NCBI GenBank assembly: GCA_015057665.1
Contig: SVDY01000004.1
Span: forward strand, 1-64,000
Source: Lachnospiraceae bacterium
Lineage (GTDB): Bacteria > Bacillota > Clostridia > Lachnospirales > Lachnospiraceae
Length of the DNA stretch: 64,000 nt
Reading direction: 5' to 3'
In this document: positions 1 through 64,000 of the stretch, one piece after another
How positions within the stretch are numbered: the first letter of the stretch is position 1
How the letters are laid out: the number at the start of each line of letters is the position of its first letter
Made by a program: the position numbers and the translations under genes
The notes under the pieces: model-generated
Database searches by the model: none
Seen by the model: the letters and a program-made list of their open reading frames with translations, nothing else
What the model was told of the DNA's origin: nothing

Positions 1-149
1 CAAGCATCTGTGATGATTGTGAAGCCCTGTGGTACTACGTCTGCACCGATGATTTTTGTCATTTCAGCAAGGTTCGCGCCTTTACCACCGAGAGTGTTTC
101 TCATTGTAGCATCGCCTTCGCTGAACATATAAACCCATTTTTTTGCCAT
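1..149 (-). CDS. ppdK: Pyruvate, phosphate dikinase, N-terminal fragment (runs off left edge)
   Basis: Only the first 49 codons are inside the window. They translate to a start [12 protein letters not shown] followed by [10 protein letters not shown] and VPQGFTI, which is the hallmark N-terminus of PPDK (the nucleotide-binding ATP-grasp part). The family interconverts pyruvate + ATP + Pi and PEP + AMP + PPi in the cytoplasm. A strong Shine-Dalgarno (AGGAGGTC) lies 8 bases before the ATG. The gene reads leftward and has its own leader of roughly 180 bases. Identification rests on family knowledge of this very conserved N-terminus; the catalytic His domain is outside the window. Confidence 0.93.
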
Positions 150-465
150 GTCGAATGACCTCCTAATAAGATTAAATGTTAACTGTTTCTCAGATAACGG
201 GGGAATCGTTATCTTCGTCTGCTTAGTGATTTGTTTTGTGTCACAACTGATCTAGCTGCAATCCAAAGCATAGCCCTGGAGACATCTTTTATCTCTACGG
301 CTAAACTTTGGTAACCACTATACAGCCTTAATAATTATATCATATATTTGGAAAAAATCTACCTGTTTTTAGCATTTTTTTGAGATTTTTTGTACTTTCT
401 AATAAGCATTTTTTTCTAGAGATTATAAGGGCGGGTTTACTAAAACCCGCCCTTCAATACAATAA
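150..465 (-). other. ppdK leader/promoter region and island boundary
   Basis: No gene is seen here. A TATAAT box on the minus strand at 334-339 is a likely -10 element for ppdK, but a good -35 is not visible (GTAGAT at the 17-bp position). The resulting leader of about 180 bases includes a short hairpin (GATAACG paired with CGTTATC, about 195-215). I do not recognise a known riboswitch. The left part also carries the terminator of the next gene (427-454). Confidence 0.4.
427..454 (-). terminator. Intrinsic terminator of the Cys-rich dockerin gene
   Basis: An inverted repeat GGGCGGGTTT / AAACCCGCCC sits directly after the stop codon at 466, with a T-containing tract on the minus strand. The same CCCGCC-type hairpin style is used after two other genes of the island (9127-9159 and 32704-32739). 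Confidence 0.8.
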
Positions 466-3400
466 TTATGCTAAACCGATAAGTTTTCTTAAAATCTGAA
501 CTGCATCTCTGCTGTCTACTCTGCCGTTACCGTTCATATCTGCAGCAACTGCATCGAAATTGCTATTTGGAAGCATAATGATATGACGAAGAATTGCCAC
601 AGCATCTCTTGAGTTTACTCTTCCATTTCCATCTGCATCACCTAATAATACAGTAGGTTCTTCTTCTGTTGTTGGTTCCTCTGTTGTTGGTTCCTCTGTC
701 GTTGGTTCCTCTGTCGTTGGTTCTTCCGTTGTTGGTTCCTCTGTCGTTGGTTCCTCTGTCGTTGGTTCCTCTGTCGTTGGTTCATCCGGATCGTCTTCAA
801 GTTTAGGAATCATAACTTCTGAATAGCTAAGCTCTATTTCTCCGGCTTCATCTTCGAAATACCATCCACATGCAGTACATACATAGTGGGCAATGTTACC
901 ATGTTCTGTTGCTGTTGGTTCTTTCGCTGCTACAAATGTAAGTGTATGCTGGTAGGTTCCTTCGTACCATCTAATTTCTGTTCCATCTTCTCTACATGCA
1001 CAGTAGCAGTCTGTACATACATAATATGGTTCTTTGTTGCCGCCGCCACATTCTGTGTAGTCTGCATCATAGAGGTTCGGACCTGGTGTATGATGACCAT
1101 GGCCTTCGTAATAATACTGTCGTCCGCCGTCTGCAGTACAATAGTCATAGCAGACAGTACAAAGATAAACATCTGTCTTATAACCGCCGCCACATTCTGT
1201 ATAATTCGCTGTAAAATAGAATTCTACACTTGGATGATTGTCATTCCCTGCTGAATAGCGGATATACTTTCCATCTGCATCACATGGCGTATTACATACC
1301 GTACAACGGTAATAGTCAGAAACACGACCACCGCCACATTCTGTATAATCTGCTGTGTAAAGCTTTGTACCTGGCGTATGTACATTGGTTCCATCATACC
1401 ACTGAATTTCTCCGCCGTCTTTTGTACATTCCATTCTACATACAGTACATAAGTATACATCTTCCTTACATCCGCCGCCACATTCTGTATAGTCAGCTTC
1501 ATATAACATCTCACCAACCGTATGTTTTGTATTACCTGCTACATAACTAACATATCTGCCGTCTGCATCACATGGCATCTCACAATCAACGCAACGATAG
1601 TAATCTGTTGTGCGTCCGCCGCCACAGACTGTGTAATCGGCTTTGAAAAGATCTGTACCTGGTGTATGGATATCTGTACCTCTATACCATTCCGGATCAC
1701 CGCCATTTACAGTACTGTAATTGCCGCAAACTTCACATTCGTAAATATCATCTTTATATCCGCCGTCACATTCAATGTAATCAGCTTCAAAAAGCAATAC
1801 TCCGACTGTATGTTTATCCGGTCCTTCGTCAAAACCTACATAGTTACCATCTGCATCACAACGGCTTCCACAATCGATACAAGTGTAACGATCTACTTTG
1901 TAGCCGCCGCCACATTCTGTATAGTTTGCAGGATGTGTCACCTCTGCACCTGGAGTATGAACATCATTACCAGAATGCCATCTTGCTTCTTCGCCGCTTG
2001 CTAAACATGGATAATTACATTCTGTACAAATATAATAGTCCTCTCTGTATCCGCCGTCACATGTTGTGTAATTTGCTTTTTGAACAACTGTTCCCGGTGT
2101 ATGGAGACCATATCCCTGGTGCCACTCAGGGTAATCACCGGATAATGTACATTCTACACCACACTCTGTACAACGGTAATAGTCTTCTTTATATCCGCCA
2201 TTACATTCTATATAATCTGCCTTATATACTGTAGTTCCCGGAGTATGCTTGTCATCTCCTTCAAACCATTTTGCAACAGTACCATTTTCAAAACATGGTG
2301 CGGAACATAATTTACACATATAATATGTTTCTTTGTATCCACCCTGACAGGATGTGAAAGTTGCATTAAATGGCTTTGTACCCGGCACGTGAATCTCTGA
2401 AGTACCATCTTCATATTCTAACTCAGCGCCGCTTGCTGTACAGCGCATATTGCACTCTGTACAACGATAATGATCTTCTTTGTAACCGCCGCCACAAGCT
2501 GTCCATGTTGCTTTATAAACTTCTGTACCCGGTGTATGGATTCCGTTTCCTTCATAATAGTCCGGATATTCGCCGTCTGCTCCGCAATGATCTCCGCATA
2601 CTACACATTCATAGATTGGTTCTTTAATACCGCCGGAACATTCTGTATAAGTAGCCTCCTGAACAATGATTGTTCCAGCTGTATGAGACTTCACAGGTTC
2701 AGAATATTCTGCATATGTTCCATCGGCAAAACAACGAGTGTTACATTCTGTACAGCGGTAGTAGTCCTGTTTACGGCCGCCGCCACATTCGGTGTAATCG
2801 GCTTTATATACAGTAGTTCCCGGTGTATGGATTCCGCTTCCGTTTACCCACTGTGGATCTTCACCGCTGTCTGTACATTCCCATCCGCATGCAGAACATT
2901 CATAAATGTTCTCTGTGTATCCGCCTTGACATTCTGTGTAATCGGCATACATTAACAGTCTTCCAGGAGTGTGGGCTGAACCGTCGCCGCTTTCCCAGTT
3001 TGGATATGCACCTGATTCAGTACACTCCTCACCGCATAAAGAACATTTGTACAATGCTTCCTTGTAACCGCCGCAACAGCCTGACCAGTCTGCATCCTGA
3101 AGTTTCTCACCTGGAGTATGGGCTGAACCGTCTCCCCCTTTATAATACTGGGTTTCACCTGTTTCTGTACAATCCTCGCCGCATACGGTACATGTATATC
3201 CATCATATACGTATCCACCGCCGCATGGAGTCCAGTCTGCATCAGCAAACTTCTCACCAGGTGTATGAAGCTCTGTACCTTCTTCCCAATATGCATAGGA
3301 ACCATCGGCATAAATACGTTCGTTACATACAGAACACTCATAAACATCCTCATGGTATCCGCCGCCACATTCTGTATAATTAACCGTTTGCACCAATGCT

Positions 3401-3801
3401 CCTACTGTATGTACGCCAGTCCCTTCATAATACTCATTAGGACGACCGCTCGGAGTACAAACTGCACCACATACTGTACACCATGTTATAGACTCTTTAT
3501 AACCGCCGCCACATTCTGTATAATTCGGATCCTCATTATAGGATTCCGGAGTGTGTCCCTTGTACTCGTAATATACAAGTTCTTCGCCCCAATAATTACA
3601 GATTGCATCACATTCTGTACACTGATAAGCATCGTATTCATAACCGCCCAGGCATTCTGCATTATAATTGCCATATTCAAGGAATTCTCCCGGCGTATGA
3701 ACTTCACAAGCCGCATGTACATGCTGCACATGAGTTGGAAGTAATCCTGCAACCATAAAAAATGCCATTAATATAGCTGCAATTCGTTTTTTCGTTTTCA
3801 T
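466..3801 (-). CDS. Secreted Cys-rich 48-residue-repeat protein with C-terminal dockerin
   Basis: 1111 aa. I start it at the ATG at 3801 (MKTKKRIAAI) because GAAGG lies 8 bases upstream; the GTG six codons earlier has no ribosome site. A signal peptide (residues 1-30) precedes 19 tandem repeats of about 48 residues (35-951). Each begins HTPG and carries usually four Cys: one in TECGGG, a CxxC pair in YxCTxC, and one before a DG/SG turn. A twentieth, divergent unit resembles the common H..T...C..C surface repeats of Clostridia. Then come a (PTTEE)n linker and a type I-like dockerin with two Ca loops (DADGNGRVNSRDAV, DMNGNGRVDSRDAV). No catalytic domain is seen. The one His and four Cys per unit could bind metal or form disulfides; that is inference. 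The dockerin implies docking to a cohesin such as the one at 32774-33535. Confidence 0.85.
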   Translation of the reverse strand: MKTKKRIAAILMAFFMVAGLLPTHVQHVHAACEVHTPGEFLEYGNYNAECLGGYEYDAYQCTECDAICNYWGEELVYYEYKGHTPESYNEDPNYTECGGGYKESITWCTVCGAVCTPSGRPNEYYEGTGVHTVGALVQTVNYTECGGGYHEDVYECSVCNERIYADGSYAYWEEGTELHTPGEKFADADWTPCGGGYVYDGYTCTVCGEDCTETGETQYYKGGDGSAHTPGEKLQDADWSGCCGGYKEALYKCSLCGEECTESGAYPNWESGDGSAHTPGRLLMYADYTECQGGYTENIYECSACGWECTDSGEDPQWVNGSGIHTPGTTVYKADYTECGGGRKQDYYRCTECNTRCFADGTYAEYSEPVKSHTAGTIIVQEATYTECSGGIKEPIYECVVCGDHCGADGEYPDYYEGNGIHTPGTEVYKATWTACGGGYKEDHYRCTECNMRCTASGAELEYEDGTSEIHVPGTKPFNATFTSCQGGYKETYYMCKLCSAPCFENGTVAKWFEGDDKHTPGTTVYKADYIECNGGYKEDYYRCTECGVECTLSGDYPEWHQGYGLHTPGTVVQKANYTTCDGGYREDYYICTECNYPCLASGEEARWHSGNDVHTPGAEVTHPANYTECGGGYKVDRYTCIDCGSRCDADGNYVGFDEGPDKHTVGVLLFEADYIECDGGYKDDIYECEVCGNYSTVNGGDPEWYRGTDIHTPGTDLFKADYTVCGGGRTTDYYRCVDCEMPCDADGRYVSYVAGNTKHTVGEMLYEADYTECGGGCKEDVYLCTVCRMECTKDGGEIQWYDGTNVHTPGTKLYTADYTECGGGRVSDYYRCTVCNTPCDADGKYIRYSAGNDNHPSVEFYFTANYTECGGGYKTDVYLCTVCYDYCTADGGRQYYYEGHGHHTPGPNLYDADYTECGGGNKEPYYVCTDCYCACREDGTEIRWYEGTYQHTLTFVAAKEPTATEHGNIAHYVCTACGWYFEDEAGEIELSYSEVMIPKLEDDPDEPTTEEPTTEEPTTEEPTTEEPTTEEPTTEEPTTEEPTTEEEPTVLLGDADGNGRVNSRDAVAILRHIIMLPNSNFDAVAADMNGNGRVDSRDAVQILRKLIGLA
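661..783 (-). repeat. 15-bp tandem repeat encoding the Pro-Thr-Thr-Glu-Glu linker
   Basis: Eight imperfect copies of a 15-bp unit (reading gttggttcctctgtc on the plus strand) encode the (PTTEE)n linker between the repeat domain and the dockerin. Such arrays are prone to length change. Confidence 0.9.
949..3699 (-). repeat. Nineteen tandem 144-bp coding repeats
   Basis: The stretch codes 19 copies of an H...C...CxxC...C unit of about 48 residues. Period is 144-147 bp. Copies are diverged in DNA but keep H, CGGG, CxxC and the DG/SG turn. Units 3 and 14 have lost the last Cys. Confidence 0.9.
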
Positions 3802-3932
3802 CTTAATACCTTCTTTCACAAATCCTTATATAAATAACTTGAACAGCTACAGTGAAAGTGCTCCTCCTTCCTCATCATTGCATCAACAAATTATTCATAA
3901 CTGTTCGATTTTAGGATTAAAATATATCTTAA

Positions 3933-3961
3933 ATTATAATTCATTTTCTCAAATACTTCAA
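3933..3961 (-). promoter_or_regulatory. Sigma-A promoter for the Cys-rich dockerin gene
   Basis: TTGAAG, 17-bp spacer, TATAAT on the minus strand, about 130 bases before the chosen start codon at 3801. Confidence 0.65.
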
Positions 3962-3985
3962 TCATTTGCGTTAAATTATGTGCAA

Positions 3986-4023
3986 AAGAAAAAGGAGATG
4001 GCGGATTCTGATCCTGCATCTCC
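3986..4023 (-). terminator. Terminator of the MMPL / xxxLxxG operon
   Basis: Stem GGAGATG / CATCTCC (with inner pairing CGGAT/ATCCT) followed on the minus strand by TTTTTCTTTT. It lies about 60 bases downstream of the stop at 4085. Confidence 0.75.
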
Positions 4024-4084
4024 ATTCTTTTTTCAAGTATCGTTCGTGAAACTTGACGCGGGAGTCATCCCACATCCGATATAT

Positions 4085-6139
4085 TTAATATAAGCCGAAT
4101 AATCTTAACAACTTCTGCCAGAAAGTAAGTTTTTCTGTTTCCTGTGGCGCTTCTTCCACCGTTTCCGGTGTTTCCACACCTTCCGCCTGGATAACGAACT
4201 GTACACTCTTGATATTTTCATTCTTTTCAGAAGTAAATGAGGTCACTTTCACGTCTTTGCCTGTTAAGGAAGAAGTCATGGAATCAATCTCCTGATCCAC
4301 CTTTGTACCGATTCCTGATGTATTGGCCACAAATTCACCTGTTCCGTTTTTTAACTGTCCGGTTCCGTCATTGAGTTTGCCTACACCTAAATGAAGTTCA
4401 CCTACCGCACTTTTAAGAAGATCTGTATTGTCGAAAAGAGTTGCAATCCCATCTGATATTTCGTGTGCACCGGATGCCGCCTGGCTGACACCCTTTGTAT
4501 ATTCCACTAAGCCATTGTAAAATGTCTCATAATTCTTCAGATTGCCAAGAAGTTCTGTAATCTGTGCTGCGGCACTGTTTACCTGCTTTACAGCATCATT
4601 GATCTGGGAAGTAACTTCTTCGCTTTCCATCATCTGTTCAATGTAACCTTCGCGTATCTGACGTTTCTGGTCTGCTGTAAGGGATGCATAGGCACCGTCA
4701 AGAATCTGCTGTTTCTGGTCGTCTGTAAGAGATGCATAGGCACCGTCAAGAATCTGCTGTTTCTGGTCGTCTGTAAGAGTACGAACCCCATATGCCACCT
4801 TAATCTTACCCCAGCTGTCTTCTTCCAGATAAGTTTTTGCTTCTGCTTCTGTATAACCCTCTGCCATAAGCTGTTCTGTGAGAACCTGTTTTACTACCAT
4901 TGTATATAAAGCATCTGCCTGAGACTGAAGATATGTTTTGTAAATGGATTCCGCTTCTGATTCCAGATATCCGCGGTATACTTCTTCTGCCCTTGCTTCC
5001 ACCTCTGCTGTCACCTTTTCACGGGCAATCTGAAAAGCCTGTTCGTAGATGGCATCTGCATCCATCTCTTCTAACACAGATAACAGAGCATCTTCATAGG
5101 TAGATGGTGTAAGAGTTACCGTCTCAAATCCATTGGCTGCAAGCTTCTCATTGAGACCGGATTCTGCAGCAGTGCATAATGCTTTGAATGCTGTCATGGC
5201 ACCGCCAGTCAGTTCATCGTTATTGCTTGTGAGAGTATTCAACCCGGAAGTTAAGCTGTTCATACCGCTTACAAGGGAACCTACGCCGTCGTGGAGCTTG
5301 GATGTTGCACCTGTTAATTGTCCTGTTGCACCATAGATGGCAGCGGCACCTTCTTCTAAGCTTCCGGCTCCACCATCTAATGCAGTTACAGCATCAGATA
5401 CCTGATCGATAATTCCCTGAAACTTACTTGTATCAATGGTAATACTTAAGTTCATGCGGATACCATTGATGGCAATGGCTCCCATCTCAAAATCTTTTAC
5501 ATCCGCAGTAATCACAATATTTTCCTCATTTCCAGGAAGGATTGTGTATGTAAGCTGTTTCAGATCTCCAACATTTGCAAGAGTTGCACCTTCTGCAATG
5601 ATGTTCGTACATAAATTGGTATTAAGCTTTAAAGTTGCCTGAAGGGCATATGCTTCAAAGAAATTCCCTTCACAGGCTTCATTCTTCTTAATATCAATCT
5701 CAATCTTAAGTTCTCCGGATTTGCCGCCGATTTCTTTCGCAGACATCTCCATCCCGTCCAGATAATATCTCACCTGAATGTTCCATGGCATTACCAGGTC
5801 AGATGCCTTTCCTTCGTAGTAAAGTTTGCCTGCCTGAGCATCAATCTCAACCTTGTCTTCTGTATACTGAATTTCTTCTGTACCAGTCATGTTTCGGAGG
5901 CTTTCATAATTTCCATAATCCACAATCTTTCCATTCTGGTCCATGTCAAAAATATTTACAATATACATATCCTTTACTGATCCGTCTCCGGTAAGGTTTA
6001 CATATACAACCTCTTCTTTTGGAGTACTGTTTTCATCTGCAAAGGCATTCATAGGCACTGCAGACACGGCAAAAAGACCGGCCATCATGGTGCAGAGAAT
6101 TCTTTTTGTCATTTTCTTCATTGTCAATGGCATTTTCAT
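4085..6139 (-). CDS. Secreted protein with xxxLxxG heptad repeats, partner of MMPL transporter
   Basis: 684 aa. A signal peptide (to about residue 35, ending NAFA-D) precedes a conserved beta-rich region. Two blocks follow with the X3-Leu-X2-Gly heptad pattern seen in YhgE/Pip-like proteins (about residues 270-310 and 575-640). Between them is a long charged helical region. No C-terminal membrane segment is seen, unlike full YhgE/Pip proteins. The start ATG overlaps the stop of the MMPL gene (ATGA), so the two are translationally coupled. A GGAGG lies 10 bases before the ATG. Residues around 455-500 contain a 16-residue unit (LTDDQKQQILDGAYAS) repeated two to three times. Function is inferred only from the partnership: an extracellular accessory of the RND-type exporter. 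Confidence 0.75.
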   Translation of the reverse strand: MKMPLTMKKMTKRILCTMMAGLFAVSAVPMNAFADENSTPKEEVVYVNLTGDGSVKDMYIVNIFDMDQNGKIVDYGNYESLRNMTGTEEIQYTEDKVEIDAQAGKLYYEGKASDLVMPWNIQVRYYLDGMEMSAKEIGGKSGELKIEIDIKKNEACEGNFFEAYALQATLKLNTNLCTNIIAEGATLANVGDLKQLTYTILPGNEENIVITADVKDFEMGAIAINGIRMNLSITIDTSKFQGIIDQVSDAVTALDGGAGSLEEGAAAIYGATGQLTGATSKLHDGVGSLVSGMNSLTSGLNTLTSNNDELTGGAMTAFKALCTAAESGLNEKLAANGFETVTLTPSTYEDALLSVLEEMDADAIYEQAFQIAREKVTAEVEARAEEVYRGYLESEAESIYKTYLQSQADALYTMVVKQVLTEQLMAEGYTEAEAKTYLEEDSWGKIKVAYGVRTLTDDQKQQILDGAYASLTDDQKQQILDGAYASLTADQKRQIREGYIEQMMESEEVTSQINDAVKQVNSAAAQITELLGNLKNYETFYNGLVEYTKGVSQAASGAHEISDGIATLFDNTDLLKSAVGELHLGVGKLNDGTGQLKNGTGEFVANTSGIGTKVDQEIDSMTSSLTGKDVKVTSFTSEKNENIKSVQFVIQAEGVETPETVEEAPQETEKLTFWQKLLRLFGLY
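4683..4778 (-). repeat. Two identical 48-bp tandem units inside the xxxLxxG protein gene
   Basis: Copies at 4683-4730 and 4731-4778 read the same; a diverged third copy lies just to the left (4635-4682). They encode LTDDQKQQILDGAYAS. The near identity points to recent slippage or unequal exchange. Confidence 0.85.
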
Positions 6140-8202
6140 TGTGCGAATACCTCCTTCTTCTCATTTTCTTTTTTCTTCTTTATAAATAAACCGTCAAATA
6201 AATACAATAAGCATGGCAGTACAAAGAATACGATTGCCATGGAGAATAAAGCCCCTCTTCCGATATAGGTACCAAGCTGGGCAAGGATGCCATTGGTAGA
6301 GAAAGCTGACATGAGGAAACCGACTACGGTCAGAGCACTGCCGGATGTGAGAATGGAAACGGCAGTGTTACGGATGGTCTCAACCACACAGTCACCTTTA
6401 TCAAACTGTTCTCTGTTTTCCATATATCTTGTGGCCATCAAAATCGCATAGTCTACGGTTGCTCCAAGCTGAACGGAACTGATGATCAGATAAGCAATAT
6501 AGAATACACTGGCATCCGCAAAATAAGAACATGCGAGATTCAGCCAGATGGCAACCTCGATTCCAAGTACTAAGATCACAGGAAGAACCAGATTCTTCAT
6601 GGTAAGAACAAGAACGATAAATACAGCTAAAATAGCGAGAAGATTAACTTTTACCAAATCAGAAGTAATGGTCGACATCAGATCATAGGTACTTACCCCT
6701 TCTCCTGCAAGATAAAAGGTATCCGGATAATACTCATCGGCTGTCTCACGGATCTTTTCGACAAGGGCAAATGTCTCTTCCCCTTCAAAGAATGCATCGA
6801 TGGTCAGAACCATACGGCTGTAATTGTCAGATTCCAGTAACGCAAGCGTCTCCTCATCAAGATAAGACTTTGGAATCTCCGCTCCCGCATTATCCACAAA
6901 AGAAATAATATTCTTCACTTCCGGAATCTCATGAAGAGCCTGGGAAAGGCTCACTTCTCTGGATGTGTCTCCCTTTGGAACAAGAAGCACATAAGTATCA
7001 TTCTGCCCGAAAACCTCTTCAATAGCCGCCGTATCCTTACCATAATCAGTCTTTTCTCCTAAAATATGAGAAGAACCATAATAGTAGGAGTTGGCACTAG
7101 ACGCAAGATAAGAAGGCACCAGCACAATTAAGAATACAATCACCATAGGAATGCGAAGCTTTCTAACCAATCGTCCAAATGGCCCAAAATCCGGCATGAA
7201 AGAACGGTGTTTTGTCTTATCAATCCATCTGTATGTAGTAAGAATCAGGGCAGGCATTAATAAAAATACAGTTACTAAGCTGATTACAACACCCTTTGCC
7301 AGGGCAAGTCCAAGGTCCGGTCCGATTCTAAACTGCATGAGTACAAGGGCAAGGAAGCCGATGACTGTTGTCAGACCGCTGGATAAGATAGAAGATGTTG
7401 ATTTCACAAGTGCCTGTACCATCGCTTCCTTTACATCCTCTGTCTCTCTTCTGCACTCATGGAACCGGTGAAGAAGGAATACGGAATAGTCCAGGGATAC
7501 GGCAAGCTGTAAAATACTTCCCGCCGCATTGGTTACAAAGGAAATCTCTCCAAAGATTAAGTTGGTTCCTCCGTTGATCAGAATCGCAGCTCCCAGGCCA
7601 ACAAGAACGATAACCGGCTCAATCCAGGAAGTTGTTGTAAACAGCAATACAATGGATGTAAAAATGACAGAGAAAATACTAACGTAAAGTACTTCCTTTA
7701 CTGTTGTGGATGTAGCATAAGCGGTTGAAATTGCACTGCCCGTGAGAGCATTCTCTTCTCCGATTATTGCACGAAGATCATTCATCACTTCCACACTGCG
7801 GCTTTCATCTACAACTGCACTGAACAGGGCAGTCTCGTCTACATAATAGGTGTTCAGAAGTCCCTTATCCATAAATTCCATAGGAGTTGACAAAGATACC
7901 GAATCATCCAGCCAGGTCACCTCACTGACACCCTCTACCTGTTTGATCTTCTCTTTATACGCTAATGCTTCCGGAATGGTTACATTCTTTACCATAATAC
8001 GTACATTGGGAATGCCGCCGGCAAACTCTTCTGTCATCACTTCAATAGAAACAGTAGAATGGGTATCAGCCGGAAGATAATCGTTCATGTCATAATTGAC
8101 AGACACCATATTTTTCATAAAAAAAGAAGCTGTAAAACAGATTAAAAACAAGATAAGAATCATTTTACGCATATTTACAATCTTCTCAAAAAATCGATTC
8201 AT
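6136..8202 (-). CDS. MMPL/RND-family membrane transporter
   Basis: 688 aa from the ATG at 8202, chosen because AAAGGGGA lies 8 bases upstream; upstream in-frame codons lack a ribosome site. The layout is that of MMPL proteins: an N-terminal membrane helix, an extracytoplasmic loop, five to six helices with the motif DYSVFLLHR, a second loop, and a second helix bundle with DYAILMATRY. These Asp-Tyr motifs sit where RND exporters carry proton-relay residues. The product should be an integral membrane exporter, substrate unknown (the family exports lipids or drugs). It overlaps by 4 bases with the downstream xxxLxxG-repeat gene, forming a two-gene operon. Confidence 0.88.
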   Translation of the reverse strand: MNRFFEKIVNMRKMILILFLICFTASFFMKNMVSVNYDMNDYLPADTHSTVSIEVMTEEFAGGIPNVRIMVKNVTIPEALAYKEKIKQVEGVSEVTWLDDSVSLSTPMEFMDKGLLNTYYVDETALFSAVVDESRSVEVMNDLRAIIGEENALTGSAISTAYATSTTVKEVLYVSIFSVIFTSIVLLFTTTSWIEPVIVLVGLGAAILINGGTNLIFGEISFVTNAAGSILQLAVSLDYSVFLLHRFHECRRETEDVKEAMVQALVKSTSSILSSGLTTVIGFLALVLMQFRIGPDLGLALAKGVVISLVTVFLLMPALILTTYRWIDKTKHRSFMPDFGPFGRLVRKLRIPMVIVFLIVLVPSYLASSANSYYYGSSHILGEKTDYGKDTAAIEEVFGQNDTYVLLVPKGDTSREVSLSQALHEIPEVKNIISFVDNAGAEIPKSYLDEETLALLESDNYSRMVLTIDAFFEGEETFALVEKIRETADEYYPDTFYLAGEGVSTYDLMSTITSDLVKVNLLAILAVFIVLVLTMKNLVLPVILVLGIEVAIWLNLACSYFADASVFYIAYLIISSVQLGATVDYAILMATRYMENREQFDKGDCVVETIRNTAVSILTSGSALTVVGFLMSAFSTNGILAQLGTYIGRGALFSMAIVFFVLPCLLYLFDGLFIKKKKENEKKEVFAQ

Positions 8203-8269
8203 GGTATAATCCCCTTTCATAATTTCAAGGCTCACTTCAAATGTCAAATACTTCTAGTACATCTTTTCT

Positions 8270-8299
8270 ATTATACATAACAAAAGAGGAAGAATGCAA
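8270..8299 (-). promoter_or_regulatory. Possible promoter of the MMPL operon overlapping the upstream terminator
   Basis: TTGCAT, 18-bp spacer, TATAAT on the minus strand. The -35 box lies within the loop side of the terminator hairpin of the truncated SGNH gene. Fit is fair, not perfect. Confidence 0.4.
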
Positions 8300-8311
8300 G
8301 CATTCTTCCTC
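8280..8311 (-). terminator. Terminator after the truncated SGNH gene
   Basis: Perfect 11-bp stem GAGGAAGAATG / CATTCTTCCTC with a 4-base loop, followed on the minus strand by TTTTGTT. Confidence 0.8.
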
Positions 8312-8354
8312 AGATTTTATATTTTTGCTGTATTATAGAAAGGGGATTCTTCCT

Positions 8355-9062
8355 TTATATTTCCTTAAGTTCCGGATCAATACCTTCTAATAATCCAGGA
8401 AGATCAGTAATGTCATACATGCTTCCGAACATACTTCCAAAACTAGGAGCCATAGCACCTACATAGTAACCAATACGGCGTGTTAAGAAAGTGGAGAAAT
8501 TGTTAGATCCTACACCAACACTGATCACATCTGCTTCTGCTACAGATGTCTGGAATGTTTCAGCCAAATCTTTAATCATGGCTTCTCTGCCACCATTATA
8601 AACAGCAGAATTATTCAATGCATAGTATTCCCTAAATCTACTTGGAACATTTCCTACTGTGTAATCATCCGGAACAATTTCATCTTCTGTTCCGTAAGTT
8701 AAAAGGTATAATGTATCATCTGCACGAGTTGCACTAGTAGCAAGCTGAGTTAAATCCACATTACCTTCACCATAAATAGTTTCTAAATAGCTCTTAAAAT
8801 TCACAGGATAAGAATTTTCAACTTCCTGCATGTAGCCGTTTACATTTTTGTGTTCGCCATTAACAACCGGTTCATAACCTTCCAGGCCATAACCGTTAGT
8901 CATAGAATCGCCGAGAGACACATAATTAATTGTCTGCTTATCTTCAGCCTTTGCTGCTTCTACGGCTGCAACACAAAGATTGCCGCTTACACCAAGTACC
9001 ATGGAAAATACCAACAGTAAAGCGACAAAGGAACGCCAAGTTTTGTTCAGCATTCTTTTCAT
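8355..9062 (-). pseudogene. Truncated SGNH-hydrolase head, near-copy of the N-terminus of the 20938-24873 gene
   Basis: 235 aa. It has the same start (MKRMLNKTWRSF), signal peptide and GDSMTNGYG motif as the 1311-aa protein at 20938-24873, and matches it over all its length with one visible amino-acid change (YDITD versus YDVTD). The DNA copies differ at about ten sites, mostly near the broken end. Homology stops at about 8361 inside codon LKEI, where a TAA follows at once. The catalytic His block, helical stalk, second SGNH domain and dockerin are all missing. It keeps a good ribosome site (GGAGGTAAT) and has a terminator, but I see no clear promoter. It is best read as a duplication remnant; a short secreted product or a donor cassette for gene conversion are alternatives. 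Confidence 0.8.
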
Positions 9063-9126
9063 AATTACCTCCCATTTTCTTGGGACATAACCCCATTAAC
9101 TGAAAAACAAATATTATTTTCCACTT

Positions 9127-9159
9127 GAAAAAGGCGGAATTTCAAAATCCCGCCTTTTT
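9127..9159 (-). terminator. Terminator of the transglutaminase-dockerin gene
   Basis: AAAAAGGCGG / CCGCCTTTTT stem right after the stop at 9171, with T-run on the minus strand. Confidence 0.85.
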
Positions 9160-9170
9160 CTATCATGTAC

Positions 9171-12100
9171 TTATTCTAAACCAATAAGTTTTCTTAAAAT
9201 CTGAACAGCATCCCTGCTGTCCACTCTGCTATTACCATTCATATCTGCGGCAACAGCATCGAATTTATCATTAGCAAGCATAATGATGTGACGAAGAATT
9301 GCAACAGCATCTCTGGAGTTTACTCTTCCATTGCCATCAACATCACCGATTAATACATTTTGTTTTGCTTCACCAAGAATAACATATTCAGAGAAGTGTT
9401 CTAAGTCAACTACAAGACATCCATCTACATAGGTTGTTGTAAGGTACTCAATTGTACCATCATCCGCGATGTATGCAACTACGTAATCTTCCCCTGTCAT
9501 TCCTTCTGCAGGTGTGAATGGAATCTGAACGGTTACGATACCTCCCTTGAAGTCAGAGATTGTTTCACCGTTGCAAAGGATTTCTGCTGAGATGACTGCT
9601 GCCACTTCTTTTGTCTCATTTTCAAGAGCATTCTGCTGACTTTCATTCAGTGTATCTTTTTCCACTTCTTCTACGTTCAGTTCGATTGTGGCATTTGTAC
9701 CTGCCTGTTCCACTACAGAAACTAATGCTTCCGGATTCAGCGTTACGGTAGCTGTATTTGTCTCTACTGTAAGAGATTTCTCTGCTTCAGCAACGGAACC
9801 AAGGGATTCAACAGGAAGCTGTACGTTCTGTACCGGTACGTCTGTTTCCTGAATTACAATAACGACTTCATCTTCTGTTGCACCTGCAAGAGCATCTTCG
9901 ATTTCTTCTTTGGATACTTCTACACTGCCTTCTTCCACTACAGGAGGTGTTACCGGTTCCTCCTCTGTTGTCGGAGGAAGCTCTGGTATATCTTCTATTT
10001 CAGTTATTCCACACTCAGCACACTTTCGCTGTTTTTCTCCTTTTTCCGTCACAGTAGGTTCATTCATAACAAACCAACCATCCCAGGAGTGCTCTTTCAC
10101 AGGAATTGTTTCTTGCGTCACTAAAATTTCATTACACACGGAACAACACATTCCTTCCGTCAATCCTGTTTCGGTACAAGTAGGTTCGTATCCTGGTATA
10201 ATTTCTTCATCATGACCCAATGGAGAGATTTCTTCTATCTCATGAGTTTCACACCAATGACAACTTCTACGTTTTTCTCCCTTATTAATACAATCAGGAA
10301 ATACAAAAGTATACCAGTCTCCCCAAAAATGATCTGTTAAAGGAATTAACTCCTGTTTCACTAGAGTTTCATTACATCTAACACAATACTTTCCTTCCGT
10401 CAATCCTGTTTCGGTACATGTTGGTTCTCTTCCTGGTACCACGTCTTCATTATGTCCTAGTGGAGATGCGAATATGATTTCTTCGTAATAACCACAATCG
10501 TCACATCTATAAATATTGTATCCGGACTTGTCACAGGTTGCATCAACTCTTAATTCATATAAATTGGTATGAGATGTTTCTATTTTTTCCATTTCTTTCA
10601 TCTCTTCAATACCACACCACTGACAACTTCTTCGTTCTTCTCCTTTGCTATTACAATTTGGGAACACTATCGTAATCCACTCACCCCACAAATGATCTGT
10701 CATAGGAATCAACTCTTGTTCTACCAAAGTTTCATTACATCTGAAGCAAAACGATCCTTCCGTCAATCCTGTTTCCATACATGTTGGTTCTCTTCCTGGT
10801 ACTACCTCTCCATTATGACCCAAAGCTGTTATCTCTTTCTGCACAACGGTTACTAATCCACAAACACCACAATGTTTTCCTTCTGTCCAACCTATTCCCA
10901 TACACGTTGGGGGCACCTCATTATCAATCACTTCCACATGATCTTTAGTCGGTACTGTTTTCTGTTCCACCAATATTTCATTACATACACTACAGTGTTT
11001 TCCTTCCGTTAATCCAGTTTCAGTACATGTTGCTTCTAATGCTTCATCAATTATTTCTTTATGCCCAAGTGGATCAATTACCGTTTGTTCTACCATTATT
11101 TCATTGCATCTAATACAAGAATATCCTTCCGTCAATCCTGTTTCGGTACATGTTGCTTCTTTTCCTGCTATAATTCCTTCATCTCCAGTTACATGACCAT
11201 ATGGATCTGCAAATATCACCTCTTCATAATAACCACAATCCTTGCAAAAATAAATAGTGTACCCCGGTTCAGTACATGTTATATCAAACGAGCTCACATT
11301 GAGATTACTATGCTCAACTTGAAATACTTTTGTCTCATATTCTTCACACGATTTACAATCCCTACGATCCTCCCTTGCAACGCTACAGGAAGGGTACACC
11401 AAGGTATACCAATCTCCCCAGATGTGGTCTGTTGGTTCTACCATGTTTTCAATGAAACTATTTCCGCAAATGTTACATATATACGTTACATACCCCTTTT
11501 CTGTACATGTAGGAAATGTTACCTTCCCTTCCCAATAACAATCACCTTCCGTATAATAACTTCCCATTGGATATCTATCATAACTCAACTCAGGAGTCGG
11601 ACTCCAAATAATTTCTCCGTTAGGTGCCCACTCTTCCTCATATTCTTTTGGATATAAAATATCAGCGTAAATTCTTTCTTCATTGAATGCTGAAAAGGCG
11701 TCATTGTATCCAAAAGTTATATATTGATTATGACCTATCATTTCTTTTGGAGGAAGCCCTCTGAAATAAACTTTAGGTGTATATTCCATATCTTTAGGTA
11801 GATTATTACATTCAAACGCTCCTGATCCTATATGGTTAACACTTTTTCCAATCGTAATCTTTAAAAATTGATTTTGTCTAAAAGCATTATTGCCAATATA
11901 TTCAACACTATCTGGAATCTCTATTTCGTGATATTTATGCTCTGTATCAAATCCTATTGAAGCAAACGCCCCATCCCCGATATATTTAAGATTACTCGGA
12001 AGATTATAGTCTTCCAGACGTGTTTGACAATAAAAAGCCCCTTCTTTAATGACAGTAACACTATCCGGAAGAACTATCCTCCTTAATTTTGCTCCATCAA

Positions 12101-14030
12101 CCATTGTCGAATAAAACCCTTCAAAGGCATAGCTTTCTATCTCCTGAACCTCATTCGGAATGATATATTCTGTTCCTTCTCTTAAATTTGGATATTTAAT
12201 CAGCTGTGTCATATCTTTGTTAAACAGAACATTATCAACTACAGTAAACATACTGTTTTCAGGTGAAATTTCAATTTTTTCAAGATTACAACTGCCAAAA
12301 ACATCTTCATTCATTTGTGAGAGATTCGCCCCAATATATACATGTCGTAAACCATTACATCCGTTAAATGCCCCTTGTCCAATGTATGTGATGTAATCCG
12401 TCAAATTAACTTGTGCGTTCTGACAGCCGTAAAAAGCCCTGCTTTCTATTCTATATACCGTATCCGACAGATTCACTTCTTTTAAAGTAACACATCCGCT
12501 AAAAGCATTTACATCTATAATTTCAACTCCTTCAGGAACATTATATCTTTCATATAGATAGCTTGCTGAGTCCAAAGAATTATCAGTAGTATCACTTAAA
12601 ACCCGTCCGTATAAAACTAATTTTTTTCCATCGGCTGAAAAAATTATACCATCTATCTCTGTATAATAAGGATTATTGGGACTTAGCATAATATTGTTCA
12701 GTCCTCTGCCTTCTATACCTCCGCTCATTATCTTCAAATTATCAGGAAGATATATACTATTTCCCGTAAAATTAGCTATACCCCCTTCTTTAATTTCTAC
12801 CAGCGAATTAGGCAGCTTAATACTACACGCACCAAATATAGAATATGGTTCCAGAGAAGTGATGCCTTCACCTATTATCACTTCTTTTCCAGCTGTTGAT
12901 ATTGACTCCGTTGGCAAAGAACCAGTTCCATTAATATATACTACACCTGATCTGGTATGTGAGCATTTTATTGTAGGAGTAATATCATATTCCAAATAAA
13001 TCTCTTTCTCCGGAATCGGATAATCTTCTTCTGTCACAGTGCAATAATCCCCGATTTCTGCCTTCCAACGGGAAGGTACTATTAAATGATCCCCCAGACC
13101 ATCTCTTCCTTTTAATAAATAATAATAATCAGGTTCATCACCTGCTCCCCATGTTGTATCCACATAGTACCATTTATTATCTACCTTTACTACATTCCAG
13201 CCATGCCCTTCATATTCTCCGCCTGCAAATGCATAACCACCACTATATCGGCAATCTACTCCTGCTTCCAAACACAGGCGGTAAAATAAAGAAGCATATC
13301 CCTGACATACAGTTGTTCTTCTGCATAATGCAGAATATGCATCATGATACGTAAAAGTACCATCATAAGTAATATTCAGGCATATCCAATCATAGATAGC
13401 ACGTACTTTTTCATAATCTGATTTATCTGCAATATCCAGCTCACGAAGTAATTCGACTACTGCCAAATCCAATTCATCTGCTTCTTCATGAGAATATTCA
13501 TAAATAATTTCCAGATTAAATATGTAATAACCAGTACTATCGTCCATGTAATATGAACTATTATAATACATTGCATTACGCAAGATATAATCTCCACCTG
13601 TAGGTGTTCCTGTATGTTCTGTAATAACATTCCATAAATCTGCTACAGCATCATTGACTGCAGCATCAGGTAACCAATCATATGCATTGACTGCATCCAC
13701 AGCAATCCCTACTGTCACACCATGCCCTTTTTCAGACACCTTTTCCAATGTACGACTAGTCAATCCTTCTCGAATGAATACTCCCGCTTCTTTTACAGTT
13801 TGAAAATAACCGTCTACATCCATCGATACCGCAGAACGTTTCTGCGACTCCCGAATTATTATCTTTGTTTCACGTTCTCCTGATTCTGTGTTAAACGTTT
13901 CCTTATTCTCTTCCACATAAAAATCCCTTAGATTCTCTGTCATATCCGCACTCACCGGCACTGATATCATGATACTATAAATCAGTATTGGCAGTATAAA
14001 TATCAGAGTCCTTTTTATTAATCTTTTCAT
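9171..14030 (-). CDS. Secreted transglutaminase-like / LRR_5 / Cys-repeat protein with dockerin
   Basis: 1619 aa from the ATG at 14030 (AGGTGG 5-6 bases upstream). Order: signal peptide (1-28); transglutaminase-like core at about 190-310 with all three expected residues, Cys in TTVCQGYA, His in GHGWNVV and Asp in YVDTTWG; BspA-type LRR_5 repeats at about 370-830 (units like LPDSVTVIKEGAF); about a dozen H...C.ETGLTEG..C..C repeats at about 840-1320; a Pro/Glu linker; a beta-rich domain ending EHFSEYVILGE; dockerin at 1558-1619 (DVDGNGRVNSRDAV). Transglutaminase-core proteins act as proteases, cross-linkers or peptide hydrolases; which applies here cannot be told. Its dockerin is nearly identical to that of 466-3801, so both should dock to the same cohesin. 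Confidence 0.85.
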   Translation of the reverse strand: MKRLIKRTLIFILPILIYSIMISVPVSADMTENLRDFYVEENKETFNTESGERETKIIIRESQKRSAVSMDVDGYFQTVKEAGVFIREGLTSRTLEKVSEKGHGVTVGIAVDAVNAYDWLPDAAVNDAVADLWNVITEHTGTPTGGDYILRNAMYYNSSYYMDDSTGYYIFNLEIIYEYSHEEADELDLAVVELLRELDIADKSDYEKVRAIYDWICLNITYDGTFTYHDAYSALCRRTTVCQGYASLFYRLCLEAGVDCRYSGGYAFAGGEYEGHGWNVVKVDNKWYYVDTTWGAGDEPDYYYLLKGRDGLGDHLIVPSRWKAEIGDYCTVTEEDYPIPEKEIYLEYDITPTIKCSHTRSGVVYINGTGSLPTESISTAGKEVIIGEGITSLEPYSIFGACSIKLPNSLVEIKEGGIANFTGNSIYLPDNLKIMSGGIEGRGLNNIMLSPNNPYYTEIDGIIFSADGKKLVLYGRVLSDTTDNSLDSASYLYERYNVPEGVEIIDVNAFSGCVTLKEVNLSDTVYRIESRAFYGCQNAQVNLTDYITYIGQGAFNGCNGLRHVYIGANLSQMNEDVFGSCNLEKIEISPENSMFTVVDNVLFNKDMTQLIKYPNLREGTEYIIPNEVQEIESYAFEGFYSTMVDGAKLRRIVLPDSVTVIKEGAFYCQTRLEDYNLPSNLKYIGDGAFASIGFDTEHKYHEIEIPDSVEYIGNNAFRQNQFLKITIGKSVNHIGSGAFECNNLPKDMEYTPKVYFRGLPPKEMIGHNQYITFGYNDAFSAFNEERIYADILYPKEYEEEWAPNGEIIWSPTPELSYDRYPMGSYYTEGDCYWEGKVTFPTCTEKGYVTYICNICGNSFIENMVEPTDHIWGDWYTLVYPSCSVAREDRRDCKSCEEYETKVFQVEHSNLNVSSFDITCTEPGYTIYFCKDCGYYEEVIFADPYGHVTGDEGIIAGKEATCTETGLTEGYSCIRCNEIMVEQTVIDPLGHKEIIDEALEATCTETGLTEGKHCSVCNEILVEQKTVPTKDHVEVIDNEVPPTCMGIGWTEGKHCGVCGLVTVVQKEITALGHNGEVVPGREPTCMETGLTEGSFCFRCNETLVEQELIPMTDHLWGEWITIVFPNCNSKGEERRSCQWCGIEEMKEMEKIETSHTNLYELRVDATCDKSGYNIYRCDDCGYYEEIIFASPLGHNEDVVPGREPTCTETGLTEGKYCVRCNETLVKQELIPLTDHFWGDWYTFVFPDCINKGEKRRSCHWCETHEIEEISPLGHDEEIIPGYEPTCTETGLTEGMCCSVCNEILVTQETIPVKEHSWDGWFVMNEPTVTEKGEKQRKCAECGITEIEDIPELPPTTEEEPVTPPVVEEGSVEVSKEEIEDALAGATEDEVVIVIQETDVPVQNVQLPVESLGSVAEAEKSLTVETNTATVTLNPEALVSVVEQAGTNATIELNVEEVEKDTLNESQQNALENETKEVAAVISAEILCNGETISDFKGGIVTVQIPFTPAEGMTGEDYVVAYIADDGTIEYLTTTYVDGCLVVDLEHFSEYVILGEAKQNVLIGDVDGNGRVNSRDAVAILRHIIMLANDKFDAVAADMNGNSRVDSRDAVQILRKLIGLE

Positions 14031-14071
14031 GGTTCCACCTCTCTCAAATCTCAATCTAGACTGTAATTTTA

Positions 14072-14100
14072 ATTATAGCTCAAGGCATAACCAATTTCAA
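14072..14100 (-). promoter_or_regulatory. Sigma-A promoter of the transglutaminase-dockerin gene
   Basis: TTGAAA, 17-bp spacer, TATAAT, about 40 bases before the start codon. Confidence 0.75.
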
Positions 14101-14136
14101 CTTTTCAAGGTACAACAATAAATAAATAATCATCCA

Positions 14137-14149
14137 CCCGCATAGCGGG
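14137..14149 (-). repeat. Small hairpin, candidate far end of the IS200-like element
   Basis: CCCGC-ATA-GCGGG palindrome immediately outside the left inverted repeat of the IS4-like element. IS200/IS605 elements end in short hairpins, so this may be the right-end hairpin displaced by the insertion. A similar hairpin (CCCG-TAAA-CGGG) sits outside the other end, so this could alternatively be target preference of the IS4-like element. Confidence 0.35.
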
Positions 14150-14167
14150 CAATGTCGTCAACTTAAG
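14146..14167 (+). repeat. Left terminal inverted repeat of the IS4-like element
   Basis: 22 bp, exact reverse complement of 15629-15650. Confidence 0.9.
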
Positions 14168-14279
14168 AGTTGGTTGCTGTTCTTGATTTTAGATAAAAGA
14201 TTCAAAATGTTGTTCAGGGCATAAGAAATAAACCTACTCCATAGTAAGTCTTAAAAAACGCATATTATTATTTTCTGTC

Positions 14280-15545
14280 TTACAGGCAAGGCTTATTATT
14301 TATGAAATATTTCCTTCGGGTATACTTTTTGTGCCGTGGATATTTGCGTCCAGGACGTATTTCTGAACGATTTAGTGACGCTTCATCTATGATTTTATCT
14401 ATAAGCTTAATTACACGTTTTCCTTTATAAAGCAGAACTGAAATAATGTTGGCTTTCATCTGACTAATTATAAAATTTTTATTTGCCTGATAAAGGTAAC
14501 TATTCGTTTCCTTTTTATCTATTTTTGAATCAGCTAAATTTTTAGTTATGGATGCTAGGTTGGAAAGAAATACAGCTGCATAAAAATCTTGTTTGATAAT
14601 TTCAGGTTTATATCCACTGAAAGATTCCAATCTGAAGGACATTTTTAATTCTTTGTATCGGCTTTCTATACCCCAACGCAAGAAATAGAGTTCTTTGAAT
14701 GTTTCCAGTTTGAAATCTGGAGAAATGATGTTTGTAACAAGATACTCGATACTTCCATCTGGAAGTAAAAAGTGAAATGTTCTAAGTGTCAAAGCACGTT
14801 TCTTACCTTTCGGATGATAAACAATAATTGTGTCCTCATTTTGTTTATCAATTAGTTTTTTAAATGATAACGATAATCTCATCACAAAAAACAGTTTATT
14901 AGAAATCAGCTTTTCAAACAGTTCATAAGATGGGTAACCACGATCAAATAGAAACACATGCTTCCCGCATATATTTTGTGTGATAAAAAAATCAATATGC
15001 TTATTTGCAGACTCACGTTCATTTAACCGGTATTTTCCAATCAAACTATCCATAATGATTCCGTCCATAACATCATATAGCATTGATGCTGATGCCAGAG
15101 GTTCTTCTATTCCGTATTGATTAGGGTTGCTGCCCCAAAAACCAATGTTTTCGTCAGATACCGGGATTTGAATTGTAGAACCATCAATGGCATAAATATG
15201 ATATCCATGCCATAAAGATTGTTTCTTTTTCTGCTTGTAATATAACTTAGTAAAAAGATGGCATAATTCCAAACATGCATCAGAAGACACTTTTTGCCTT
15301 GCTTTCGAGATTGCCTGTTTGGAGACTGGTGGAATCTTCAATTGAGGAAAGAATCTTCGCATATTTGAAATATTTATACTGATGGATTTATTTTCACGAG
15401 AAAGTATAAAATACATGATATCTGTAAAAGAAAGTTTGCCTTGACGCGTAAACCTGTTATTAAGACGATGCTTTTTTAGAAAACTATCTGAATGGATTAA
15501 GTCCTTTGTGTTAACTAGAATTTTTTTAATTAATTGTTTTTCCAT
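14280..15545 (-). CDS. IS4-family DDE transposase
   Basis: 421 aa from the ATG at 15545 (GGGG 8 bases upstream). Catalytic residues are visible: Asp in YAIDGST, Asp in LFDRGYPS, and Glu within the IS4 signature Y-(2)-R-(3)-E-(6)-K (YFLRWGIESRYKELK). The full length and intact motif suggest an active or recently active enzyme that cuts and pastes its own element. The Shine-Dalgarno is buried in a hairpin (15554-15585), a usual brake on IS expression. Length agrees with the family (about 400-480 aa). Confidence 0.92.
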   Translation of the reverse strand: MEKQLIKKILVNTKDLIHSDSFLKKHRLNNRFTRQGKLSFTDIMYFILSRENKSISINISNMRRFFPQLKIPPVSKQAISKARQKVSSDACLELCHLFTKLYYKQKKKQSLWHGYHIYAIDGSTIQIPVSDENIGFWGSNPNQYGIEEPLASASMLYDVMDGIIMDSLIGKYRLNERESANKHIDFFITQNICGKHVFLFDRGYPSYELFEKLISNKLFFVMRLSLSFKKLIDKQNEDTIIVYHPKGKKRALTLRTFHFLLPDGSIEYLVTNIISPDFKLETFKELYFLRWGIESRYKELKMSFRLESFSGYKPEIIKQDFYAAVFLSNLASITKNLADSKIDKKETNSYLYQANKNFIISQMKANIISVLLYKGKRVIKLIDKIIDEASLNRSEIRPGRKYPRHKKYTRRKYFINNKPCL

Positions 15546-15553
15546 AAAACATA

Positions 15554-15585
15554 CCCCGCATTTGATTTCTTTAATCAATGCGGGG
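15554..15585 (-). promoter_or_regulatory. Hairpin hiding the transposase ribosome site
   Basis: CCCCGCATT(T)GATT pairs with AATC AATGCGGGG around a 5-base loop. On the minus strand the 3' arm contains the GGGG that serves as Shine-Dalgarno for the start at 15545. On the plus strand it is followed by a T-run, so it may also stop transcription entering from outside. Confidence 0.6.
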
Positions 15586-15624
15586 CAACATTTTTTGACT
15601 GTTTTGTCAAGTGTTTTATTATTA

Positions 15625-16107
15625 TTATCTTAAGTTGACGACATTGCCCGTAAACGGGTCTCTTGGATCAAACATACTTAATTGATCATATTCCTGATCC
15701 TTTTTCAGCTGGTCGGCTATATAATTTTTTATTGCTGCAGTGTTTTTACCCACAGTGTCTACATAGTATCCCTTGCACCAAAACTCGCGGTTTCGATATG
15801 CAAATTTCATATTTCCGTATTTCTGAAATATCATGAGACTGCTTTTTCCTTTTAAATATCCCATGAAACTCGAAACGCTTATTTTGGGCGGGATACTCAG
15901 AAGTAAATGAATATGGTCGGGACAGACTTCTCCTTCGATTATTTCTACCCCTTTCCATTCACATAACTGTTTTAATATATCTCTGATATCTTGTCTTTTC
16001 TCTTGAAAGAACACTTTGCGTCTATATTTTGGTGCAAATACCACATGGTATTTACAATTCCACTTTGTATGTGCTAAACTTTTAGCATCAGTATTTTGTT
16101 TTGACAT
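15625..16107 (-). CDS. tnpA: IS200-family Y1 transposase TnpA with a tail supplied by the neighbouring IS
   Basis: 160 aa. HUH motif PDHIHLLLS and the catalytic Tyr region GYYVDTVGKN identify a single-strand Y1 transposase of the IS200/IS605 group. It starts at the ATG at 16107 behind AGGAGG. The last six codons (NVVNLR) and stop lie within the 22-bp inverted repeat of the IS4-like element, so the native C-terminus after DPFTG was replaced by insertion. The catalytic part is intact. No tnpB or IscB partner is present. Confidence 0.9.
   Translation of the reverse strand: MSKQNTDAKSLAHTKWNCKYHVVFAPKYRRKVFFQEKRQDIRDILKQLCEWKGVEIIEGEVCPDHIHLLLSIPPKISVSSFMGYLKGKSSLMIFQKYGNMKFAYRNREFWCKGYYVDTVGKNTAAIKNYIADQLKKDQEYDQLSMFDPRDPFTGNVVNLR
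15629..15650 (-). repeat. Right terminal inverted repeat of the IS4-like element
   Basis: 22 bp, exact reverse complement of 14146-14167; encodes the terminal residues of the adjacent TnpA. Confidence 0.9.
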
Positions 16108-16116
16108 CTTACTGTC

Positions 16117-16176
16117 CTCCTAATGTGTTAATTTGGCGTAACTGGCAGGGCACGCCTTTATTATACACATTAGGAG
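16117..16176 (-). promoter_or_regulatory. IS200 leader hairpin that sequesters the tnpA ribosome site
   Basis: 12-bp perfect stem CTCCTAATGTGT / ACACATTAGGAG, with further inner pairing GGCGT/ACGCC. On the minus strand the second arm contains the AGGAGG of tnpA. On the plus strand a run of seven T follows, giving a terminator. Known IS200 elements carry the same two controls in their leader. Confidence 0.75.
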
Positions 16177-16213
16177 TTTTTTTGTCCGCATACACCGCTA
16201 AAGCTCTACAGAA

Positions 16214-16232
16214 CCACGCGACTATCGCGTGG
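16214..16232 (-). repeat. Left-end hairpin of the IS200-like element
   Basis: 8-bp perfect stem with a 3-base loop, upstream of tnpA, as expected for the left end of IS200/IS605 elements. Confidence 0.6.
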
Positions 16233-16250
16233 TTTTCATAATACAACAAA

Positions 16251-16278
16251 AGACCAGCGCATAACAAAACGCTGGTCT
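16251..16278 (-). terminator. Terminator of SGNH-dockerin gene 1
   Basis: Stem AGACCAGCG / CGCTGGTCT. The same hairpin, nearly base for base, follows the next two paralogues (20858-20885, 25051-25078). Confidence 0.85.
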
Positions 16279-16313
16279 TCATTCTTACTTAAATTTTATT
16301 ACATTTATAGCTT

Positions 16314-19300
16314 TTATGCTTCCACAGGGAACTTTGTGATCATTTTGATACAGTACTGTAAGATAAGAACCGCATCTTTGGAGCTTACTTTGCCATCTGC
16401 ATTCAGATCACCTACTGTAAGATCCAGTTCGGATGCATCCACAAGACGGATCACGTATCTTAAGATTGCTACCGCGTCTTTGGAGTTTACTTTGCCGTCT
16501 CTGTTCACATCGCCCCAGAGTCTGATGATGTCCATTCTGTCAAGGATCTGATCCTTGATGTATTCATGTCCCTCTGCTGTTGCGAACTGGGCCTTGATAT
16601 GGTTTCCGTTCACAAAGTTGAGAAGGAAGAGGTATTCGTTCTTATATTCTGTGTGTTCCGCAAAGGTATCCACATCTGGTGCATCTACATATACTGTGTC
16701 CGGTGTGATCAGGGAGTATGCTGTAAGATGGATGTTTGCAAGTCTTGTGATGTAGTCCACATATTCTCCGATGTTAATGTCTGCAAGTTCAAGACCTTCC
16801 ATTGGGTTGTACAGGCCTACCATGATCACCTGTGCATCTTCTGCAGCAAGTTCATGGATGCGGTTCACAAGTTCAGGATATTCGAAGGCAAATTCCACGT
16901 AATTGTATCCGAGACCTTCCACTACGGATGTCATCATCGGTGCATATTTTGCAAGTGACTCATTAGTACTGAGCTCTGCTTCCACTTCCGCAAGCTTCTC
17001 TTCGATATAAACTACTGCTTCTTCCGGAAGGTATGTGCTCCAGTCATATTCAGGAAGTTCATCTGCTTTTGCAGCATCGAGTGCTTCTGTTAACATGGCA
17101 TTCACACTTAAGCCCACAGTGATGAGATCTGCATCCTTAAGCTCATCTGCATTGTCTTCCACTACTGCAAAGAGGTCTGCTGTTGTGGCTCCGTCAAGGC
17201 CGAGATTTACGTACTGGTCTGCTCTTAATTCCAGTTCTTCCGCAAGTCTTTCTGCATATGGCACTACTGCTTCTTTTGCGCCTTTGCCTGTCACACTGGA
17301 GTCACCGATCGCCACATATTTGGAATCTACTGTAGGGATATATTCTGCAGATACGGCTTCTTCGAGAAGTGCTTCGATCTTGGCAACGAGCTCTTCCACT
17401 GCTTCGCCAAGTTCCTCTAATTTCTCAAGGATCACTTTTTCTGCTTCCTCTGCGGATTCTCTGATGGCTTCTTCAATGAGTCCTCTGATCTCTGCAAGTT
17501 CTTCTTCGATCTGGGCCATTGCTTTCGCGATCTCTGCTTTTACTGCATCTTCCGCTTTGGCATATGCTTCTTCCAGCTGTTCTTTTACTTCTTCTAAGTA
17601 GTCATAAAGTCCAAGGTATTCTGCATAACGGTCAATCATGGCCCATGTTCTCTCGCCGTAGTTTTCATACCAGTTCACCATGACTTTAAGGACTGTATCT
17701 GGATTTTCCATTACAAATTCCAGGATTTCATCGCCGAATGTGTATCCGATGTAACCGATGACTGCAAGGAATGCTTCATAATGTTCCGCCATGAATACTC
17801 CCATGTCATCGCCATATTCATAGAAGAATCCAACTACTTTATCAGGATTGTTGTAGAACCAGTCATAGAGATACTGGTCTGCCACTGGAAGTGCTTCCAT
17901 AAGAGCTTCTACAAATGCGTCAAAAGCTTCCTGGGCCTTGTTCATGAGCCATTCTGTGCCCTTCTGGATCGCGATGGTAAGCTGTTTTACAGCCTGGTCT
18001 CTTAATTTGATAAGAGCATCGATGAGGATAGGCATTACATCATTGTATGTATCCGCTGCTGCGATCTCAAGAAGTTCTGCAACATCTGTTACGTTTACTA
18101 ATAATTCATCAAGAAGAGCAAGCAGTTCATCTAAGGAAGCCTGATCGAGCTCGTCCGCTTCTAAAACTAATTTCTTCGCCTGTGCGATAGTCTCTCTTGC
18201 ATTTGCAATGGATTCTTCTAATTTTTCCTTGAATTCTTCTGTGAATTCTTCGGAAAGAGGGATAGCATCCACATCGATATCTGCAAGTGCTTTGTCTGCT
18301 GTATCAAGTCCTTCTACAAGGATATCGATATAGCCGTTTTCTTCTGCATAATCATATGCATAAGCATATGCTTCGTCGTAGTATTCTGCTACGAGATCAG
18401 CAAGGATTTCTGCAGCGATTTTTAAGTTTTTCACTGTTTCGTCCTGTGCTGTGTATTTTTCTTCATAAACTGTTTTTACTGTTTCGAATAACTGGTTGTG
18501 TCCTGTCTGGCTTGGATGACCGCCGAGACCGTTACCTACTACACAACGTGCAAATAAACCAAGAAGGCCTGCAAGTGCCGGTTCACCCTGAACTGCTGCA
18601 CTTAATGTTTCAGGAAGGGCAAGTAATGTACATAACATATCAACATTAGACACTACATCTTTCAGTAAATCTACATTTGCTTTTACAGTTGGTACAGCTG
18701 CTTTTGCTGTATTCACACCTTCTACGGCAGTTTTAAGATGATTAACATTGTTAACAATATCTTCATTGGCATTATTATAAAGAGCTTCAACAGTTGCCGC
18801 ATCAAGTCCTGCTTTTGCGGCTACGAATGCGTAAATCGCAGCGTCGCCGCCTGCATAAAGAGCTTCTACCTGTTCCGCTGTAAGAAGACCGCCAGATTGC
18901 TCTGCAACTAAAGCGTAAGCTGCTTCTTCGCCATCTGTATAAAGAGCTTCTACCTGTTTGGCTGTAAGAAGGCCGTCAGACATATCTGCTACCAATGCAT
19001 AGATAGCTGCTTCGCCGCCTGTATAAAGTGCTTTTACCTGCTCCGCTGTAAGAAGACCCCCAGACTGAGATGCCACAAATGCAGCCGCACCATCTATATG
19101 ATTGATTTTTGCACCTTCGATATTGGCTGCAAAGCTTTCCATAACTCCGCCAAATAAATCTGCACTTAAATTTCCTAAACCTAATACAGAATCAATGCCT
19201 ACAGGAGCTCCTTCTTTTGCTTTCTTTACTGCATCTTCAAAAGCAAGGTAAACTGCAATAGATACTGCTTTTTCAGTGTTACGTGCAGCAAATCCTGCCT

Positions 19301-20681
19301 TTTCCTCTGGTTTTAAATCATCATAGTCACATACTTCTTCAAACGTAACCGGTTCCACAGTAATACCAGGCATAAGTTCCATACCAGCTAAAAGTCCCCA
19401 GACCATACCTGGTTTAGATGCTGTACCAACAATGTCCTGTACAAATCTATCACGAATAATAGAATCTCTATTAGAACTTCCATCTTCATTATAGAAATCG
19501 TCACCATATGTATCTACTAAACATTCTACTTCAGGAGCTTCTGCATAGTAGAACTTCGCATCCGCATAAACACCGTTCTTTGTTGCCTGCATATATGCCG
19601 GAAGGCCTGCAATGTATGCATTTAATGGTTTGAACATTACAGCCATTAAATCACCAAGAGTTGCACCTTCTGCTTCCTGATCCGTTGCCATTGTGTTCAT
19701 TAAAGCAACTAAGATAATCTCTGCGTCAGGATTAAGCTGTAAAATAGCTTCTACAGTACCTGCATAGTTCAGTACATAACTGATACCTGCATAAACAACT
19801 GTGTTTGCTAATGCATTTAATGTTTCATTTTCATCGATAGGCTGTCCAAGTTTTTCTTCCACTAAAGCATATAATTCATCAATGAGTTTCATAATCTGAG
19901 CCTGCATTTCAGGTTCACACTCAGCAATTGCCCTTTCTACATTATATACTAAAGCATCAGCTGGTTCTCCGGAAAAACCAATAGCTTCAAGGATTCTGCC
20001 AAAAGTGAATACACCAAAGTTACCATTACCGATACCAAGAGAAATAACATCTGCATTTTTTACAGTTTCCTGATATTCTTTCGCAACAATTGCTGTCTCA
20101 CCTTTCTCGATAAACTCTGACTGTGGATTTTTTTCAATTGCATCCAATGCATCCGCATTACCATTTACATATGCTTCAATATATGTGGCTGCAGTTTCAA
20201 AACGATAATCATCACAAAGTTCATTCCAAGTCCAGTAATCACCTGTGGAGAATTTGGAATTCCAATCTTCCTCATTCCATTCTTCCATCTCTGCAACTTT
20301 TACCGCTTCTTCATCTGTGTAATCAAATTCAAGAAGCCAGTGTAAATCTTCTGCTCTCATAGCAGACATTGCTAACTGTGCATGATTCACATCTTTGCCA
20401 GTTGATGTTTCTAACCATTCAGCAAACTGGTTTGCATAAGAACCATCGCCGTAGTCATAAACACCTGTATTTCCGTTATAGCCAGGAAGACCATAACCAT
20501 TTGTCATGGAATCGCCAAGAGACACATAATTGAACTCTTTTGACTCATCCATACCGTTATCTTCTACTTTTGCAGCTTCTGCTACAACAGCACAAAGATT
20601 GCCGCTTACACCAAGTACCATGGTAAATACCATCAGTAAAGCGACAAAGGAACGCCATGTTTTATTCAGCATTCTTTTCAT
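16314..20681 (-). CDS. SGNH-hydrolase-like dockerin protein 1 (variable head, helical stalk, SGNH tail)
   Basis: 1455 aa from the ATG at 20681 (GGGAGGTAATT directly upstream). Signal peptide 1-38. Head SGNH domain: GDSMTNGYG (GDS at 56-58), SLGIGNGNF (about 214-222) and His722 in GGHPSQTGH, with a long insertion between blocks that holds four copies of a GGLLTAEQVEALY unit (538-635). A helix-rich acidic stalk follows (about 745-1130). The tail SGNH domain has GDSSVTGKG, GLSVNAM and NGNH...GHEYI. The dockerin (last 65 residues) has loops DVNRDGKVNSKDAV and DLNADGKVSSKDAV. SGNH enzymes are Ser esterases of acyl or acetyl groups; substrate unknown. The Asp usual three residues before the His is not seen. 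The tail is almost identical to the 20938 gene. Location: secreted, probably cohesin-docked. Confidence 0.85.
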   Translation of the reverse strand: MKRMLNKTWRSFVALLMVFTMVLGVSGNLCAVVAEAAKVEDNGMDESKEFNYVSLGDSMTNGYGLPGYNGNTGVYDYGDGSYANQFAEWLETSTGKDVNHAQLAMSAMRAEDLHWLLEFDYTDEEAVKVAEMEEWNEEDWNSKFSTGDYWTWNELCDDYRFETAATYIEAYVNGNADALDAIEKNPQSEFIEKGETAIVAKEYQETVKNADVISLGIGNGNFGVFTFGRILEAIGFSGEPADALVYNVERAIAECEPEMQAQIMKLIDELYALVEEKLGQPIDENETLNALANTVVYAGISYVLNYAGTVEAILQLNPDAEIILVALMNTMATDQEAEGATLGDLMAVMFKPLNAYIAGLPAYMQATKNGVYADAKFYYAEAPEVECLVDTYGDDFYNEDGSSNRDSIIRDRFVQDIVGTASKPGMVWGLLAGMELMPGITVEPVTFEEVCDYDDLKPEEKAGFAARNTEKAVSIAVYLAFEDAVKKAKEGAPVGIDSVLGLGNLSADLFGGVMESFAANIEGAKINHIDGAAAFVASQSGGLLTAEQVKALYTGGEAAIYALVADMSDGLLTAKQVEALYTDGEEAAYALVAEQSGGLLTAEQVEALYAGGDAAIYAFVAAKAGLDAATVEALYNNANEDIVNNVNHLKTAVEGVNTAKAAVPTVKANVDLLKDVVSNVDMLCTLLALPETLSAAVQGEPALAGLLGLFARCVVGNGLGGHPSQTGHNQLFETVKTVYEEKYTAQDETVKNLKIAAEILADLVAEYYDEAYAYAYDYAEENGYIDILVEGLDTADKALADIDVDAIPLSEEFTEEFKEKLEESIANARETIAQAKKLVLEADELDQASLDELLALLDELLVNVTDVAELLEIAAADTYNDVMPILIDALIKLRDQAVKQLTIAIQKGTEWLMNKAQEAFDAFVEALMEALPVADQYLYDWFYNNPDKVVGFFYEYGDDMGVFMAEHYEAFLAVIGYIGYTFGDEILEFVMENPDTVLKVMVNWYENYGERTWAMIDRYAEYLGLYDYLEEVKEQLEEAYAKAEDAVKAEIAKAMAQIEEELAEIRGLIEEAIRESAEEAEKVILEKLEELGEAVEELVAKIEALLEEAVSAEYIPTVDSKYVAIGDSSVTGKGAKEAVVPYAERLAEELELRADQYVNLGLDGATTADLFAVVEDNADELKDADLITVGLSVNAMLTEALDAAKADELPEYDWSTYLPEEAVVYIEEKLAEVEAELSTNESLAKYAPMMTSVVEGLGYNYVEFAFEYPELVNRIHELAAEDAQVIMVGLYNPMEGLELADINIGEYVDYITRLANIHLTAYSLITPDTVYVDAPDVDTFAEHTEYKNEYLFLLNFVNGNHIKAQFATAEGHEYIKDQILDRMDIIRLWGDVNRDGKVNSKDAVAILRYVIRLVDASELDLTVGDLNADGKVSSKDAVLILQYCIKMITKFPVEA

Positions 20682-20701
20682 AATTACCTCCCATAAAATA
20701 T

Positions 20702-20718
20702 CCGGGATGCTGTCCCGG
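20702..20718 (-). promoter_or_regulatory. 5'-UTR hairpin just before the ribosome site
   Basis: CCGGGA-TGCTG-TCCCGG lies about 10 bases upstream of the GGAGG. An equivalent is at 24894-24910 (gene 2) and a related one at 35593-35609 (gene 5). It may protect the mRNA or tune translation; this is inference. Confidence 0.5.
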
Positions 20719-20744
20719 AATGCAAAATATATACTATCCATAAT

Positions 20745-20773
20745 ATCTTAAATAAATTACCAATCTGTGTCAA
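20745..20773 (-). promoter_or_regulatory. Sigma-A promoter of SGNH-dockerin gene 1
   Basis: TTGACA, 17-bp spacer, TAAGAT on the minus strand, about 65 bases before the start. Its sequence matches the promoter of the next paralogue. Confidence 0.65.
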
Positions 20774-20857
20774 CCGTAATCTTCCGTTTAGCTTGTTTTT
20801 TTTAACACATTTTTATTATGTGTTAACTTTTTAATTAATCCTGCCTATAATAAACAA

Positions 20858-20885
20858 AGACCAGCGCATAACAAAACGCTGGTCT
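20858..20885 (-). terminator. Terminator of SGNH-dockerin gene 2
   Basis: AGACCAGCG / CGCTGGTCT stem followed on the minus strand by TTGTTTATT. Confidence 0.85.
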
Positions 20886-20937
20886 TCTTTCTTACTTTAA
20901 TTTTATTGCATTTTTAAGTTTTATTACATTATAGAAG

Positions 20938-23900
20938 TTATGCTTCCACAGGAAACTTTGTGATCATTTTAATGCAGTACTGTAAGATAAGAACTGCATC
21001 TTTGGAGCTTACTTTGCCATCTGCATTCAGATCACCTACTGTAAGATCCAGTTCGGATGCATCCACAAGACGGATCACGTATCTTAAGATTGCTACCGCG
21101 TCTTTGGAGTTTACTTTGCCGTCTCTGTTCACATCGCCCCAGAGTCTGATGATGTCCATTCTGTCAAGGATCTGATCCTTGATGTATTCATGTCCCTCTG
21201 CTGTTGCGAACTGGGCCTTGATATGGTTTCCGTTCACAAAGTTGAGAAGGAAGAGGTATTCGTTCTTATATTCTGTGTGTTCCGCAAAGGTATCCACATC
21301 TGGTGCATCTACATATACTGTGTCCGGTGTGATCAGGGAGTATGCTGTAAGATGGATGTTTGCAAGTCTTGTGATGTAGTCCACATATTCTCCGATGTTA
21401 ATGTCTGCAAGTTCAAGACCTTCCATTGGGTTGTACAGGCCTACCATGATCACCTGTGCATCTTCTGCAGCAAGTTCATGGATGCGGTTCACAAGTTCAG
21501 GATATTCGAAGGCAAATTCCACGTAATTGTATCCGAGACCTTCCACTACGGATGTCATCATCGGTGCATATTTTGCAAGTGACTCATTAGTACTGAGCTC
21601 TGCTTCCACTTCCGCAAGCTTCTCTTCGATATAAACTACTGCTTCTTCCGGAAGGTATGTGCTCCAGTCATATTCAGGAAGTTCATCTGCTTTTGCAGCA
21701 TCGAGTGCTTCTGTTAACATGGCATTCACACTTAAGCCCACAGTGATGAGATCTGCATCCTTAAGCTCATCTGCATTGTCTTCCACTACTGCAAAGAGGT
21801 CTGCTGTTGTGGCTCCGTCAAGGCCGAGATTTACGTACTGGTCTGCTCTTAATTCCAGTTCTTCCGCAAGTCTTTCTGCATATGGCACTACTGCTTCTTT
21901 TGCGCCTTTGCCTGTCACACTGGAGTCACCGATCGCCACGTATTTGGAGTCTACAGTAGGAATGTATTCTGCAGATACGGCTTCTTCCAGAAGTGCTTCG
22001 ATCTTGGCAATGAGCTCTTCGATGGCTTCGCCAAGTTCTTCTAATTTCTCAAGGATCACTTTCTCTGCTTCTTCAGCGGATTCTCTGATGGCTTCTTCAA
22101 TGAGTCCTCTGATCTGTGCAAGTTCTTCTTCGATCTGTGCCATTGCTTTGGCGATCTCTGCTTTTACTTCTGCTTCTGCTTTTGCATATGCTTCTTCAAG
22201 CTGTTCTTTTACTTCTTCCAGGTAATCGTAAAGTCCAAGGTATTCTGCATAGCGGTCGATCATTGCCCATGTTCTCTCGCCATATGTTTCATACCAGTTC
22301 ACCATGGCCTTTAATACTGTATCCGGATTTTCCATTACGAATTCAAGGATTTCGTCACCGAAAGTATATCCGATGTAACCGATGACCGCAAGGAATGCCT
22401 GATAATGTTCCTCCATGAATGCACCCATGTCGTCGCCATATTCATAGAAGAATCCGACTACCTTGTCAGGATTGTTATAGAACCAGTCATAGAGGTACTG
22501 GTCTGCCACTGGAAGTGCTTCCATAAGGGCTTTTACAAATGCATCAAATGCTTCCTGAGCCTTGTTCATGAGCCATTCTGTGCCCTTCTGGATCGCGATT
22601 GTAAGCTGTTTTACAGCCTGGTCTCTTAATTTGATAAGAGCATCGATGAGGATAGGCATTACATCGTTGTATGTATCAACTGCCGCGATCTCAAGGAGTT
22701 CTGCAACGTCTGTTACGTTTACTAACAATGTATCAAGAAGTGCTAACAGCTCATCTAAGGAAGCCTGATCGAGCTGGTCTGCTTCTAATACTAATTTCTT
22801 CGCCTGTGCGATAGTCTCTCTTGCATTTGCAATGGATTCTTCTAATTTTTCCTTGAATTCTTCTGTGAATTCTTCGGAAAGAGGGATAGCATCCACATCG
22901 ATATCTGCAAGTGCTTTATCTGCTGTATCAAGTCCTTCTACAAGGATATCGATATAGCCGTTTTCTTCTGCATAATCATATGCATAGGCATATGCTTCGT
23001 CGTAGTATTCTGCTACGAGATCAGCAAGGATTTCTGCAGCTTTGATTAAATTTTCAATTGTTACGTCTGTTGCTGTAATATCATTTTCAACAGCATTAAT
23101 CATAGCATCACTTACCTGTTTGTGACCGGCAATACTTGGATGGCAAAGAACACCATCACCAGCTACATAGATAGCGAAAATATTACAAAGACCCTGAAGT
23201 TCAGGTGTGCTCACTAATACATCGTAAATATGATCTGGTGTCACTCCTGCGGACATATCAATACCACTCATGGCTTTCATGACAGTATCCTGAAGACCGC
23301 CTTCTCCCTCTGTTGCAAGAATGATAAATGTTCCAACAGGGAATGTCTGTAAATCAACTGTGTTAAGGAAAGCTTTTTCGATACCCAGGTAACCTACACA
23401 GCTGATGTAGCAAGATGTAATCATATTTGTTACAGCAGCTTGAGGATTAGTATAATTTTCCGCAAGATTCCAGTCGATTTTTGTATCCATATATTTGTTC
23501 TGGAAATAGGCATTAAGTGCTGGCCATTCATTTCTGGAAGATAATTCAGCATATGTATCAACATCTTCTACATCAATAGAAGTTGGATATGCACCTAAAG
23601 CATCACCCATCATACTTAAAATATTACCAACAACGTCTCTTACCATACGACGGCGTGTCATAACAGAAGGAATCTCGTGTTCTTCTGCCATCTGTTCTGC
23701 AAGAAGTTCTACATCTCCTACTTCTGCATAATAAATCTTTGTTGTAAATTCTTCTTCATTTACATAAGCAAGGCCTTCATATAAAGCAGGTAATGCTGCC
23801 ATATATACGTTAACTGCTTCGTATGCATAATCAAGTAATTTTCCAAAAGGAATTGGTTCCATACCTTCGAAAAGTTCAATGTTCATTCCGTTAAGCCAGT

Positions 23901-24873
23901 TGGATAATCCAACAAGAACAATTTGTGCATCCGGATTCACTTTAAGAATATGGTCAATAATTCCTTTGTAAGATACAAGATAGCTTACTGTTGTATAGGC
24001 AGTTGTTTCTGCCATGCCGCCAATAAAATCTGCAACAGTAAGATCTTTTCCTGCGATATCTGCTGGTGCACTATCAGGATGTTTGCCAAGAACATAGTCC
24101 ATTCCGACTCCTCTTGCAGACATTTCTTTCATAAATGCTTCTGAAACTTTTGTCTGAACTTTTGTCGCAATTTCCTTAAGTTCCGGATCAATACCTTCTA
24201 ATAAACCAGGAAGATCAGTGACATCATACATGCTTCCAAACATACTTCCAAAACTAGGAGCCATAGCACCTACATAATAACCGATACGGCGTGTTAAGAA
24301 AGTGGAGAAATTGTTAGATCCTACACCAACACTGATTACATCTGCTTCTGCTACAGATGTCTGGAATGTTTCAGCCAAATCTTTAATCATGGCTTCTCTG
24401 CCACCATTATAAACAGCAGAATTATTCAATGCATAGTATTCCCTAAATCTACTTGGAACATTTCCTACTGTGTAATCATCCGGAACAATTTCATCTTCTG
24501 TTCCGTAAGTTAAAAGGTATAATGTATCATCTGCACGAGTTGCACTAGTAGCAAGCTGAGTTAAATCCACATTACCTTCACCATAAATAGTTTCTAAATA
24601 GCTCTTAAAATTCACAGGATAAGAATTTTCAACTTCCTGCATGTAGCCGTTTACATTTTTGTGTTCGCCATTAACAACCGGTTCATAACCTTCCAGGCCA
24701 TAACCGTTAGTCATAGAATCGCCGAGAGACACATAATTAATTGTCTGCTTATCTTCAGCCTTTGCTGCTTCTACGGCTGCAACACAAAGATTGCCGCTTA
24801 CACCGAGTACCATGGAAAATACCAACAGTAAAGCGACAAAGGAACGCCATGTTTTGTTCAGCATTCTTTTCAT
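20938..24873 (-). CDS. SGNH-hydrolase-like dockerin protein 2
   Basis: 1311 aa from the ATG at 24873 (GGAGGTAATT upstream). Signal peptide 1-37. Head SGNH: GDSMTNGYG (GDS at 51-53), SVGVGSNNF, and His in LCHPSIAGH. The head differs strongly from gene 1 except at signal peptide and motifs, and lacks the LLTAEQV repeats. From about residue 600 on, the stalk, the tail SGNH domain (GDSSVTGKG, GLSVNAM, NGNH) and the dockerin match gene 1 with about 14 substitutions in the stalk and none seen from the tail SGNH domain to the end. The N-terminal 234 residues recur at 8355-9062. It has its own promoter and terminator. Likely a secreted acyl-esterase-like protein; substrate unknown. Confidence 0.85.
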   Translation of the reverse strand: MKRMLNKTWRSFVALLLVFSMVLGVSGNLCVAAVEAAKAEDKQTINYVSLGDSMTNGYGLEGYEPVVNGEHKNVNGYMQEVENSYPVNFKSYLETIYGEGNVDLTQLATSATRADDTLYLLTYGTEDEIVPDDYTVGNVPSRFREYYALNNSAVYNGGREAMIKDLAETFQTSVAEADVISVGVGSNNFSTFLTRRIGYYVGAMAPSFGSMFGSMYDVTDLPGLLEGIDPELKEIATKVQTKVSEAFMKEMSARGVGMDYVLGKHPDSAPADIAGKDLTVADFIGGMAETTAYTTVSYLVSYKGIIDHILKVNPDAQIVLVGLSNWLNGMNIELFEGMEPIPFGKLLDYAYEAVNVYMAALPALYEGLAYVNEEEFTTKIYYAEVGDVELLAEQMAEEHEIPSVMTRRRMVRDVVGNILSMMGDALGAYPTSIDVEDVDTYAELSSRNEWPALNAYFQNKYMDTKIDWNLAENYTNPQAAVTNMITSCYISCVGYLGIEKAFLNTVDLQTFPVGTFIILATEGEGGLQDTVMKAMSGIDMSAGVTPDHIYDVLVSTPELQGLCNIFAIYVAGDGVLCHPSIAGHKQVSDAMINAVENDITATDVTIENLIKAAEILADLVAEYYDEAYAYAYDYAEENGYIDILVEGLDTADKALADIDVDAIPLSEEFTEEFKEKLEESIANARETIAQAKKLVLEADQLDQASLDELLALLDTLLVNVTDVAELLEIAAVDTYNDVMPILIDALIKLRDQAVKQLTIAIQKGTEWLMNKAQEAFDAFVKALMEALPVADQYLYDWFYNNPDKVVGFFYEYGDDMGAFMEEHYQAFLAVIGYIGYTFGDEILEFVMENPDTVLKAMVNWYETYGERTWAMIDRYAEYLGLYDYLEEVKEQLEEAYAKAEAEVKAEIAKAMAQIEEELAQIRGLIEEAIRESAEEAEKVILEKLEELGEAIEELIAKIEALLEEAVSAEYIPTVDSKYVAIGDSSVTGKGAKEAVVPYAERLAEELELRADQYVNLGLDGATTADLFAVVEDNADELKDADLITVGLSVNAMLTEALDAAKADELPEYDWSTYLPEEAVVYIEEKLAEVEAELSTNESLAKYAPMMTSVVEGLGYNYVEFAFEYPELVNRIHELAAEDAQVIMVGLYNPMEGLELADINIGEYVDYITRLANIHLTAYSLITPDTVYVDAPDVDTFAEHTEYKNEYLFLLNFVNGNHIKAQFATAEGHEYIKDQILDRMDIIRLWGDVNRDGKVNSKDAVAILRYVIRLVDASELDLTVGDLNADGKVSSKDAVLILQYCIKMITKFPVEA

Positions 24874-24937
24874 AATTACCTCCATAAAAATATCCGGGGT
24901 GCTGTCCCGGAATGTAAAAAAATACACTGTCCATAAT

Positions 24938-24966
24938 ATTCTAAATAAATTACCAATCTGTGTCAA
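24938..24966 (-). promoter_or_regulatory. Sigma-A promoter of SGNH-dockerin gene 2
   Basis: TTGACA, 17-bp spacer, TAGAAT on the minus strand, near-identical context to 20745-20773. The 5'-UTR hairpin at 24894-24910 follows it. Confidence 0.7.
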
Positions 24967-25050
24967 CCGTGTTCTTCCATTAAACTTAATTTTTTCAACA
25001 TATTTTTATTTTGTGTTAATTTTTTAATTAATCCTGCCTATAACTAAGGA

Positions 25051-25078
25051 AGACCAGCGCATAATAAAACGCTGGTCT
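25051..25078 (-). terminator. Terminator of SGNH-dockerin gene 3
   Basis: AGACCAGCG / CGCTGGTCT stem, third copy of the family terminator. Confidence 0.85.
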
Positions 25079-25114
25079 TCTTTCTTCCTTAAATTTGATT
25101 TTATTTATAATCTT

Positions 25115-28100
25115 TTATGCTTCCACAGGGAACTTTGTGATCATTTTAATGCAGTACTGTAAAATAAGAACTGCATCTTTGGAGCTTACTTTGCCATCTG
25201 CATTGAGATCACCTACTGTAAGATCCAGTTCGGATGCATCCACAAGACGGATCACATATCTTAAGATCGCTACAGCATCTTTGGAGTTTACTTTACCGTC
25301 TCTGTTCACATCGCCCCAGAGTCTGATAATGTCCATTCTGTCAAGGATCTGGTCCTTGATGTATTCATGTCCCTCTGCTGTTGCGAACTGGGCCTTGATA
25401 TGGTTTCCGTTCACAAAGTTGAGAAGGAAGAGGTATTCGTTCTTATATTCTGTGTGTTCCGCAAAGGTATCCACATCCGGTGCATCTACATATACTGTGT
25501 CCGGTGTGATCAGGGAGTATGCTGTAAGGTGGATGTTGGCAAATCTTGTGATGTAGTCCACGTATTCTCCAATGTTGATGTCTGCAAATGTAAGACCTTC
25601 CATTGGATTGTACATGCCTACCAAGATCACCTTAGCATCTTCTGCTGCAAGTGCATGGATACGGTTCACAAGTTCTGGATATTCGAAAGCGAATTCCACG
25701 TAATTGTAACCAAGGCCTTCCACTACAGATGTCATCATCGGTGCGTATTTTGCCATTGTCTCATTGGCAGCAAGTTCTGCTCCCACTTCCGCAAGCTTTT
25801 CTTCGATATAGTGAACTGCTTCTTCCGGAAGGTATCTGCTCCAGTCATATTCAGGAAGTTCATCTGCTTTTGCGGCATTGAGTGCTTCCGTTAACATGGC
25901 ATTTACACTTAAGCCCACTGTGATAAGGTCTGCATCCTTAAGCTCATCTGCATTGTCTTCCACTACTTTGAAGAGGTCTGCTGTTGTGGCTCCGTCAAGG
26001 CCGAGATTTATGTACTGCTCTGCTGTAAGTTCCAGTTCTTCCGCAAGTCTTTCCCCATATGGCACTACTGTTTCTTTTGCGCCTTTTCCTGTCACGCTGG
26101 AATCACCAATCGCCACATATTTGGAGTCTACAGTAGGAATGTATTCTGCAGATACAGCTTCTTCCAGAAGTGCTTCGATCTTGGCAATGAGCTCTTCGAT
26201 GGCTTCGCCAAGTTCTTCTAATTTCTCAAGGATCACTTTCTCTGCTTCTTCCGCGGATTCCTTGATTGCTTCTTCCATAAGTGCTCTGATCTGTGCAAGT
26301 TCTTCTTCGATCTGGGCAATTGCTTTTGCGATTTCTGCTTTTACTGCATCTTCTGCTTTCGCATAAGCTTCTTCAAGCTGTTCTTTTACTTCTTCTAAGT
26401 AATCATAAAGTCCAAGGTATTCTGCATAGCGGTCGATCATATCCCATGTTCTCTCGCCGTAAGTTTCATACCAGTTCACCATAGCCTTTAATACTGTTTC
26501 ATGGTTTTCCATTACAAATTCCAGAACTTCGTCGCCGAATGTGTAACCGATATATGCAAGAACTTTAACGATATTCTCACCGTGTTCTGTCAGGAATTCA
26601 CCCATGATATCGCCGTATTCACAGAAGAATCCGCATACTTTATCAGGATTGCTGTAAAGCCAGTCATAGAGATACTGATCTGCAGCAGGAAGTGCTTCTG
26701 CAAGTACTTTCAAGAACTCGTCATAAGCTTCCTGAACTTTATTCATGAGCCATTCTGTGCCCTTCTGAATCGCGATGTTGAGCTGTTTTTCAGCCTGATC
26801 TCTCAATTTCATAAGAGCATCGATCACGATAGGCATTACATCATTATATGTATCAACTGCAGCAATCTCAAGGAGTTCTGCAACGTCTGTTACATTTACT
26901 AATAATTCATCCAGAAAAACGAGTAACTCATCTAAGGAAGCCTGGTCGAGCTCGTCCGCTTCTAAAACTAATTTCTTCGCCTGGGCGATGGTTTCTCTTG
27001 CATTTGCAATAGATTCTTCTAATTTTCCTTTGAATTCTTCTGTGAATTCTTCGGAAAGAGGGATGGAATCCACATCAATGTCCGCAAGTGCTTTGTCAGC
27101 TGTATCAAGACCTTCTGCGAGTATATCGATATAACCGTTTTCTTCTGCGTAGTCATATGCATAAGCGTATGCTTCGTCATAATATTCTGTAAGAAGTCCG
27201 CCAAGTTTTACAAGTTCTTCAGCGATTTCTTCATTGGCTACTTTCTTACCGCGGATTTCTTCTTCGTAAGCGGTAATAATAGCATCTTTTAACTGCTCAT
27301 GACCGGTCTTGTTTGGATGTGCATAGAAACTGTTACCAAAGCCTGTTCTTACACCCAGACAGAGAACCGATGCAAAAGCAGAATCTTCAAGTAATGTTTC
27401 ATCAAAATGATAATCCGGTACAACGATATTTTCAGGATTAACACTATTCGTACCCAGATAAACTTCCATTGCAGAAGTAAGAACTGTTTCTACACTGGTA
27501 AGGGAGTCAACAAGGATCATCTCCATTGCCTTCTTTTCCGCTTTGCTGTATGCGTCGGAGAACAGTGCTGTGATATCGATTAATTCCTGCTCAGCACCTT
27601 TTTTCATAATTGTTGCAAACACATCGTAAGCTGCATATAACGCCTTTTCATATGCTGCACAGAGATACTTACCGGCTGCAACGGCTGTCTGAACCTGTAC
27701 TGCCATTTCGTTATATAATTCCGGATTTGTTTCTTTGTCAGCTCCATGTACTTCTTCAAATTTTACAAGATACTGATCCCAGCCGTTGTTTTCATTTGTC
27801 TTAAAGAAAGCAAGTAATTCATTAAATTCGTTAAAATATTCCTGAGCTGCCTCACCCATGCTTTCAAGAATTTTTGCCGGGCTTTTTCCTGCTAAAACAG
27901 CATCAATAACAGAAGAATCAATATTGATAGCCGCTTCATTCTCATCTGATGCATCCGGCTTTGCTGCTTCAGGCGCTTCATATAAACCTAACTGGGCTAA
28001 ATCGGTCAATACCTGATTCACATAAGGACTTGCTTTTTTTGCAAAGATCAACTGAATAATCGGTCTGATATTAATATTGTTATCATATACGTCGAAACAG

Positions 28101-29179
28101 TCTCTCATATTGTCATCAAGATGATATGGGTTGCTATCGTAAGCACGAATATCATCTAAGAATGTATCGATATGTCCGTCTTCCCCCGGATAGCCATAAT
28201 AATATCTGTCAGCATATGGAGAAAGACTTGCTGTATAAAGATTTGCCATATTAACCACAGTACCGAAAATGTCGCCCAGTGGGAATTCTCCATCTACAAC
28301 ACCTTCCATGGTAGCGTCCACACCATAGATCATGTTTTGAAGACCTAATACAACGATATTTACATCCGGATTATATTCATAAATCTTCTCTACAACTTTA
28401 TCAAAGCTGATCATAAATCCAGCCAGTGCATATGCTGCAGAATCGATAACGAAGTCAAATTCTGTAAGAATGGCTGCTTCATCTGTACCAATCTTTTCAG
28501 CTACCAGTTCAGTAACATCTTCTTTTACTTCATAATATTTGGCGAGTTCTTCTTCCGTGAATACATTTGTCAAATCGCTTCCATACTTGGTACCGCCAGT
28601 CACAATCTGGTTCATCATATATACACCGAAGTTATTAACACCAATGTCGAGAGAAATAAGATCTGCTTCTGTCACTGCTTTTTTGTAAGCTGCTCTAAGC
28701 TCAGGAAGGCCGCCTTCCTCTGCGTCTTTGAACCAGCCATTGCCATCCTGATTATAAAAACGCCATTCCGTATACTTGTCTCCCATATACTCGTCATCTA
28801 AGAGCATTCTTACCTCTTCTGCACGCATGGAGCTGATTGCAAGCTGCTCTAAATTAACTGACTTTCCAGTTTCTTCAAGAGCTGTTTTCACAAGGTAAGG
28901 ATATGCAGTTTCCGGATGACGTTTGTATCCGTATACGTTTAATGAATCCTTCATAGTAAGTGCTAATAACGGATTCTCATATACATATTCCGGAAGATAG
29001 TAACGCATTCCATATCCATTTGTCTGAGAAGCACCGATGGAAACATAATGAATAGTATCTTCATCTCCAAGGTCGTTCACAGATGCTGCAATTACATTGC
29101 TGCTTACTCCTGTAAGCATACTAAATACTAGGAGCAATGCAACGATGGAACGCAATGTTTTGTGTAACATCTTTTCCAT
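25115..29179 (-). CDS. SGNH-hydrolase-like dockerin protein 3
   Basis: 1354 aa, ATG at 29179 with GGAGGTAT upstream. Signal peptide 1-33. The head SGNH block I reads IGASQTNGYG, so the Asp of GDS is Ala while the Ser stays; block III is LDIGVNNFG; the His block is YAHPNKTGH. The middle holds a low-similarity helical insertion. The stalk is recognisably the same as in genes 1 and 2 but more diverged. The tail SGNH domain (GDSSVTGKG, GLSVNAM, NGNH) and the dockerin (VNSKDAV, VSSKDAV) are nearly the same. It is the older member of the tandem series. Secreted; predicted to dock to a cohesin. Confidence 0.84.
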   Translation of the reverse strand: MEKMLHKTLRSIVALLLVFSMLTGVSSNVIAASVNDLGDEDTIHYVSIGASQTNGYGMRYYLPEYVYENPLLALTMKDSLNVYGYKRHPETAYPYLVKTALEETGKSVNLEQLAISSMRAEEVRMLLDDEYMGDKYTEWRFYNQDGNGWFKDAEEGGLPELRAAYKKAVTEADLISLDIGVNNFGVYMMNQIVTGGTKYGSDLTNVFTEEELAKYYEVKEDVTELVAEKIGTDEAAILTEFDFVIDSAAYALAGFMISFDKVVEKIYEYNPDVNIVVLGLQNMIYGVDATMEGVVDGEFPLGDIFGTVVNMANLYTASLSPYADRYYYGYPGEDGHIDTFLDDIRAYDSNPYHLDDNMRDCFDVYDNNINIRPIIQLIFAKKASPYVNQVLTDLAQLGLYEAPEAAKPDASDENEAAINIDSSVIDAVLAGKSPAKILESMGEAAQEYFNEFNELLAFFKTNENNGWDQYLVKFEEVHGADKETNPELYNEMAVQVQTAVAAGKYLCAAYEKALYAAYDVFATIMKKGAEQELIDITALFSDAYSKAEKKAMEMILVDSLTSVETVLTSAMEVYLGTNSVNPENIVVPDYHFDETLLEDSAFASVLCLGVRTGFGNSFYAHPNKTGHEQLKDAIITAYEEEIRGKKVANEEIAEELVKLGGLLTEYYDEAYAYAYDYAEENGYIDILAEGLDTADKALADIDVDSIPLSEEFTEEFKGKLEESIANARETIAQAKKLVLEADELDQASLDELLVFLDELLVNVTDVAELLEIAAVDTYNDVMPIVIDALMKLRDQAEKQLNIAIQKGTEWLMNKVQEAYDEFLKVLAEALPAADQYLYDWLYSNPDKVCGFFCEYGDIMGEFLTEHGENIVKVLAYIGYTFGDEVLEFVMENHETVLKAMVNWYETYGERTWDMIDRYAEYLGLYDYLEEVKEQLEEAYAKAEDAVKAEIAKAIAQIEEELAQIRALMEEAIKESAEEAEKVILEKLEELGEAIEELIAKIEALLEEAVSAEYIPTVDSKYVAIGDSSVTGKGAKETVVPYGERLAEELELTAEQYINLGLDGATTADLFKVVEDNADELKDADLITVGLSVNAMLTEALNAAKADELPEYDWSRYLPEEAVHYIEEKLAEVGAELAANETMAKYAPMMTSVVEGLGYNYVEFAFEYPELVNRIHALAAEDAKVILVGMYNPMEGLTFADINIGEYVDYITRFANIHLTAYSLITPDTVYVDAPDVDTFAEHTEYKNEYLFLLNFVNGNHIKAQFATAEGHEYIKDQILDRMDIIRLWGDVNRDGKVNSKDAVAILRYVIRLVDASELDLTVGDLNADGKVSSKDAVLILQYCIKMITKFPVEA

Positions 29180-29217
29180 AAAATATACCTCCTATAAAAA
29201 TTAACAATATTTATGTT

Positions 29218-29246
29218 ATTATAATCTTCTTCTATTTTCATGTCAA
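29218..29246 (-). promoter_or_regulatory. Consensus sigma-A promoter of SGNH-dockerin gene 3
   Basis: TTGACA, 17-bp spacer, TATAAT: full consensus, about 40 bases before the start. I see no clear terminator for the upstream gene (ends 29306), so some read-through is possible. Confidence 0.85.
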
Positions 29247-29305
29247 CGACACAAAATAATTAACAAATTTTCATGTTTTTCTTAACGATAAACTGCAGAA
29301 TGTTT

Positions 29306-32300
29306 TTAACCCGCCACAGGGAACTTTGTGATCAGTTTAATACAATACTGTAAGATAAGTACCGCATCTTTGGAATTCACTTTATCATCTCCGTTCAGAT
29401 CGGCCACCTGAAGATCCAGTTCAGATGCATCTGTAAGATGAACCAGGTATTTCAAAAGTTCTACTGCATCTTTGGAAGTAACTTTACCATCTCTGTTCAC
29501 ATCCCCCCACGTACCGATAATGTCCACAGCATCCAGAATCTGATCCTTAATATACGTATGCCCCTCTTCTGTTGCAAACTGGGCATTAAAATGACTTCCA
29601 TTCACCAGATTCAGCAGAAACAACAAGTTATTGTGATAGGTAATGTGTTTCGCAAAAGTATCTACCTCCGGTGCACTTATAAATAATGTATTGGGTGATA
29701 TTAATGAATAGGCATTTAAATGGATGTTACCAAGTGCTGTGAGATACTCTACATATTCTCCGATGTTAATTCCCTCAAAGGAAAGCCCCTTCATTGGATT
29801 ATGCATACCAATCAGAATAACCTGGGCATCGTCATCCGCATATCCATGAATTTCTTTTACAAGTTCCGGATATTCAAATGCAAATTCCACATAACGATAT
29901 CCAAGTCCTTCCACCAAAGCCACTATCATAGGAACATAGGCTTCCAGCTCCTTGTTGCTGCGCAACTCAAGTTCCAGATTTGATAATTTTTCTTCTACGA
30001 AAAGGACCGCTTCCTCCGGAAGATATTTATTCCAATCATATTCCTGGAGAACGTCTTCTTTCGCAGCTTTGAGTGATTCCACTAACATTGCATTGATGCT
30101 CACTCCAATAGTTATAAGATCAGCATTTTGAATATTATCCGTGTGTTCCTCCACAATTTTAAACAAATCTGCCGTTGTCACACCTTCCTGACCAAGGTCT
30201 ATGAACTGTTCATCTTTAAGTTTTAATTCCTGTGCAAGCTGCTGGGAAAATGTTGTTACTTCTTCTTTCCCCGCAGTTTCTGTAACACTTGCATCCCCAA
30301 TTGAAACATAATGAGAAACTTCTACTTTCACTTCATCTGGTGTATACAGCAGATAGTTTTCCAACATTGTAACCATATTTTTCATAGTCTGTGTCCGGGC
30401 TTCATAGTCACTGGCATAGGATTTCTTCACAGCTTGGAACAAAGCCTCATGCCCCTGTTCCGATGGGACAAGTCCGTATTCTTCGGTAAACATCCATTCT
30501 ATATCAGCAGACTCTGCATAATAGAAAACAGCATTTTGATATAAAGGGTTATTGATCATCTGCATGATGGCTGGCAGAGCCGCCACATATACATTCAATG
30601 GTTCAATAATACTATTTAATACAGAAACAACGGATATATCTGTTTCTGCAAGGTCCGGATAAATATTCTGAGTTTTGGCTGCATCCATATCCATAAGACT
30701 TATCAGAATCAGCTCTGCATCCGGATTCATATGTAAAATTGCCTCTATTGTCTTCGTATAATCAACCAGATAACGGACACTTACATATATTACAGCATCT
30801 GCAAATACTTCTAATTCTGAAATAACAGTCGGGTCTCCATCGTCAATATTCTCACTCAATGATATCTCCAGAATATTGTATAATACAGACAATAACTTTT
30901 GAATCACAGATTGAATCTCCGTTCTGCATTCCGCTATCATGCTTTTCATATCGCTTTCAACCTTATTTATGGTCTGTTCCCTGTTTTGTAACGCATCTGT
31001 CAGATAGGTACTAAAATAGGTGCCAAAGGTATCATTCCCGATTCCCAGAGAAATGGTGTCCGCATTTTTCACCGCGTTCTGATATTCTTCGATCTTTGTC
31101 CCATCCATGTGATTATTATCTGAGTTTGTTTCTATATCTACACTCTCTTCAGCTAACATGCGGTACAGTTCCCCTGCCGTCATCCCGATTCTGGCAAGAG
31201 GCGTATGTACGACAGAAAAACCAGTCTGTTCCTGTAACCATTGTGCAAATCGGTTACTATAAGAAGCATGTCCATAACAATAGCCATCCTCGCTGTCAAC
31301 ATATCCTGGAAGACCTGCACCATCAGACATAGAATCGCCCAAAGAAACATATTGCATTATCTGACCAGACATATTATTGTCTGGAAAAATCGGCTTCTCC
31401 TCTGCTTCCTTATCGTCAGCGCCTGTTGTACATATAATCTTTTTCAAAATCTGCTCCGCAATATATGCATGGCCATTAGCCGTGGCATGGTCATTATGTA
31501 CTCCATTTTCTCCCTGGATATGATTCATATACTCCGCGAATGAAAAGGAAGCCCCTTTTTCAATCACATTGACATAGTTAAATGTTTCAACATCCATTGC
31601 ATCCACAAAAATGGCATTCTCTCTCCTATCGGCACATTCCCTAAGTACTGTATTCACGTAATCAGTAATTCCCTGCATAAGACTGTCTATATCGATTCGA
31701 ACTCCATTATTTTCAATATATACATCCTGCATCGTATTATACAGACCAACAATCACAAGCGATGCATCCGGTGCATATTCACGGATCCGCTCAATAGTTT
31801 TGTCAAAGTACTTTGTAATGTTGTAATAACCATACAACATACATTGAAGCCTTAAAATTGCATAAGTCCTTTCTTCTTCACTGATTCCAGCCAGTTTAAG
31901 CAATTTATCCAAAGATTTCAATTTGTTCTGAAGCTTGTTCAGCTCTGTCTGATTCAGGTAACGTTCCCATTCCACCTGCGGCACTATTCCGGTTTCCTCA
32001 TAATGATTCATAATAAAGGATGCGTAGGTACCTAAACTATTGCCTCCGGCACTAATGGATATGAGATCTGCTCTGGACAGACACTCTGCAAATAATTTTC
32101 TTGTCTGTTCCAACCCTCCTGTGTAACGGTTAAAACTGCTTTCCACGGAATTATATGTATATGCATCTGCCTCAAATGTATCATCCAGAACATACAAAAT
32201 ATCTTCCACTCTTAATCCGCCACAGGCCAATTGTTCGTATTGAGTTTCCGGATCCAGACCAAGACTCTTTGCAACACGATATGGATATGCCTCCGGTACT

Positions 32301-32518
32301 TTTACCCGGTAACCATAATTCCCGTAGCCTTCCAAGCCTAATCCTGTTACCGTAGAATCACCTAAAGAAACATAAAAAGAGTTCTCTGTCACTGTGTACA
32401 ATAATTTCTCATTCTTCTCATCAGTTGCAGGAACAGCGGCTACTGCCGGCAAAGTTATATTGACCAGCATACAGGCAGCAACTATCAACGCTAATAATGA
32501 ATGTATCTTCTTATTCAT
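29306..32518 (-). CDS. SGNH-dockerin protein 4 with three SGNH-like domains
   Basis: 1070 aa, ATG at 32518, AAGGAG 8 bases upstream. Signal peptide 1-28. Three SGNH-type modules follow. Domain A: GDSTVTGLG (GDS 53-55), SAGGNSLG, VHNDHATANGH. Domain B (about 390-700): GDSMSDGAG, GIGNDTFGT, but LVPSEQGH where the His should be, so the catalytic His is Val. Domain C (about 750-990): GDASVTE, so the catalytic Ser is Ala, with SINAM and NGSH. The dockerin has loops DVNRDGKVTSKDAV and DLNGDDKVNSKDAV. The helical stalk of genes 1-3 is absent. Only domain A keeps Ser, Asn and His. Secreted and probably cohesin-docked. Confidence 0.84.
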   Translation of the reverse strand: MNKKIHSLLALIVAACMLVNITLPAVAAVPATDEKNEKLLYTVTENSFYVSLGDSTVTGLGLEGYGNYGYRVKVPEAYPYRVAKSLGLDPETQYEQLACGGLRVEDILYVLDDTFEADAYTYNSVESSFNRYTGGLEQTRKLFAECLSRADLISISAGGNSLGTYASFIMNHYEETGIVPQVEWERYLNQTELNKLQNKLKSLDKLLKLAGISEEERTYAILRLQCMLYGYYNITKYFDKTIERIREYAPDASLVIVGLYNTMQDVYIENNGVRIDIDSLMQGITDYVNTVLRECADRRENAIFVDAMDVETFNYVNVIEKGASFSFAEYMNHIQGENGVHNDHATANGHAYIAEQILKKIICTTGADDKEAEEKPIFPDNNMSGQIMQYVSLGDSMSDGAGLPGYVDSEDGYCYGHASYSNRFAQWLQEQTGFSVVHTPLARIGMTAGELYRMLAEESVDIETNSDNNHMDGTKIEEYQNAVKNADTISLGIGNDTFGTYFSTYLTDALQNREQTINKVESDMKSMIAECRTEIQSVIQKLLSVLYNILEISLSENIDDGDPTVISELEVFADAVIYVSVRYLVDYTKTIEAILHMNPDAELILISLMDMDAAKTQNIYPDLAETDISVVSVLNSIIEPLNVYVAALPAIMQMINNPLYQNAVFYYAESADIEWMFTEEYGLVPSEQGHEALFQAVKKSYASDYEARTQTMKNMVTMLENYLLYTPDEVKVEVSHYVSIGDASVTETAGKEEVTTFSQQLAQELKLKDEQFIDLGQEGVTTADLFKIVEEHTDNIQNADLITIGVSINAMLVESLKAAKEDVLQEYDWNKYLPEEAVLFVEEKLSNLELELRSNKELEAYVPMIVALVEGLGYRYVEFAFEYPELVKEIHGYADDDAQVILIGMHNPMKGLSFEGINIGEYVEYLTALGNIHLNAYSLISPNTLFISAPEVDTFAKHITYHNNLLFLLNLVNGSHFNAQFATEEGHTYIKDQILDAVDIIGTWGDVNRDGKVTSKDAVELLKYLVHLTDASELDLQVADLNGDDKVNSKDAVLILQYCIKLITKFPVAG

Positions 32519-32557
32519 TTTCCATACTCCTTATATATTAAACATATTCTATTACTG

Positions 32558-32586
32558 ATTATACCTCGACAAATTACTAGTTTCAA
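32558..32586 (-). promoter_or_regulatory. Sigma-A promoter of SGNH-dockerin gene 4
   Basis: TTGAAA, 17-bp spacer, TATAAT, about 40 bases before the start. Confidence 0.75.
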
Positions 32587-32703
32587 TACGCGTTATACTC
32601 TCCTGATATTATATCTCGCCAGTCACTGAAAGCACCAAAAGATGCATTCCGGGATTGTAAATTTATGCCTTGGTCTCTAGCTGGCTCGTACTTTGACTCA
32701 TCG

Positions 32704-32739
32704 CTAAAAAAAGGACGGGATCCTAAAATCCCGCCCTTA
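32704..32739 (-). terminator. Terminator of the SGNH5-cohesin operon
   Basis: AAGGGCGGGAT / ATCCCGTCCTT stem with TTTTTTT on the minus strand, 35 bases after the cohesin stop codon. Confidence 0.9.
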
Positions 32740-32773
32740 TGAGCTATGTAATAACTTTATTCAGTATATTCAA

Positions 32774-33535
32774 TTATGCTCTTTTTTTGATAACTACAGC
32801 TGTACCAGCTAATGCAACTAACATGATAACTGCATATGTCATGATTGCTGTGTTGTCGCCTGTGTTAGGAGCTTCTGTCTTAGGAGCTTCTGTTGTAGGA
32901 GCTTCTGTTGTAGGTGCATCTGTTGCAGGAGCTTCTGTTGTAGGTGCATCTGTTGCAGGAGCTTCTGTTGTAGGAGCATCTGTTGCAGGAGCTTCTGTTG
33001 TAGGAGCTTCTGTTGCAGGAGCTTCTGTTGTAGGAGCTTCTGTTGTAGGAGCTTCTGTTGTAGCTTCAGCTACTGTAATTGTAGCAGCTGTAACTACTGC
33101 AGTATGATCTTCAGCTTCGTTGTAGATTTCAGAGAAGCTAGCGTTAACTTTCTGTGCGCCTTCTGCAGTTACTTTGTAAGTAGCAATAAGTAATACGTCC
33201 TGGCCAGCTTTAACTGTTCCATCAACTGCATTTGCATAAATTGCCATAGCTGTGTCAGGGTTAGTGAAAGCCTGACCTGGGTTAGCTTTAACGAAAGAAG
33301 CATTAGCGATATCCATAGAAACTAATTCTAAACCTTCTGTTGCTTCAAGAGTAATTGTGTAAGACATAAGTTTGTCAATACCGGAAGCTTTCACTTCAAC
33401 TGTAACTTCTTCACCAACTTCAGCTGTTGCTTTGGATGGAGCTACTGTAACGTTTGCTGTTGCTGCAAATGCTGTAGATAACATGCATGTTGCAACAAGT
33501 GTAACTGCTGCGATAAAACCTAATAATTTTTTCAT
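32774..33535 (-). CDS. Sortase-anchored single-cohesin surface protein (mini-scaffoldin)
   Basis: 253 aa, ATG at 33535 with AAGGAG 8 bases before. Signal peptide 1-24. Residues about 25-155 look like a type I cohesin: opening NVTVAPSKATAEVGEEVTVE, then a VKASGIDKLMSYTITL strand pair and the closing SEIYNEAEDHTAVVTAATIT, in size and order like the beta-sandwich of scaffoldins. A (TEAPTT/ATDAP)n linker encoded by 15-bp repeats follows, then APNTGD, one membrane helix and KKRA, a sortase-type wall-sorting signal. Cohesins bind dockerins in a Ca-dependent way; seven dockerin proteins lie in this window, and the one at 33559 is 23 bases upstream in the same operon. The protein thus looks like the wall anchor for those clients. 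The cohesin assignment is by pattern and context, not by search. Confidence 0.78.
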   Translation of the reverse strand: MKKLLGFIAAVTLVATCMLSTAFAATANVTVAPSKATAEVGEEVTVEVKASGIDKLMSYTITLEATEGLELVSMDIANASFVKANPGQAFTNPDTAMAIYANAVDGTVKAGQDVLLIATYKVTAEGAQKVNASFSEIYNEAEDHTAVVTAATITVAEATTEAPTTEAPTTEAPATEAPTTEAPATDAPTTEAPATDAPTTEAPATDAPTTEAPTTEAPKTEAPNTGDNTAIMTYAVIMLVALAGTAVVIKKRA

Positions 33536-33558
33536 TGCATTTTCTCCTTAATTCATAA

Positions 33559-35571
33559 TTAGTTTAAGCCGATAAGAGTTCTTAAAATCTGAACAGCATC
33601 TCTACTGTTTACTTTGCCGTCGCCGTTAACGTCAGCAACTGTAATATCAAATACGTTATTTGGAAGTTTGATAAGATGACGAAGAATAGCTACTGCGTCT
33701 CTGGAGTTTACTTTGCCGTCTTTATTAACGTCACCTAAGAGACCAGCTGGTTCTTCTTCAACTTCTTCAACGAGTACACCAAGGATCTGCTCTTTGATGT
33801 AGTCATGTCCAGCTTCACTTGGGTAGAAACCGTTGATATATTCAACATCCATAAGAAGTTCTACTAAATCGAAGCTGTCTGCTGTTACTTCTACTGCTGG
33901 AGCATCAACATATACTGTGTTCTGTCCAAGGATAGCGTAACCTTTTACATAAGCGTTAGCTGCTACTGTAAGATATTCGAAGTATTCACCAATTGCAAGA
34001 CCTTCGAATTCCATACCTGCAAATGGGTTGTACATACCAACTACAAGTACTGCAGCATCTGCATTGATTGCACGGATATCTGCAACTAAAGCTGGATATG
34101 TAAGAGCAAATTCAACTGTGTTAAATGCAAATCCTTCTACTAAGGATAAAAGAATCGCTGCGATATCAGCATCACCTAATTCTTCTGTTAACGCAAGACC
34201 AAGTTCAGCTAATTCTTCTGCAACTGCTGCTGCAGCTTCTTCGCCAACGAGTTCTGCCCATGCATATGTATCATTTCCTTCAAGAAGATTATTGTATGCA
34301 TCTTCAAGGATACCTGTTGCACTAAGACCAACTGTGATAAGGTCTGCTTTTGCAATTACATCTGCATTGTCAGCTACTGTTGCGAATACATCTGCGATTG
34401 TTGCATCTGCTGCACCAAGGCATTCATATTCAACGCCAAGTTCTTCAGCAACTAATGCGCCGTATTCTTTGCCTTCGCCCCAAGCACTTTCATCACCAAG
34501 TGCTACATAGAAGGAATCTTCGTCTGGTGTATATGGAGCTGTTGTAGCATTTTCATATACTTCTTCCACGAATGCGATTGCTTCTTCGATTGCTTTTTTC
34601 ACTGCTGCGATCGCTTCTTCCACTGCTGTGTTGATAGCGATTACTGTTTCTTTTACTGTGTTGATAGCTTCTTCCACTGCTGCATTGATTGCAACAACTG
34701 TTTCAACTACTTCAGCAACGAATTCCTGAGCGCCGTCAATTGCTGCATTGATTTCAGCAACAGCATCTTCTGTAACAGTGATAGCTGCTGCTACACCGTC
34801 AAGAGCTGCCTGTACTTCTTCCACTGCTGCGTCAAGAGCTGCAAGGTCACCGTTTGCTACTACTTCAACTAAGTTAACAACTGCTTCGTTAAGTGCAACG
34901 ATTGCATCAACTGCAGCTTCTGCAGCTTCGATAGCTGCTTCAACTTTTGCTTTTGCTTCAGTAAGAACTGCTTTTACTCTTTCGAGTTCTGCTTTTACAG
35001 CTTCTTCTGCTGCTTCAAGTTCCGCTTCTACCTTAGCTAATTCTGCTTCGAGTTCGGAAGCAAGTTTCTGAAGTTCAGGAATTACTGTTTCTTCAAGGCA
35101 TGCAAGGATTCCATCTAAATTTTTGATGATGTCTGCTCTTCCGCCTTCGTTGTAATTCTTAGCTGCTTCAAGTGCTGCAAGCGCTTCTGTGATAACCACT
35201 TCATCAACACCATATTCTCTTGCAATTGCAACTGTGTTTTCTACAACATTTTCATCTGTAACAAATGCTACTACTAATGCAGCATATCCTTCAAGTTCTG
35301 GATATTCTTCTAAAAGTGCAGCAAATTCTTCAGATGTGTAAATTGTGTTTAATACATTTGCAGTTGTATCTGCAACTGTATTCTTGAGCTCTTCGTCTGC
35401 ATAGATATCAGCAACGATATCTTCAATCTGGCTCACAATCGCTTCAGCAGATGGCAAATCTGCTGCTTCGTTTTTTGCAGCGAATACTGTTCCGCATGTT
35501 CCAAGTACCATTGTAAGTACAAGTACTAATGCTGTTACAGAACGCCACATGTTGTTCAGCATTTTTTTCAT
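33559..35571 (-). CDS. Coiled-coil dockerin protein 5 with a degenerate SGNH domain, cotranscribed with the cohesin
   Basis: 670 aa from the ATG at 35571 (GGGAGGTTGAGT upstream); earlier in-frame codons have no ribosome site. Signal peptide 1-31. Residues about 100-345 form a low-complexity Ala/Glu/Val helical stalk. The following domain aligns with the tail SGNH domain of genes 1-4 but has lost all three key residues: GDESAWG for GDS, GLSATG where others have GLSVNA, and NGFYPSEAGH with Tyr for His. The dockerin (DVNKDGKVNSRDAV, DVNGDGKVNSRDAV) belongs to the SRDAV subtype of the 466 and 9171 proteins. It is most likely a non-enzymatic structural partner of the cohesin 23 bases downstream. 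Codon use is narrow, as in highly expressed genes. Confidence 0.85.
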   Translation of the reverse strand: MKKMLNNMWRSVTALVLVLTMVLGTCGTVFAAKNEAADLPSAEAIVSQIEDIVADIYADEELKNTVADTTANVLNTIYTSEEFAALLEEYPELEGYAALVVAFVTDENVVENTVAIAREYGVDEVVITEALAALEAAKNYNEGGRADIIKNLDGILACLEETVIPELQKLASELEAELAKVEAELEAAEEAVKAELERVKAVLTEAKAKVEAAIEAAEAAVDAIVALNEAVVNLVEVVANGDLAALDAAVEEVQAALDGVAAAITVTEDAVAEINAAIDGAQEFVAEVVETVVAINAAVEEAINTVKETVIAINTAVEEAIAAVKKAIEEAIAFVEEVYENATTAPYTPDEDSFYVALGDESAWGEGKEYGALVAEELGVEYECLGAADATIADVFATVADNADVIAKADLITVGLSATGILEDAYNNLLEGNDTYAWAELVGEEAAAAVAEELAELGLALTEELGDADIAAILLSLVEGFAFNTVEFALTYPALVADIRAINADAAVLVVGMYNPFAGMEFEGLAIGEYFEYLTVAANAYVKGYAILGQNTVYVDAPAVEVTADSFDLVELLMDVEYINGFYPSEAGHDYIKEQILGVLVEEVEEEPAGLLGDVNKDGKVNSRDAVAILRHLIKLPNNVFDITVADVNGDGKVNSRDAVQILRTLIGLN

Positions 35572-35726
35572 ACTCAACCTCCCTAGATTATGTTGGGGTG
35601 CCATCCCAATTTTTTTGCGACATATGGGCAAAATACTGAGAAACACTCTCTCCCCTCGCCCACAAGGCAGAATGTATCTGCAAGATGACATACTTATGGC
35701 ATAGCAAATCCATTCTTATCTTTTAA

Positions 35727-35755
35727 ATTGTAATCCCTTTCCAATAAAAAGTCAA
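35727..35755 (-). promoter_or_regulatory. Sigma-A promoter of the SGNH5-cohesin operon
   Basis: TTGACT, 17-bp spacer, TACAAT. The leader to the start at 35571 is about 150 bases and includes a hairpin at 35593-35609. Confidence 0.75.
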
Positions 35756-35816
35756 CCTGTTAATTTGCAAATAAACTCAATTTAATTGTCCATTTTTTCA
35801 TACATACTGTCCATAA

Positions 35817-35851
35817 AAAGAACAAAATAGGATGGAACTGCTTCCATCCTA
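35817..35851 (-). terminator. Terminator of the acyl-CoA synthetase gene
   Basis: TAGGATGGAA / TTCCATCCTA stem with a 4-base loop, then TTTTGTTCTTTTT on the minus strand. Confidence 0.85.
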
Positions 35852-35872
35852 TCTACATGTTGTATTACGCTC

Positions 35873-37606
35873 TTATTTATCGAGTTTAGTATAATCGAAG
35901 TTTACGTACTCGTCTTCCAATGTACGATAGTCGTTCTTACCCATACCTGTAAGAGGAATCTCATCAATGGAAATAACTGCTACCGGCTTGCCACGTTCTT
36001 CCACATGTTTGTCGCAGTATTCGAAGATTTCCTTACATAATTCATCTCGGTCTACCCCATCTGCAGCTTCGATGATGGTAAGAGGATACTGTCCCTGGCT
36101 GTGGCCGCGGTCGTTGACACCGATGGTTACACAGTTACGTACATAAGCATGCTCGGATACCATGCTTTCTAAGTTTACAGGGAATACTTTGTGTCCGTCA
36201 AAACGTGTGATCATACGTTTTACACGGCCTTTGATGTATACGAAACCATCTTCATCCATGTAACCGATATCACCGGAATGAATCCATACTTGTCCGTCTT
36301 CATGTTCTCTCATGACGTTTGCTGTTTCTTCCGGTCTGTTGAAGTAACCTTTCATTACAGACGGACCTGTCACACATACTTCACCGTGCTGGTTATAGCC
36401 AAGTTCTTCCCCTGTCTCAGGATCAAAGATACCGATGGTTGTTGTAAGAGAAGGAATACCTACACTGAAACGTTTGTATCTGTCATTTACACAGAAGGAT
36501 GCTGCCGCAGATAACTCGGACATGCCATATCCCTGTGCAAGAGGATATTTGATATTATGGTCTTTCATGAACTGATTTAACTTGTTCTCAAGACCTTCGT
36601 TCATGGTATCGCCGCCAGAGCCAAGTGTGATAATGAAGGATAAATCCATGTTTTTCACTTCTTTACTATTCATTAAAAGCTCATAGAAGGCAGGTGTACT
36701 GATCATATGTTCCGGACGGAACTGTTTGATTAATTTACCGAACTGTGTTGGCTCGAATTTTGGAATTGGTACCAGTTCACACCCAAGGCATAATGGCATA
36801 TGCATGCCGCATACCATTCCGTATGTGGAGAATACAGGGATAATTCCAAGGAAACGGTCACCTGGTGTATATACGAGACCACAGTATTTGAAATTGATAA
36901 CTACAGAGTTCATGCTGTCGTTTGTAAGCATAACGCCTTTTGGGAAACCTGTTGTTCCGCCTGTATAAGCAATTGCTACAAGGGCATCTCCAACATATGG
37001 AACTTCTTTGGCTTTTGTATGTTCACCGCCTTTAATAAAGCTCTTCCATCTGATTACTTTTCCGCCGTAATCCACGTCTGCTTTCATCTTTGCTTTCATT
37101 GCAACTTTTGCTACAAATAATAGAGAGTCTGTTGCAGACTGAACAATCACGTGATCCTGTTTGATTGTGTTCATGATCTTACGTACCTTTGGATATGCAA
37201 GGTCAATTGTCACAAGAATTCTGGAGCCGGATTCTTTTACCATGCGGCTGATACTCTTTGTATCCATACGAGGGTCAATCATATTCGCTGCTGCACCAAT
37301 TTTATTCAGGGCATATACAGCAACAATACACTCAGGTACTGCAACGGATAAAAAAGATACGATATCCCCTTTTTTTACACCGAGAGCGACAAATGCATTA
37401 GCTGCTGCATCAATGCGTTTGAACAGTTCTTCCCATGTAATGTTCTTTCCATAATAATGGATCGCTGTATGTTTTAAATGTCCACGATTCTCATACTTTA
37501 AATAAGAATAAATTGTTCTCTTTGGAATCTCCACATGGGCGGATTCCTTTGGAAGGTATTTCATCCACGCTTTTTCCTGTGAAGGTGTTAATTTCTGATT
37601 GGACAT
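35873..37606 (-). CDS. AMP-forming acyl-CoA synthetase / ligase (ANL superfamily)
   Basis: 577 aa. The phosphate-binding motif YTGGTTGFPKG (about 215-225), the QGYGMSE motif and the domain hinge region SGDIGYMDEDGFVYIKGR are present, as is the C-terminal catalytic Lys in TGMGKNDYR. The family activates a carboxylic acid with ATP to an acyl-AMP and passes it to CoA or a carrier protein. The substrate cannot be read from the sequence; long-chain fatty acid or an aromatic acid are possible. Cytoplasmic. It has its own promoter (37704-37731) and terminator. No nearby carrier protein or fatty-acid gene is seen. Confidence 0.88.
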   Translation of the reverse strand: MSNQKLTPSQEKAWMKYLPKESAHVEIPKRTIYSYLKYENRGHLKHTAIHYYGKNITWEELFKRIDAAANAFVALGVKKGDIVSFLSVAVPECIVAVYALNKIGAAANMIDPRMDTKSISRMVKESGSRILVTIDLAYPKVRKIMNTIKQDHVIVQSATDSLLFVAKVAMKAKMKADVDYGGKVIRWKSFIKGGEHTKAKEVPYVGDALVAIAYTGGTTGFPKGVMLTNDSMNSVVINFKYCGLVYTPGDRFLGIIPVFSTYGMVCGMHMPLCLGCELVPIPKFEPTQFGKLIKQFRPEHMISTPAFYELLMNSKEVKNMDLSFIITLGSGGDTMNEGLENKLNQFMKDHNIKYPLAQGYGMSELSAAASFCVNDRYKRFSVGIPSLTTTIGIFDPETGEELGYNQHGEVCVTGPSVMKGYFNRPEETANVMREHEDGQVWIHSGDIGYMDEDGFVYIKGRVKRMITRFDGHKVFPVNLESMVSEHAYVRNCVTIGVNDRGHSQGQYPLTIIEAADGVDRDELCKEIFEYCDKHVEERGKPVAVISIDEIPLTGMGKNDYRTLEDEYVNFDYTKLDK

Positions 37607-37703
37607 CTTCTTGTCATCCTCTACTTTCTTTGTTGTACATTATATATCAATAGTTTTCTTCTGCTTTTCAATATAGAGACTCCCCTCTATCATAGCCTCC
37701 TTC

Positions 37704-37731
37704 ATTCTATCAGCTTTTGTTGAGATGTCAA
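37704..37731 (-). promoter_or_regulatory. Promoter of the acyl-CoA synthetase gene
   Basis: TTGACA, 16-bp spacer, TAGAAT, about 100 bases before the start. Confidence 0.65.
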
Positions 37732-37811
37732 GTTGCTATATGACAGTTTTTCTGTACTTTTTTCGGTACATTTTGTTACATTTTTCATCGGTAGAGAATT
37801 TTCCCTGTCAA

Positions 37812-37868
37812 ACAAAACAGGGGTGCTTTAGCAAATGTCTAAACTTAATGACATTTGCTAAAACACCC
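37812..37868 (-). terminator. Long hairpin terminator of glyS
   Basis: An approximately 20-bp imperfect stem (GGGGTGCTTTAGCAAATGTC with its complement) around a 10-base loop, followed on the minus strand by TGTTTTGTTTG, 27 bases after the stop of glyS. Confidence 0.7.
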
Positions 37869-37894
37869 CGTTCATATATTCTTATATTGTCTTC

Positions 37895-39283
37895 TTAGAA
37901 TCTCATCTTATCTTCAAAGTAAGCTTTGAGGTCTTCAATCTTCACTCTTTCCTGTGCCATTGTGTCACGGTCACGTACTGTTACTGCACCGTCTTCTTCG
38001 GATTCGAAGTCATATGTGATACAGAATGGAGTTCCGATTTCATCCTGTCTTCTGTAACGTTTACCGATGTTTCCTCTGTCGTCGAATTCACAGTTGTAGT
38101 ACTTGGAGAGTTCCATGTAGATCTTCTCTGCTCCTTCGTTTAATTTCTTGGAAAGTGGAAGGACACCGATCTTAACTGGTGCAAGTGCAGGATGGAAGTG
38201 AAGAACGGTACGAACATCGCCGCCTTCTAATTCTTCTTCATCGTATGCTGCACAAAGGAATGCAAGTGTTACACGGTCTGCACCAAGGGATGGTTCTACT
38301 ACGTAAGGAACGTATTTTTCTTTCTTCGCATCATCGAAATAGGACATATCCTGACCGGATGTGTTCTGATGCTGTGTTAAGTCGTAATCTGTACGGTCTG
38401 CAATACCCCAGAGCTCGCCCCATCCGAATGGGAATAAGAATTCGATATCTGTTGTTGCTTTGGAGTAGAAGGATAATTCATCCTGATCATGGTCACGGAG
38501 TCTCATCTCGTCTTCTTTGATGCCTAAAGACTGTAACCAGTTGATACAGAATGTTCTCCAGTACTGGAACCATTCAAGGTCTGTATCAGGTTCACAAAAG
38601 AATTCAAGTTCCATCTGTTCAAATTCTCTTGTACGGAATGTGAAGTTACCCGGTGTGATCTCGTTACGGAAGGATTTACCAATCTGTGCAATACCAAATG
38701 GAATCTTCTTACGGGATGTTCTCTGTACGTTCTTGAAGTTTACGAAAATACCCTGAGCTGTTTCAGGTCTTAAATATACTGTATTTTTAGCATCTTCTGT
38801 TACACCTTGGAATGTTTTGAACATAAGGTTAAACTGTCTGATGTCTGTGAAGTCATGAGCACCGCATGTTGGACATGGAATCTTGTTATCTGTGATGAAT
38901 TTCATCATTTCTTCTGTTGTCCAGCCGTCAACGGAAGATTCTAATGTGATACCATTGTCTTTTGCGTAGTCTTCAATAATCTTGTCTGCACGGAAACGTT
39001 CGTGGCAGTCACGGCAGTCCATTAATGGGTCGGAGAATCCGCCAAGATGTCCGGATGCTACCCATGTCTGAGGGTTCATAAGGATGGCACAGTCAACACC
39101 AACATTGTATGGGCTTTCCTGTACGAATTTCTGCCACCATGCTTTCTTTACGTTGTTCTTAAGTTCAACACCTAAGTTACCGTAATCCCATGTGTTAGCA
39201 AGTCCGCCATAGATTTCAGAACCTGGATATACAAATCCTCTGGCTTTGGCAAGTGCTACGATTTTTTCCATTGTTTTTTCCAT
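37895..39283 (-). CDS. glyS: Glycyl-tRNA synthetase, dimeric alpha2 type
   Basis: 462 aa, within the usual size of one-chain bacterial GlyRS. Class II motifs are visible: YPGSEIYGG near the N-terminus, [27 protein letters not shown] and the C-terminal [10 protein letters not shown], plus a CPTCG zinc knuckle. The enzyme charges tRNA-Gly in the cytoplasm. ATG at 39283 has AAGGAG 7 bases upstream; a second in-frame ATG four codons later is less well placed. The leader has two small hairpins but no T-box-like sequence that I can see. Confidence 0.96.
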
Positions 39284-39306
39284 TGTTTTGTCTCCTTTTC
39301 CTGCGG

Positions 39307-39361
39307 CTTATATGGTTTTATAAGACGCTTTTTTAAATTCATCCTATATGGTTTTATAGGA
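39307..39361 (-). promoter_or_regulatory. Twin hairpins in the glyS leader
   Basis: Two palindromes 36 bases apart, CTTATA-AAACCA-TATAAG (39307-39324) and TCCTATA-AAACCA-TATAGGA (39342-39361), share the loop AAACCA. They lie between the promoter and the ribosome site. Function unknown. Confidence 0.5.
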
Positions 39362-39401
39362 CGTATTATTTTGAATTTCACAAATTACAGTGATAAATCA
39401 T

Positions 39402-39430
39402 ATTCTATACTGTTTTGTTGCTTTTTTCAA
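39402..39430 (-). promoter_or_regulatory. Sigma-A promoter of glyS
   Basis: TTGAAA, 17-bp spacer, TAGAAT on the minus strand, about 120 bases before the start. Confidence 0.65.
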
Positions 39431-39510
39431 TAGAAATTTATAATTTTAGGACAATTGAGGGGATGATGGAGTGATTTAGACTGGCAAGAGCTCACTTTCA
39501 AGGTGCTGGA

Positions 39511-39948
39511 GGGTGCAGAGAGCAAAAGTGTTAGCTGGTACCCGGGAATCCCGATTGGGGCTAGCTTAATGAGAACTTGTGGATACAGAGTGCAAAAGAG
39601 TTTGCCGGTACCCAGAAGTTACCGGCTAGAGCTTGTTTTTTGGAAAGCGGTGGGCACAGAGAGCAAAAGTGTTGACTGGTACCCGCAAAAGTTGAAGACA
39701 TACGGGTACCCGGGAAAGATTTTATTGTCAGTATATTTGCCGGATATAAAATAACGTTTTTTTGGCTAAAAATCAAAGTTTTCTGGGTACAGCAGATACA
39801 TTTATTTGTCAGTACCCGACAAGAAGAGATTACCAAGGAACTTGTGGGTACAGGGAGCAAAAGAGTCTGTCGATACCCACAAGCCACCAACTGATTCTCG
39901 CTTACGAAGTCTTGCGGGTACAGGGAGCAAAAGAGTCTCTCGATACCC
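39511..39948. repeat. Array of six degenerate 33-nt palindromic repeats
   Basis: Copies at 39511-39543, 39581-39613, 39652-39684, 39785-39817, 39846-39878 and 39916-39948 share GGGTACAG..AGCAAAAG and end in GTACCC or ATACCC. Arms GGGTA/TACCC and an inner arm can pair. Start-to-start distances are 70, 71, 133, 61 and 70 bases. Fourth copy is the most diverged. A further fused half-site is at about 39703-39713. No real gene lies between 39284 and 40047; open frames here simply read through the repeats. Confidence 0.8.
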
Positions 39949-40046
39949 AGGAACCCGCGGCATCTCTCAGTCTCCAGGAACCCGCGGCATCTCTCAGTCC
40001 CCAGGAACCCGCAGCATCTCTCAGTCCCCAGGAACCCGCAGCATCG
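39947..40046. repeat. 27-bp tandem repeat, 3.7 copies, abutting recO
   Basis: Units at 39947, 39974, 40001 and 40028 (partial) begin CCAGGAACCCGC and differ by one or two bases. They start in the last palindrome of the array and stop one base before the recO stop codon. Confidence 0.9.
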
Positions 40047-40047
40047 G

Positions 40048-40794
40048 CTATCCTTCCAGAACCTCTATCATCTCCAAAGACTTAAAATCTCCCTGAAGAT
40101 GCCTTCCAAGAAACTCCTTACTGATTCTCATCAGCCGCTCCAGAACTTTGTCTGATACTACAAAAGAGAATACTTTCTCTATGGGCGTAGAGATAATGTA
40201 CTGAAGTGTATAGAGGCAGGAATCCACCAGCCACACGGAATCGATGGCATGGCGCCAGCACTTGTTACAGATAACACCGCCTCGAAGTGCGGAAAAATGG
40301 GTCAGTTCCTCTGTGCTGCCGCACAGACTGCACTGAAATACCTGCATCCCCTCTCCAAAGCAGGTAAGCAAGCGGATCTCGTAGATACAGCGGATAAGTT
40401 TTGCAGGAACAATCCCCTTCTCAAGAACACGAAGGCTCTGATAAAGAAGCTTAAGAATCTGGCGCTCGTCATTATTCTCTCTGGTCAGATAAGAAGCCAG
40501 CTCCAGAAAATATGTACCATAAGCCACCTTCAGCAAATCTTTCTTAAGTTCTGCAAAGTAGTTCTCCACTTCTACCCCTAATAATGTGTAGGAATTCTTT
40601 CCCGGATAGAGAGTGAAGGTACCAAAAGTCATAGGCTGGCTCACACCGGAAAGCATACTATTCGGTTTTTTTGCGCCTCTGGCGAATGCACTGATCTTGC
40701 CTTTCTCCAAGGTGAGAATGACTACTCTTCTGTCGTACTCTCCGATGGGGGACTGGGCTAAAACTATGCCTCTGACTTTGATTTGTTCTTTCAT
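40048..40794 (-). CDS. recO: DNA repair protein RecO
   Basis: 248 aa, normal length. N-terminal OB-fold start VRGIVLAQSPIGEYDR with the conserved VLTLEKGKISAFARGAKK, central helices, and a CSLC...CNKC zinc site at about 155-178. RecO loads RecA on SSB-coated DNA in the RecFOR pathway. ATG at 40794 is preceded by GGAGCGGAT. It lies 71 bases after era, an arrangement common in Firmicutes. The 3' end meets a tandem repeat. Confidence 0.95.
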   Translation of the reverse strand: MKEQIKVRGIVLAQSPIGEYDRRVVILTLEKGKISAFARGAKKPNSMLSGVSQPMTFGTFTLYPGKNSYTLLGVEVENYFAELKKDLLKVAYGTYFLELASYLTRENNDERQILKLLYQSLRVLEKGIVPAKLIRCIYEIRLLTCFGEGMQVFQCSLCGSTEELTHFSALRGGVICNKCWRHAIDSVWLVDSCLYTLQYIISTPIEKVFSFVVSDKVLERLMRISKEFLGRHLQGDFKSLEMIEVLEG

Positions 40795-40865
40795 ATCCGC
40801 TCCGTTCTCAATAATTACTTAAATTAGGTACATTTCATGCAGCGAAAATTTCCACGACTCATTTT

Positions 40866-41771
40866 CTAGATTTCCTTCTTATCATACCCGTAATTCTTAA
40901 TAAGGAAGTCGCTGTCTCTCCAGTTCTTCTTCACTTTCACCCAGAGTTTTAAATTTACCTTCATGTCGAGAAGATTCTCCATCTCTGTACGTGCCTGGGA
41001 ACCAATCTTCTTAAGCATAACGCCCTGTTTGCCGATGATAATGCCTTTATGAGAATCACGTTCACAGATAATAGTAGCATCAATGTCTACAATGCGTCCG
41101 CCCGGACGCACTTTCATAATATCGATGACAACGGCGATTCCGTGTGGAATCTCCTGGGAGAGAAGGCGGAGTGCTTTCTCGCGGATAAGTTCTGCAACGA
41201 TCTGGCGTTCCGGCTGGTCTGTGATGGTGTCTTCATCGTAGTACTGAGGTCCTTCTTCCAGATATTTGAAGAGGCAGTTAATCAATTCCTGCTTATTCTT
41301 TCCTGTCATAGCAGAAACCGGAACAATGTCTGCAAAGTTATAAACATCTTTGTATTTCATAATGCACTGTACCAGTTCTTCGTCTGTTACAGTGTCGATC
41401 TTGTTGATGACAAGGATGACCGGTGTTTTGATGGTCTGAAGTTTTTCGATGATATACTGCTCTCCCGCACCGATAAATGTACTTGGTTCTACAAGCCACA
41501 TGATAACATCTACCTCTTTTAAAGTACGCTCAGCAACGTTTAACATATAGTCGCCAAGTTTATTTTTGGCTTTATTGATGCCGGGGGTGTCAAGGAAGAT
41601 GATCTGGCCGTCTTCACATGTGTACACGGTCTGAATGCGGTTACGTGTTGTCTGTGGTTTATTGGATGTGATGGCAATCTTCTGCCCGATGAGCTGATTC
41701 ATCAGTGTGGACTTGCCAACATTTGGTCTGCCGATTAATGTGACAAACCCGGATTTAAAAATGTTCTTCAT
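40866..41771 (-). CDS. era: GTPase Era
   Basis: 301 aa from ATG 41771 (AAGGA 6 bases before), chosen over the ATG eight codons upstream, which has no ribosome site. G1 GRPNVGKST, G3 DTPGI, G4 NKID and the C-terminal KH RNA-binding domain (ICERDSHKGIIIGKQG) are visible. Era binds the 3' end of 16S rRNA and helps assemble the 30S subunit. It lies between the M16C peptidase and recO. Confidence 0.97.
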   Translation of the reverse strand: MKNIFKSGFVTLIGRPNVGKSTLMNQLIGQKIAITSNKPQTTRNRIQTVYTCEDGQIIFLDTPGINKAKNKLGDYMLNVAERTLKEVDVIMWLVEPSTFIGAGEQYIIEKLQTIKTPVILVINKIDTVTDEELVQCIMKYKDVYNFADIVPVSAMTGKNKQELINCLFKYLEEGPQYYDEDTITDQPERQIVAELIREKALRLLSQEIPHGIAVVIDIMKVRPGGRIVDIDATIICERDSHKGIIIGKQGVMLKKIGSQARTEMENLLDMKVNLKLWVKVKKNWRDSDFLIKNYGYDKKEI

Positions 41772-41798
41772 TCTATTCCTTTCTTTCTCTATCATTTT

Positions 41799-41830
41799 GA
41801 CTGCCGAAAAAGTTCTCTTCTTCGACAGTC
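41799..41830 (-). other. Hairpin between M16C peptidase and era
   Basis: GACTGCCGAA / TTCGACAGTC with one mismatch and a 12-base loop. There is no T-run on the minus strand, so it may be a processing site or weak attenuator rather than a terminator. Confidence 0.35.
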
Positions 41831-41847
41831 AAATTTCAAATCAGTTA

Positions 41848-44820
41848 TTAAAAAATGCTTTTCAGTTCTTTAAAGAGTTCTCTCTCTTCTTCCAGTTTGT
41901 TTTCATTTCCGATGACACAGATAATATTATCCTCAAATGCCGCCTTAATCAACGGTGCAAGACTGCGGATGGTCTCTGGGGTACAGGTGAGAAGTTCGTC
42001 TCTTTCCTTCTGGACAAGCTTTGTTGTCACGCCCATGAGCCATGCCCTGAACATCTGCATGCCCTTTGCAGGGGCTTCCACAGGAGCATCCATATTGCCG
42101 ATGGCACCGATGATATATTTGGTCATGTCACGCTCATCTGCTGTAAAGTTCTCAACAAATTTCCATGCGTTTTTGTATACATCAAGAGTCGCGGAAAGGT
42201 TCGGATCACGGTAGGATGTAAAGTATGCGTTTCCAAGACGTGTAAATCCGCACATGCAGCCGTAGGCGCCGCCTTTCACACGGATGTTTTGCCACAAATA
42301 ATCAAAAGAAAACATCATGTGAAGTGCTTTTAATGCACCGTGGTAGGAGAATCCTTTCTCAAGGAAATTGCCGGCTTTGGCATTGTACTGAACTTTGCTG
42401 GATGTCTTGAAGCCTTCGTTCTTTACGATTGGTGTCCTGCTAGCACTTGCTTCTTCAGCAGCTGCACAAGAGTCAGCCGGAACATCTGCTGTATTATCCC
42501 CGCAGTCTTCCGCTTCTTCATAGAACACTTCATAGAGTCCTTCCACTTCTTTTGTGAGAAGTTCCATCGGTATCTCGTCTGCAGTATAGCTGATCATCAG
42601 GTTGTTCTTTGTAAAAATCATCTCACGGACTTTTAAGAGTCCTGCTGCCAGACTTTCATATCTTTCTTCGAAGTTTTCTTCCAGATCTTTGATGAACTCA
42701 TAGAAGTCAATGCCGTCCATCATTTCCTTGGCCAGAGCAGACTGGCTGAAGTAGGAAAGGGCGCGGTTGGCTGCTGCCGCATGGCCGGCCTGATTGTTTC
42801 TCTGCTGAAGATTGTTCTTCATCTGAGAGATGATTTCTCTTAAACGTTCTTTATCTGTAATATGGGACTTGAAAATAATCTCTTTCGTCATGGTAAACAG
42901 GTTAGCGATCTGGTCGTAAAGACCTTTTGCACCTACTTCAAAAAGACCAAGGAAGCTTCCCTCTTCCTCTTTTAATGGAATAATCTCTGTATCAGTGCCC
43001 CATCCGCCCATGTTTAAGTTGATCTCTGTTGTCAGTTCCTGATAAGTGAAGTGATCTGTATCAACGAGACGGTATACGTTAGCAAGCATGGCAGCATAAG
43101 GAAGCATGCGGAATGGAAGATTTTTAAGAGAAAATGCCAGTTTCAGATAGGCGATTCCGTTGGTAAATTCATTCACATAGATAACCGGCGCACCTGCTGC
43201 CTCCAGTTTCTCATATGCGATCGGTTCTGTCTTTTTCTCAATATCATCAATGGAAAGAAGAGGAATCTTCTCAATGTCTTCTTTTCTGGACGGTTCGTCC
43301 TGATAAATTCGGAGTGCTTCTGCTTTTTTGATGATTTCTTCTTTTTCTTCATCAGAAAGGCCTGCCTTGTATGCAGCAAGCTTTTCTTTTATTTTCTCTT
43401 CCATGGCACCTGTCAGGCCTTTTTCAGGCTCAATCATGACAAATGCTTTGTGATTATTGTCAAGGAAGTACTTCTGAATCAGGGATTCGAAATAACCTGT
43501 GCCGATTCTTTCTTTTAAAATAGAGAATACCTTTCCTGTGTGGATATGAATAAATGGCTTCTCATCATCGTATAACCAGCTGTCATACATCTGAAGACCG
43601 TAGATGAGTCCTTTTGGATAACGGCCAAAATTACTTTCTTTGTATTTGAATTCAAAGTAGTTGATGGCCGCGCGGAGCACTTTCTCATCTAATCCCTCTT
43701 TTACTGCTTTCGCAAATTCTTCTTCTAAAAGTTTAATGAATCTGTCCTGCTCTTCCGGATTGGAATTGTTCACGATAACAGAAAATACAGGCTGCTGGAT
43801 TCCGTTGTCATAGCTGTGGTATAAATCCTTGCCGATCTTGGCATCTAAGAGCGCTTTCTTGATCTGAGCTCCCGGCATGCCAAAGAGCACATAACCAAGA
43901 ATCTGGAAGGCAAGATAGAGTTCTCTGTCTAAACTGTCGCCGACAACTACGTTATAGCTTAAAAATGTATTGTCTTTCTCATTCTCTTCTTCTGAGATGG
44001 AATACACATCCTTTAAATACACAGGCTGGTCAAATGGCTTCTGGAAAGGAATGTCTGCATTTACCTCAAGATAATCGAAATGGCTCAGATATTCTTCATC
44101 AATGAATGCCAGTTCTTTATCAACGTCCATATCACCGTAAAGGTATATATAACTGTTGGATGGATGATAATATTTCTTATGGAAGGCAATGAAATCTTCC
44201 TGGGTAAGATTTGGAATAAAATCAGGGTCACCGCCGGACTCACAGCCGTAAGCCGTATCCGGAAGAAGGGCATCCTGGATCCTTCTTGCAAGAATGTCAT
44301 CACCGGATGAGAATACACCTTTCATCTCATTATATACAACACCGTTATAAGTCAGTTCTCCATCCATGGAATCAAGCTCATAGTGCCAGCCTTCCTGCAT
44401 AAGGATCTTCGGTTCTTTATAAATATTCGGATATAAAACCGCATCCAGATACACATGCATCATGTTGTGAAAGTCTGTGTCATTACAGCTTGCTACCGGA
44501 TATACAGTCTTATCCGGATAGGTCATAGCATTTAAAAATGTGTTAAGACTTCCTTTTACCAATTCTACAAATGGATCTTTTAATGGAAAGTTCTTAGAAC
44601 CACAGAGAACAGAGTGCTCCAGAATATGAGGCACGCCCGTATCATCTGACGGCGGTGTTTTAAAACCGATATTAAATACTTTATTCTTATCTTCGCTTGT
44701 GACAACAACCACTCTGGCTTTTGTCTTACTATGTCTCAAAAGATATCCTGTGCCGTTCATCTCAGGCAGGAATTCTTCTTTTTCCAAAAAATAAGTTCCT
44801 TTATTAATAACATCAAACAT
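41848..44820 (-). CDS. M16C metallopeptidase (presequence-protease / insulinase-like)
   Basis: 990 aa, the size of the single-chain M16C group. The inverted zinc motif HILEH (about residue 66) with the downstream NTFLNAMTYPDKTVYP block marks the active N-terminal half; a second, inactive M16 half and the linking M16C-associated region follow. These enzymes degrade unstructured peptides in a closed chamber. No signal peptide, so cytoplasmic. ATG at 44820 follows GAGGAGAAT. Own promoter at 44973-45000; era is 76 bases downstream. Confidence 0.93.
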   Translation of the reverse strand: MFDVINKGTYFLEKEEFLPEMNGTGYLLRHSKTKARVVVVTSEDKNKVFNIGFKTPPSDDTGVPHILEHSVLCGSKNFPLKDPFVELVKGSLNTFLNAMTYPDKTVYPVASCNDTDFHNMMHVYLDAVLYPNIYKEPKILMQEGWHYELDSMDGELTYNGVVYNEMKGVFSSGDDILARRIQDALLPDTAYGCESGGDPDFIPNLTQEDFIAFHKKYYHPSNSYIYLYGDMDVDKELAFIDEEYLSHFDYLEVNADIPFQKPFDQPVYLKDVYSISEEENEKDNTFLSYNVVVGDSLDRELYLAFQILGYVLFGMPGAQIKKALLDAKIGKDLYHSYDNGIQQPVFSVIVNNSNPEEQDRFIKLLEEEFAKAVKEGLDEKVLRAAINYFEFKYKESNFGRYPKGLIYGLQMYDSWLYDDEKPFIHIHTGKVFSILKERIGTGYFESLIQKYFLDNNHKAFVMIEPEKGLTGAMEEKIKEKLAAYKAGLSDEEKEEIIKKAEALRIYQDEPSRKEDIEKIPLLSIDDIEKKTEPIAYEKLEAAGAPVIYVNEFTNGIAYLKLAFSLKNLPFRMLPYAAMLANVYRLVDTDHFTYQELTTEINLNMGGWGTDTEIIPLKEEEGSFLGLFEVGAKGLYDQIANLFTMTKEIIFKSHITDKERLREIISQMKNNLQQRNNQAGHAAAANRALSYFSQSALAKEMMDGIDFYEFIKDLEENFEERYESLAAGLLKVREMIFTKNNLMISYTADEIPMELLTKEVEGLYEVFYEEAEDCGDNTADVPADSCAAAEEASASRTPIVKNEGFKTSSKVQYNAKAGNFLEKGFSYHGALKALHMMFSFDYLWQNIRVKGGAYGCMCGFTRLGNAYFTSYRDPNLSATLDVYKNAWKFVENFTADERDMTKYIIGAIGNMDAPVEAPAKGMQMFRAWLMGVTTKLVQKERDELLTCTPETIRSLAPLIKAAFEDNIICVIGNENKLEEERELFKELKSIF

Positions 44821-44972
44821 AGATATTCTCCTCTTTTATCATTTATTTATGCCGGTTCTTTTGATTCAAATTTTGTCCGAAAGACTCGGCTAAGGAAGCC
44901 TCTTCCATCAAATATCCGGTCATTTTCAGTACATGCTGCAAGGCAACAGTACTCCAATATAATCATTTTTAT

Positions 44973-45000
44973 ATTGTAACATAAGACTAAAAAAATACAA
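44973..45000 (-). promoter_or_regulatory. Likely promoter of the M16C peptidase
   Basis: TTGTAT, 16-bp spacer, TACAAT on the minus strand; leader about 145 bases. Nothing else is recognised between 44821 and 44972. Confidence 0.5.
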
Positions 45001-45023
45001 CTCCTTAACCGCCATAAGTTTCC

Positions 45024-45053
45024 AACATAATTTGACTCCTGCTGTTCATAATA
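45024..45053 (+). promoter_or_regulatory. Sigma-G-like promoter of the SASP gene
   Basis: AACATA, 17-bp spacer, CATAATA, close to the forespore sigma-G pattern (xxNATA ... CATNNTA). It lies about 55 bases before the start, as expected for an SASP gene. Confidence 0.45.
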
Positions 45054-45109
45054 ATAACACGCTCAGCAATCAAGCAGGGCAGACACTTACGAAAATGGAG
45101 GTAACAGTG

Positions 45110-45352
45110 ATGTCAAACAATTCTAGTGGAAGCAACCGTAACCGTGTGGAAGTACCAGAGGCAAAAGGTGCTATGGACAGATTCAAAATGGAAGTGGCAA
45201 ACGACCTTGGCGTAGACTTAAAAAAAGGCTACAATGGTAACCTCACAACAAAACAGACTGGTTCCATTGGCGGTGAGATGGTTCGTCGAATGATCAAACG
45301 CCAGGAAGAACAGATGGCAAACAGCGATAACTCCGGCAGCATGTCTGAATAG
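45110..45352 (+). CDS. Small acid-soluble spore protein, alpha/beta type
   Basis: 80 aa from the ATG at 45110, with GGAGGTAAC just upstream; the in-frame ATG five codons earlier lies inside that ribosome site. The two SASP signatures are visible: MDRFKMEVANDLG with the germination-protease site in KMEVAND, and LTTKQTGSIGGEMVRRMI. These proteins coat and protect spore DNA and are degraded by Gpr on germination. This is the only clear plus-strand gene in the window. Confidence 0.95.
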   Translation: MSNNSSGSNRNRVEVPEAKGAMDRFKMEVANDLGVDLKKGYNGNLTTKQTGSIGGEMVRRMIKRQEEQMANSDNSGSMSE

Positions 45353-45408
45353 TTCTTTGGAGCAAAAAAAGTACTGTTGTAAGACAGCGATTTCTTAAGG
45401 AAAAGAAA

Positions 45409-45475
45409 ATGGGTTCGAAAACCACAGGCCGCATCAATCGTGACCACATGGTTTTTGAACCCATATTTCTTTTTA
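45409..45475. terminator. Bidirectional terminator between SASP and the LTA-synthase-like gene
   Basis: 16-base arms ATGGGTTC.AAAACCA / TGGTTTTTGAACCCAT with T-rich sequence on both sides, so it can serve both converging genes. Confidence 0.75.
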
Positions 45476-45515
45476 TGAAAATTTTTTTAAATCTGAGAAA
45501 CAGTGAGAATCGTCT

Positions 45516-47558
45516 CTATTCTTCCACAGATTCCTTTAATACCAGATCTCCATTCTTCTGATATACATAGACCGGAGACTTCCATAAGACCGGTCTCTGG
45601 TCTGTCTTGCTTCTCTGTACAATATAGACCTCGTCTCCTGCTTCCAAAGTCCCGCCTTTCCAGCGCATCAGAAGTCTTCCCATAAATTCTGCTTCCACCT
45701 TTTTGCCATTGACATAAAGATCTGTATATGGAGTAAAACCATCCCCTGTAATATAGAGCTTCTCCTGGTCCGGCGTCAGGTTTGCCGTTCCGATGATGAT
45801 GTCTTTTACCCCAAAGACCATGTCTGTAGGCTGAAACCGTCCTCCGTATCCATAGGAATAATTACTTCCATAGAGAAGATCATACTGAAGAAGCTTCATA
45901 TTATCCTGATAGGAGAAAGATTCCCGGCTGGTCTGATGATAACGGTTCATCACACCGGTATGAATTCCAAGGCTTGTGAGTACTTTGGAATAGAGCTGAT
46001 AAGCCTGTAAGTTCTCATCATTTTTCTCAAGTCCCATATTGTTCCAGATAAAGTACTCTGTCTCAAACTTGGTTCCCCGGCTCATATCTTCTGTCTCAAT
46101 CTCCAGGCTGGGAAGATGATCGCCAAAGACAACAAGTACCGTATCTTCTTTTCTCTTTTCCAGAGAATCAATAAGTTCTTTTAAGAATTCGTCCATCTCA
46201 TTTAACTGGGATGCATAGTAGGAATATTGATAATCAAAGTTTTCGGATTTGGATCCAGTCACCCGGATCCGGTTAGAAGCAACCGGTTCCTCCGGATAAT
46301 CTCCGTGTCCCTGAACAGATACCGTATAGATAAAGTCCTGGGTCTCTGTGGAATCTAAAGCCTGTCCAATGTATTTGGTCAGAATCTTGTCTTTTACCCA
46401 GTTGGTCTCTGTCATCTCCGTAATGGTCATCATCTCCATAGTGGTAAAAGTATCAAAGCCCAGATTTGCATAGACATAATCCCTGTCATAAAAAGAAGCA
46501 TTGTTATTATGAATGGCGTGTGTCCTGTATCCCTCTTCTTTCAGCACGTAACAGATACTCTCACTTGTGTGTTCCTGTAAAATGCTCTTAAACGGATATT
46601 CTCCTGCTCCAAAAAAGTCCTTGTTCATGCCTGTCATAATCTCGAATTCCGTATTGACCGTTCCTGCACCGTAGGTCGGCATGGATACAAAACCGGAGCT
46701 GTATTTTTCCATCATCTGACGGAAAAATGGAATGGGATCTTCTGAAAAATTCAGATTCTTCATCCTTGTTACATCAAAAAAGGACTCCAGCTGAACAAAT
46801 ATAATGTTCGGCGTCTGCTGTTCCTCTTTTTCTAATTCATCCTGTTTTTTATCGATTTGGTCCATCAAACGATTCACACGGTTGACAGAATAATTGATGG
46901 GACGATCGATTCCATTGTCAAACAGAGTCACAACAAAACAATAGGGTGTTCCATAATCTCTGTAAGCCAGTCTAATATTGGAAAACTTATCTTCCAGAAT
47001 GCCATGTTCGATTCCATACTTTGTGGAGCATACAAAAAGCAGCAGCATTCCGGCCAGACATAAGATTCTTCTTGGCATGGTTATCCTTTTTTCTGATATT
47101 GGACAATAGAGAAACAGACATACCAGCAGCACAATCAATCCAATCAGCAGGATTCCTACCAGACAGATCTGCAATGGAGTCAGATAATTGCTGATAATCG
47201 GCAGAACGGATTTAAGCAGGGCAATATCTACAGCGGAAAAAGGTGTATTCCGATAGCCAAGCATAATTCCGTTGGTAATTCCAATGACAAGCCAAATGCT
47301 GGACATAAAAATATAAACAAATACTTTTCTTTTTATAAAAAATACAGGAACAAAGGTCAGAAAAAGGATTACACAGTTATAGCAGAAAATCCATGTTTTG
47401 TTCTCCAGAAATACCAGAAACAAAGAGACAGAACGCCAGTCGCAGATTTCAAGAATCACCTCAAGAACCACAGCCAGAATCCCGCACATGACAATGTCCG
47501 GAAGGACTCCTGCCTTAATTCTGTCAATAATCGAATTGATCTTTTTCTTATTCCCCAT
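45516..47558 (-). CDS. LTA-synthase-family membrane sulfatase
   Basis: 680 aa. Five N-terminal membrane helices are followed by an extracellular alkaline-phosphatase/sulfatase domain. The catalytic Thr is in GAGTVNTEFEIMTG; metal-site residues are in QLESFFD and FGDHLPS. The family transfers glycerol-phosphate to lipoteichoic acid or similar wall polymers. The C-terminus has an additional beta-like domain of about 100 residues (after YGGRFQP). Its ATG overlaps the sortase stop by one base (TAATG), so the two are translationally coupled; the sortase is 3 bases after the topoisomerase A gene. Confidence 0.9.
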   Translation of the reverse strand: MGNKKKINSIIDRIKAGVLPDIVMCGILAVVLEVILEICDWRSVSLFLVFLENKTWIFCYNCVILFLTFVPVFFIKRKVFVYIFMSSIWLVIGITNGIMLGYRNTPFSAVDIALLKSVLPIISNYLTPLQICLVGILLIGLIVLLVCLFLYCPISEKRITMPRRILCLAGMLLLFVCSTKYGIEHGILEDKFSNIRLAYRDYGTPYCFVVTLFDNGIDRPINYSVNRVNRLMDQIDKKQDELEKEEQQTPNIIFVQLESFFDVTRMKNLNFSEDPIPFFRQMMEKYSSGFVSMPTYGAGTVNTEFEIMTGMNKDFFGAGEYPFKSILQEHTSESICYVLKEEGYRTHAIHNNNASFYDRDYVYANLGFDTFTTMEMMTITEMTETNWVKDKILTKYIGQALDSTETQDFIYTVSVQGHGDYPEEPVASNRIRVTGSKSENFDYQYSYYASQLNEMDEFLKELIDSLEKRKEDTVLVVFGDHLPSLEIETEDMSRGTKFETEYFIWNNMGLEKNDENLQAYQLYSKVLTSLGIHTGVMNRYHQTSRESFSYQDNMKLLQYDLLYGSNYSYGYGGRFQPTDMVFGVKDIIIGTANLTPDQEKLYITGDGFTPYTDLYVNGKKVEAEFMGRLLMRWKGGTLEAGDEVYIVQRSKTDQRPVLWKSPVYVYQKNGDLVLKESVEE

Positions 47559-48361
47559 TAATGAATCACCTTCTCGTCAACAAGCTTTGCCTGAACAACC
47601 CTTCTGCCAGTCTCAGTGTCAGAAGTACAGGTAGAAAGAGTAAGCAGCTTGTCATCTGCTGTTACTGAAACACCCGTATTGTAAATCGCATCTATCTTGG
47701 TGCGTTTTGCAATATAGTTATTAAAACTGTCTTCGGATCCAAATTCCAAAGTATACACATCGCTTGCCGCTTCTGTAATGCTGACGGAGAAAATCTCGTA
47801 TTTGGCGGCCGTATCTTCTTTTATGATCCAGATAAACGGATGGCTTTCCCAATATTCTTTCTTTTCAAACTTTCTAAGAGAGCCGAACATCGTACCGTTT
47901 TTCATATTGTGACCGTGAAGAACCGTATTGTCAGAGTTATAATCTGACTGATTGGCTGCATCCATAAAGATTGCTCCACATGCATTTTTCGTCTTGTCAA
48001 AGGTATGTGTCAGGTAATAGTCATTGTCGCTTCCCTGTACGATGGGATACTGAATCTTTGTATCCGGGATATAAAGCCAGCCAACCAGATCATCGTTCAT
48101 CTCTTTCAAAGCTGCCCAATCTATCACAGGAATAGGCAATGCTTCCTGACTCTCTTCATCCCTGACAACAGCAGTAGTTATCACTTTATCCAGAATCGCC
48201 TCATAGTTCGCTTCTCCTTCCCGGTACTCTATCAGCGCTGAAACAAGCTTCCAGCCGGCCCCTAGAAAAACAGCCAGACATGCTACCAGCATGATATTGA
48301 GAAATGCATTTTTCACTGCGGATTTCTTCCCGGATTTTGGTTCTTTAATTTTAGCCTGCAT
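47558..48361 (-). CDS. srtB: Class B sortase
   Basis: 267 aa with an N-terminal membrane anchor (about 22-42). Catalytic His in LHGHNM, Cys in LSTCTS and Arg in GRRVVQ fit the class B layout, as does the long helix-containing insertion before the Cys. Class B sortases of Clostridia accept PxTG-like signals, so the APNTG of the cohesin protein at 32774 is a plausible substrate; that is inference. No substrate gene lies next to it. The ATG is 3 bases after the upstream stop, with a weak ribosome site (AGAAG), so it relies on coupling. Confidence 0.92.
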   Translation of the reverse strand: MQAKIKEPKSGKKSAVKNAFLNIMLVACLAVFLGAGWKLVSALIEYREGEANYEAILDKVITTAVVRDEESQEALPIPVIDWAALKEMNDDLVGWLYIPDTKIQYPIVQGSDNDYYLTHTFDKTKNACGAIFMDAANQSDYNSDNTVLHGHNMKNGTMFGSLRKFEKKEYWESHPFIWIIKEDTAAKYEIFSVSITEAASDVYTLEFGSEDSFNNYIAKRTKIDAIYNTGVSVTADDKLLTLSTCTSDTETGRRVVQAKLVDEKVIH

Positions 48362-48364
48362 ATA

Positions 48365-50623
48365 TTATCTTCTCACTTTCGTCCCTTTTCCATCTCTCAC
48401 TGCCAGTTTCAATTTTTTTAAATCCAGCTCTTTTTCTTTGTAAAGAATCACCGGATTCTCCATCTTTTCAGGGAAATAGATCTCCTGAACCTCATCTCCA
48501 TCTGTCAGTTTCATCCCCCTTACACCTACAGCACTCTTTTTCTTTACAGATATCTGTTCCATCGGAAAACGGAGGAAATAACCGTCCCGGCTTTTAAGGA
48601 CGACCGTATCTTCCCCGGTATAAGCCATGGCCGGAAAATGAAGCACTGCTAATACCTTATCCCCGTCATTCAGTTTGGTTGCGGCAATGGTACGTTTGCT
48701 TACAATAAATTCATCGGATTCTACCATCTTCATCATGGCATGCTCTGTCACAAAGAGAAGCCAGTTGCCTGCAAGCTCTCTGGAAGGCACCAGGGCCACA
48801 ATAGATTCTTTGGAACTGTCAAAATTACAAAGATTATCTACAGGAGTTCCTTTATCACGAAGCTTGCCCATAGGCACATCGGACAGCTTCAGCTGGTGCA
48901 TATTGCCTTCTTTTGTGAAAATGCATATTTTGTCAAAATTGCTGCATGGAATGAGGTATTTTTCTTCTTTTTCCACAGTCTCTCTGTTACGTTCCATGGT
49001 GGCTTCATCGATGGCTCTTACATAGCCGAAACGGTCCATCAGGAAATAAATCTTTTGTTCTTCCACCGGTTTTTCCACAACCACTGCTTCTTTGGCATTG
49101 GTGATTACTGTCTTTCTCGGAAGGGCATATTCTTTTTTGATTCTATCCAAATCTTTCTTGATCACTCTCGCCATGGCATCCGGATTGGTCAGAATATCCT
49201 GATAACGCTCAATGCGGGCAAGAATCTCTTCGTATTCTTTGTTTAGTGCAAGAATTTCCAGTCCAATTAAACGGTACAGACGCATCTCAAGGATGGCTGT
49301 TGCCTGACGTTCTGTAAAACGAAGCCCGGAAGCTGCTTCTTTGGACTTCTTCGTCTTAAAGTTAATATTGCCCGTTTCACCATTTACAAGACAGTTCTTT
49401 ACTTCTTTGATATTTTTGCTGCCTCGAATAATCTCAATAATCAGATCAATAATGTCACATGCCTTGATGAGACCTTCTTTAATCTCTTTTTGTTCCAGTT
49501 CTTTATTTAAAAGAGTGGTATATTTTCTCTGGTTGATTTGATACTGAAATCTCATGTGATGAGCGATGATGTCTTTTAAGCTTAATGTCTCCGGACGTCC
49601 ATTGGCGATGGCTAACATATTCACGCCAAATGTGTCTTCCAGTTTCGTCTTTTTATAAAGAAGATTCTTGAGTGCCTCCACATCTGCATTCTTTTTAAGT
49701 TCCAGTACGATGCGGATTCCTTCCTTGGATGATTCGTTAGATACATCCACAATGTCTGAGGTCTGTCTTGACTCAATGAGTCCGAATACATCACTGATGA
49801 ATTTACCGATACCGGCTCCAATCATGGTATACGGAATCTCACTGATGACAAGACGGTCTCTGTCACTCTTTCTCTTCCCCTGTTCTAATTCCACCTTACC
49901 TCTGACACGGATCTTGCCCGTTCCGGTTTCGTAAATCTCAAGAAGATCTTTCTGATTCACCACAAGACCGCCTGTTGGGAAATCGGGACCCTGGACATAG
50001 TCCATCAATTCCTTTACTGTTATGTCCGGATTGTCCATATAGGCCTTCATGGCATCAATGACTTCTGCCAGGTCGTGGGGCGGAATGCTGGTTGTCATAC
50101 CGACTGCGATTCCTTCTGCTCCATTGATCAGAAGGTTCGGTACTCTTACAGGAAGAACCTCCGGTTCTTTCTCTGTCTCATCAAAGTTGGGTACAAAGTC
50201 AACTACATCTTTATCTAAATCGGACAGATATACGTCCTGGGTGAATTTCTTTAATTTGGCCTCTGTGTATCGCATGGCTGCAGCTCCGTCTCCCTCGATG
50301 GAGCCGAAGTTTCCATGACCATCAACTAAGGCCATGCCTTTTTTAAAGTCCTGTTCCAGAACAACCAATGCCTCGTAGATGGAACTATCACCATGTGGGT
50401 GGTATTTACCCATGGTATCCCCTACAATACGGGCGGACTTTCTGTGAGGCTTATCATGATTTAAACCAAGCTCGTTCATGGCAAAGAGCACTCGTCTCTG
50501 TACCGGTTTTAATCCGTCACGGACATCCGGCAGTGCTCTCTGGCAGATGACGCTCATGGCATAATCAATATATGATTTTTGCATCAGGTCAGAATATTCT
50601 GCCTTTACAATCTGTTCTGCCAT
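48365..50623 (-). CDS. Type IIA DNA topoisomerase subunit A (ParC/GyrA)
   Basis: 752 aa. The breakage-reunion domain starts [20 protein letters not shown]; the active Tyr is in [10 protein letters not shown] and the QRDR region in [20 protein letters not shown]. The C-terminal beta-propeller is short and has no QRRGGKG GyrA box; the closest match is [10 protein letters not shown]. Length and the missing box favour topoisomerase IV subunit A, although many databases label such proteins GyrA. AGGAGGATACT precedes the ATG. It pairs with the B subunit 72 bases upstream. Confidence 0.88.
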
Positions 50624-50695
50624 AGTATCCTCCTGTTCTTTCTTGTTCCCTTAATGCCGTGGATTGCTCCACAGCTTCGTTGCTCTCCTTTGGCA

Positions 50696-52609
50696 TTACA
50701 CGTCTATATCTGCTTCTTTCGCGTGTTCATAAATAAATTCTCTTCGAGGAGGTACTTCTGTTCCCATGAGAATGGCTGTAATCTCAGATGCAGCACGGGC
50801 GTCTTCAATCTCCACCTGCTTTAAGATGCGGGTCTCCGGATTTAAGGTTGTCTCCCAGAGCTGTTCCGCGTCCATCTCGCCAAGGCCCTTGAAACGCTGA
50901 AGAATAAAAGAACCTTTGTGAGTCTTGCGGTACTGTTCTAAGGCTTTATCATCATAGAGATATTCTTCCGGTCCTCTCTTTGGAATGGCCTTATAAAGAG
51001 GCGGATTAGCCACATAGACATGACCGTGGGTAATCAGTTCCGGCATGAAACGATAGAAGAATGTAAGGAGCAGTGTTGCAATGTGGGCTCCGTCCACGTC
51101 CGCATCGGTCATGATAATAATCTTGTTATATCTTAATTTGCTGATATCAAAGTCGTTGCCAAATCCTTCAGAGAAACCACAGCCAAAAGTATGGATCATA
51201 GTCTTGATTTCTGCATTGCCGAGCACCTTGTCCATGGTGGCCTTCTCTACGTTCAAAATCTTACCGCGGATCGGAAGAATGGCCTGATACTTACGGTTTC
51301 TGGCTGTCTTTGCGGAACCGCCCGCAGAGTCGCCCTCTACGATAAAGATCTCGCACTCTTCCGGTTTTCTGCTCTCGCAGTTGGCCAGTTTGCCGTTGGT
51401 ATCACAGGAAAACTTAGGTTTCACAAGAAGGTTGGTTCTTGCTTTCTCTTCTGCTTTTCTGATTTTGGCAGACTTTTCCGCACAGGAGAGAACCTTCTTT
51501 AAAGTCTCCAGATTACGGTCAAAATAGAGCACCATCTCTTCTGCTGTCACATCGCCCACCGTCTTACCCGCATCCGGGTTATCAAGCTTTGTCTTTGTCT
51601 GACCTTCGAATCTCGGATCCGGATGCTTCACAGCAATCACTGCCATCATGCCGTTACGAATGTCCGCACCGGTAAAATTGGCATCCTTTTCTTTTAAGAT
51701 TCCAAGTTCCCTTGCATACTGATTCATTACAACTGTAAAACGGGTCTTAAATCCGGTCAGGTGGGTGCCGCCTTCCATTGTATAAATATTGTTACAGAAT
51801 CCCATGATATTCTCCTGGAAATCATCTGTATACTGGAGTGCCGCTTCTACCTCCATGCCGTCCTGTTTTCTCTTATAATAGATCACATCGCTGACATGCT
51901 GTTTCCCTTTATTCAGTTCTTTCACATAGGCAATAAGACCTTCCGGTTCATGAAACGTTACGTCTTCTTCTTCCTCTTCTCTCTCATTGACAAAATGAAG
52001 GGAAAGTTCCGGATTCAAATAAGCTGTTTCATGAAGTCTGTTCTTAATAGACGAAGCTTTAAAATAAGTCTTCTCAAAAATCTCTGCATCCGGAAGGAAG
52101 GTAACTTCCGTTCCTGTTCTTTTCTTCAGACAGGTGCCGATCACCTCAAGAGGTGCAACAGGTTTGCCCCTCTCATACATCTGCTGATGGACTTTGCCGT
52201 CTTTGTATATCTTCACTTCCAGCCATTCGGAAAGGGCATTTACAACAGATGCACCTACGCCGTGTAGACCGCCGGATATCTTATATCCGCCGTCACCGAA
52301 TTTGCCGCCGGCATGCAGCATAGTAAATACTACTTCTACAGCCGGAAGTCCTGTTTTTTCGTTAATGCCGACGGGAATCCCTCGGCCGTTGTCTAATATT
52401 GTTACAGTTCCGTCATTATGAAGTGTTACATCAATCTGGCTGCAATGACCGGCAAGATGTTCATCTACCGCATTATCTACGATCTCGTAGATCAGATGAT
52501 TGAGGCCTTTCGTGGAAACGCTGCCAATATACATACCGGGACGTTTTCTTACGGCTTCTAAGCCTTCTAAGACGGATATGCTGTTTGCGTCATAGGTTTG
52601 TGTGGACAT
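50696..52609 (-). CDS. Type IIA DNA topoisomerase subunit B (ParE/GyrB)
   Basis: 637 aa from ATG 52609 (AAGGAG 6 bases before); upstream in-frame codons lack a site. GHKL ATPase motifs EIVDNAVDEHLAG, DNGRGIPV and GGLHGVGASVVNALS, and the TOPRIM motifs EGDSAGG and DADVDGAHI are present. The size fits both ParE and GyrB. With the A subunit it makes the ATP-dependent strand-passing enzyme. First gene of the operon topoB-topoA-srtB-LTA-synthase-like. Confidence 0.92.
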   Translation of the reverse strand: MSTQTYDANSISVLEGLEAVRKRPGMYIGSVSTKGLNHLIYEIVDNAVDEHLAGHCSQIDVTLHNDGTVTILDNGRGIPVGINEKTGLPAVEVVFTMLHAGGKFGDGGYKISGGLHGVGASVVNALSEWLEVKIYKDGKVHQQMYERGKPVAPLEVIGTCLKKRTGTEVTFLPDAEIFEKTYFKASSIKNRLHETAYLNPELSLHFVNEREEEEEDVTFHEPEGLIAYVKELNKGKQHVSDVIYYKRKQDGMEVEAALQYTDDFQENIMGFCNNIYTMEGGTHLTGFKTRFTVVMNQYARELGILKEKDANFTGADIRNGMMAVIAVKHPDPRFEGQTKTKLDNPDAGKTVGDVTAEEMVLYFDRNLETLKKVLSCAEKSAKIRKAEEKARTNLLVKPKFSCDTNGKLANCESRKPEECEIFIVEGDSAGGSAKTARNRKYQAILPIRGKILNVEKATMDKVLGNAEIKTMIHTFGCGFSEGFGNDFDISKLRYNKIIIMTDADVDGAHIATLLLTFFYRFMPELITHGHVYVANPPLYKAIPKRGPEEYLYDDKALEQYRKTHKGSFILQRFKGLGEMDAEQLWETTLNPETRILKQVEIEDARAASEITAILMGTEVPPRREFIYEHAKEADIDV

Positions 52610-52994
52610 TTTGTTCTCCTTGTATTGAGTTTCTGGCAACTTAAGTTACCAAAAAGTTCATAAAATTATTTTTCATTCCTTTACACTTACGTCAGTAAGA
52701 TATTCTAGGGCTTGTAAAAGGAACGGCTGGATGTTGTTGTTCTTGAATGTTTCCGTAAAATCTCTAACTCGTTTCACATTATTTTCAATCGATATTGTTT
52801 ATGTACTCAAACAAATCGATTTTACTATTGCGTTCCTTTTTCTTTGCCAAGAATATCTAAACTTCCTTCAGATATTCCAGAATGAAAAATAATTGTATAA
52901 ACTTGGATGATGTGAAGTTGATTGCCAGAAACTTCAAGTAACAAAACATACGAAAAATGTCTGTTTCTATATAGTTCGTGTCCTATTTATATAG
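52610..52994 (-). other. Intergenic region with possible decayed coding remnants
   Basis: AT-rich. On the minus strand a stop-free frame of about 54 codons (52829-52991) reads LLEVSGNQLHIIQVYTIIFH then SGISEGSLDILGKEKGTQ and stops; a second of about 43 codons (about 52660-52790) reads NNVKRVRDFTETFKNNNIQP. Neither has a start with ribosome site. An inverted pair GTTTCTGGCAA / TTGCCAGAAAC lies at about 52630 and 52922. This may be the corpse of a gene or small element, or chance. Confidence 0.25.
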
Positions 52995-53876
52995 CTATCT
53001 CTTTACTAATAAAAGCACACCAAGTTTAATCCAAGATAGAGTTTCCCTGGTATAATAGTGGGGTTTCATAATAAGGGATGAGGATGTACCGATGGATTCC
53101 ACATTCATAAATCCGGCCTTTTTTGCAAGGAAGGTTCCTCGCAATGTATGGAAATCGTTAGAGACAATCACAAAAACTTTTTTATTCAGAATCCTATCAT
53201 GCGTCTCCATCCGGAGATTTGTTCCATTATTTTCCGGGGTTATGTTTATGGTTGAAATCTCTTTTTGCAAAATAATATTTTTTGCAAAGATGATATTCTC
53301 TTCCGTTGTTGTGGATCTGTCCTCCATTAAAAGTCTTGCTTCTTCTATCCCTAGTTTTATAAACTCCTGTTTCATGCAGGCTGCTTCTGTAATGTGCTCA
53401 TCTCTTCCCTGACCACCGGTAAGTACAGCCTTTGTTGATGGATTGTCTCTCATGTATTCATAAGCTGCCGTGATACGGCTCAGAAGGGCTCTGGACGGAA
53501 TGGTTCCATTCACATGGGCACCCAGGACAATGAGATAATCGGTGTTTTTTGATGGCTGTCTCTTCCCATGAGAAGATAGTACATATGCTGACAGAAGAAA
53601 TGCTGCTGTTAGGATAAGCAGTATATACGGCAGCTGCTCTATACAAAAGACACGGATTGCAAAAAGATTCTCATCATAAAAGACTGTCATAATTCCATCC
53701 GGTCCTGCAAGGCTATGGTCTTTTGTAAACAGACCTAATACTGTCATAATACTTCCTATGAACGACCAGAACCATCCAAAAGCCGGAATTCGGCCGCAAT
53801 GCATCCACAACAGGATAAAATATAAGAAAAAGAAGCCGCCAAGCCCCAGATATAGATAAGGTACTATTGCTGACAT
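52995..53876 (-). CDS. YdcF/SanA-family (DUF218) membrane protein
   Basis: 293 aa, four predicted N-terminal membrane helices, then a DUF218 domain: LIVLGAHVNGTIPS, LTGGQGRDE with E in the ITEA segment, and STTTEENIIFAKN, VSNDFHTLRG. Members such as ElyC/SanA are linked to envelope and undecaprenyl-phosphate metabolism; the reaction here is not known. ATG at 53876 follows GAGGAAAT. Confidence 0.85.
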   Translation of the reverse strand: MSAIVPYLYLGLGGFFFLYFILLWMHCGRIPAFGWFWSFIGSIMTVLGLFTKDHSLAGPDGIMTVFYDENLFAIRVFCIEQLPYILLILTAAFLLSAYVLSSHGKRQPSKNTDYLIVLGAHVNGTIPSRALLSRITAAYEYMRDNPSTKAVLTGGQGRDEHITEAACMKQEFIKLGIEEARLLMEDRSTTTEENIIFAKNIILQKEISTINITPENNGTNLRMETHDRILNKKVFVIVSNDFHTLRGTFLAKKAGFMNVESIGTSSSLIMKPHYYTRETLSWIKLGVLLLVKR

Positions 53877-53970
53877 TGGTATATTTCCTCATTCACAAAG
53901 TAAATCTTATTTATATTTATATCTATACTTATTATCATACTATTGCAGCTGTACAAAAATCTGCACACTC

Positions 53971-54579
53971 CTAATAATAAACCTTTGCTTCTTCCAGTGC
54001 GGTCATCTGACCACCTTTTACTTCTATGATGCAGACGCAGCAGTTCTTATAATAGATGCCGCCCCAGAAATCTTTTAATTCACGTCCTACTACGTGAAGC
54101 ATAATGGAACGGATAATGGCTGCATGGGCAACCACTGCCACATTTTCCACCGTTCCTTCTAAAGGAAGAACCTCTTCTTTTAAGAAGTTAAGGCCTCTTG
54201 CCTGTACTTCAAAAAATGTTTCTCCGCCTTCCATCGGAACAAACTGCTCCGGATGGATAAAGAAGTTATGGAGCGGATGGGATGCATCAGCTTTTGCCTG
54301 ATTGATGTCGCTTCCCTCTCCCTCACCAAAATTGATCTCTTTCAGGCGGTCATCTGTCTCTACATCAATATGATTATTCTCTGCAATAAATTCTGCTGTT
54401 TTTTTGGCACGGACAAGGGGACTGGCAAAAATACGGTCGAATTTGATGTCCTTCATGCCTTCTGCTGTCTTTTCGGCAAGTTCAATGCCGTATTCATTTA
54501 ATGGAATGTCCATCTGCCCCTGCATTTTGCGAAGATGATTCCACTCTGTCTCTCCGTGTCTGACTAAATATAATTTCAT
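53971..54579 (-). CDS. Histidine phosphatase family protein (phosphoglycerate-mutase-like)
   Basis: 202 aa. LVRHGETEWN at the N-terminus gives the catalytic RHG, FASPLVRAKKTAE the second Arg, and VVAHAAIIR the second His, as in cobC/gpmB-like phosphatases. The substrate is not readable. Cytoplasmic. It lies 85 bases after murF and could be cotranscribed with it. Confidence 0.9.
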   Translation of the reverse strand: MKLYLVRHGETEWNHLRKMQGQMDIPLNEYGIELAEKTAEGMKDIKFDRIFASPLVRAKKTAEFIAENNHIDVETDDRLKEINFGEGEGSDINQAKADASHPLHNFFIHPEQFVPMEGGETFFEVQARGLNFLKEEVLPLEGTVENVAVVAHAAIIRSIMLHVVGRELKDFWGGIYYKNCCVCIIEVKGGQMTALEEAKVYY

Positions 54580-54664
54580 ATCTATATTCCTGTTCTATGT
54601 ATATTCGAATGATTGGTGTGATTTGATATTTCCAATACAAAGTGATTCAGAACTTCTTCTTTTT

Positions 54665-56029
54665 CTATTGAGCGGTACCGTCAATTCTTTCAATTACTTC
54701 GGAAAGCTTCATTCCATTGGAGCCTTTGATCAGAACTTTATCACCTTCTGTCAGGTGCCCCTTCAGAAATGCTGCAAGTTCTTCGTTGGATGTAAAATGC
54801 TCTGTATTACAGTCAGGATTTACTTCTTTTGCAGCCTTTATCATATATTCAGAAAGAGGTCCTACGCAATAGAGTTCGTTTACAGATGTCTGACCAAGAT
54901 ATGCGCCTACTTCTTCGTGGTAATCCTTTTCTTTCTCGCCAAGCTCCAGCATGTCAGCAAGAACTGCAATCTTTCTTCCATCCATGGAAGCAAGAACATT
55001 TAATGCCGCTTTCATGGAATCCGGGCTTGCATTATATGCATCTTCAATTAAAGTATAACCGTTGTATTTTACAATCTTCTGTCTCTGACCATGGAATGAG
55101 GTAAGAGCTGCTGCTGCCGCTTCAATGCTTACACCACTCTGATGACAGATACCAAGAGCCGCAAGAGCATTCTGAACATTGTGCATGCCCAGTACTCCAA
55201 GGCGGACCGGATAGGTTTCGCCGCCTTTGATTACAAGGTCAAAATTGGTTCCCTCTGTATCCTGTGTAATATTCATCGCTCTGTAATCACAGTTTTCACC
55301 CATTCCGTAAAAATAGGTGTCAAACTCAAGTTTTCCTGCGTATGGAGCAAGGAAAGAATCATCCCCGTTTAAGAAGACCTTGCCCCCTTCCTGAAGCCCT
55401 TTGACAATATCCATCTTTTCAAGGCAGATATTTTCCTGCGTTTTCAGATATTCAATATGGCATACGCCAATAATGGTAACTACTGCAATATTGGGACGGA
55501 TCATAGTAGTCAAAGTTTCAATCTGTCCTCTCTCGCTCATACCAATTTCAAGAACAGCAATATCATCTTCCTTCGTCATTCTGGAAAGAGTCAAAGGCAC
55601 ACCAATCTGGCTGTTCTGGTTGCCGATTGTCTGGAAGACCTGTTTCTCACTGGCAAGAGCCCATGCAATCATCTCTCTTGTTGTAGTCTTACCAACGCTT
55701 CCTGTAACTGCAACTACCGGAAGATTCAGACGGTCCCTGTAAGCAGTTCCAATCTGCTGCATGGCTTTTACTGTATCGTCCACACGGATCCATGGCTTGT
55801 CAGAATCCATCTCGTCATGTTTGGAAGTCAAAGTAGCTCCGTTTAATTTAAGAGCTCCTTCGATAAAACGATGAGCGTCTACCTTTTCACCAATAATCGG
55901 CACAAAAAGATGATCCGGCTGTCCCTGTCTTGAGTCGATAGAGAAGCCCGTAATCTCCATGTCCGGATTGCCGCAGAGGAGTCTGCCGCCAGTTGCTTCT
56001 ACGATATCTCTGATTGTTACGTGTTCCAT
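54665..56029 (-). CDS. murF: UDP-MurNAc-tripeptide-D-Ala-D-Ala ligase
   Basis: 454 aa from ATG 56029 (GAAGG 7 bases upstream), preferred over a TTG six codons before. P-loop VTGSVGKTTTRE at about 100-115, the Mur-ligase NGDDS and the LGMHNVQNALAALG block, and the C-terminal DAYNASPDSMKAAL identify MurF. It adds D-Ala-D-Ala to complete the peptidoglycan stem peptide in the cytoplasm. Confidence 0.95.
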   Translation of the reverse strand: MEHVTIRDIVEATGGRLLCGNPDMEITGFSIDSRQGQPDHLFVPIIGEKVDAHRFIEGALKLNGATLTSKHDEMDSDKPWIRVDDTVKAMQQIGTAYRDRLNLPVVAVTGSVGKTTTREMIAWALASEKQVFQTIGNQNSQIGVPLTLSRMTKEDDIAVLEIGMSERGQIETLTTMIRPNIAVVTIIGVCHIEYLKTQENICLEKMDIVKGLQEGGKVFLNGDDSFLAPYAGKLEFDTYFYGMGENCDYRAMNITQDTEGTNFDLVIKGGETYPVRLGVLGMHNVQNALAALGICHQSGVSIEAAAAALTSFHGQRQKIVKYNGYTLIEDAYNASPDSMKAALNVLASMDGRKIAVLADMLELGEKEKDYHEEVGAYLGQTSVNELYCVGPLSEYMIKAAKEVNPDCNTEHFTSNEELAAFLKGHLTEGDKVLIKGSNGMKLSEVIERIDGTAQ

Positions 56030-56211
56030 ATGTGTACCTTCTTTCAAAAATCAAAACTGACTTCTTTGCTTTCTATTTTTTATATCACTGATATTTCATT
56101 TATATCTTACATGAGAAAATACTTTCCCATATTGATACAAATAATCCATGATATTATAGCAGAAAGCAAAGAAAAAGAAAAGGAATTGTCATCTGAAATT
56201 TTTGTGACAAT

Positions 56212-56250
56212 TCCTAAAAAAAGAGCCTGCATCGGTTTTTCGATGCAGAC
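56212..56250 (-). terminator. Terminator of the infC-rpmI-rplT operon
   Basis: CTGCATCG / CGATGCAG stem with a 6-base loop, then CTCTTTTTTT on the minus strand, about 27 bases after the rplT stop. Confidence 0.85.
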
Positions 56251-56274
56251 CCATCTTTTTCAATCTTATTAAGA

Positions 56275-56631
56275 CTATGCTAATTTGCTTTTTGCAAGTT
56301 CTGCTAAAGCTGTGAAACCAGCTGCATCGTTGATAGCCATTTCAGAAAGCATTTTTCTGTTCACTTCAACACCAGCTAATTTTAAGCCGTGCATCATTTT
56401 GCTGTAAGATAAACCGTTCATACGAGCTGCAGCGTTGATACGTGCGATCCATAACTGTCTGAACTGACGTTTTCTTTCTTTACGTCCTGCGTAAGCGCTT
56501 GTTAAAGCTCTCATTACGGACTGTTTTGCTACTCTATACTGTTTGGAGCGTGCTCCTCTGTAACCTTTAGCTAATTTTAATGTTCTATTGTGTCTTTTTC
56601 TTGCGCCTAAAGCACCTTTAATTCTTGCCAT
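56275..56631 (-). CDS. rplT: 50S ribosomal protein L20
   Basis: 118 aa, full length. Start [15 protein letters not shown] and the conserved [15 protein letters not shown] and [12 protein letters not shown]-type segment (here [15 protein letters not shown]). Binds 23S rRNA early in assembly; in Firmicutes it also represses this operon through the leader RNA. GGAGGAATTGTAAG precedes the ATG. Confidence 0.98.
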
Positions 56632-56660
56632 CTTACAATTCCTCCTATAATTATTTCAGA

Positions 56661-56858
56661 TTAAAGATATGGTAAAATCTTTTTCATGTTCTTAACGTTT
56701 GTGCAGTCTACGATTGCAGATTTTCTAAGATTTCTTTTTCTCTTAGGAGATTTTTTTGTTAAGATATGGCTTTTGTAAGCTTTGAATCTTTTTAATTTTC
56801 CTGTACCTGTTACTTTGAAGCGCTTTGCAGCTGCTCTGCTTGTTTTCATTTTTGGCAT
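56661..56858 (-). CDS. rpmI: 50S ribosomal protein L35
   Basis: 65 aa from ATG 56858 ([17 protein letters not shown]), with AAGGAGGATACC before it. Full length, ends KKILPYL. Middle gene of infC-rpmI-rplT. Confidence 0.98.
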
Positions 56859-56894
56859 GATGGTATCCTCCTTGCTTGTTCCATTTATCAATTA

Positions 56895-56987
56895 ATTTAA
56901 CGTTTTTCTGTTAAAAACATTACTCTATTTAACGTTTTTCTGTTAAAAACATTACTCTATTTAACGTTTTTCTGTTAAAAACATTAC
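56895..56987 (-). repeat. 32-bp tandem triplication across the infC stop codon
   Basis: Copies begin at 56895, 56927 and 56959. The copy at 56959 is the real end of infC (codes VMFLTEKR and stop); the other two repeat that end in the infC-rpmI spacer. Each copy can form a small hairpin (GTTTTT / AAAAAC). Confidence 0.9.
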
Positions 56988-57467
56988 CATGCTTCTGCCT
57001 TCCATCTTTGGAGCCTTATCAACGTTAGCTACATCGGAAAGCTTTTCTGCAAATTCATCTAAGATGATCTTGCTTGCATTCACATGGGCTAATTCACGTC
57101 CTCTGAATCGTAAGGAAACTTTAACTTTGTCACCTTTAGATAAGAACTTACGAGCCTGATTTACTTTTGTGTTCAGGTCGTTTACATCAATGTTTGGAGA
57201 AAGGCGAACTTCTTTGACTTCGATAGTCTTCTGTTTCTTCTTTGCTTCTTTCTCTTTACGGGCCAACTCATAACGATATTTTCCATAGTCGATAATCTTG
57301 CACACAGGTGGTTTCGCATTTGGTGCAATTTTCACCAGGTCAAGTTCTGCTTCTCTCGCACGCTTCATAGCTTCTTTCGCCGGCATAATACCAAGCTGGT
57401 CTCCATCTGGTCCAATAAGACGAACTTCCTTGTCTCTGATCTGTTCGTTAATCATTAAATCGCTAAT
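56961..57467 (-). CDS. infC: Translation initiation factor IF-3, with an ATT start codon
   Basis: 168 aa. The start is placed at ATT 57467 (ATT AGC GAT TTA ATG...), because GGAGG lies 9 bases before it; the ATG four codons later is 21 bases from that site. An ATT start is the known self-regulating start of infC. Motifs: NEQIRDKEVRLI, MPAKEAM, PVCKIIDYGKYRYE and KVSLRFRGRELAH. IF-3 binds the 30S subunit and checks start codons. The 3' end is triplicated (see repeat). Confidence 0.95.
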   Translation of the reverse strand: MSDLMINEQIRDKEVRLIGPDGDQLGIMPAKEAMKRAREAELDLVKIAPNAKPPVCKIIDYGKYRYELARKEKEAKKKQKTIEVKEVRLSPNIDVNDLNTKVNQARKFLSKGDKVKVSLRFRGRELAHVNASKIILDEFAEKLSDVANVDKAPKMEGRSMVMFLTEKR

Positions 57468-57786
57468 AGTAGTGCACCTCCATCATAAAATCTCTCTAAG
57501 CTTTTACTCTCCCCTACAGGAATATTCTACATATCCTCATGATATGTACCCCGCAGCCCCTATCCAGAATTCGGACAAACGAAAAATCGGTGGACAGTTT
57601 CCTATCCACCGACATAAATGTTGTAGTCTATCTTTCATAAGACACTCTGAAAAAATCTCTGTAAATCTTTCTTCTGTCTGTCTTATCAAATTCGAGTCAT
57701 ACATCAAATATGAACCCAAGTCACTTCCTCGTGCTAAGGTGAGAGTGGATACTCTGCTTTCCTGTATGTATTGCTTTTCGCAACCT
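57468..57786 (-). promoter_or_regulatory. Structured leader of infC-rpmI-rplT (L20-leader-type position)
   Basis: About 320 bases between promoter and infC. It includes an intrinsic terminator (57580-57612) and a hairpin ACATATC/GATATGT at about 57532-57547. Position, length and an attenuator fit the L20-controlled leader of Firmicutes; I cannot verify the pseudoknot by eye. Confidence 0.6.
57580..57612 (-). terminator. Attenuator upstream of infC
   Basis: Perfect 8-bp stem TCGGTGGA / TCCACCGA with a 10-base loop and TTTTT on the minus strand, 113 bases before the infC start. Confidence 0.8.
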
Positions 57787-57791
57787 CAACT

Positions 57792-57820
57792 ATAATACCA
57801 TGCGAAACTGCTTATGTCAA
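57792..57820 (-). promoter_or_regulatory. Strong sigma-A promoter of the infC operon
   Basis: TTGACA, 17-bp spacer, TATTAT on the minus strand. Confidence 0.85.
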
Positions 57821-57942
57821 GCAATATTTTCGAAGAAATTATAGTTTTTCAACGTTACTGATCATAGCACTTTTTGAGTCCTATGTCAAATCCATTCGTG
57901 GTAAATTCGATTAAATTCAATTAAATCCTCGTGGTAAATCGA

Positions 57943-59430
57943 CTAAATCCCAAGGAACTTCTCCACTTCTTTTCTCATATCTTCTGTCTCACAGACTGTC
58001 TTATGAAGAACAGGAGCTGTACGGATGTCTTCGATTGCCTGAGGCACTTTCACACCGGAAATGCGGGACAGCTCGTCTACTAATTCGAAATCGCTCTTTT
58101 CGTCATAGGCAGGGTCGATGGCATTCATAACGCTTCTTGTAAATTTGTATGGGCTTGCTGTGGACGCAATAACAACAGGTGTTGTATCTGCAGTCTCTGC
58201 CACGTATTTCTTATAAACTTTGGCAGCGACTGCTGTATGGGTATCGATAATATATCCGGCATTGTCATATACTTCTTTAATCACCTGCGCTGTCTCAGCC
58301 TCTGTGGCATATCCGCCCCAGAAGTCGGAAAGTTCTGCTTTCATCTCGTCAGTAATCTCATATACGCCGGTCTCGGATAAGGATTTCATTAAGGCTTTGT
58401 TTGTTTCTCCGCTCTCTCCCGCAATTTTATAAATTAATCTCTCTAAGTTAGAGGAAATTAAAATGTCCATGGATGGAGAAGTAGTAAGAACAAATTCTCT
58501 GTTTCTGTCGTAACGGCCTGTCTCAAAGAAATCATATAATACTTTGTTATCATTGGATGCACAGATTAATTTGGCAATCGGCATACCCATTAACTTGGCA
58601 TAGTATGCTGCAAGGATATTGCCAAAGTTACCCGTTGGAACGACTACATTCATCGGTTCGCCACAGGCTAATTCACCGTTCTTCACAAGTGTTCCGTATG
58701 CATATACATAGTAAGCAATCTGTGGAACGAGACGTCCGATATTGATGGAGTTGGCAGAGGAGAACTGGTATCCTGCTTCTGCTAAAATGTCACCAAATGC
58801 TGCATCGGAGAACATCTTTTTCACACCTGTCTGGGCATCGTCAAAGTTTCCTGTAATACCGATGACATGTGTGTTAGCGCCTCTTTGAGTTACCATCTGT
58901 TTTTCCTGAATCGGACTTACGCCGTTCTTTGGATAGAATACGATAATCTTTGTTCCCGGTACATCCGCAAAACCTGCAAGGGCCGCTTTTCCTGTATCGC
59001 CGGATGTGGCGGTGAGAATAACGATCTCGTTCTTCACATTGTTCTTCTTTGCGGATGTTGTCAAAAGATAAGGCAGAATGGAAAGTGCCATATCTTTAAA
59101 TGCGATTGTGGAACCGTGGAATAATTCTAAGTAGTTCGCTCCGTCTCTCTTTACAATCGGAGCAATCTCTTCGCAGTCAAACTTAGAATCGTATGCGCTG
59201 TTGATACAATATTTTAATTCCTCTTCTGTAAAATCAGTAAGGAAAAGTTTTAACACTTCGTAAGCTGTCTCCTGATAAGACATCTTGCTTAAATCTTCTA
59301 ATGACACGTCCATCTTTGGAATGAAGGAAGGCACGTACAAACCGCTTTCTTTTGCAAGACCATAAAGAATAGCCTCTGATGCTGTCACTGTTTCATTGTC
59401 GTTACGGGTACTTTTGTAAATTAAATCCAT
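57943..59430 (-). CDS. thrC: Threonine synthase
   Basis: 495 aa from ATG 59430 (AGAGGTG 9 bases before). The long form with the N-terminal segment YKSTRNDNETVTASEAI. The PLP Lys is in HGSTIAFKDMALS, and the phosphate loop in TATSGDTGKAAL. Converts O-phosphohomoserine to threonine. Single-gene unit; I see no clear terminator between 57830 and 57942, only a direct repeat (TTTACCACGA twice). Confidence 0.96.
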   Translation of the reverse strand: MDLIYKSTRNDNETVTASEAILYGLAKESGLYVPSFIPKMDVSLEDLSKMSYQETAYEVLKLFLTDFTEEELKYCINSAYDSKFDCEEIAPIVKRDGANYLELFHGSTIAFKDMALSILPYLLTTSAKKNNVKNEIVILTATSGDTGKAALAGFADVPGTKIIVFYPKNGVSPIQEKQMVTQRGANTHVIGITGNFDDAQTGVKKMFSDAAFGDILAEAGYQFSSANSINIGRLVPQIAYYVYAYGTLVKNGELACGEPMNVVVPTGNFGNILAAYYAKLMGMPIAKLICASNDNKVLYDFFETGRYDRNREFVLTTSPSMDILISSNLERLIYKIAGESGETNKALMKSLSETGVYEITDEMKAELSDFWGGYATEAETAQVIKEVYDNAGYIIDTHTAVAAKVYKKYVAETADTTPVVIASTASPYKFTRSVMNAIDPAYDEKSDFELVDELSRISGVKVPQAIEDIRTAPVLHKTVCETEDMRKEVEKFLGI

Positions 59431-59495
59431 CGATAAACACCTCTTCCAGTCGTTTTTCTCTTTCACTCATTAATGTGGTGAATCATATAAGACAG

Positions 59496-59524
59496 AGTAT
59501 AACACACTGTTTGAAGATTAACAA
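59496..59524 (-). promoter_or_regulatory. Promoter of thrC
   Basis: TTGTTA, 17-bp spacer, TATACT on the minus strand, about 65 bases before the start. Confidence 0.5.
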
Positions 59525-59560
59525 GAAGAATTAAATTCAAACAACAATCTTTTCATAATC

Positions 59561-60184
59561 TTATTTAAAGAATTCATGCTGCTGATATTTAAATAATTTT
59601 GTAAGACAGGTGTCAAACCATTTTACATTTGAGGCTGCCGACATACTCCGCTCCATAAAATAGAGCGCTCCTTCCGAATAATCTTCTCCTGCTAAAGCCC
59701 GGTCTACGGATTCTTTCGTGGATTCGGCAACTTTTACCGTGTAGTATCTTCCATCTGCAACAGGAGAAAACTGAACTGCACCGTTTACATTCTGAAATAC
59801 CACCTCTTCTACCGTATCAGGAAACTGTTCGTGTTCCATACGGTTCAAAATCACATTTGCCACAAGTATTTTGCTCTTTTTATCCAGATTGCCGGCTTCT
59901 GCTTCTACAATGCGGGTAAGAATTTTATAATCTTTTTCAGACAATCCATACTCATTTGGAACCATATGCGCCACCTGAATGGCATCTTCATTGGCCATGC
60001 GGATCCGCTGCCGGTTAAGAATCTGCTGATCTGACGGGTTTGTCCCAATTGCAGCGGCCGGTACTGCTTCCACATGTTTTACATAGAATGCGCTTACCAC
60101 GCAAAAAATAAGAAAAATAAAAAGAATCAGGCAGTAAGAAGTAATCCTGTCTGCCTGATTTGTAATAATTCTTTTCAAATTCAT
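59561..60184 (-). CDS. Cell-wall hydrolase, SleB/CwlJ-like
   Basis: 207 aa. One N-terminal membrane helix or uncleaved signal (about 17-36), then a Hydrolase_2-type domain: LTRIVEAEAGN with the catalytic Glu, VANVILNRM, and NGAVQFSPVADG. The family cleaves spore-cortex muramic lactam peptidoglycan during germination, or vegetative wall. A sigma-G-like promoter just upstream supports a spore role. ATG at 60184 behind GAGGTGAT. Confidence 0.85.
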   Translation of the reverse strand: MNLKRIITNQADRITSYCLILFIFLIFCVVSAFYVKHVEAVPAAAIGTNPSDQQILNRQRIRMANEDAIQVAHMVPNEYGLSEKDYKILTRIVEAEAGNLDKKSKILVANVILNRMEHEQFPDTVEEVVFQNVNGAVQFSPVADGRYYTVKVAESTKESVDRALAGEDYSEGALYFMERSMSAASNVKWFDTCLTKLFKYQQHEFFK

Positions 60185-60210
60185 GACATAATCACCTCAT
60201 TTCCTTACTA

Positions 60211-60240
60211 GTATATGACGAAATTATGTCTTTCTATTCA
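60211..60240 (-). promoter_or_regulatory. Sigma-G-like promoter of the SleB/CwlJ-like gene
   Basis: TGAATA, 17-bp spacer, CATATAC on the minus strand, about 27 bases before the start codon, matching the forespore pattern. Confidence 0.55.
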
Positions 60241-60296
60241 TTTTCTATATATTTTTGGTAATCGTACAAAAACAACTCTGCATCAACAATCCTTCA

Positions 60297-61550
60297 TCAC
60301 TCATAACGCAGGGCTTCGATCGGATTCATCCTGGCCGCCTTCACAGATGGAATCAGGCCAAATACAATTCCGATGACCATGGAAAAGACCACTGCAATTA
60401 AAATGGCCGGAATGCTGATAGCAACCGGAGTTCCCGTCATGACAGAGATGATCTCGGCAAGAATAATACCTGCAATCACACCAATGACACCTCCAAGGCT
60501 TGTAATCACCACAGATTCTGTCAGAAACTGAAGCATAATTGTATCGTTTTTCGCACCAATTGCTTTTTTTAGACCGATCTCACTGGTCCGCTCTGTGACA
60601 GATACCAGCATAATGTTCATGACACCGATACCTCCTACAAGAAGGGAAATGCTGGCGATCCACAGAAGCTGCTGGTTCGTCGTTTTACTAAGTTCCTGCA
60701 TCTCCTGAGCACGGTCCAGAGTATTGGATGCCTTATAGCGCATCTCTTTCCCGGCATCCGTCAGATAAGTATTCAGATGATTGGCCGCCACCTTTCCCGC
60801 CGCATTCATATAGTCGGTTGTGCTGGCACGGACAACCAGATTGGCCGGTTCATCATAAAGATAAGGAATAGACCAGGCCGCCTGAGATATAAAAACTTTG
60901 CAGGCTGACTCAGCCATATAGTTATAATAATCTTCCGGAGACTGAATGACCAGCTCGGATTCTCCAGCCGGTTCTACCAGACCGATGACAGTAAAAGGTT
61001 CCCCTTCTATCTCCAGAATTTCTCCTATTGGATTTTTCCCCTGGAACAGAATTCTGGCTGTCTCTGTCTCTACAATGGCAACTTTATGAAATTTCTCATA
61101 ATCTTCTTCTACAAAAAGCCTTCCGCTTACCAGACGGTATCCACAGACAGAGAAATAGTCAGATCTTACTCCGTAAATTCTTCCTGAGGTAAGTCCGATA
61201 TTCTGGTAATACACGCCTTCCATCACATCACGCGCGTTGTAAAGAGCTGCATCCTCTACATGAGCCAGATCACGGATTTCCGGAAGAATATCCTCCTCAA
61301 AGACCGGAACTCCTGCTGGAATGCCGGAGTATTCCGCTTCGTATGGATAGCCTTTCTCTGAAAGTTCTACTTCAACCGTATTGTTGCCGGAACCGATGAT
61401 GTTTTTCTTCATCTGTTCATTGGTTCCTTTAATAGTAGATACAATGGAAATGATGGACGCAATGCCGATAATGATACCAAGCATGGTCAGAAAAGTTCTC
61501 ATCTTATGGGAAAGAACACTCTGACAGGCCTGTCTAATATTTTCAAACAT
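60297..61550 (-). CDS. ABC transporter permease, MacB/FtsX type
   Basis: 417 aa. N-terminal helix after SHKMRTFLTMLGIIIGIASI, a large extracellular MacB-type domain (about 45-270), then three helices at the C-terminus with SERTSEIGLKKAIGA. This type does mechanotransmission rather than carry substrates through a channel. Last gene of the exporter operon; 15 bases after the adaptor. No terminator is clear after it. Confidence 0.92.
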   Translation of the reverse strand: MFENIRQACQSVLSHKMRTFLTMLGIIIGIASIISIVSTIKGTNEQMKKNIIGSGNNTVEVELSEKGYPYEAEYSGIPAGVPVFEEDILPEIRDLAHVEDAALYNARDVMEGVYYQNIGLTSGRIYGVRSDYFSVCGYRLVSGRLFVEEDYEKFHKVAIVETETARILFQGKNPIGEILEIEGEPFTVIGLVEPAGESELVIQSPEDYYNYMAESACKVFISQAAWSIPYLYDEPANLVVRASTTDYMNAAGKVAANHLNTYLTDAGKEMRYKASNTLDRAQEMQELSKTTNQQLLWIASISLLVGGIGVMNIMLVSVTERTSEIGLKKAIGAKNDTIMLQFLTESVVITSLGGVIGVIAGIILAEIISVMTGTPVAISIPAILIAVVFSMVIGIVFGLIPSVKAARMNPIEALRYE

Positions 61551-61565
61551 ATCATCTGCTCCTTC

Positions 61566-62618
61566 CTAATAAACCACGTTGGATGCGTCCCTGGAAATGA
61601 CCGTATTGGCGCCTTCTCTTACATTCTTTCCGTAAGGAAATGCAACATATTCATCATTTGCAAGACCGTCTTTAATCTCAATGACTGTATTGTAAAGAGA
61701 CTGGCCTGTTGTTACATAACGTTTCTCAAGCCTTCCTCTTCCGCCTCTTACATAAAGATAGCTTCTGCTGCCTTCCGAACGAAGGTAAGCAAGGGGCAGA
61801 AACAGTTTGCTGCTGATTCCATCAAAACCAATGTTTACCTTCTCACCTGCTTCTGCTTCCACTAAGCTGTCTGTAATCACAGCAGTAAACGGATAATAGG
61901 ATACATTGGGATTTTGACTGTTCTCCGGTTCATACTCCTCTTTTCCTGCCGGAAACGTGGATATGTCCGTAATTCTTGCCTGAAATGTTCTGCCTGTATC
62001 CCAGGAAACAGCGGTAATGAGAGAACCTTTTTTTACACTGGCATAATTGAACTCATCAATTACACCTTTTACATACAGTTTTTTCTCACTGGTCACAATG
62101 AGGACTGCACCGCCGCTCTGTGCGGCATCTGTATTGATCGTTTTCACAATTCCATCAATAGCCGCATAGACAGTAGCATCGTCCACTTCTTTTTTTAATG
62201 TTTCATACTCCAGTTTGAGCTGTTTCAACTCATATTCCAGGTTCTTTTTCTCTTCTCCGTTGGTGTATGCAAGGGAACGCTCTGCTTCTTTTACTGCATA
62301 TTCCTTTAATTCCAGATCGATTTTTTCTTTTTCCATGTCAAAGCTCAAAAGAGGATCGCCTGTTTTGACTTCCTGCCCCGCTTCCACATAGATATCATCA
62401 ATGGATTTCCCATTGTAAGGCAGAACTTCCTGACTCATACTATTGGTCACAGTCCCGGTGCACATATCATAGTCTTTCCACCAGTCATCCCGCAACATGG
62501 AAACAGGAACAACTTCTACAGCCTGAAACTTCTCCTGATAGAAAATCCAGGCACCTGCTGCAAGAATCAGCAATAAAAGGATAAAGAAAGGAAATCTTCT
62601 CTTTTTCTTTTCACTCAT
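61566..62618 (-). CDS. Membrane-fusion adaptor of the MacA/HlyD type
   Basis: 350 aa. An N-terminal membrane helix (9-28) is followed by lipoyl-like halves (IYVEAGQEVKTGDPLLSF and VYAAIDGIVKTINT) around a short coiled coil, then beta-barrel and membrane-proximal domains. It connects permease and ATPase to an extracellular task. It overlaps the ATPase gene by 4 bases (ATGA). Confidence 0.88.
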   Translation of the reverse strand: MSEKKKRRFPFFILLLLILAAGAWIFYQEKFQAVEVVPVSMLRDDWWKDYDMCTGTVTNSMSQEVLPYNGKSIDDIYVEAGQEVKTGDPLLSFDMEKEKIDLELKEYAVKEAERSLAYTNGEEKKNLEYELKQLKLEYETLKKEVDDATVYAAIDGIVKTINTDAAQSGGAVLIVTSEKKLYVKGVIDEFNYASVKKGSLITAVSWDTGRTFQARITDISTFPAGKEEYEPENSQNPNVSYYPFTAVITDSLVEAEAGEKVNIGFDGISSKLFLPLAYLRSEGSRSYLYVRGGRGRLEKRYVTTGQSLYNTVIEIKDGLANDEYVAFPYGKNVREGANTVISRDASNVVY

Positions 62619-63352
62619 TCAGAAGCCACCTCCTGTGTTTCCATCTGTACTTCTGTCTGCACCACTGTTTCAGCCTTCTGTGTTTCTTCCCGGATAATCT
62701 CCCCGTCAAACAGGTGAATGATCCGCTTTGCCTGGCGGGCTACTTTCTCATTGTGGGTAATCATGATAACTGTCATCCCCTCCTCATTGAGCTGTCGGAA
62801 CAATTCCATGATCGCAAGGCCGGATTTGGAATCCAGAGAACCGGTCGGTTCATCCGCAAGAAGAATCTTTGGATGATTGATGATGGCTCTGGCAATGGCC
62901 ACCCGCTGCTTTTGTCCTCCGGAAAGCTGATTTGGCATGAAATCCATTCTGTCCTCCAATCCAACTTTCGCCAGGGCTTTTCTTGCCATTCTGTAACGTT
63001 CTCTCAGAGGAATGCCTGCATAGCTTAAAGGCAGGGCTACGTTATCAAGAGCTGTCATCTTGGGCAAAAGATGAAAGTTCTGAAATACAAATCCGATACT
63101 ATTTAACCTGACATCGGAAAGTTCATCATCGTCGCAGGCTGATACATCCTGTCCCTCCAGAAAATACATACCGGAGGTCGGTCTGTCCAGACAGCCGAGC
63201 AGATTCATAAGCGTCGTTTTTCCTGAACCGGACGGCCCCATAACAGCCAAATATTCTCCTTCTTCCACCTGCAGATGAATATCTTTTAAAACAGGCACCA
63301 CAAGTTCTTCTGATACATAGTCTTTACAGATATCTTTTAATTCGAGAATCAT
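62615..63352 (-). CDS. ABC transporter ATP-binding protein, MacB/LolD type
   Basis: 245 aa. Walker A GPSGSGKTT, Q-loop FVFQNFHLL, signature LSGGQKQRVAIARA, Walker B ILLADEPTGSLD and H-loop MITHNEK are intact. The C-terminus has a Thr/Glu/Val-rich tail of about 20 residues beyond the usual end. It drives the exporter. Overlaps both neighbours by 4 bases, so the operon is translationally coupled. Confidence 0.96.
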   Translation of the reverse strand: MILELKDICKDYVSEELVVPVLKDIHLQVEEGEYLAVMGPSGSGKTTLMNLLGCLDRPTSGMYFLEGQDVSACDDDELSDVRLNSIGFVFQNFHLLPKMTALDNVALPLSYAGIPLRERYRMARKALAKVGLEDRMDFMPNQLSGGQKQRVAIARAIINHPKILLADEPTGSLDSKSGLAIMELFRQLNEEGMTVIMITHNEKVARQAKRIIHLFDGEIIREETQKAETVVQTEVQMETQEVASE

Positions 63353-64000
63353 AAGAGTACCTCCATAGGCATAGGAATGCTGCCTACCGGTCCCTGTTCC
63401 TCTCTGTCATCTCCCTGTGTGCCCTCATTATCAAATTCCTGGAAAATATCATCATCAAGCTGAAGTTCATTCTCATGATTCCCTTCCGTATCGGACTGGC
63501 CGGACTGACTTTCCGCCTCTTTTGTTGTTCTTGCAAAAGCATGGAGCTCTTCCGTCGGAAAAGCAATATAATCTTCCCTGTCAAGACCGGATAAGATTTC
63601 ATACTGCCCCAGTTCTTCATTAAATGTTCCAAGGGTCACTTCTCTTTTTTCAAGAAGTTTCAGACTGCTCTCGGCCCAGACATAAGTCTTTCCTTCTTCC
63701 TGTACAAGATAATAACCTTCCAGCCAGACACCGTCTTTTACCACATCCTGTCCGCGGTCCAATTCCACATAGACATGCTGTCCAAGAAGCAGTCCGGCAG
63801 AAGAATCCAGCTTCACATAGAAAGGATAAGTGGATGAGGTCGTCAGCTCCACCGTATCTGTATAGGATACCTGTCCGGAATCTTCCGGATTCTGCGTATC
63901 TATGGTTACAATAGTTCCTGTCCATTTCACATCCTTGTCCACTCTTGAACGGACAATTACCTTGGCTCCCTCTTCAATGGACCACTGATTCTGTTCATTG
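63349..64000 (-). CDS. Second adaptor protein, C-terminal part (runs off right edge)
   Basis: The frame is open to the window edge; the in-frame GTG at 63942 is not a true start because coding sense continues upstream (NEQNQWSIEEGAKVIVRSRV). The visible 216 residues are a beta-barrel/membrane-proximal type region with YVELDRGQDVVKDGVW and TLGTFNEELGQYEILSGL, followed by an acidic tail. It resembles HlyD/MacA adaptors, so the operon encodes two adaptors. The N-terminus is outside the window. Confidence 0.75.
   Translation of the reverse strand, partial: NEQNQWSIEEGAKVIVRSRVDKDVKWTGTIVTIDTQNPEDSGQVSYTDTVELTTSSTYPFYVKLDSSAGLLLGQHVYVELDRGQDVVKDGVWLEGYYLVQEEGKTYVWAESSLKLLEKREVTLGTFNEELGQYEILSGLDREDYIAFPTEELHAFARTTKEAESQSGQSDTEGNHENELQLDDDIFQEFDNEGTQGDDREEQGPVGSIPMPMEVLL

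Follow-up and report, generated by a model that had tools for sequence, protein, structure and literature searches.

Separate histories of heads and tails, with probable gene conversion of the tails, in a tandem array of SGNH-dockerin genes from a Lachnospiraceae bacterium

The 64-kb window analysed here (the whole stretch of DNA under study, from a draft genome of a Lachnospiraceae bacterium) carries on its minus strand, from 16314 to 35691, five related genes, A to E (Table 1), which we think probably encode a set of wall-displayed SGNH esterases whose heads are conserved and whose tails have been kept alike by conversion. The array would encode secreted SGNH-fold esterases shown on the cell wall. 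In the unit that A, B and C represent, a catalytic head, which includes a large helical insert, would be followed by the helical stalk, by an SGNH domain that is catalytically dead and serves as a spacer, and by a dockerin. This dockerin would plug into a cohesin, for which the neighbouring NPXTG-anchored one is the best candidate. The heads would be old paralogous types, presumably with different substrates. Conversion from neighbour to neighbour would keep stalk, tail and dockerin alike and so preserve one docking specificity, possibly because selection favours a uniform dockerin. Earlier recombination at the edges of the heads would have placed an A-type head in a B-like frame of leader, stalk and tail, and an acyl-CoA ligase would act on the acids that the heads release. 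The analysis covers one strain, known from its draft genome, and a few relatives.

Table 1. Features of the array and its surroundings (window coordinates unless a locus is named)
Feature	Position	Strand	Description
Orphan ORF	8355..9062	-	235 codons; same ribosome site as B, then signal peptide and start of B head
Stem-loop after A	16249..16317	-	repeats after B (20856-20924) and C (25049-25117)
Gene A	16314..20741	-	1475 codons; leader, A-type SGNH head, stalk, SGNH tail, dockerin
Identical tract in A	16372..17315	-	944 nt, equals B 20996-21939; tail SGNH and most of dockerin
Second tract	17356..17450 (A coordinates)	-	95 nt, B equals C against A; significant by permutation
A head cassette, non-alignable	18453..20487	-	from just past GDS motif to just past HPxxxGH
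5' flank of A	20488..20917	-	upstream DNA, ribosome site, signal peptide, GDS motif; 5' edge of non-alignable head
Gene B	20938..24966	-	1342 codons; layout as A, SGNH head of another type (~561 aa)
Identical tract in B	20996..21939	-	944 nt, equals A 16372-17315
Gene C	25115..29179	-	1354 codons; layout as A, C-type SGNH head
Gene D	29306..32518	-	1070 codons; SGNH D1, A-type D2, SGNH tail, dockerin
Cohesin-like gene	32774..33535	-	one cohesin-like domain, linker rich in Thr, sorting signal of NPXTG type; between D and E
Gene E	33559..35691	-	710 codons; headless, with leader, helical stalk, SGNH tail and dockerin
Acyl-CoA ligase (AMP-binding)	35873..37606	-	same-strand upstream neighbour of array
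Ligase genes in relatives	L061 6494-8230; L062 4793-6517; L063 7089-8825; L075 11465-13198

A preliminary description of this DNA had presented A, B and C as genes with a common leader and tail and divergent heads, and this picture holds: all three ORFs are open over the spans given there, their leaders and tails align and their heads do not. The likely start of B is 24873, and each of the three has a helical stalk of 371 residues. The A head, about 700 aa long, includes three 28-aa repeats, and three 84-nt tandem repeats at 18820-19082 are situated within its helical insert; in the C head GAS replaces GDS. Gene D has three SGNH-like domains, of which D2 is without His-Pro, and no stalk, and its tail SGNH is about 60% identical to those of A, B and C. 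The stem-loops 3' of A, B and C are followed by a T run and are thus terminator-like, so that these genes are likely transcribed separately. The dockerins of A to E all score above the cut-off for PF00404 (type I dockerin), which finds 12 such domains in the genome. They fall into two sequence classes, one with SKDAV (A to D) and one with SRDAV (E and the majority of the other dockerins in the genome), which suggests two docking specificities. Elsewhere in the window, IS4-family and IS200-like transposase genes (14280-16107) lie between an LRR gene and A, a protein with Transglutaminase-core, LRR_5 and dockerin domains (9171-14054) resembles the kinds of protein found in the group 4b array of R. 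flavefaciens, and the protein at 466-3819, in which a CxxC repeat unit of about 45 residues recurs many times, ends in a dockerin.

The tails of A and B carry the evidence for recent conversion. The stretches 16385-17317 and 21009-21941 had been reported as free of mismatches, which is nearly so: one mismatch is present in 933 positions, at 17316, while the stalk adjoining the 944-nt identical tract shows 88 mismatches in 1117 bases. When the polymorphic sites of the stalk and tail alignment were permuted, an A=B tract as long was found in 0 of 10,000 permutations (p<1e-4), and the shorter tract in which B equals C lies just upstream of it. Synonymous divergence, which had been proposed for comparison between head and tail, is uneven along the genes: dS/dN between A and B is 0.59/0.11 in the leader, 1.53/0.82 in the head, where silent sites are saturated, 0.34/0.02 in the stalk and 0.018/0 in the tail. 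The dS of A-C and of B-C likewise declines, from 0.63 in the stalk to about 0.26 in the tail, and the dockerin proteins of A, B and C are identical with silent differences remaining (dN 0, dS 0.09-0.26). The edge of the A-B tract coincides with the boundary between stalk and tail SGNH domain, at the first residues of the latter. A sharp tract of zero divergence, set within a duplicate of greater age and ending where one domain meets the next, gives good support to the earlier suggestion of gene conversion of the tails, and we regard a recent conversion as well supported.

An error of assembly, in which the assembler duplicated or merged the identical 944 nt or joined heads to the wrong tails, has to be considered in a draft genome of 81 contigs, but we hold it to be very unlikely. 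Both copies of the tract lie within one 155-kb contig and have different flanks, and an error between A and B would explain neither the adjoining B=C tract nor the lower divergence of the A-C and B-C tails; moreover, the conflict between heads and tails described below is met again in L060, an independent genome.

Relatives were sought by one scan of 85k genomes and by searches within the family, which yielded L060 (two tandem genes, g1 and g2, with a third gene in the same genome, G436), L061, L062, L063, G382, G438 and G590. With the tail and head queries used, we obtained 0 matches in two other genomes of the genus and no match in nearly all of the ~400 genomes of the family; a plasmid search with the tail gave no match, and none was found on viral contigs or, with the tail profile, among PDB sequences. 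In the head tree, C groups with L060 g2 and L089 (support 100/99), and A with D2 (100/98) on the side of L060 g1, L061, L062 and G590. Most of the head sequences share 20-40% of their residues, and B, D1 and D2 form long branches. The deeper branches of this tree are uncertain, but the clades relied on here are not. The tails, on the other hand, cluster by genome, with {A,B,C,D} and {L060 g1, g2} supported at 100/99. The C head is 42-43% identical to heads of other genera (43% to L060 g2), against 26% to A and 24% to B, and the nearest to the A head are D2 (41%) and other A-type heads. AU tests reject a single clade of A, B and C heads (p 3e-35), of L060 g1 and g2 heads (p 1e-57) and of A and B heads (p 0.004), as well as a tail clade of C with L060 g2 (p 1.4e-5). 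Heads and tails thus have different histories across genera.

Tandem genes with a common leader, stalk and tail might also arise without any recombination, if whole genes were duplicated and selection then drove their heads apart quickly. That account, which we consider extremely improbable, would have to reconcile a C head closer to those of other genera than to A or B, the rejection of the A+B+C head clade, and an A-B divergence of zero in the tail and not in the stalk; a version with fast head divergence on a single branch was rejected on the head and tail trees and the AU tests. The arrangement of the modules differs among relatives as well. Stalks of 371-512 aa are found in A, B, C, L060 g2 and G382 (371 in A, 372 in L060 g2), whereas D and the A-type genes L060 g1, L061, L062 and G590 have linkers of 21-46 aa in their place (21 in D, 32-46 in the others). 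Since L089 (4977-7382 in G438) carries a C-type head on CxxC-type repeats and a dockerin, with neither stalk nor SGNH tail, heads do change partners.

Gene A itself has a mosaic structure. Its likeness to B ends right after the GDS motif and returns right after HPxxxGH, and outside the head B is its closest relative (83.5% identity over 431 bp of upstream DNA and leader, in addition to the low dS of stalk and tail). The 371-residue stalk behind its B-like leader is found neither in A-type genes elsewhere nor in D. An A-type head combined with this stalk and leader makes A an old mosaic, with a recent conversion of its tail. In the order proposed, a B-like gene would have been duplicated, an A-type head would have replaced the head of the duplicate, and much later the last 944 nt would have been converted.

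The preliminary description had offered exchange of heads, producing variants on the same dockerin, as an alternative. Exchange finds a place as an old event only, from the conflict between head and tail trees across genera and from the stalk of A that other A-type genes lack; for ongoing shuffling of variants we find no support, the heads being conserved types common to other genera. A variation system proper, in which heads are actively exchanged among copies to change a surface protein, would take the orphan ORF as its silent donor. This ORF is 98.6% identical to the first 235 codons of B, the copy starting at the ribosome site, and its 8 silent and 1 replacement differences are clustered, with 0 in codons 24-178 and a cluster beyond them (p 0.0005), so that it may be a fragment still exchanging with B. 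Conserved flanks on either side of a divergent head and transposase genes adjoining A would also fit such a system, but we judge it improbable, because these head types are old and occur in other genera too, no recent head exchange is seen among A to D, and in the draft genome searched the orphan was the only further head copy outside the array, and a partial one, where several silent donor cassettes would be expected; one partial head copy is not a cassette bank. A modular wall display, in which interchangeable esterase heads could be moved within a conserved frame of leader and stalk, conversion would hold the dockerin uniform and the orphan would be a cassette exchanging with B, seems to us unlikely as well, if somewhat less so.

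The heads are themselves SGNH domains. The AlphaFold model of a head (pLDDT 83) has as its top PDB match the GDSL esterase 7e16 (Z 16.6, 194 of 207 residues, 2.4 A), and that of the tail SGNH also matches GDSL esterases (Z 17.2); in the tail model, confidence is low over the stalk. In the model of the A head, a helical insert of some 330 residues separates the last core strand from the His motif. Weak Foldseek matches that linked the head with helical proteins and transporters were set aside as matches between helices, and Pfam matches of the stalk (apolipoprotein, BAR and baculovirus families) as a product of long-helix composition. The nucleophile Ser of block I is present in 12 of 12 heads and the His-Pro of block V in 10 of 12, the exceptions being D1 and D2, whereas the tails have this His-Pro, with the catalytic His, in 0 of 12. 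The Asp expected three residues before the His is replaced in most heads by Asn or another residue, or stands at another spacing, which makes the activity of the heads uncertain. By these motifs and models we take the heads to be probable hydrolases of SGNH fold, and the tails would be catalytically dead spacers of the same fold. Compared with known GDSL/SGNH esterases (7e16, 8ik1 EstL5, the rumen lipase 6nkd, and the families CE2 and CE3), the heads have the same core fold and Ser and His motifs, but in full they measure 490-700 aa, have the long helical insert before the His motif and are fused to a second, dead SGNH domain.

That 12 of 12 tails have lost the His, that most heads are missing the Asp near theirs and that D2 has lost His-Pro could instead be read as marks of adhesins or structural rods, in which both SGNH folds serve as binding modules and not as enzymes. 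We give this reading a minor chance, given that Ser and His-Pro are so largely kept in the heads and His-Pro in none of the tails, and given the linked acyl-CoA ligase. The gene for this ligase lies directly upstream of the first SGNH gene, about 40-180 bp away and in the same orientation, in all five loci in which the flank is on the contig (the window, G382, L061, L062 and L063), and the ligases of the relatives are 54-67% identical to that of the window.

For display on the wall, as in the esterase reading that we favour, the cohesin-like gene of the window is the proposed anchor. Its product scores 20.8 bits for cohesin, below the Pfam cut-off of 24.1, and the NPXTG model is above cut-off. 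A cohesin gene follows an SGNH-dockerin gene in the window, G382 and G436, and the cohesins of the latter two pass the Pfam cut-off; the draft genome has two cohesin Pfam matches, both just below it. All cohesin proteins seen in the draft genome have a single cohesin, although divergent cohesins may escape detection. At least one further cohesin-like protein is encoded in the genome, which leaves the dockerin partner of A to E unproven. In G000, two adjacent cohesin-like genes lie on C10 (18935-20854), one of them with a dockerin 75% identical to that of A and the second ending in a hydrophobic segment and lysines, in the manner of a membrane anchor. L063 encodes at 8864-11074 a related stalk and SGNH protein with an SLH domain where others have the dockerin, which fits a predicted anchoring at the surface. 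Taken together, ligase, cohesin gene and SLH domain point to a surface-displayed acyl-ester hydrolase, the acid presumably being used inside the cell.

In outline the pattern is of a known kind. The tandem, head-to-tail dockerin genes ORF01263-ORF01267 of R. flavefaciens FD-1 (group 4b dockerins) are described as conserved in the C-terminal part beyond the dockerin and variable in the N-terminal part (PLoS One 2010, PMC2930009), as in the array reported here. The section on those genes concerns transglutaminase-like or LRR proteins, unlike the SGNH heads and tails with stalk found here, and sets out the pattern with no test for conversion (PMC2930009). The same source presents ScaE of R. flavefaciens as a sortase-anchored LPXTG protein with a single cohesin, partner of dockerin proteins (PMC2930009). 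Our cohesin-like protein likewise has one cohesin and a wall-sorting signal, but its cohesin match is weak, its signal is of NPXTG type and its binding is putative. Recombination between surface-protein paralogues of one genome is also described for babA and babB of Helicobacter pylori (PMC3444412). The array resembles that case as a probable instance of recombination among the paralogous surface proteins of a single genome. In Helicobacter pylori the recombination reportedly varies an adhesin, whereas the recent event here would homogenise the docking tail. We found nothing relevant on gene conversion or concerted evolution with dockerins in the open-access literature searched and, as far as that literature shows, the conversion tract, the conflict of heads and tails across genera and the design of an SGNH head on a dead SGNH domain are new.

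Bacteria that use dockerins must hold one docking specificity while the cargo varies. A conversion confined to the docking half of the gene, with its edge at a domain boundary and with heads that have separate histories across genera, would be a way of doing so. The proteins concerned form an apparently undescribed group in gut bacteria, with an SGNH head, a stalk, a dead SGNH domain and a dockerin or SLH domain, accompanied by an acyl-CoA ligase and a sortase-type cohesin, and the substrate of their SGNH heads is open to test.

Follow-up and report, generated by a model that had tools for sequence, protein, structure and literature searches.

What does a small secreted protein with one predicted cohesin do in a Lachnospiraceae genome in which none of the dockerin proteins is a cellulase? 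The question is raised by the 64,000-nucleotide stretch of DNA analysed here (the window, part of contig C80 of a 2.73 Mb assembly that is 93% complete), where a cohesin-like gene lies next to a cluster of genes ending in dockerins. In the reading that we consider fairly probable, the protein would be a single-cohesin anchoring scaffoldin that displays dockerin proteins of one motif group, S[RK]DAV, on the bacterium's own surface, without a cellulosome.

The predicted anchor protein and its operon

The cohesin-protein gene runs from 33535 to 32774 on the minus strand, the plus frame of the same coordinates being full of stops. Its 253-aa product contains a signal peptide (approximately residues 1-24), a cohesin-like domain (approximately 25-155), a Thr/Pro linker of the TTEAPATDAP type (residues 156-222) and, after the linker, the C-terminus EAPNTGDNTAIMTYAVIMLVALAGTAVVIKKRA, in which an APNTGD sortase signal is followed by a transmembrane helix and a KKRA basic tail. 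The secreted protein of the original prediction, with its cohesin-like domain, Thr/Pro linker and APNTG-membrane-KKRA end, was thus recovered, with the strand corrected to minus. The wall anchor claimed for it is supported by two NCBIfam sortase-signal models, both over their cut-offs (NPXTG anchor NF033846, 25.6 vs 23.5 bits; LPXTG anchor TIGR01167, 16.4 vs 15.9 bits), and by eight sortase matches genome-wide, one of them a class B sortase within the window. All marks of a sortase-anchored surface protein (xPxTG, transmembrane helix, basic tail) are present, supporting its description as a putative sortase-anchored wall protein, with the single cohesin and sortase anchor that define ScaE-like anchoring scaffoldins. 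Elsewhere in the same genome (G000:C73:204831-218998, L136), several sortases and LPXTG proteins form a pilus-like cluster.

32774 to 33535, minus strand: predicted anchoring scaffoldin, 253 aa; signal peptide, single cohesin, linker, sortase signal, transmembrane segment, KKRA
33559 to 35691, minus strand: operon partner, 710-aa ORF; helical region, SGNH-like module (GDE for GDS), C-terminal dockerin (NSRDAV twice)
32711 to 32738, minus strand: hairpin and T run resembling a terminator, at the end of the dockerin-cohesin operon (pattern match only)
35727 to 35755, minus strand: promoter-like site (TTGACT-17-TACAAT) ahead of the 710-aa gene (pattern match only)
35825 to 35854, minus strand: terminator-like hairpin closing the preceding ligase gene (pattern match)
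35873 to 37606, minus strand: acyl-CoA ligase (AMP-binding), upstream of the operon
47558 to 48361, minus strand: class B sortase, a candidate for attaching the cohesin protein to the wall

The cohesin gene lies only 24 nt downstream of the 710-aa dockerin gene, whose likely start is not at 35691 and instead falls at about 35571, where MKKMLNNMWRSV stands behind a GGGAGG ribosome-binding site. The short gap and the flanking promoter-like and terminator-like sites point to a two-gene unit, and the two genes are predicted to be co-transcribed; promoter-like sites in the window show no excess over shuffled sequence. No riboswitch was recognised ahead of the 710-aa gene: Rfam had no match in the window at curated cut-offs, and close to the leader of that gene there was only a weak snoRNA match.

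This arrangement is conserved in a second genus. In G344, a genome of another genus of the same family, the order is likewise acyl-CoA ligase, SGNH-dockerin protein (1412 aa) and, after 25 nt, a cohesin protein of 335 aa with a Pfam-valid cohesin and an SPNTGD sortase end; the two gaps thus differ by one nucleotide (24 vs 25 nt), and the G344 ligase is 54% identical to the one at 35873-37606. The conservation of the ligase beside the operon hints at acyl esters as client substrates, which is a lead only. A close ligase relative is shared with G344 and not with two genomes of the same genus (94 and 89% complete), in which no dockerin was found, and the C-terminal SGNH module occurs in three of 397 family genomes, source genome included. 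This patchy pattern, present in G344 and absent from the same genus, suggests transfer of the ligase-dockerin-cohesin unit.

Across the family, cohesins over cut-off occur in 128 of the 397 genomes, and dockerins likewise in 128. Among the matches listed, which cover 75 dockerin-bearing genomes, a dockerin domain is followed on the same strand within 1.5 kb by a cohesin domain in at least 35 cases from 32 genomes, with a gap of 49-239 nt in 33 of these 35 pairs; the reverse order is rarer (eight cases among the matches listed). Many pairs consist of an SH3/cadherin-like dockerin protein, in some cases with a weak sub-threshold glucosaminidase match, followed by a cohesin-cadherin-like protein with a C-terminal membrane helix. 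Adjacent genes of this kind were recorded at L113, L115, L116, L117, L119 and L135 of the family genomes, and in several of those genomes the adjacent pair is the only dockerin and cohesin found. These stereotyped pairs suggest that the window operon belongs to a broader dockerin-then-cohesin type, of which it looks like a member turned hub, and their occurrence in many family genomes is the more general lead. A literature search of incomplete coverage found no description of the SGNH set or of cell-wall-hydrolase pairs. Taken as one joint proposition, plausible if somewhat short of probable, Lachnospiraceae would widely carry undescribed private anchor operons in which a dockerin surface protein comes first (often SH3/cadherin-like with weak glucosaminidase similarity, here SGNH), its own membrane- or wall-anchored cohesin follows about 10-30 nt later, and each operon places one enzyme on the cell's own wall, unrelated to fibre breakdown, the window pair having grown into a hub of about 11 clients with an adaptor tier.

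Dockerin proteins and their likely pairing

The seven window genes originally listed as ending in a dockerin (466, 9171, 16314, 20938, 25115, 29306 and 33559) all match Dockerin_1 at their ends with 36-52 bits, far over the Pfam cut-off of 22.9. Besides the operon partner, the cluster contains six candidate clients and a truncated copy.

29306 to 32518, minus strand: 1070 aa; two SGNH domains and a third, C-terminal SGNH-like module (GDA), dockerin
25115 to 29179, minus strand: 1354 aa; N-terminal SGNH-like head, helical region, C-terminal SGNH module, dockerin
20938 to 24966, minus strand: 1342 aa; layout as in 25115, 3' half with 94.5% DNA identity to 16314
16314 to 20741, minus strand: 1475 aa; layout as in 25115
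9171 to 14054, minus strand: 1627 aa; transglutaminase-like core, BspA-type LRR_5, Cys repeats, dockerin
8355 to 9062, minus strand: 235 aa; truncated SGNH-head copy of 20938 without dockerin, 98.6% DNA identity to 24170-24883
466 to 3819, minus strand: 1117 aa; tandem Cys-rich repeats, EEPTT linker, dockerin

Pfam, module identity and fold agree with the SGNH-esterase-like, transglutaminase-like and Cys-repeat labels that the original prediction had given to these proteins. GDSL/SGNH matches (PF13472/PF00657) were found by Pfam in four window clients, three over cut-off and one, 25115, at 31.8 vs 32.9. The label of 33559 comes from 41-47% identity to the C-terminal module of the other four and from a fold predicted at low confidence, for which the top three PDB matches are GDSL-type esterases/lipase; this model, which covers the C-terminal SGNH module and the dockerin, is poor past residue 194. 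Protein 9171 matches Transglut_core (62 bits) and LRR_5 (157 bits), and 466 shows only Cys-rich repeats apart from its dockerin. The GDS block of the C-terminal SGNH module is kept in 16314, 20938 and 25115 and reads GDA in 29306 and GDE in 33559. Catalysis by this module is therefore doubtful in two of the five copies, and in some clients, with the catalytic Ser lost, its role may be structural or one of binding.

The genes 16314, 20938 and 25115 are 88-95% identical in DNA over their 3' halves and differ in their N-terminal SGNH heads, tandem copies with diverging 5' heads lying at 16238-18452, 20847-23076 and 25050-27189. By its sequence, the array can be described as one chassis, made up of helical region, SGNH module and dockerin, that is repeated behind different heads. 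Transposase genes of the IS4 and IS200/IS605 families are located inside the dockerin cluster at 14280-16107, and downstream of the cluster (4085-8247) an MMPL-family exporter gene and a gene for a secreted Leu-x-x-Gly heptad-repeat protein overlap by a few bases.

Genome-wide, the set comprises 12 dockerin proteins (seven in the window and five others), all over the PF00404 cut-off, and three cohesin proteins with one cohesin each, the search having returned two PF00963 matches, both single-cohesin proteins, and one paralogue missed by Pfam.

C80:68889-79103, just past the window: 3404 aa; subtilase-LRR_5-Big_2, dockerin
Contig C58: 725 aa; dockerin, without other Pfam domains
Contig C81: 635 aa; Glucosaminidase domain over cut-off, dockerin
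Contig C10: 1522 aa; PQQ/cadherin-like, dockerin
Contig C10: 380 aa; cohesin-dockerin protein
Contig C10: 245 aa; membrane end, gene adjoining the 380-aa gene, N-terminal domain missed by Pfam

The original prediction, which had itself proposed a genome search for further cohesins, thus needs amendment in several respects. Two more cohesins were found on contig C10, so that its single cohesin holds for the window and not for the genome, and its "minimal" system fits the single-cohesin anchor and not a total of 12 dockerin proteins. The absence of glycoside hydrolases among the clients stands for the window and fails genome-wide, because the C81 client carries a glucosaminidase domain, the sole glycoside hydrolase domain among the 12. 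The claim of non-cellulase clients is upheld: Pfam detected no cellulase, hemicellulase, amylase, xylanase or mucinase domain in any of the 12 dockerin proteins. No protein with several cohesins was found in the 93% complete genome.

The second cohesin-dockerin locus (G000:C10:281-26193; L008, L009) adjoins an ECF-type ABC transporter and has a DUF4430 lipoprotein and a squalene-cyclase-like lipoprotein among its neighbours. DUF4430 and the squalene-cyclase-like fold recall transcobalamin and intrinsic factor, and corrinoid capture would be our guess for this locus.

The dockerins are type-I-like, with the CelS dockerin as best PDB match and the two calcium-binding repeats of type I dockerins (PF00404), with N for D at position 5 in some repeats. 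The recognition positions read S-[RK]-D-A-V in 11 of 12, the odd one being the 1522-aa C10 protein (DIGDAN/DISDAN). The C10 cohesins are alike (39% identity between the 245-aa and 380-aa proteins over the cohesin) and unlike that of the window. The most economical pairing would join the S[RK]DAV dockerins to the window cohesin and DIGDAN to the C10 cohesins, with the caveat that the two C10 cohesins could take some of the other dockerins. One of the three cohesin proteins itself bears a dockerin, so a two-tier layout is possible; if that pairing holds, the 380-aa protein, which combines a cohesin of the C10 type with an S[RK]DAV dockerin, would serve as an adaptor comparable to ScaC of R. flavefaciens (PMC5301203).

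The main rival is a private one-to-one pairing, in which the window cohesin binds the dockerin of its operon partner only, with the C10 cohesins, or others yet to be found, holding the remaining dockerin proteins. One-to-one adjacent pairs are indeed common in the family sample, G344 has three separate pairs with dockerin motifs of their own (GRDS, NSTDAM and TSLD), and the S[RK]DAV dockerins of the present genome split into two sub-groups. However, the residues NSRDAVAILR of the 710-aa dockerin are almost exactly common to five others (466, 9171, C58, C81 and C80:68889), with K for R in the SGNH array, and the mutually similar C10 cohesins share their locus with the odd DIGDAN/DISDAN dockerin, so we regard exclusive pairing as unlikely, if still a serious competitor.

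The cohesin assignment

The Pfam evidence that domain 25-155 is a cohesin is sub-threshold. The profile check originally proposed gave a match of PF00963 to residues 30-143 (E 4.7e-4), at a score of 20.8 bits that lies under the gathering cut-off of 24.1. With a profile built from the other cohesins of the family, the window domain left out, the domain scored 21.9 bits against a maximum of 13.6 in 2000 residue-shuffled copies, none of which reached 21.9. Comparison by hhalign with a 16-sequence profile of family cohesins gave E 3.2e-5 at a probability of 72%, not above 90%. That profile matches 43 PDB sequences, including C. perfringens NagJ and R. bromii Amy4, which from their records we take to be cohesins or cohesin-bearing proteins, several being filed, like these two, under parent names. 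Together, hhalign and the shuffles indicate homology to accepted cohesins.

A single-sequence AlphaFold2 model made without an alignment predicts a nine-strand sandwich (pLDDT 68.6, pTM 0.65), consistent at moderate confidence with the cohesin jelly-roll fold. Type I-III cohesins make up most of the best PDB matches of this model (E 2e-5 to 7e-4, TM about 0.5-0.6), with members from C. cellulolyticum, C. acetobutylicum, Acetivibrio, R. flavefaciens ScaB and ScaC, and Archaeoglobus; one of the outcomes that would have refuted the original prediction, a lack of structural match to cohesins, thus did not occur. The top single match is the CLIPPER domain of an adhesin, and other Ig-like beta-sandwiches match too; given this and TM values of only about 0.5-0.6, the fold match is support, not proof. 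Direct BLASTP to a G344 cohesin gave an uncorrected score of 38.5 bits (131 aa), which composition correction reduced to 24.6 bits (28 aa), and the match is therefore not counted toward close kinship. In a whole-protein search of genome contigs, nearly all of 62 loci matched the Thr/Pro linker and not the cohesin; a single-sequence search of the 397 family genomes gave five weak matches beyond the source genome itself, and no relative was found among viral contigs and no close cohesin relative in the same-genus genomes.

That domain 25-155 is instead an Ig-like adhesin or spacer merely resembling a cohesin and lying by chance 3' of a dockerin gene seems very unlikely: its sequence is compositionally simple, its Pfam score is sub-threshold and its best fold match is the CLIPPER adhesin, but cohesins make up most of the high-scoring fold matches, profile comparison favours a cohesin, the G344 gene at the same place encodes a Pfam cohesin and the dockerin-then-cohesin order is stereotyped across the family. 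Fold, profile comparison, shuffles and gene position agree, and the predicted cohesin identity is well supported. Membership of an ordinary cellulosome, amylosome or mucinolysome, with a multi-cohesin scaffoldin and glycosidases elsewhere, would account for cohesin and dockerin modules of the same families and is rejected as extremely improbable, since the 93% complete genome yielded neither such a scaffoldin nor a dockerin-bearing cellulase or hemicellulase, and none of the 12 dockerin proteins has an amylase, xylanase or mucinase domain.

Proposed mechanism and known systems

In the favoured reading, that of a single-cohesin anchor serving the S[RK]DAV group, we infer binding, cohesin-dockerin matching, anchoring and function from the features described above. 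One operon would supply both the 253-aa scaffoldin, which a sortase would fix to peptidoglycan, and its first client, the SGNH-like dockerin protein of 710 aa, and calcium-dependent cohesin-dockerin binding would hold this client at the cell surface. The remaining S[RK]DAV dockerin proteins (11 of 12 in the genome carry this motif) would probably be held too, one at a time. The 380-aa C10 protein could plug into the anchor and offer a different cohesin, creating a second tier. The clients suggest roles other than cellulose breakdown, namely adhesion, remodelling of the surface and hydrolysis of esters or lipids; since none of the dockerin proteins is a cellulase, plug-and-socket parts of the cellulosome seem here to dress a gut-type bacterium's own surface. 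If this is right, the cohesin-dockerin pair would be a general means of attaching proteins to the Gram-positive surface, of which the cellulosome is one elaborate instance, and the operon layout would provide a simple rule for predicting cohesin-dockerin pairs in gut bacteria without a cellulosome. The genome supplies a small testable set, three cohesins and 12 dockerins, for specificity mapping.

Among the closest known systems is Ruminococcus flavefaciens ScaE, whose one cohesin sits on a sortase (LPXTG) anchor and binds several group-4 dockerin proteins, including a peptidase (PMC5301203). Like ScaE, the window protein combines a single cohesin and a predicted sortase anchor with several candidate dockerin partners. 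R. flavefaciens FD-1 also has five head-to-tail transglutaminase-like/LRR dockerin proteins of group 4b, with conserved C-termini and variable N-termini (PMC2930009), the same anatomy as the SGNH array in the window, and the authors suggest that some group-4 interactions may structure the cell surface (PMC2930009). However, a whole cellulosome is attached to ScaE by way of the ScaB XDoc, and most R. flavefaciens modules are of type III (PMC5301203, PMC2930009), whereas no multi-cohesin scaffoldin or dockerin-bearing cellulase was found in the present genome, and the dockerins here are type-I-like, Pfam reporting no X module. The window scaffoldin may be said to work like ScaE, by analogy, and is not filed as an ScaE orthologue.

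Among gut Clostridia, sortase-anchored cohesins with non-cellulase clients are also known from the Limousia mucinolysome (cSca5; PMC12997984), which docks peptidases as well (PMC12997984), and from the R. bromii amylosome (Sca2/Sca5; PMC5814915). Both of these systems serve glycan-degrading complexes with many glycosidases, whereas the present set comprises SGNH, transglutaminase and subtilase proteins and one glucosaminidase. The class of single-cohesin proteins of unknown function (PMC11557425) shares with the window protein one cohesin in a small protein, but that survey concerns cellulosome producers and its text does not mention Lachnospiraceae. The cohesin-dockerin complexes of Clostridium perfringens (X82 modules), as described in PMC12997984, are likewise used outside cellulosomes; there the cohesins sit within glycoside hydrolases, in contrast to the non-catalytic predicted wall anchor described here. 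Thus, ScaE with group-4 dockerins, the amylosome and the mucinolysome are already known, and what is new is an ScaE-like single-cohesin anchor, as predicted here, without a cellulosome.
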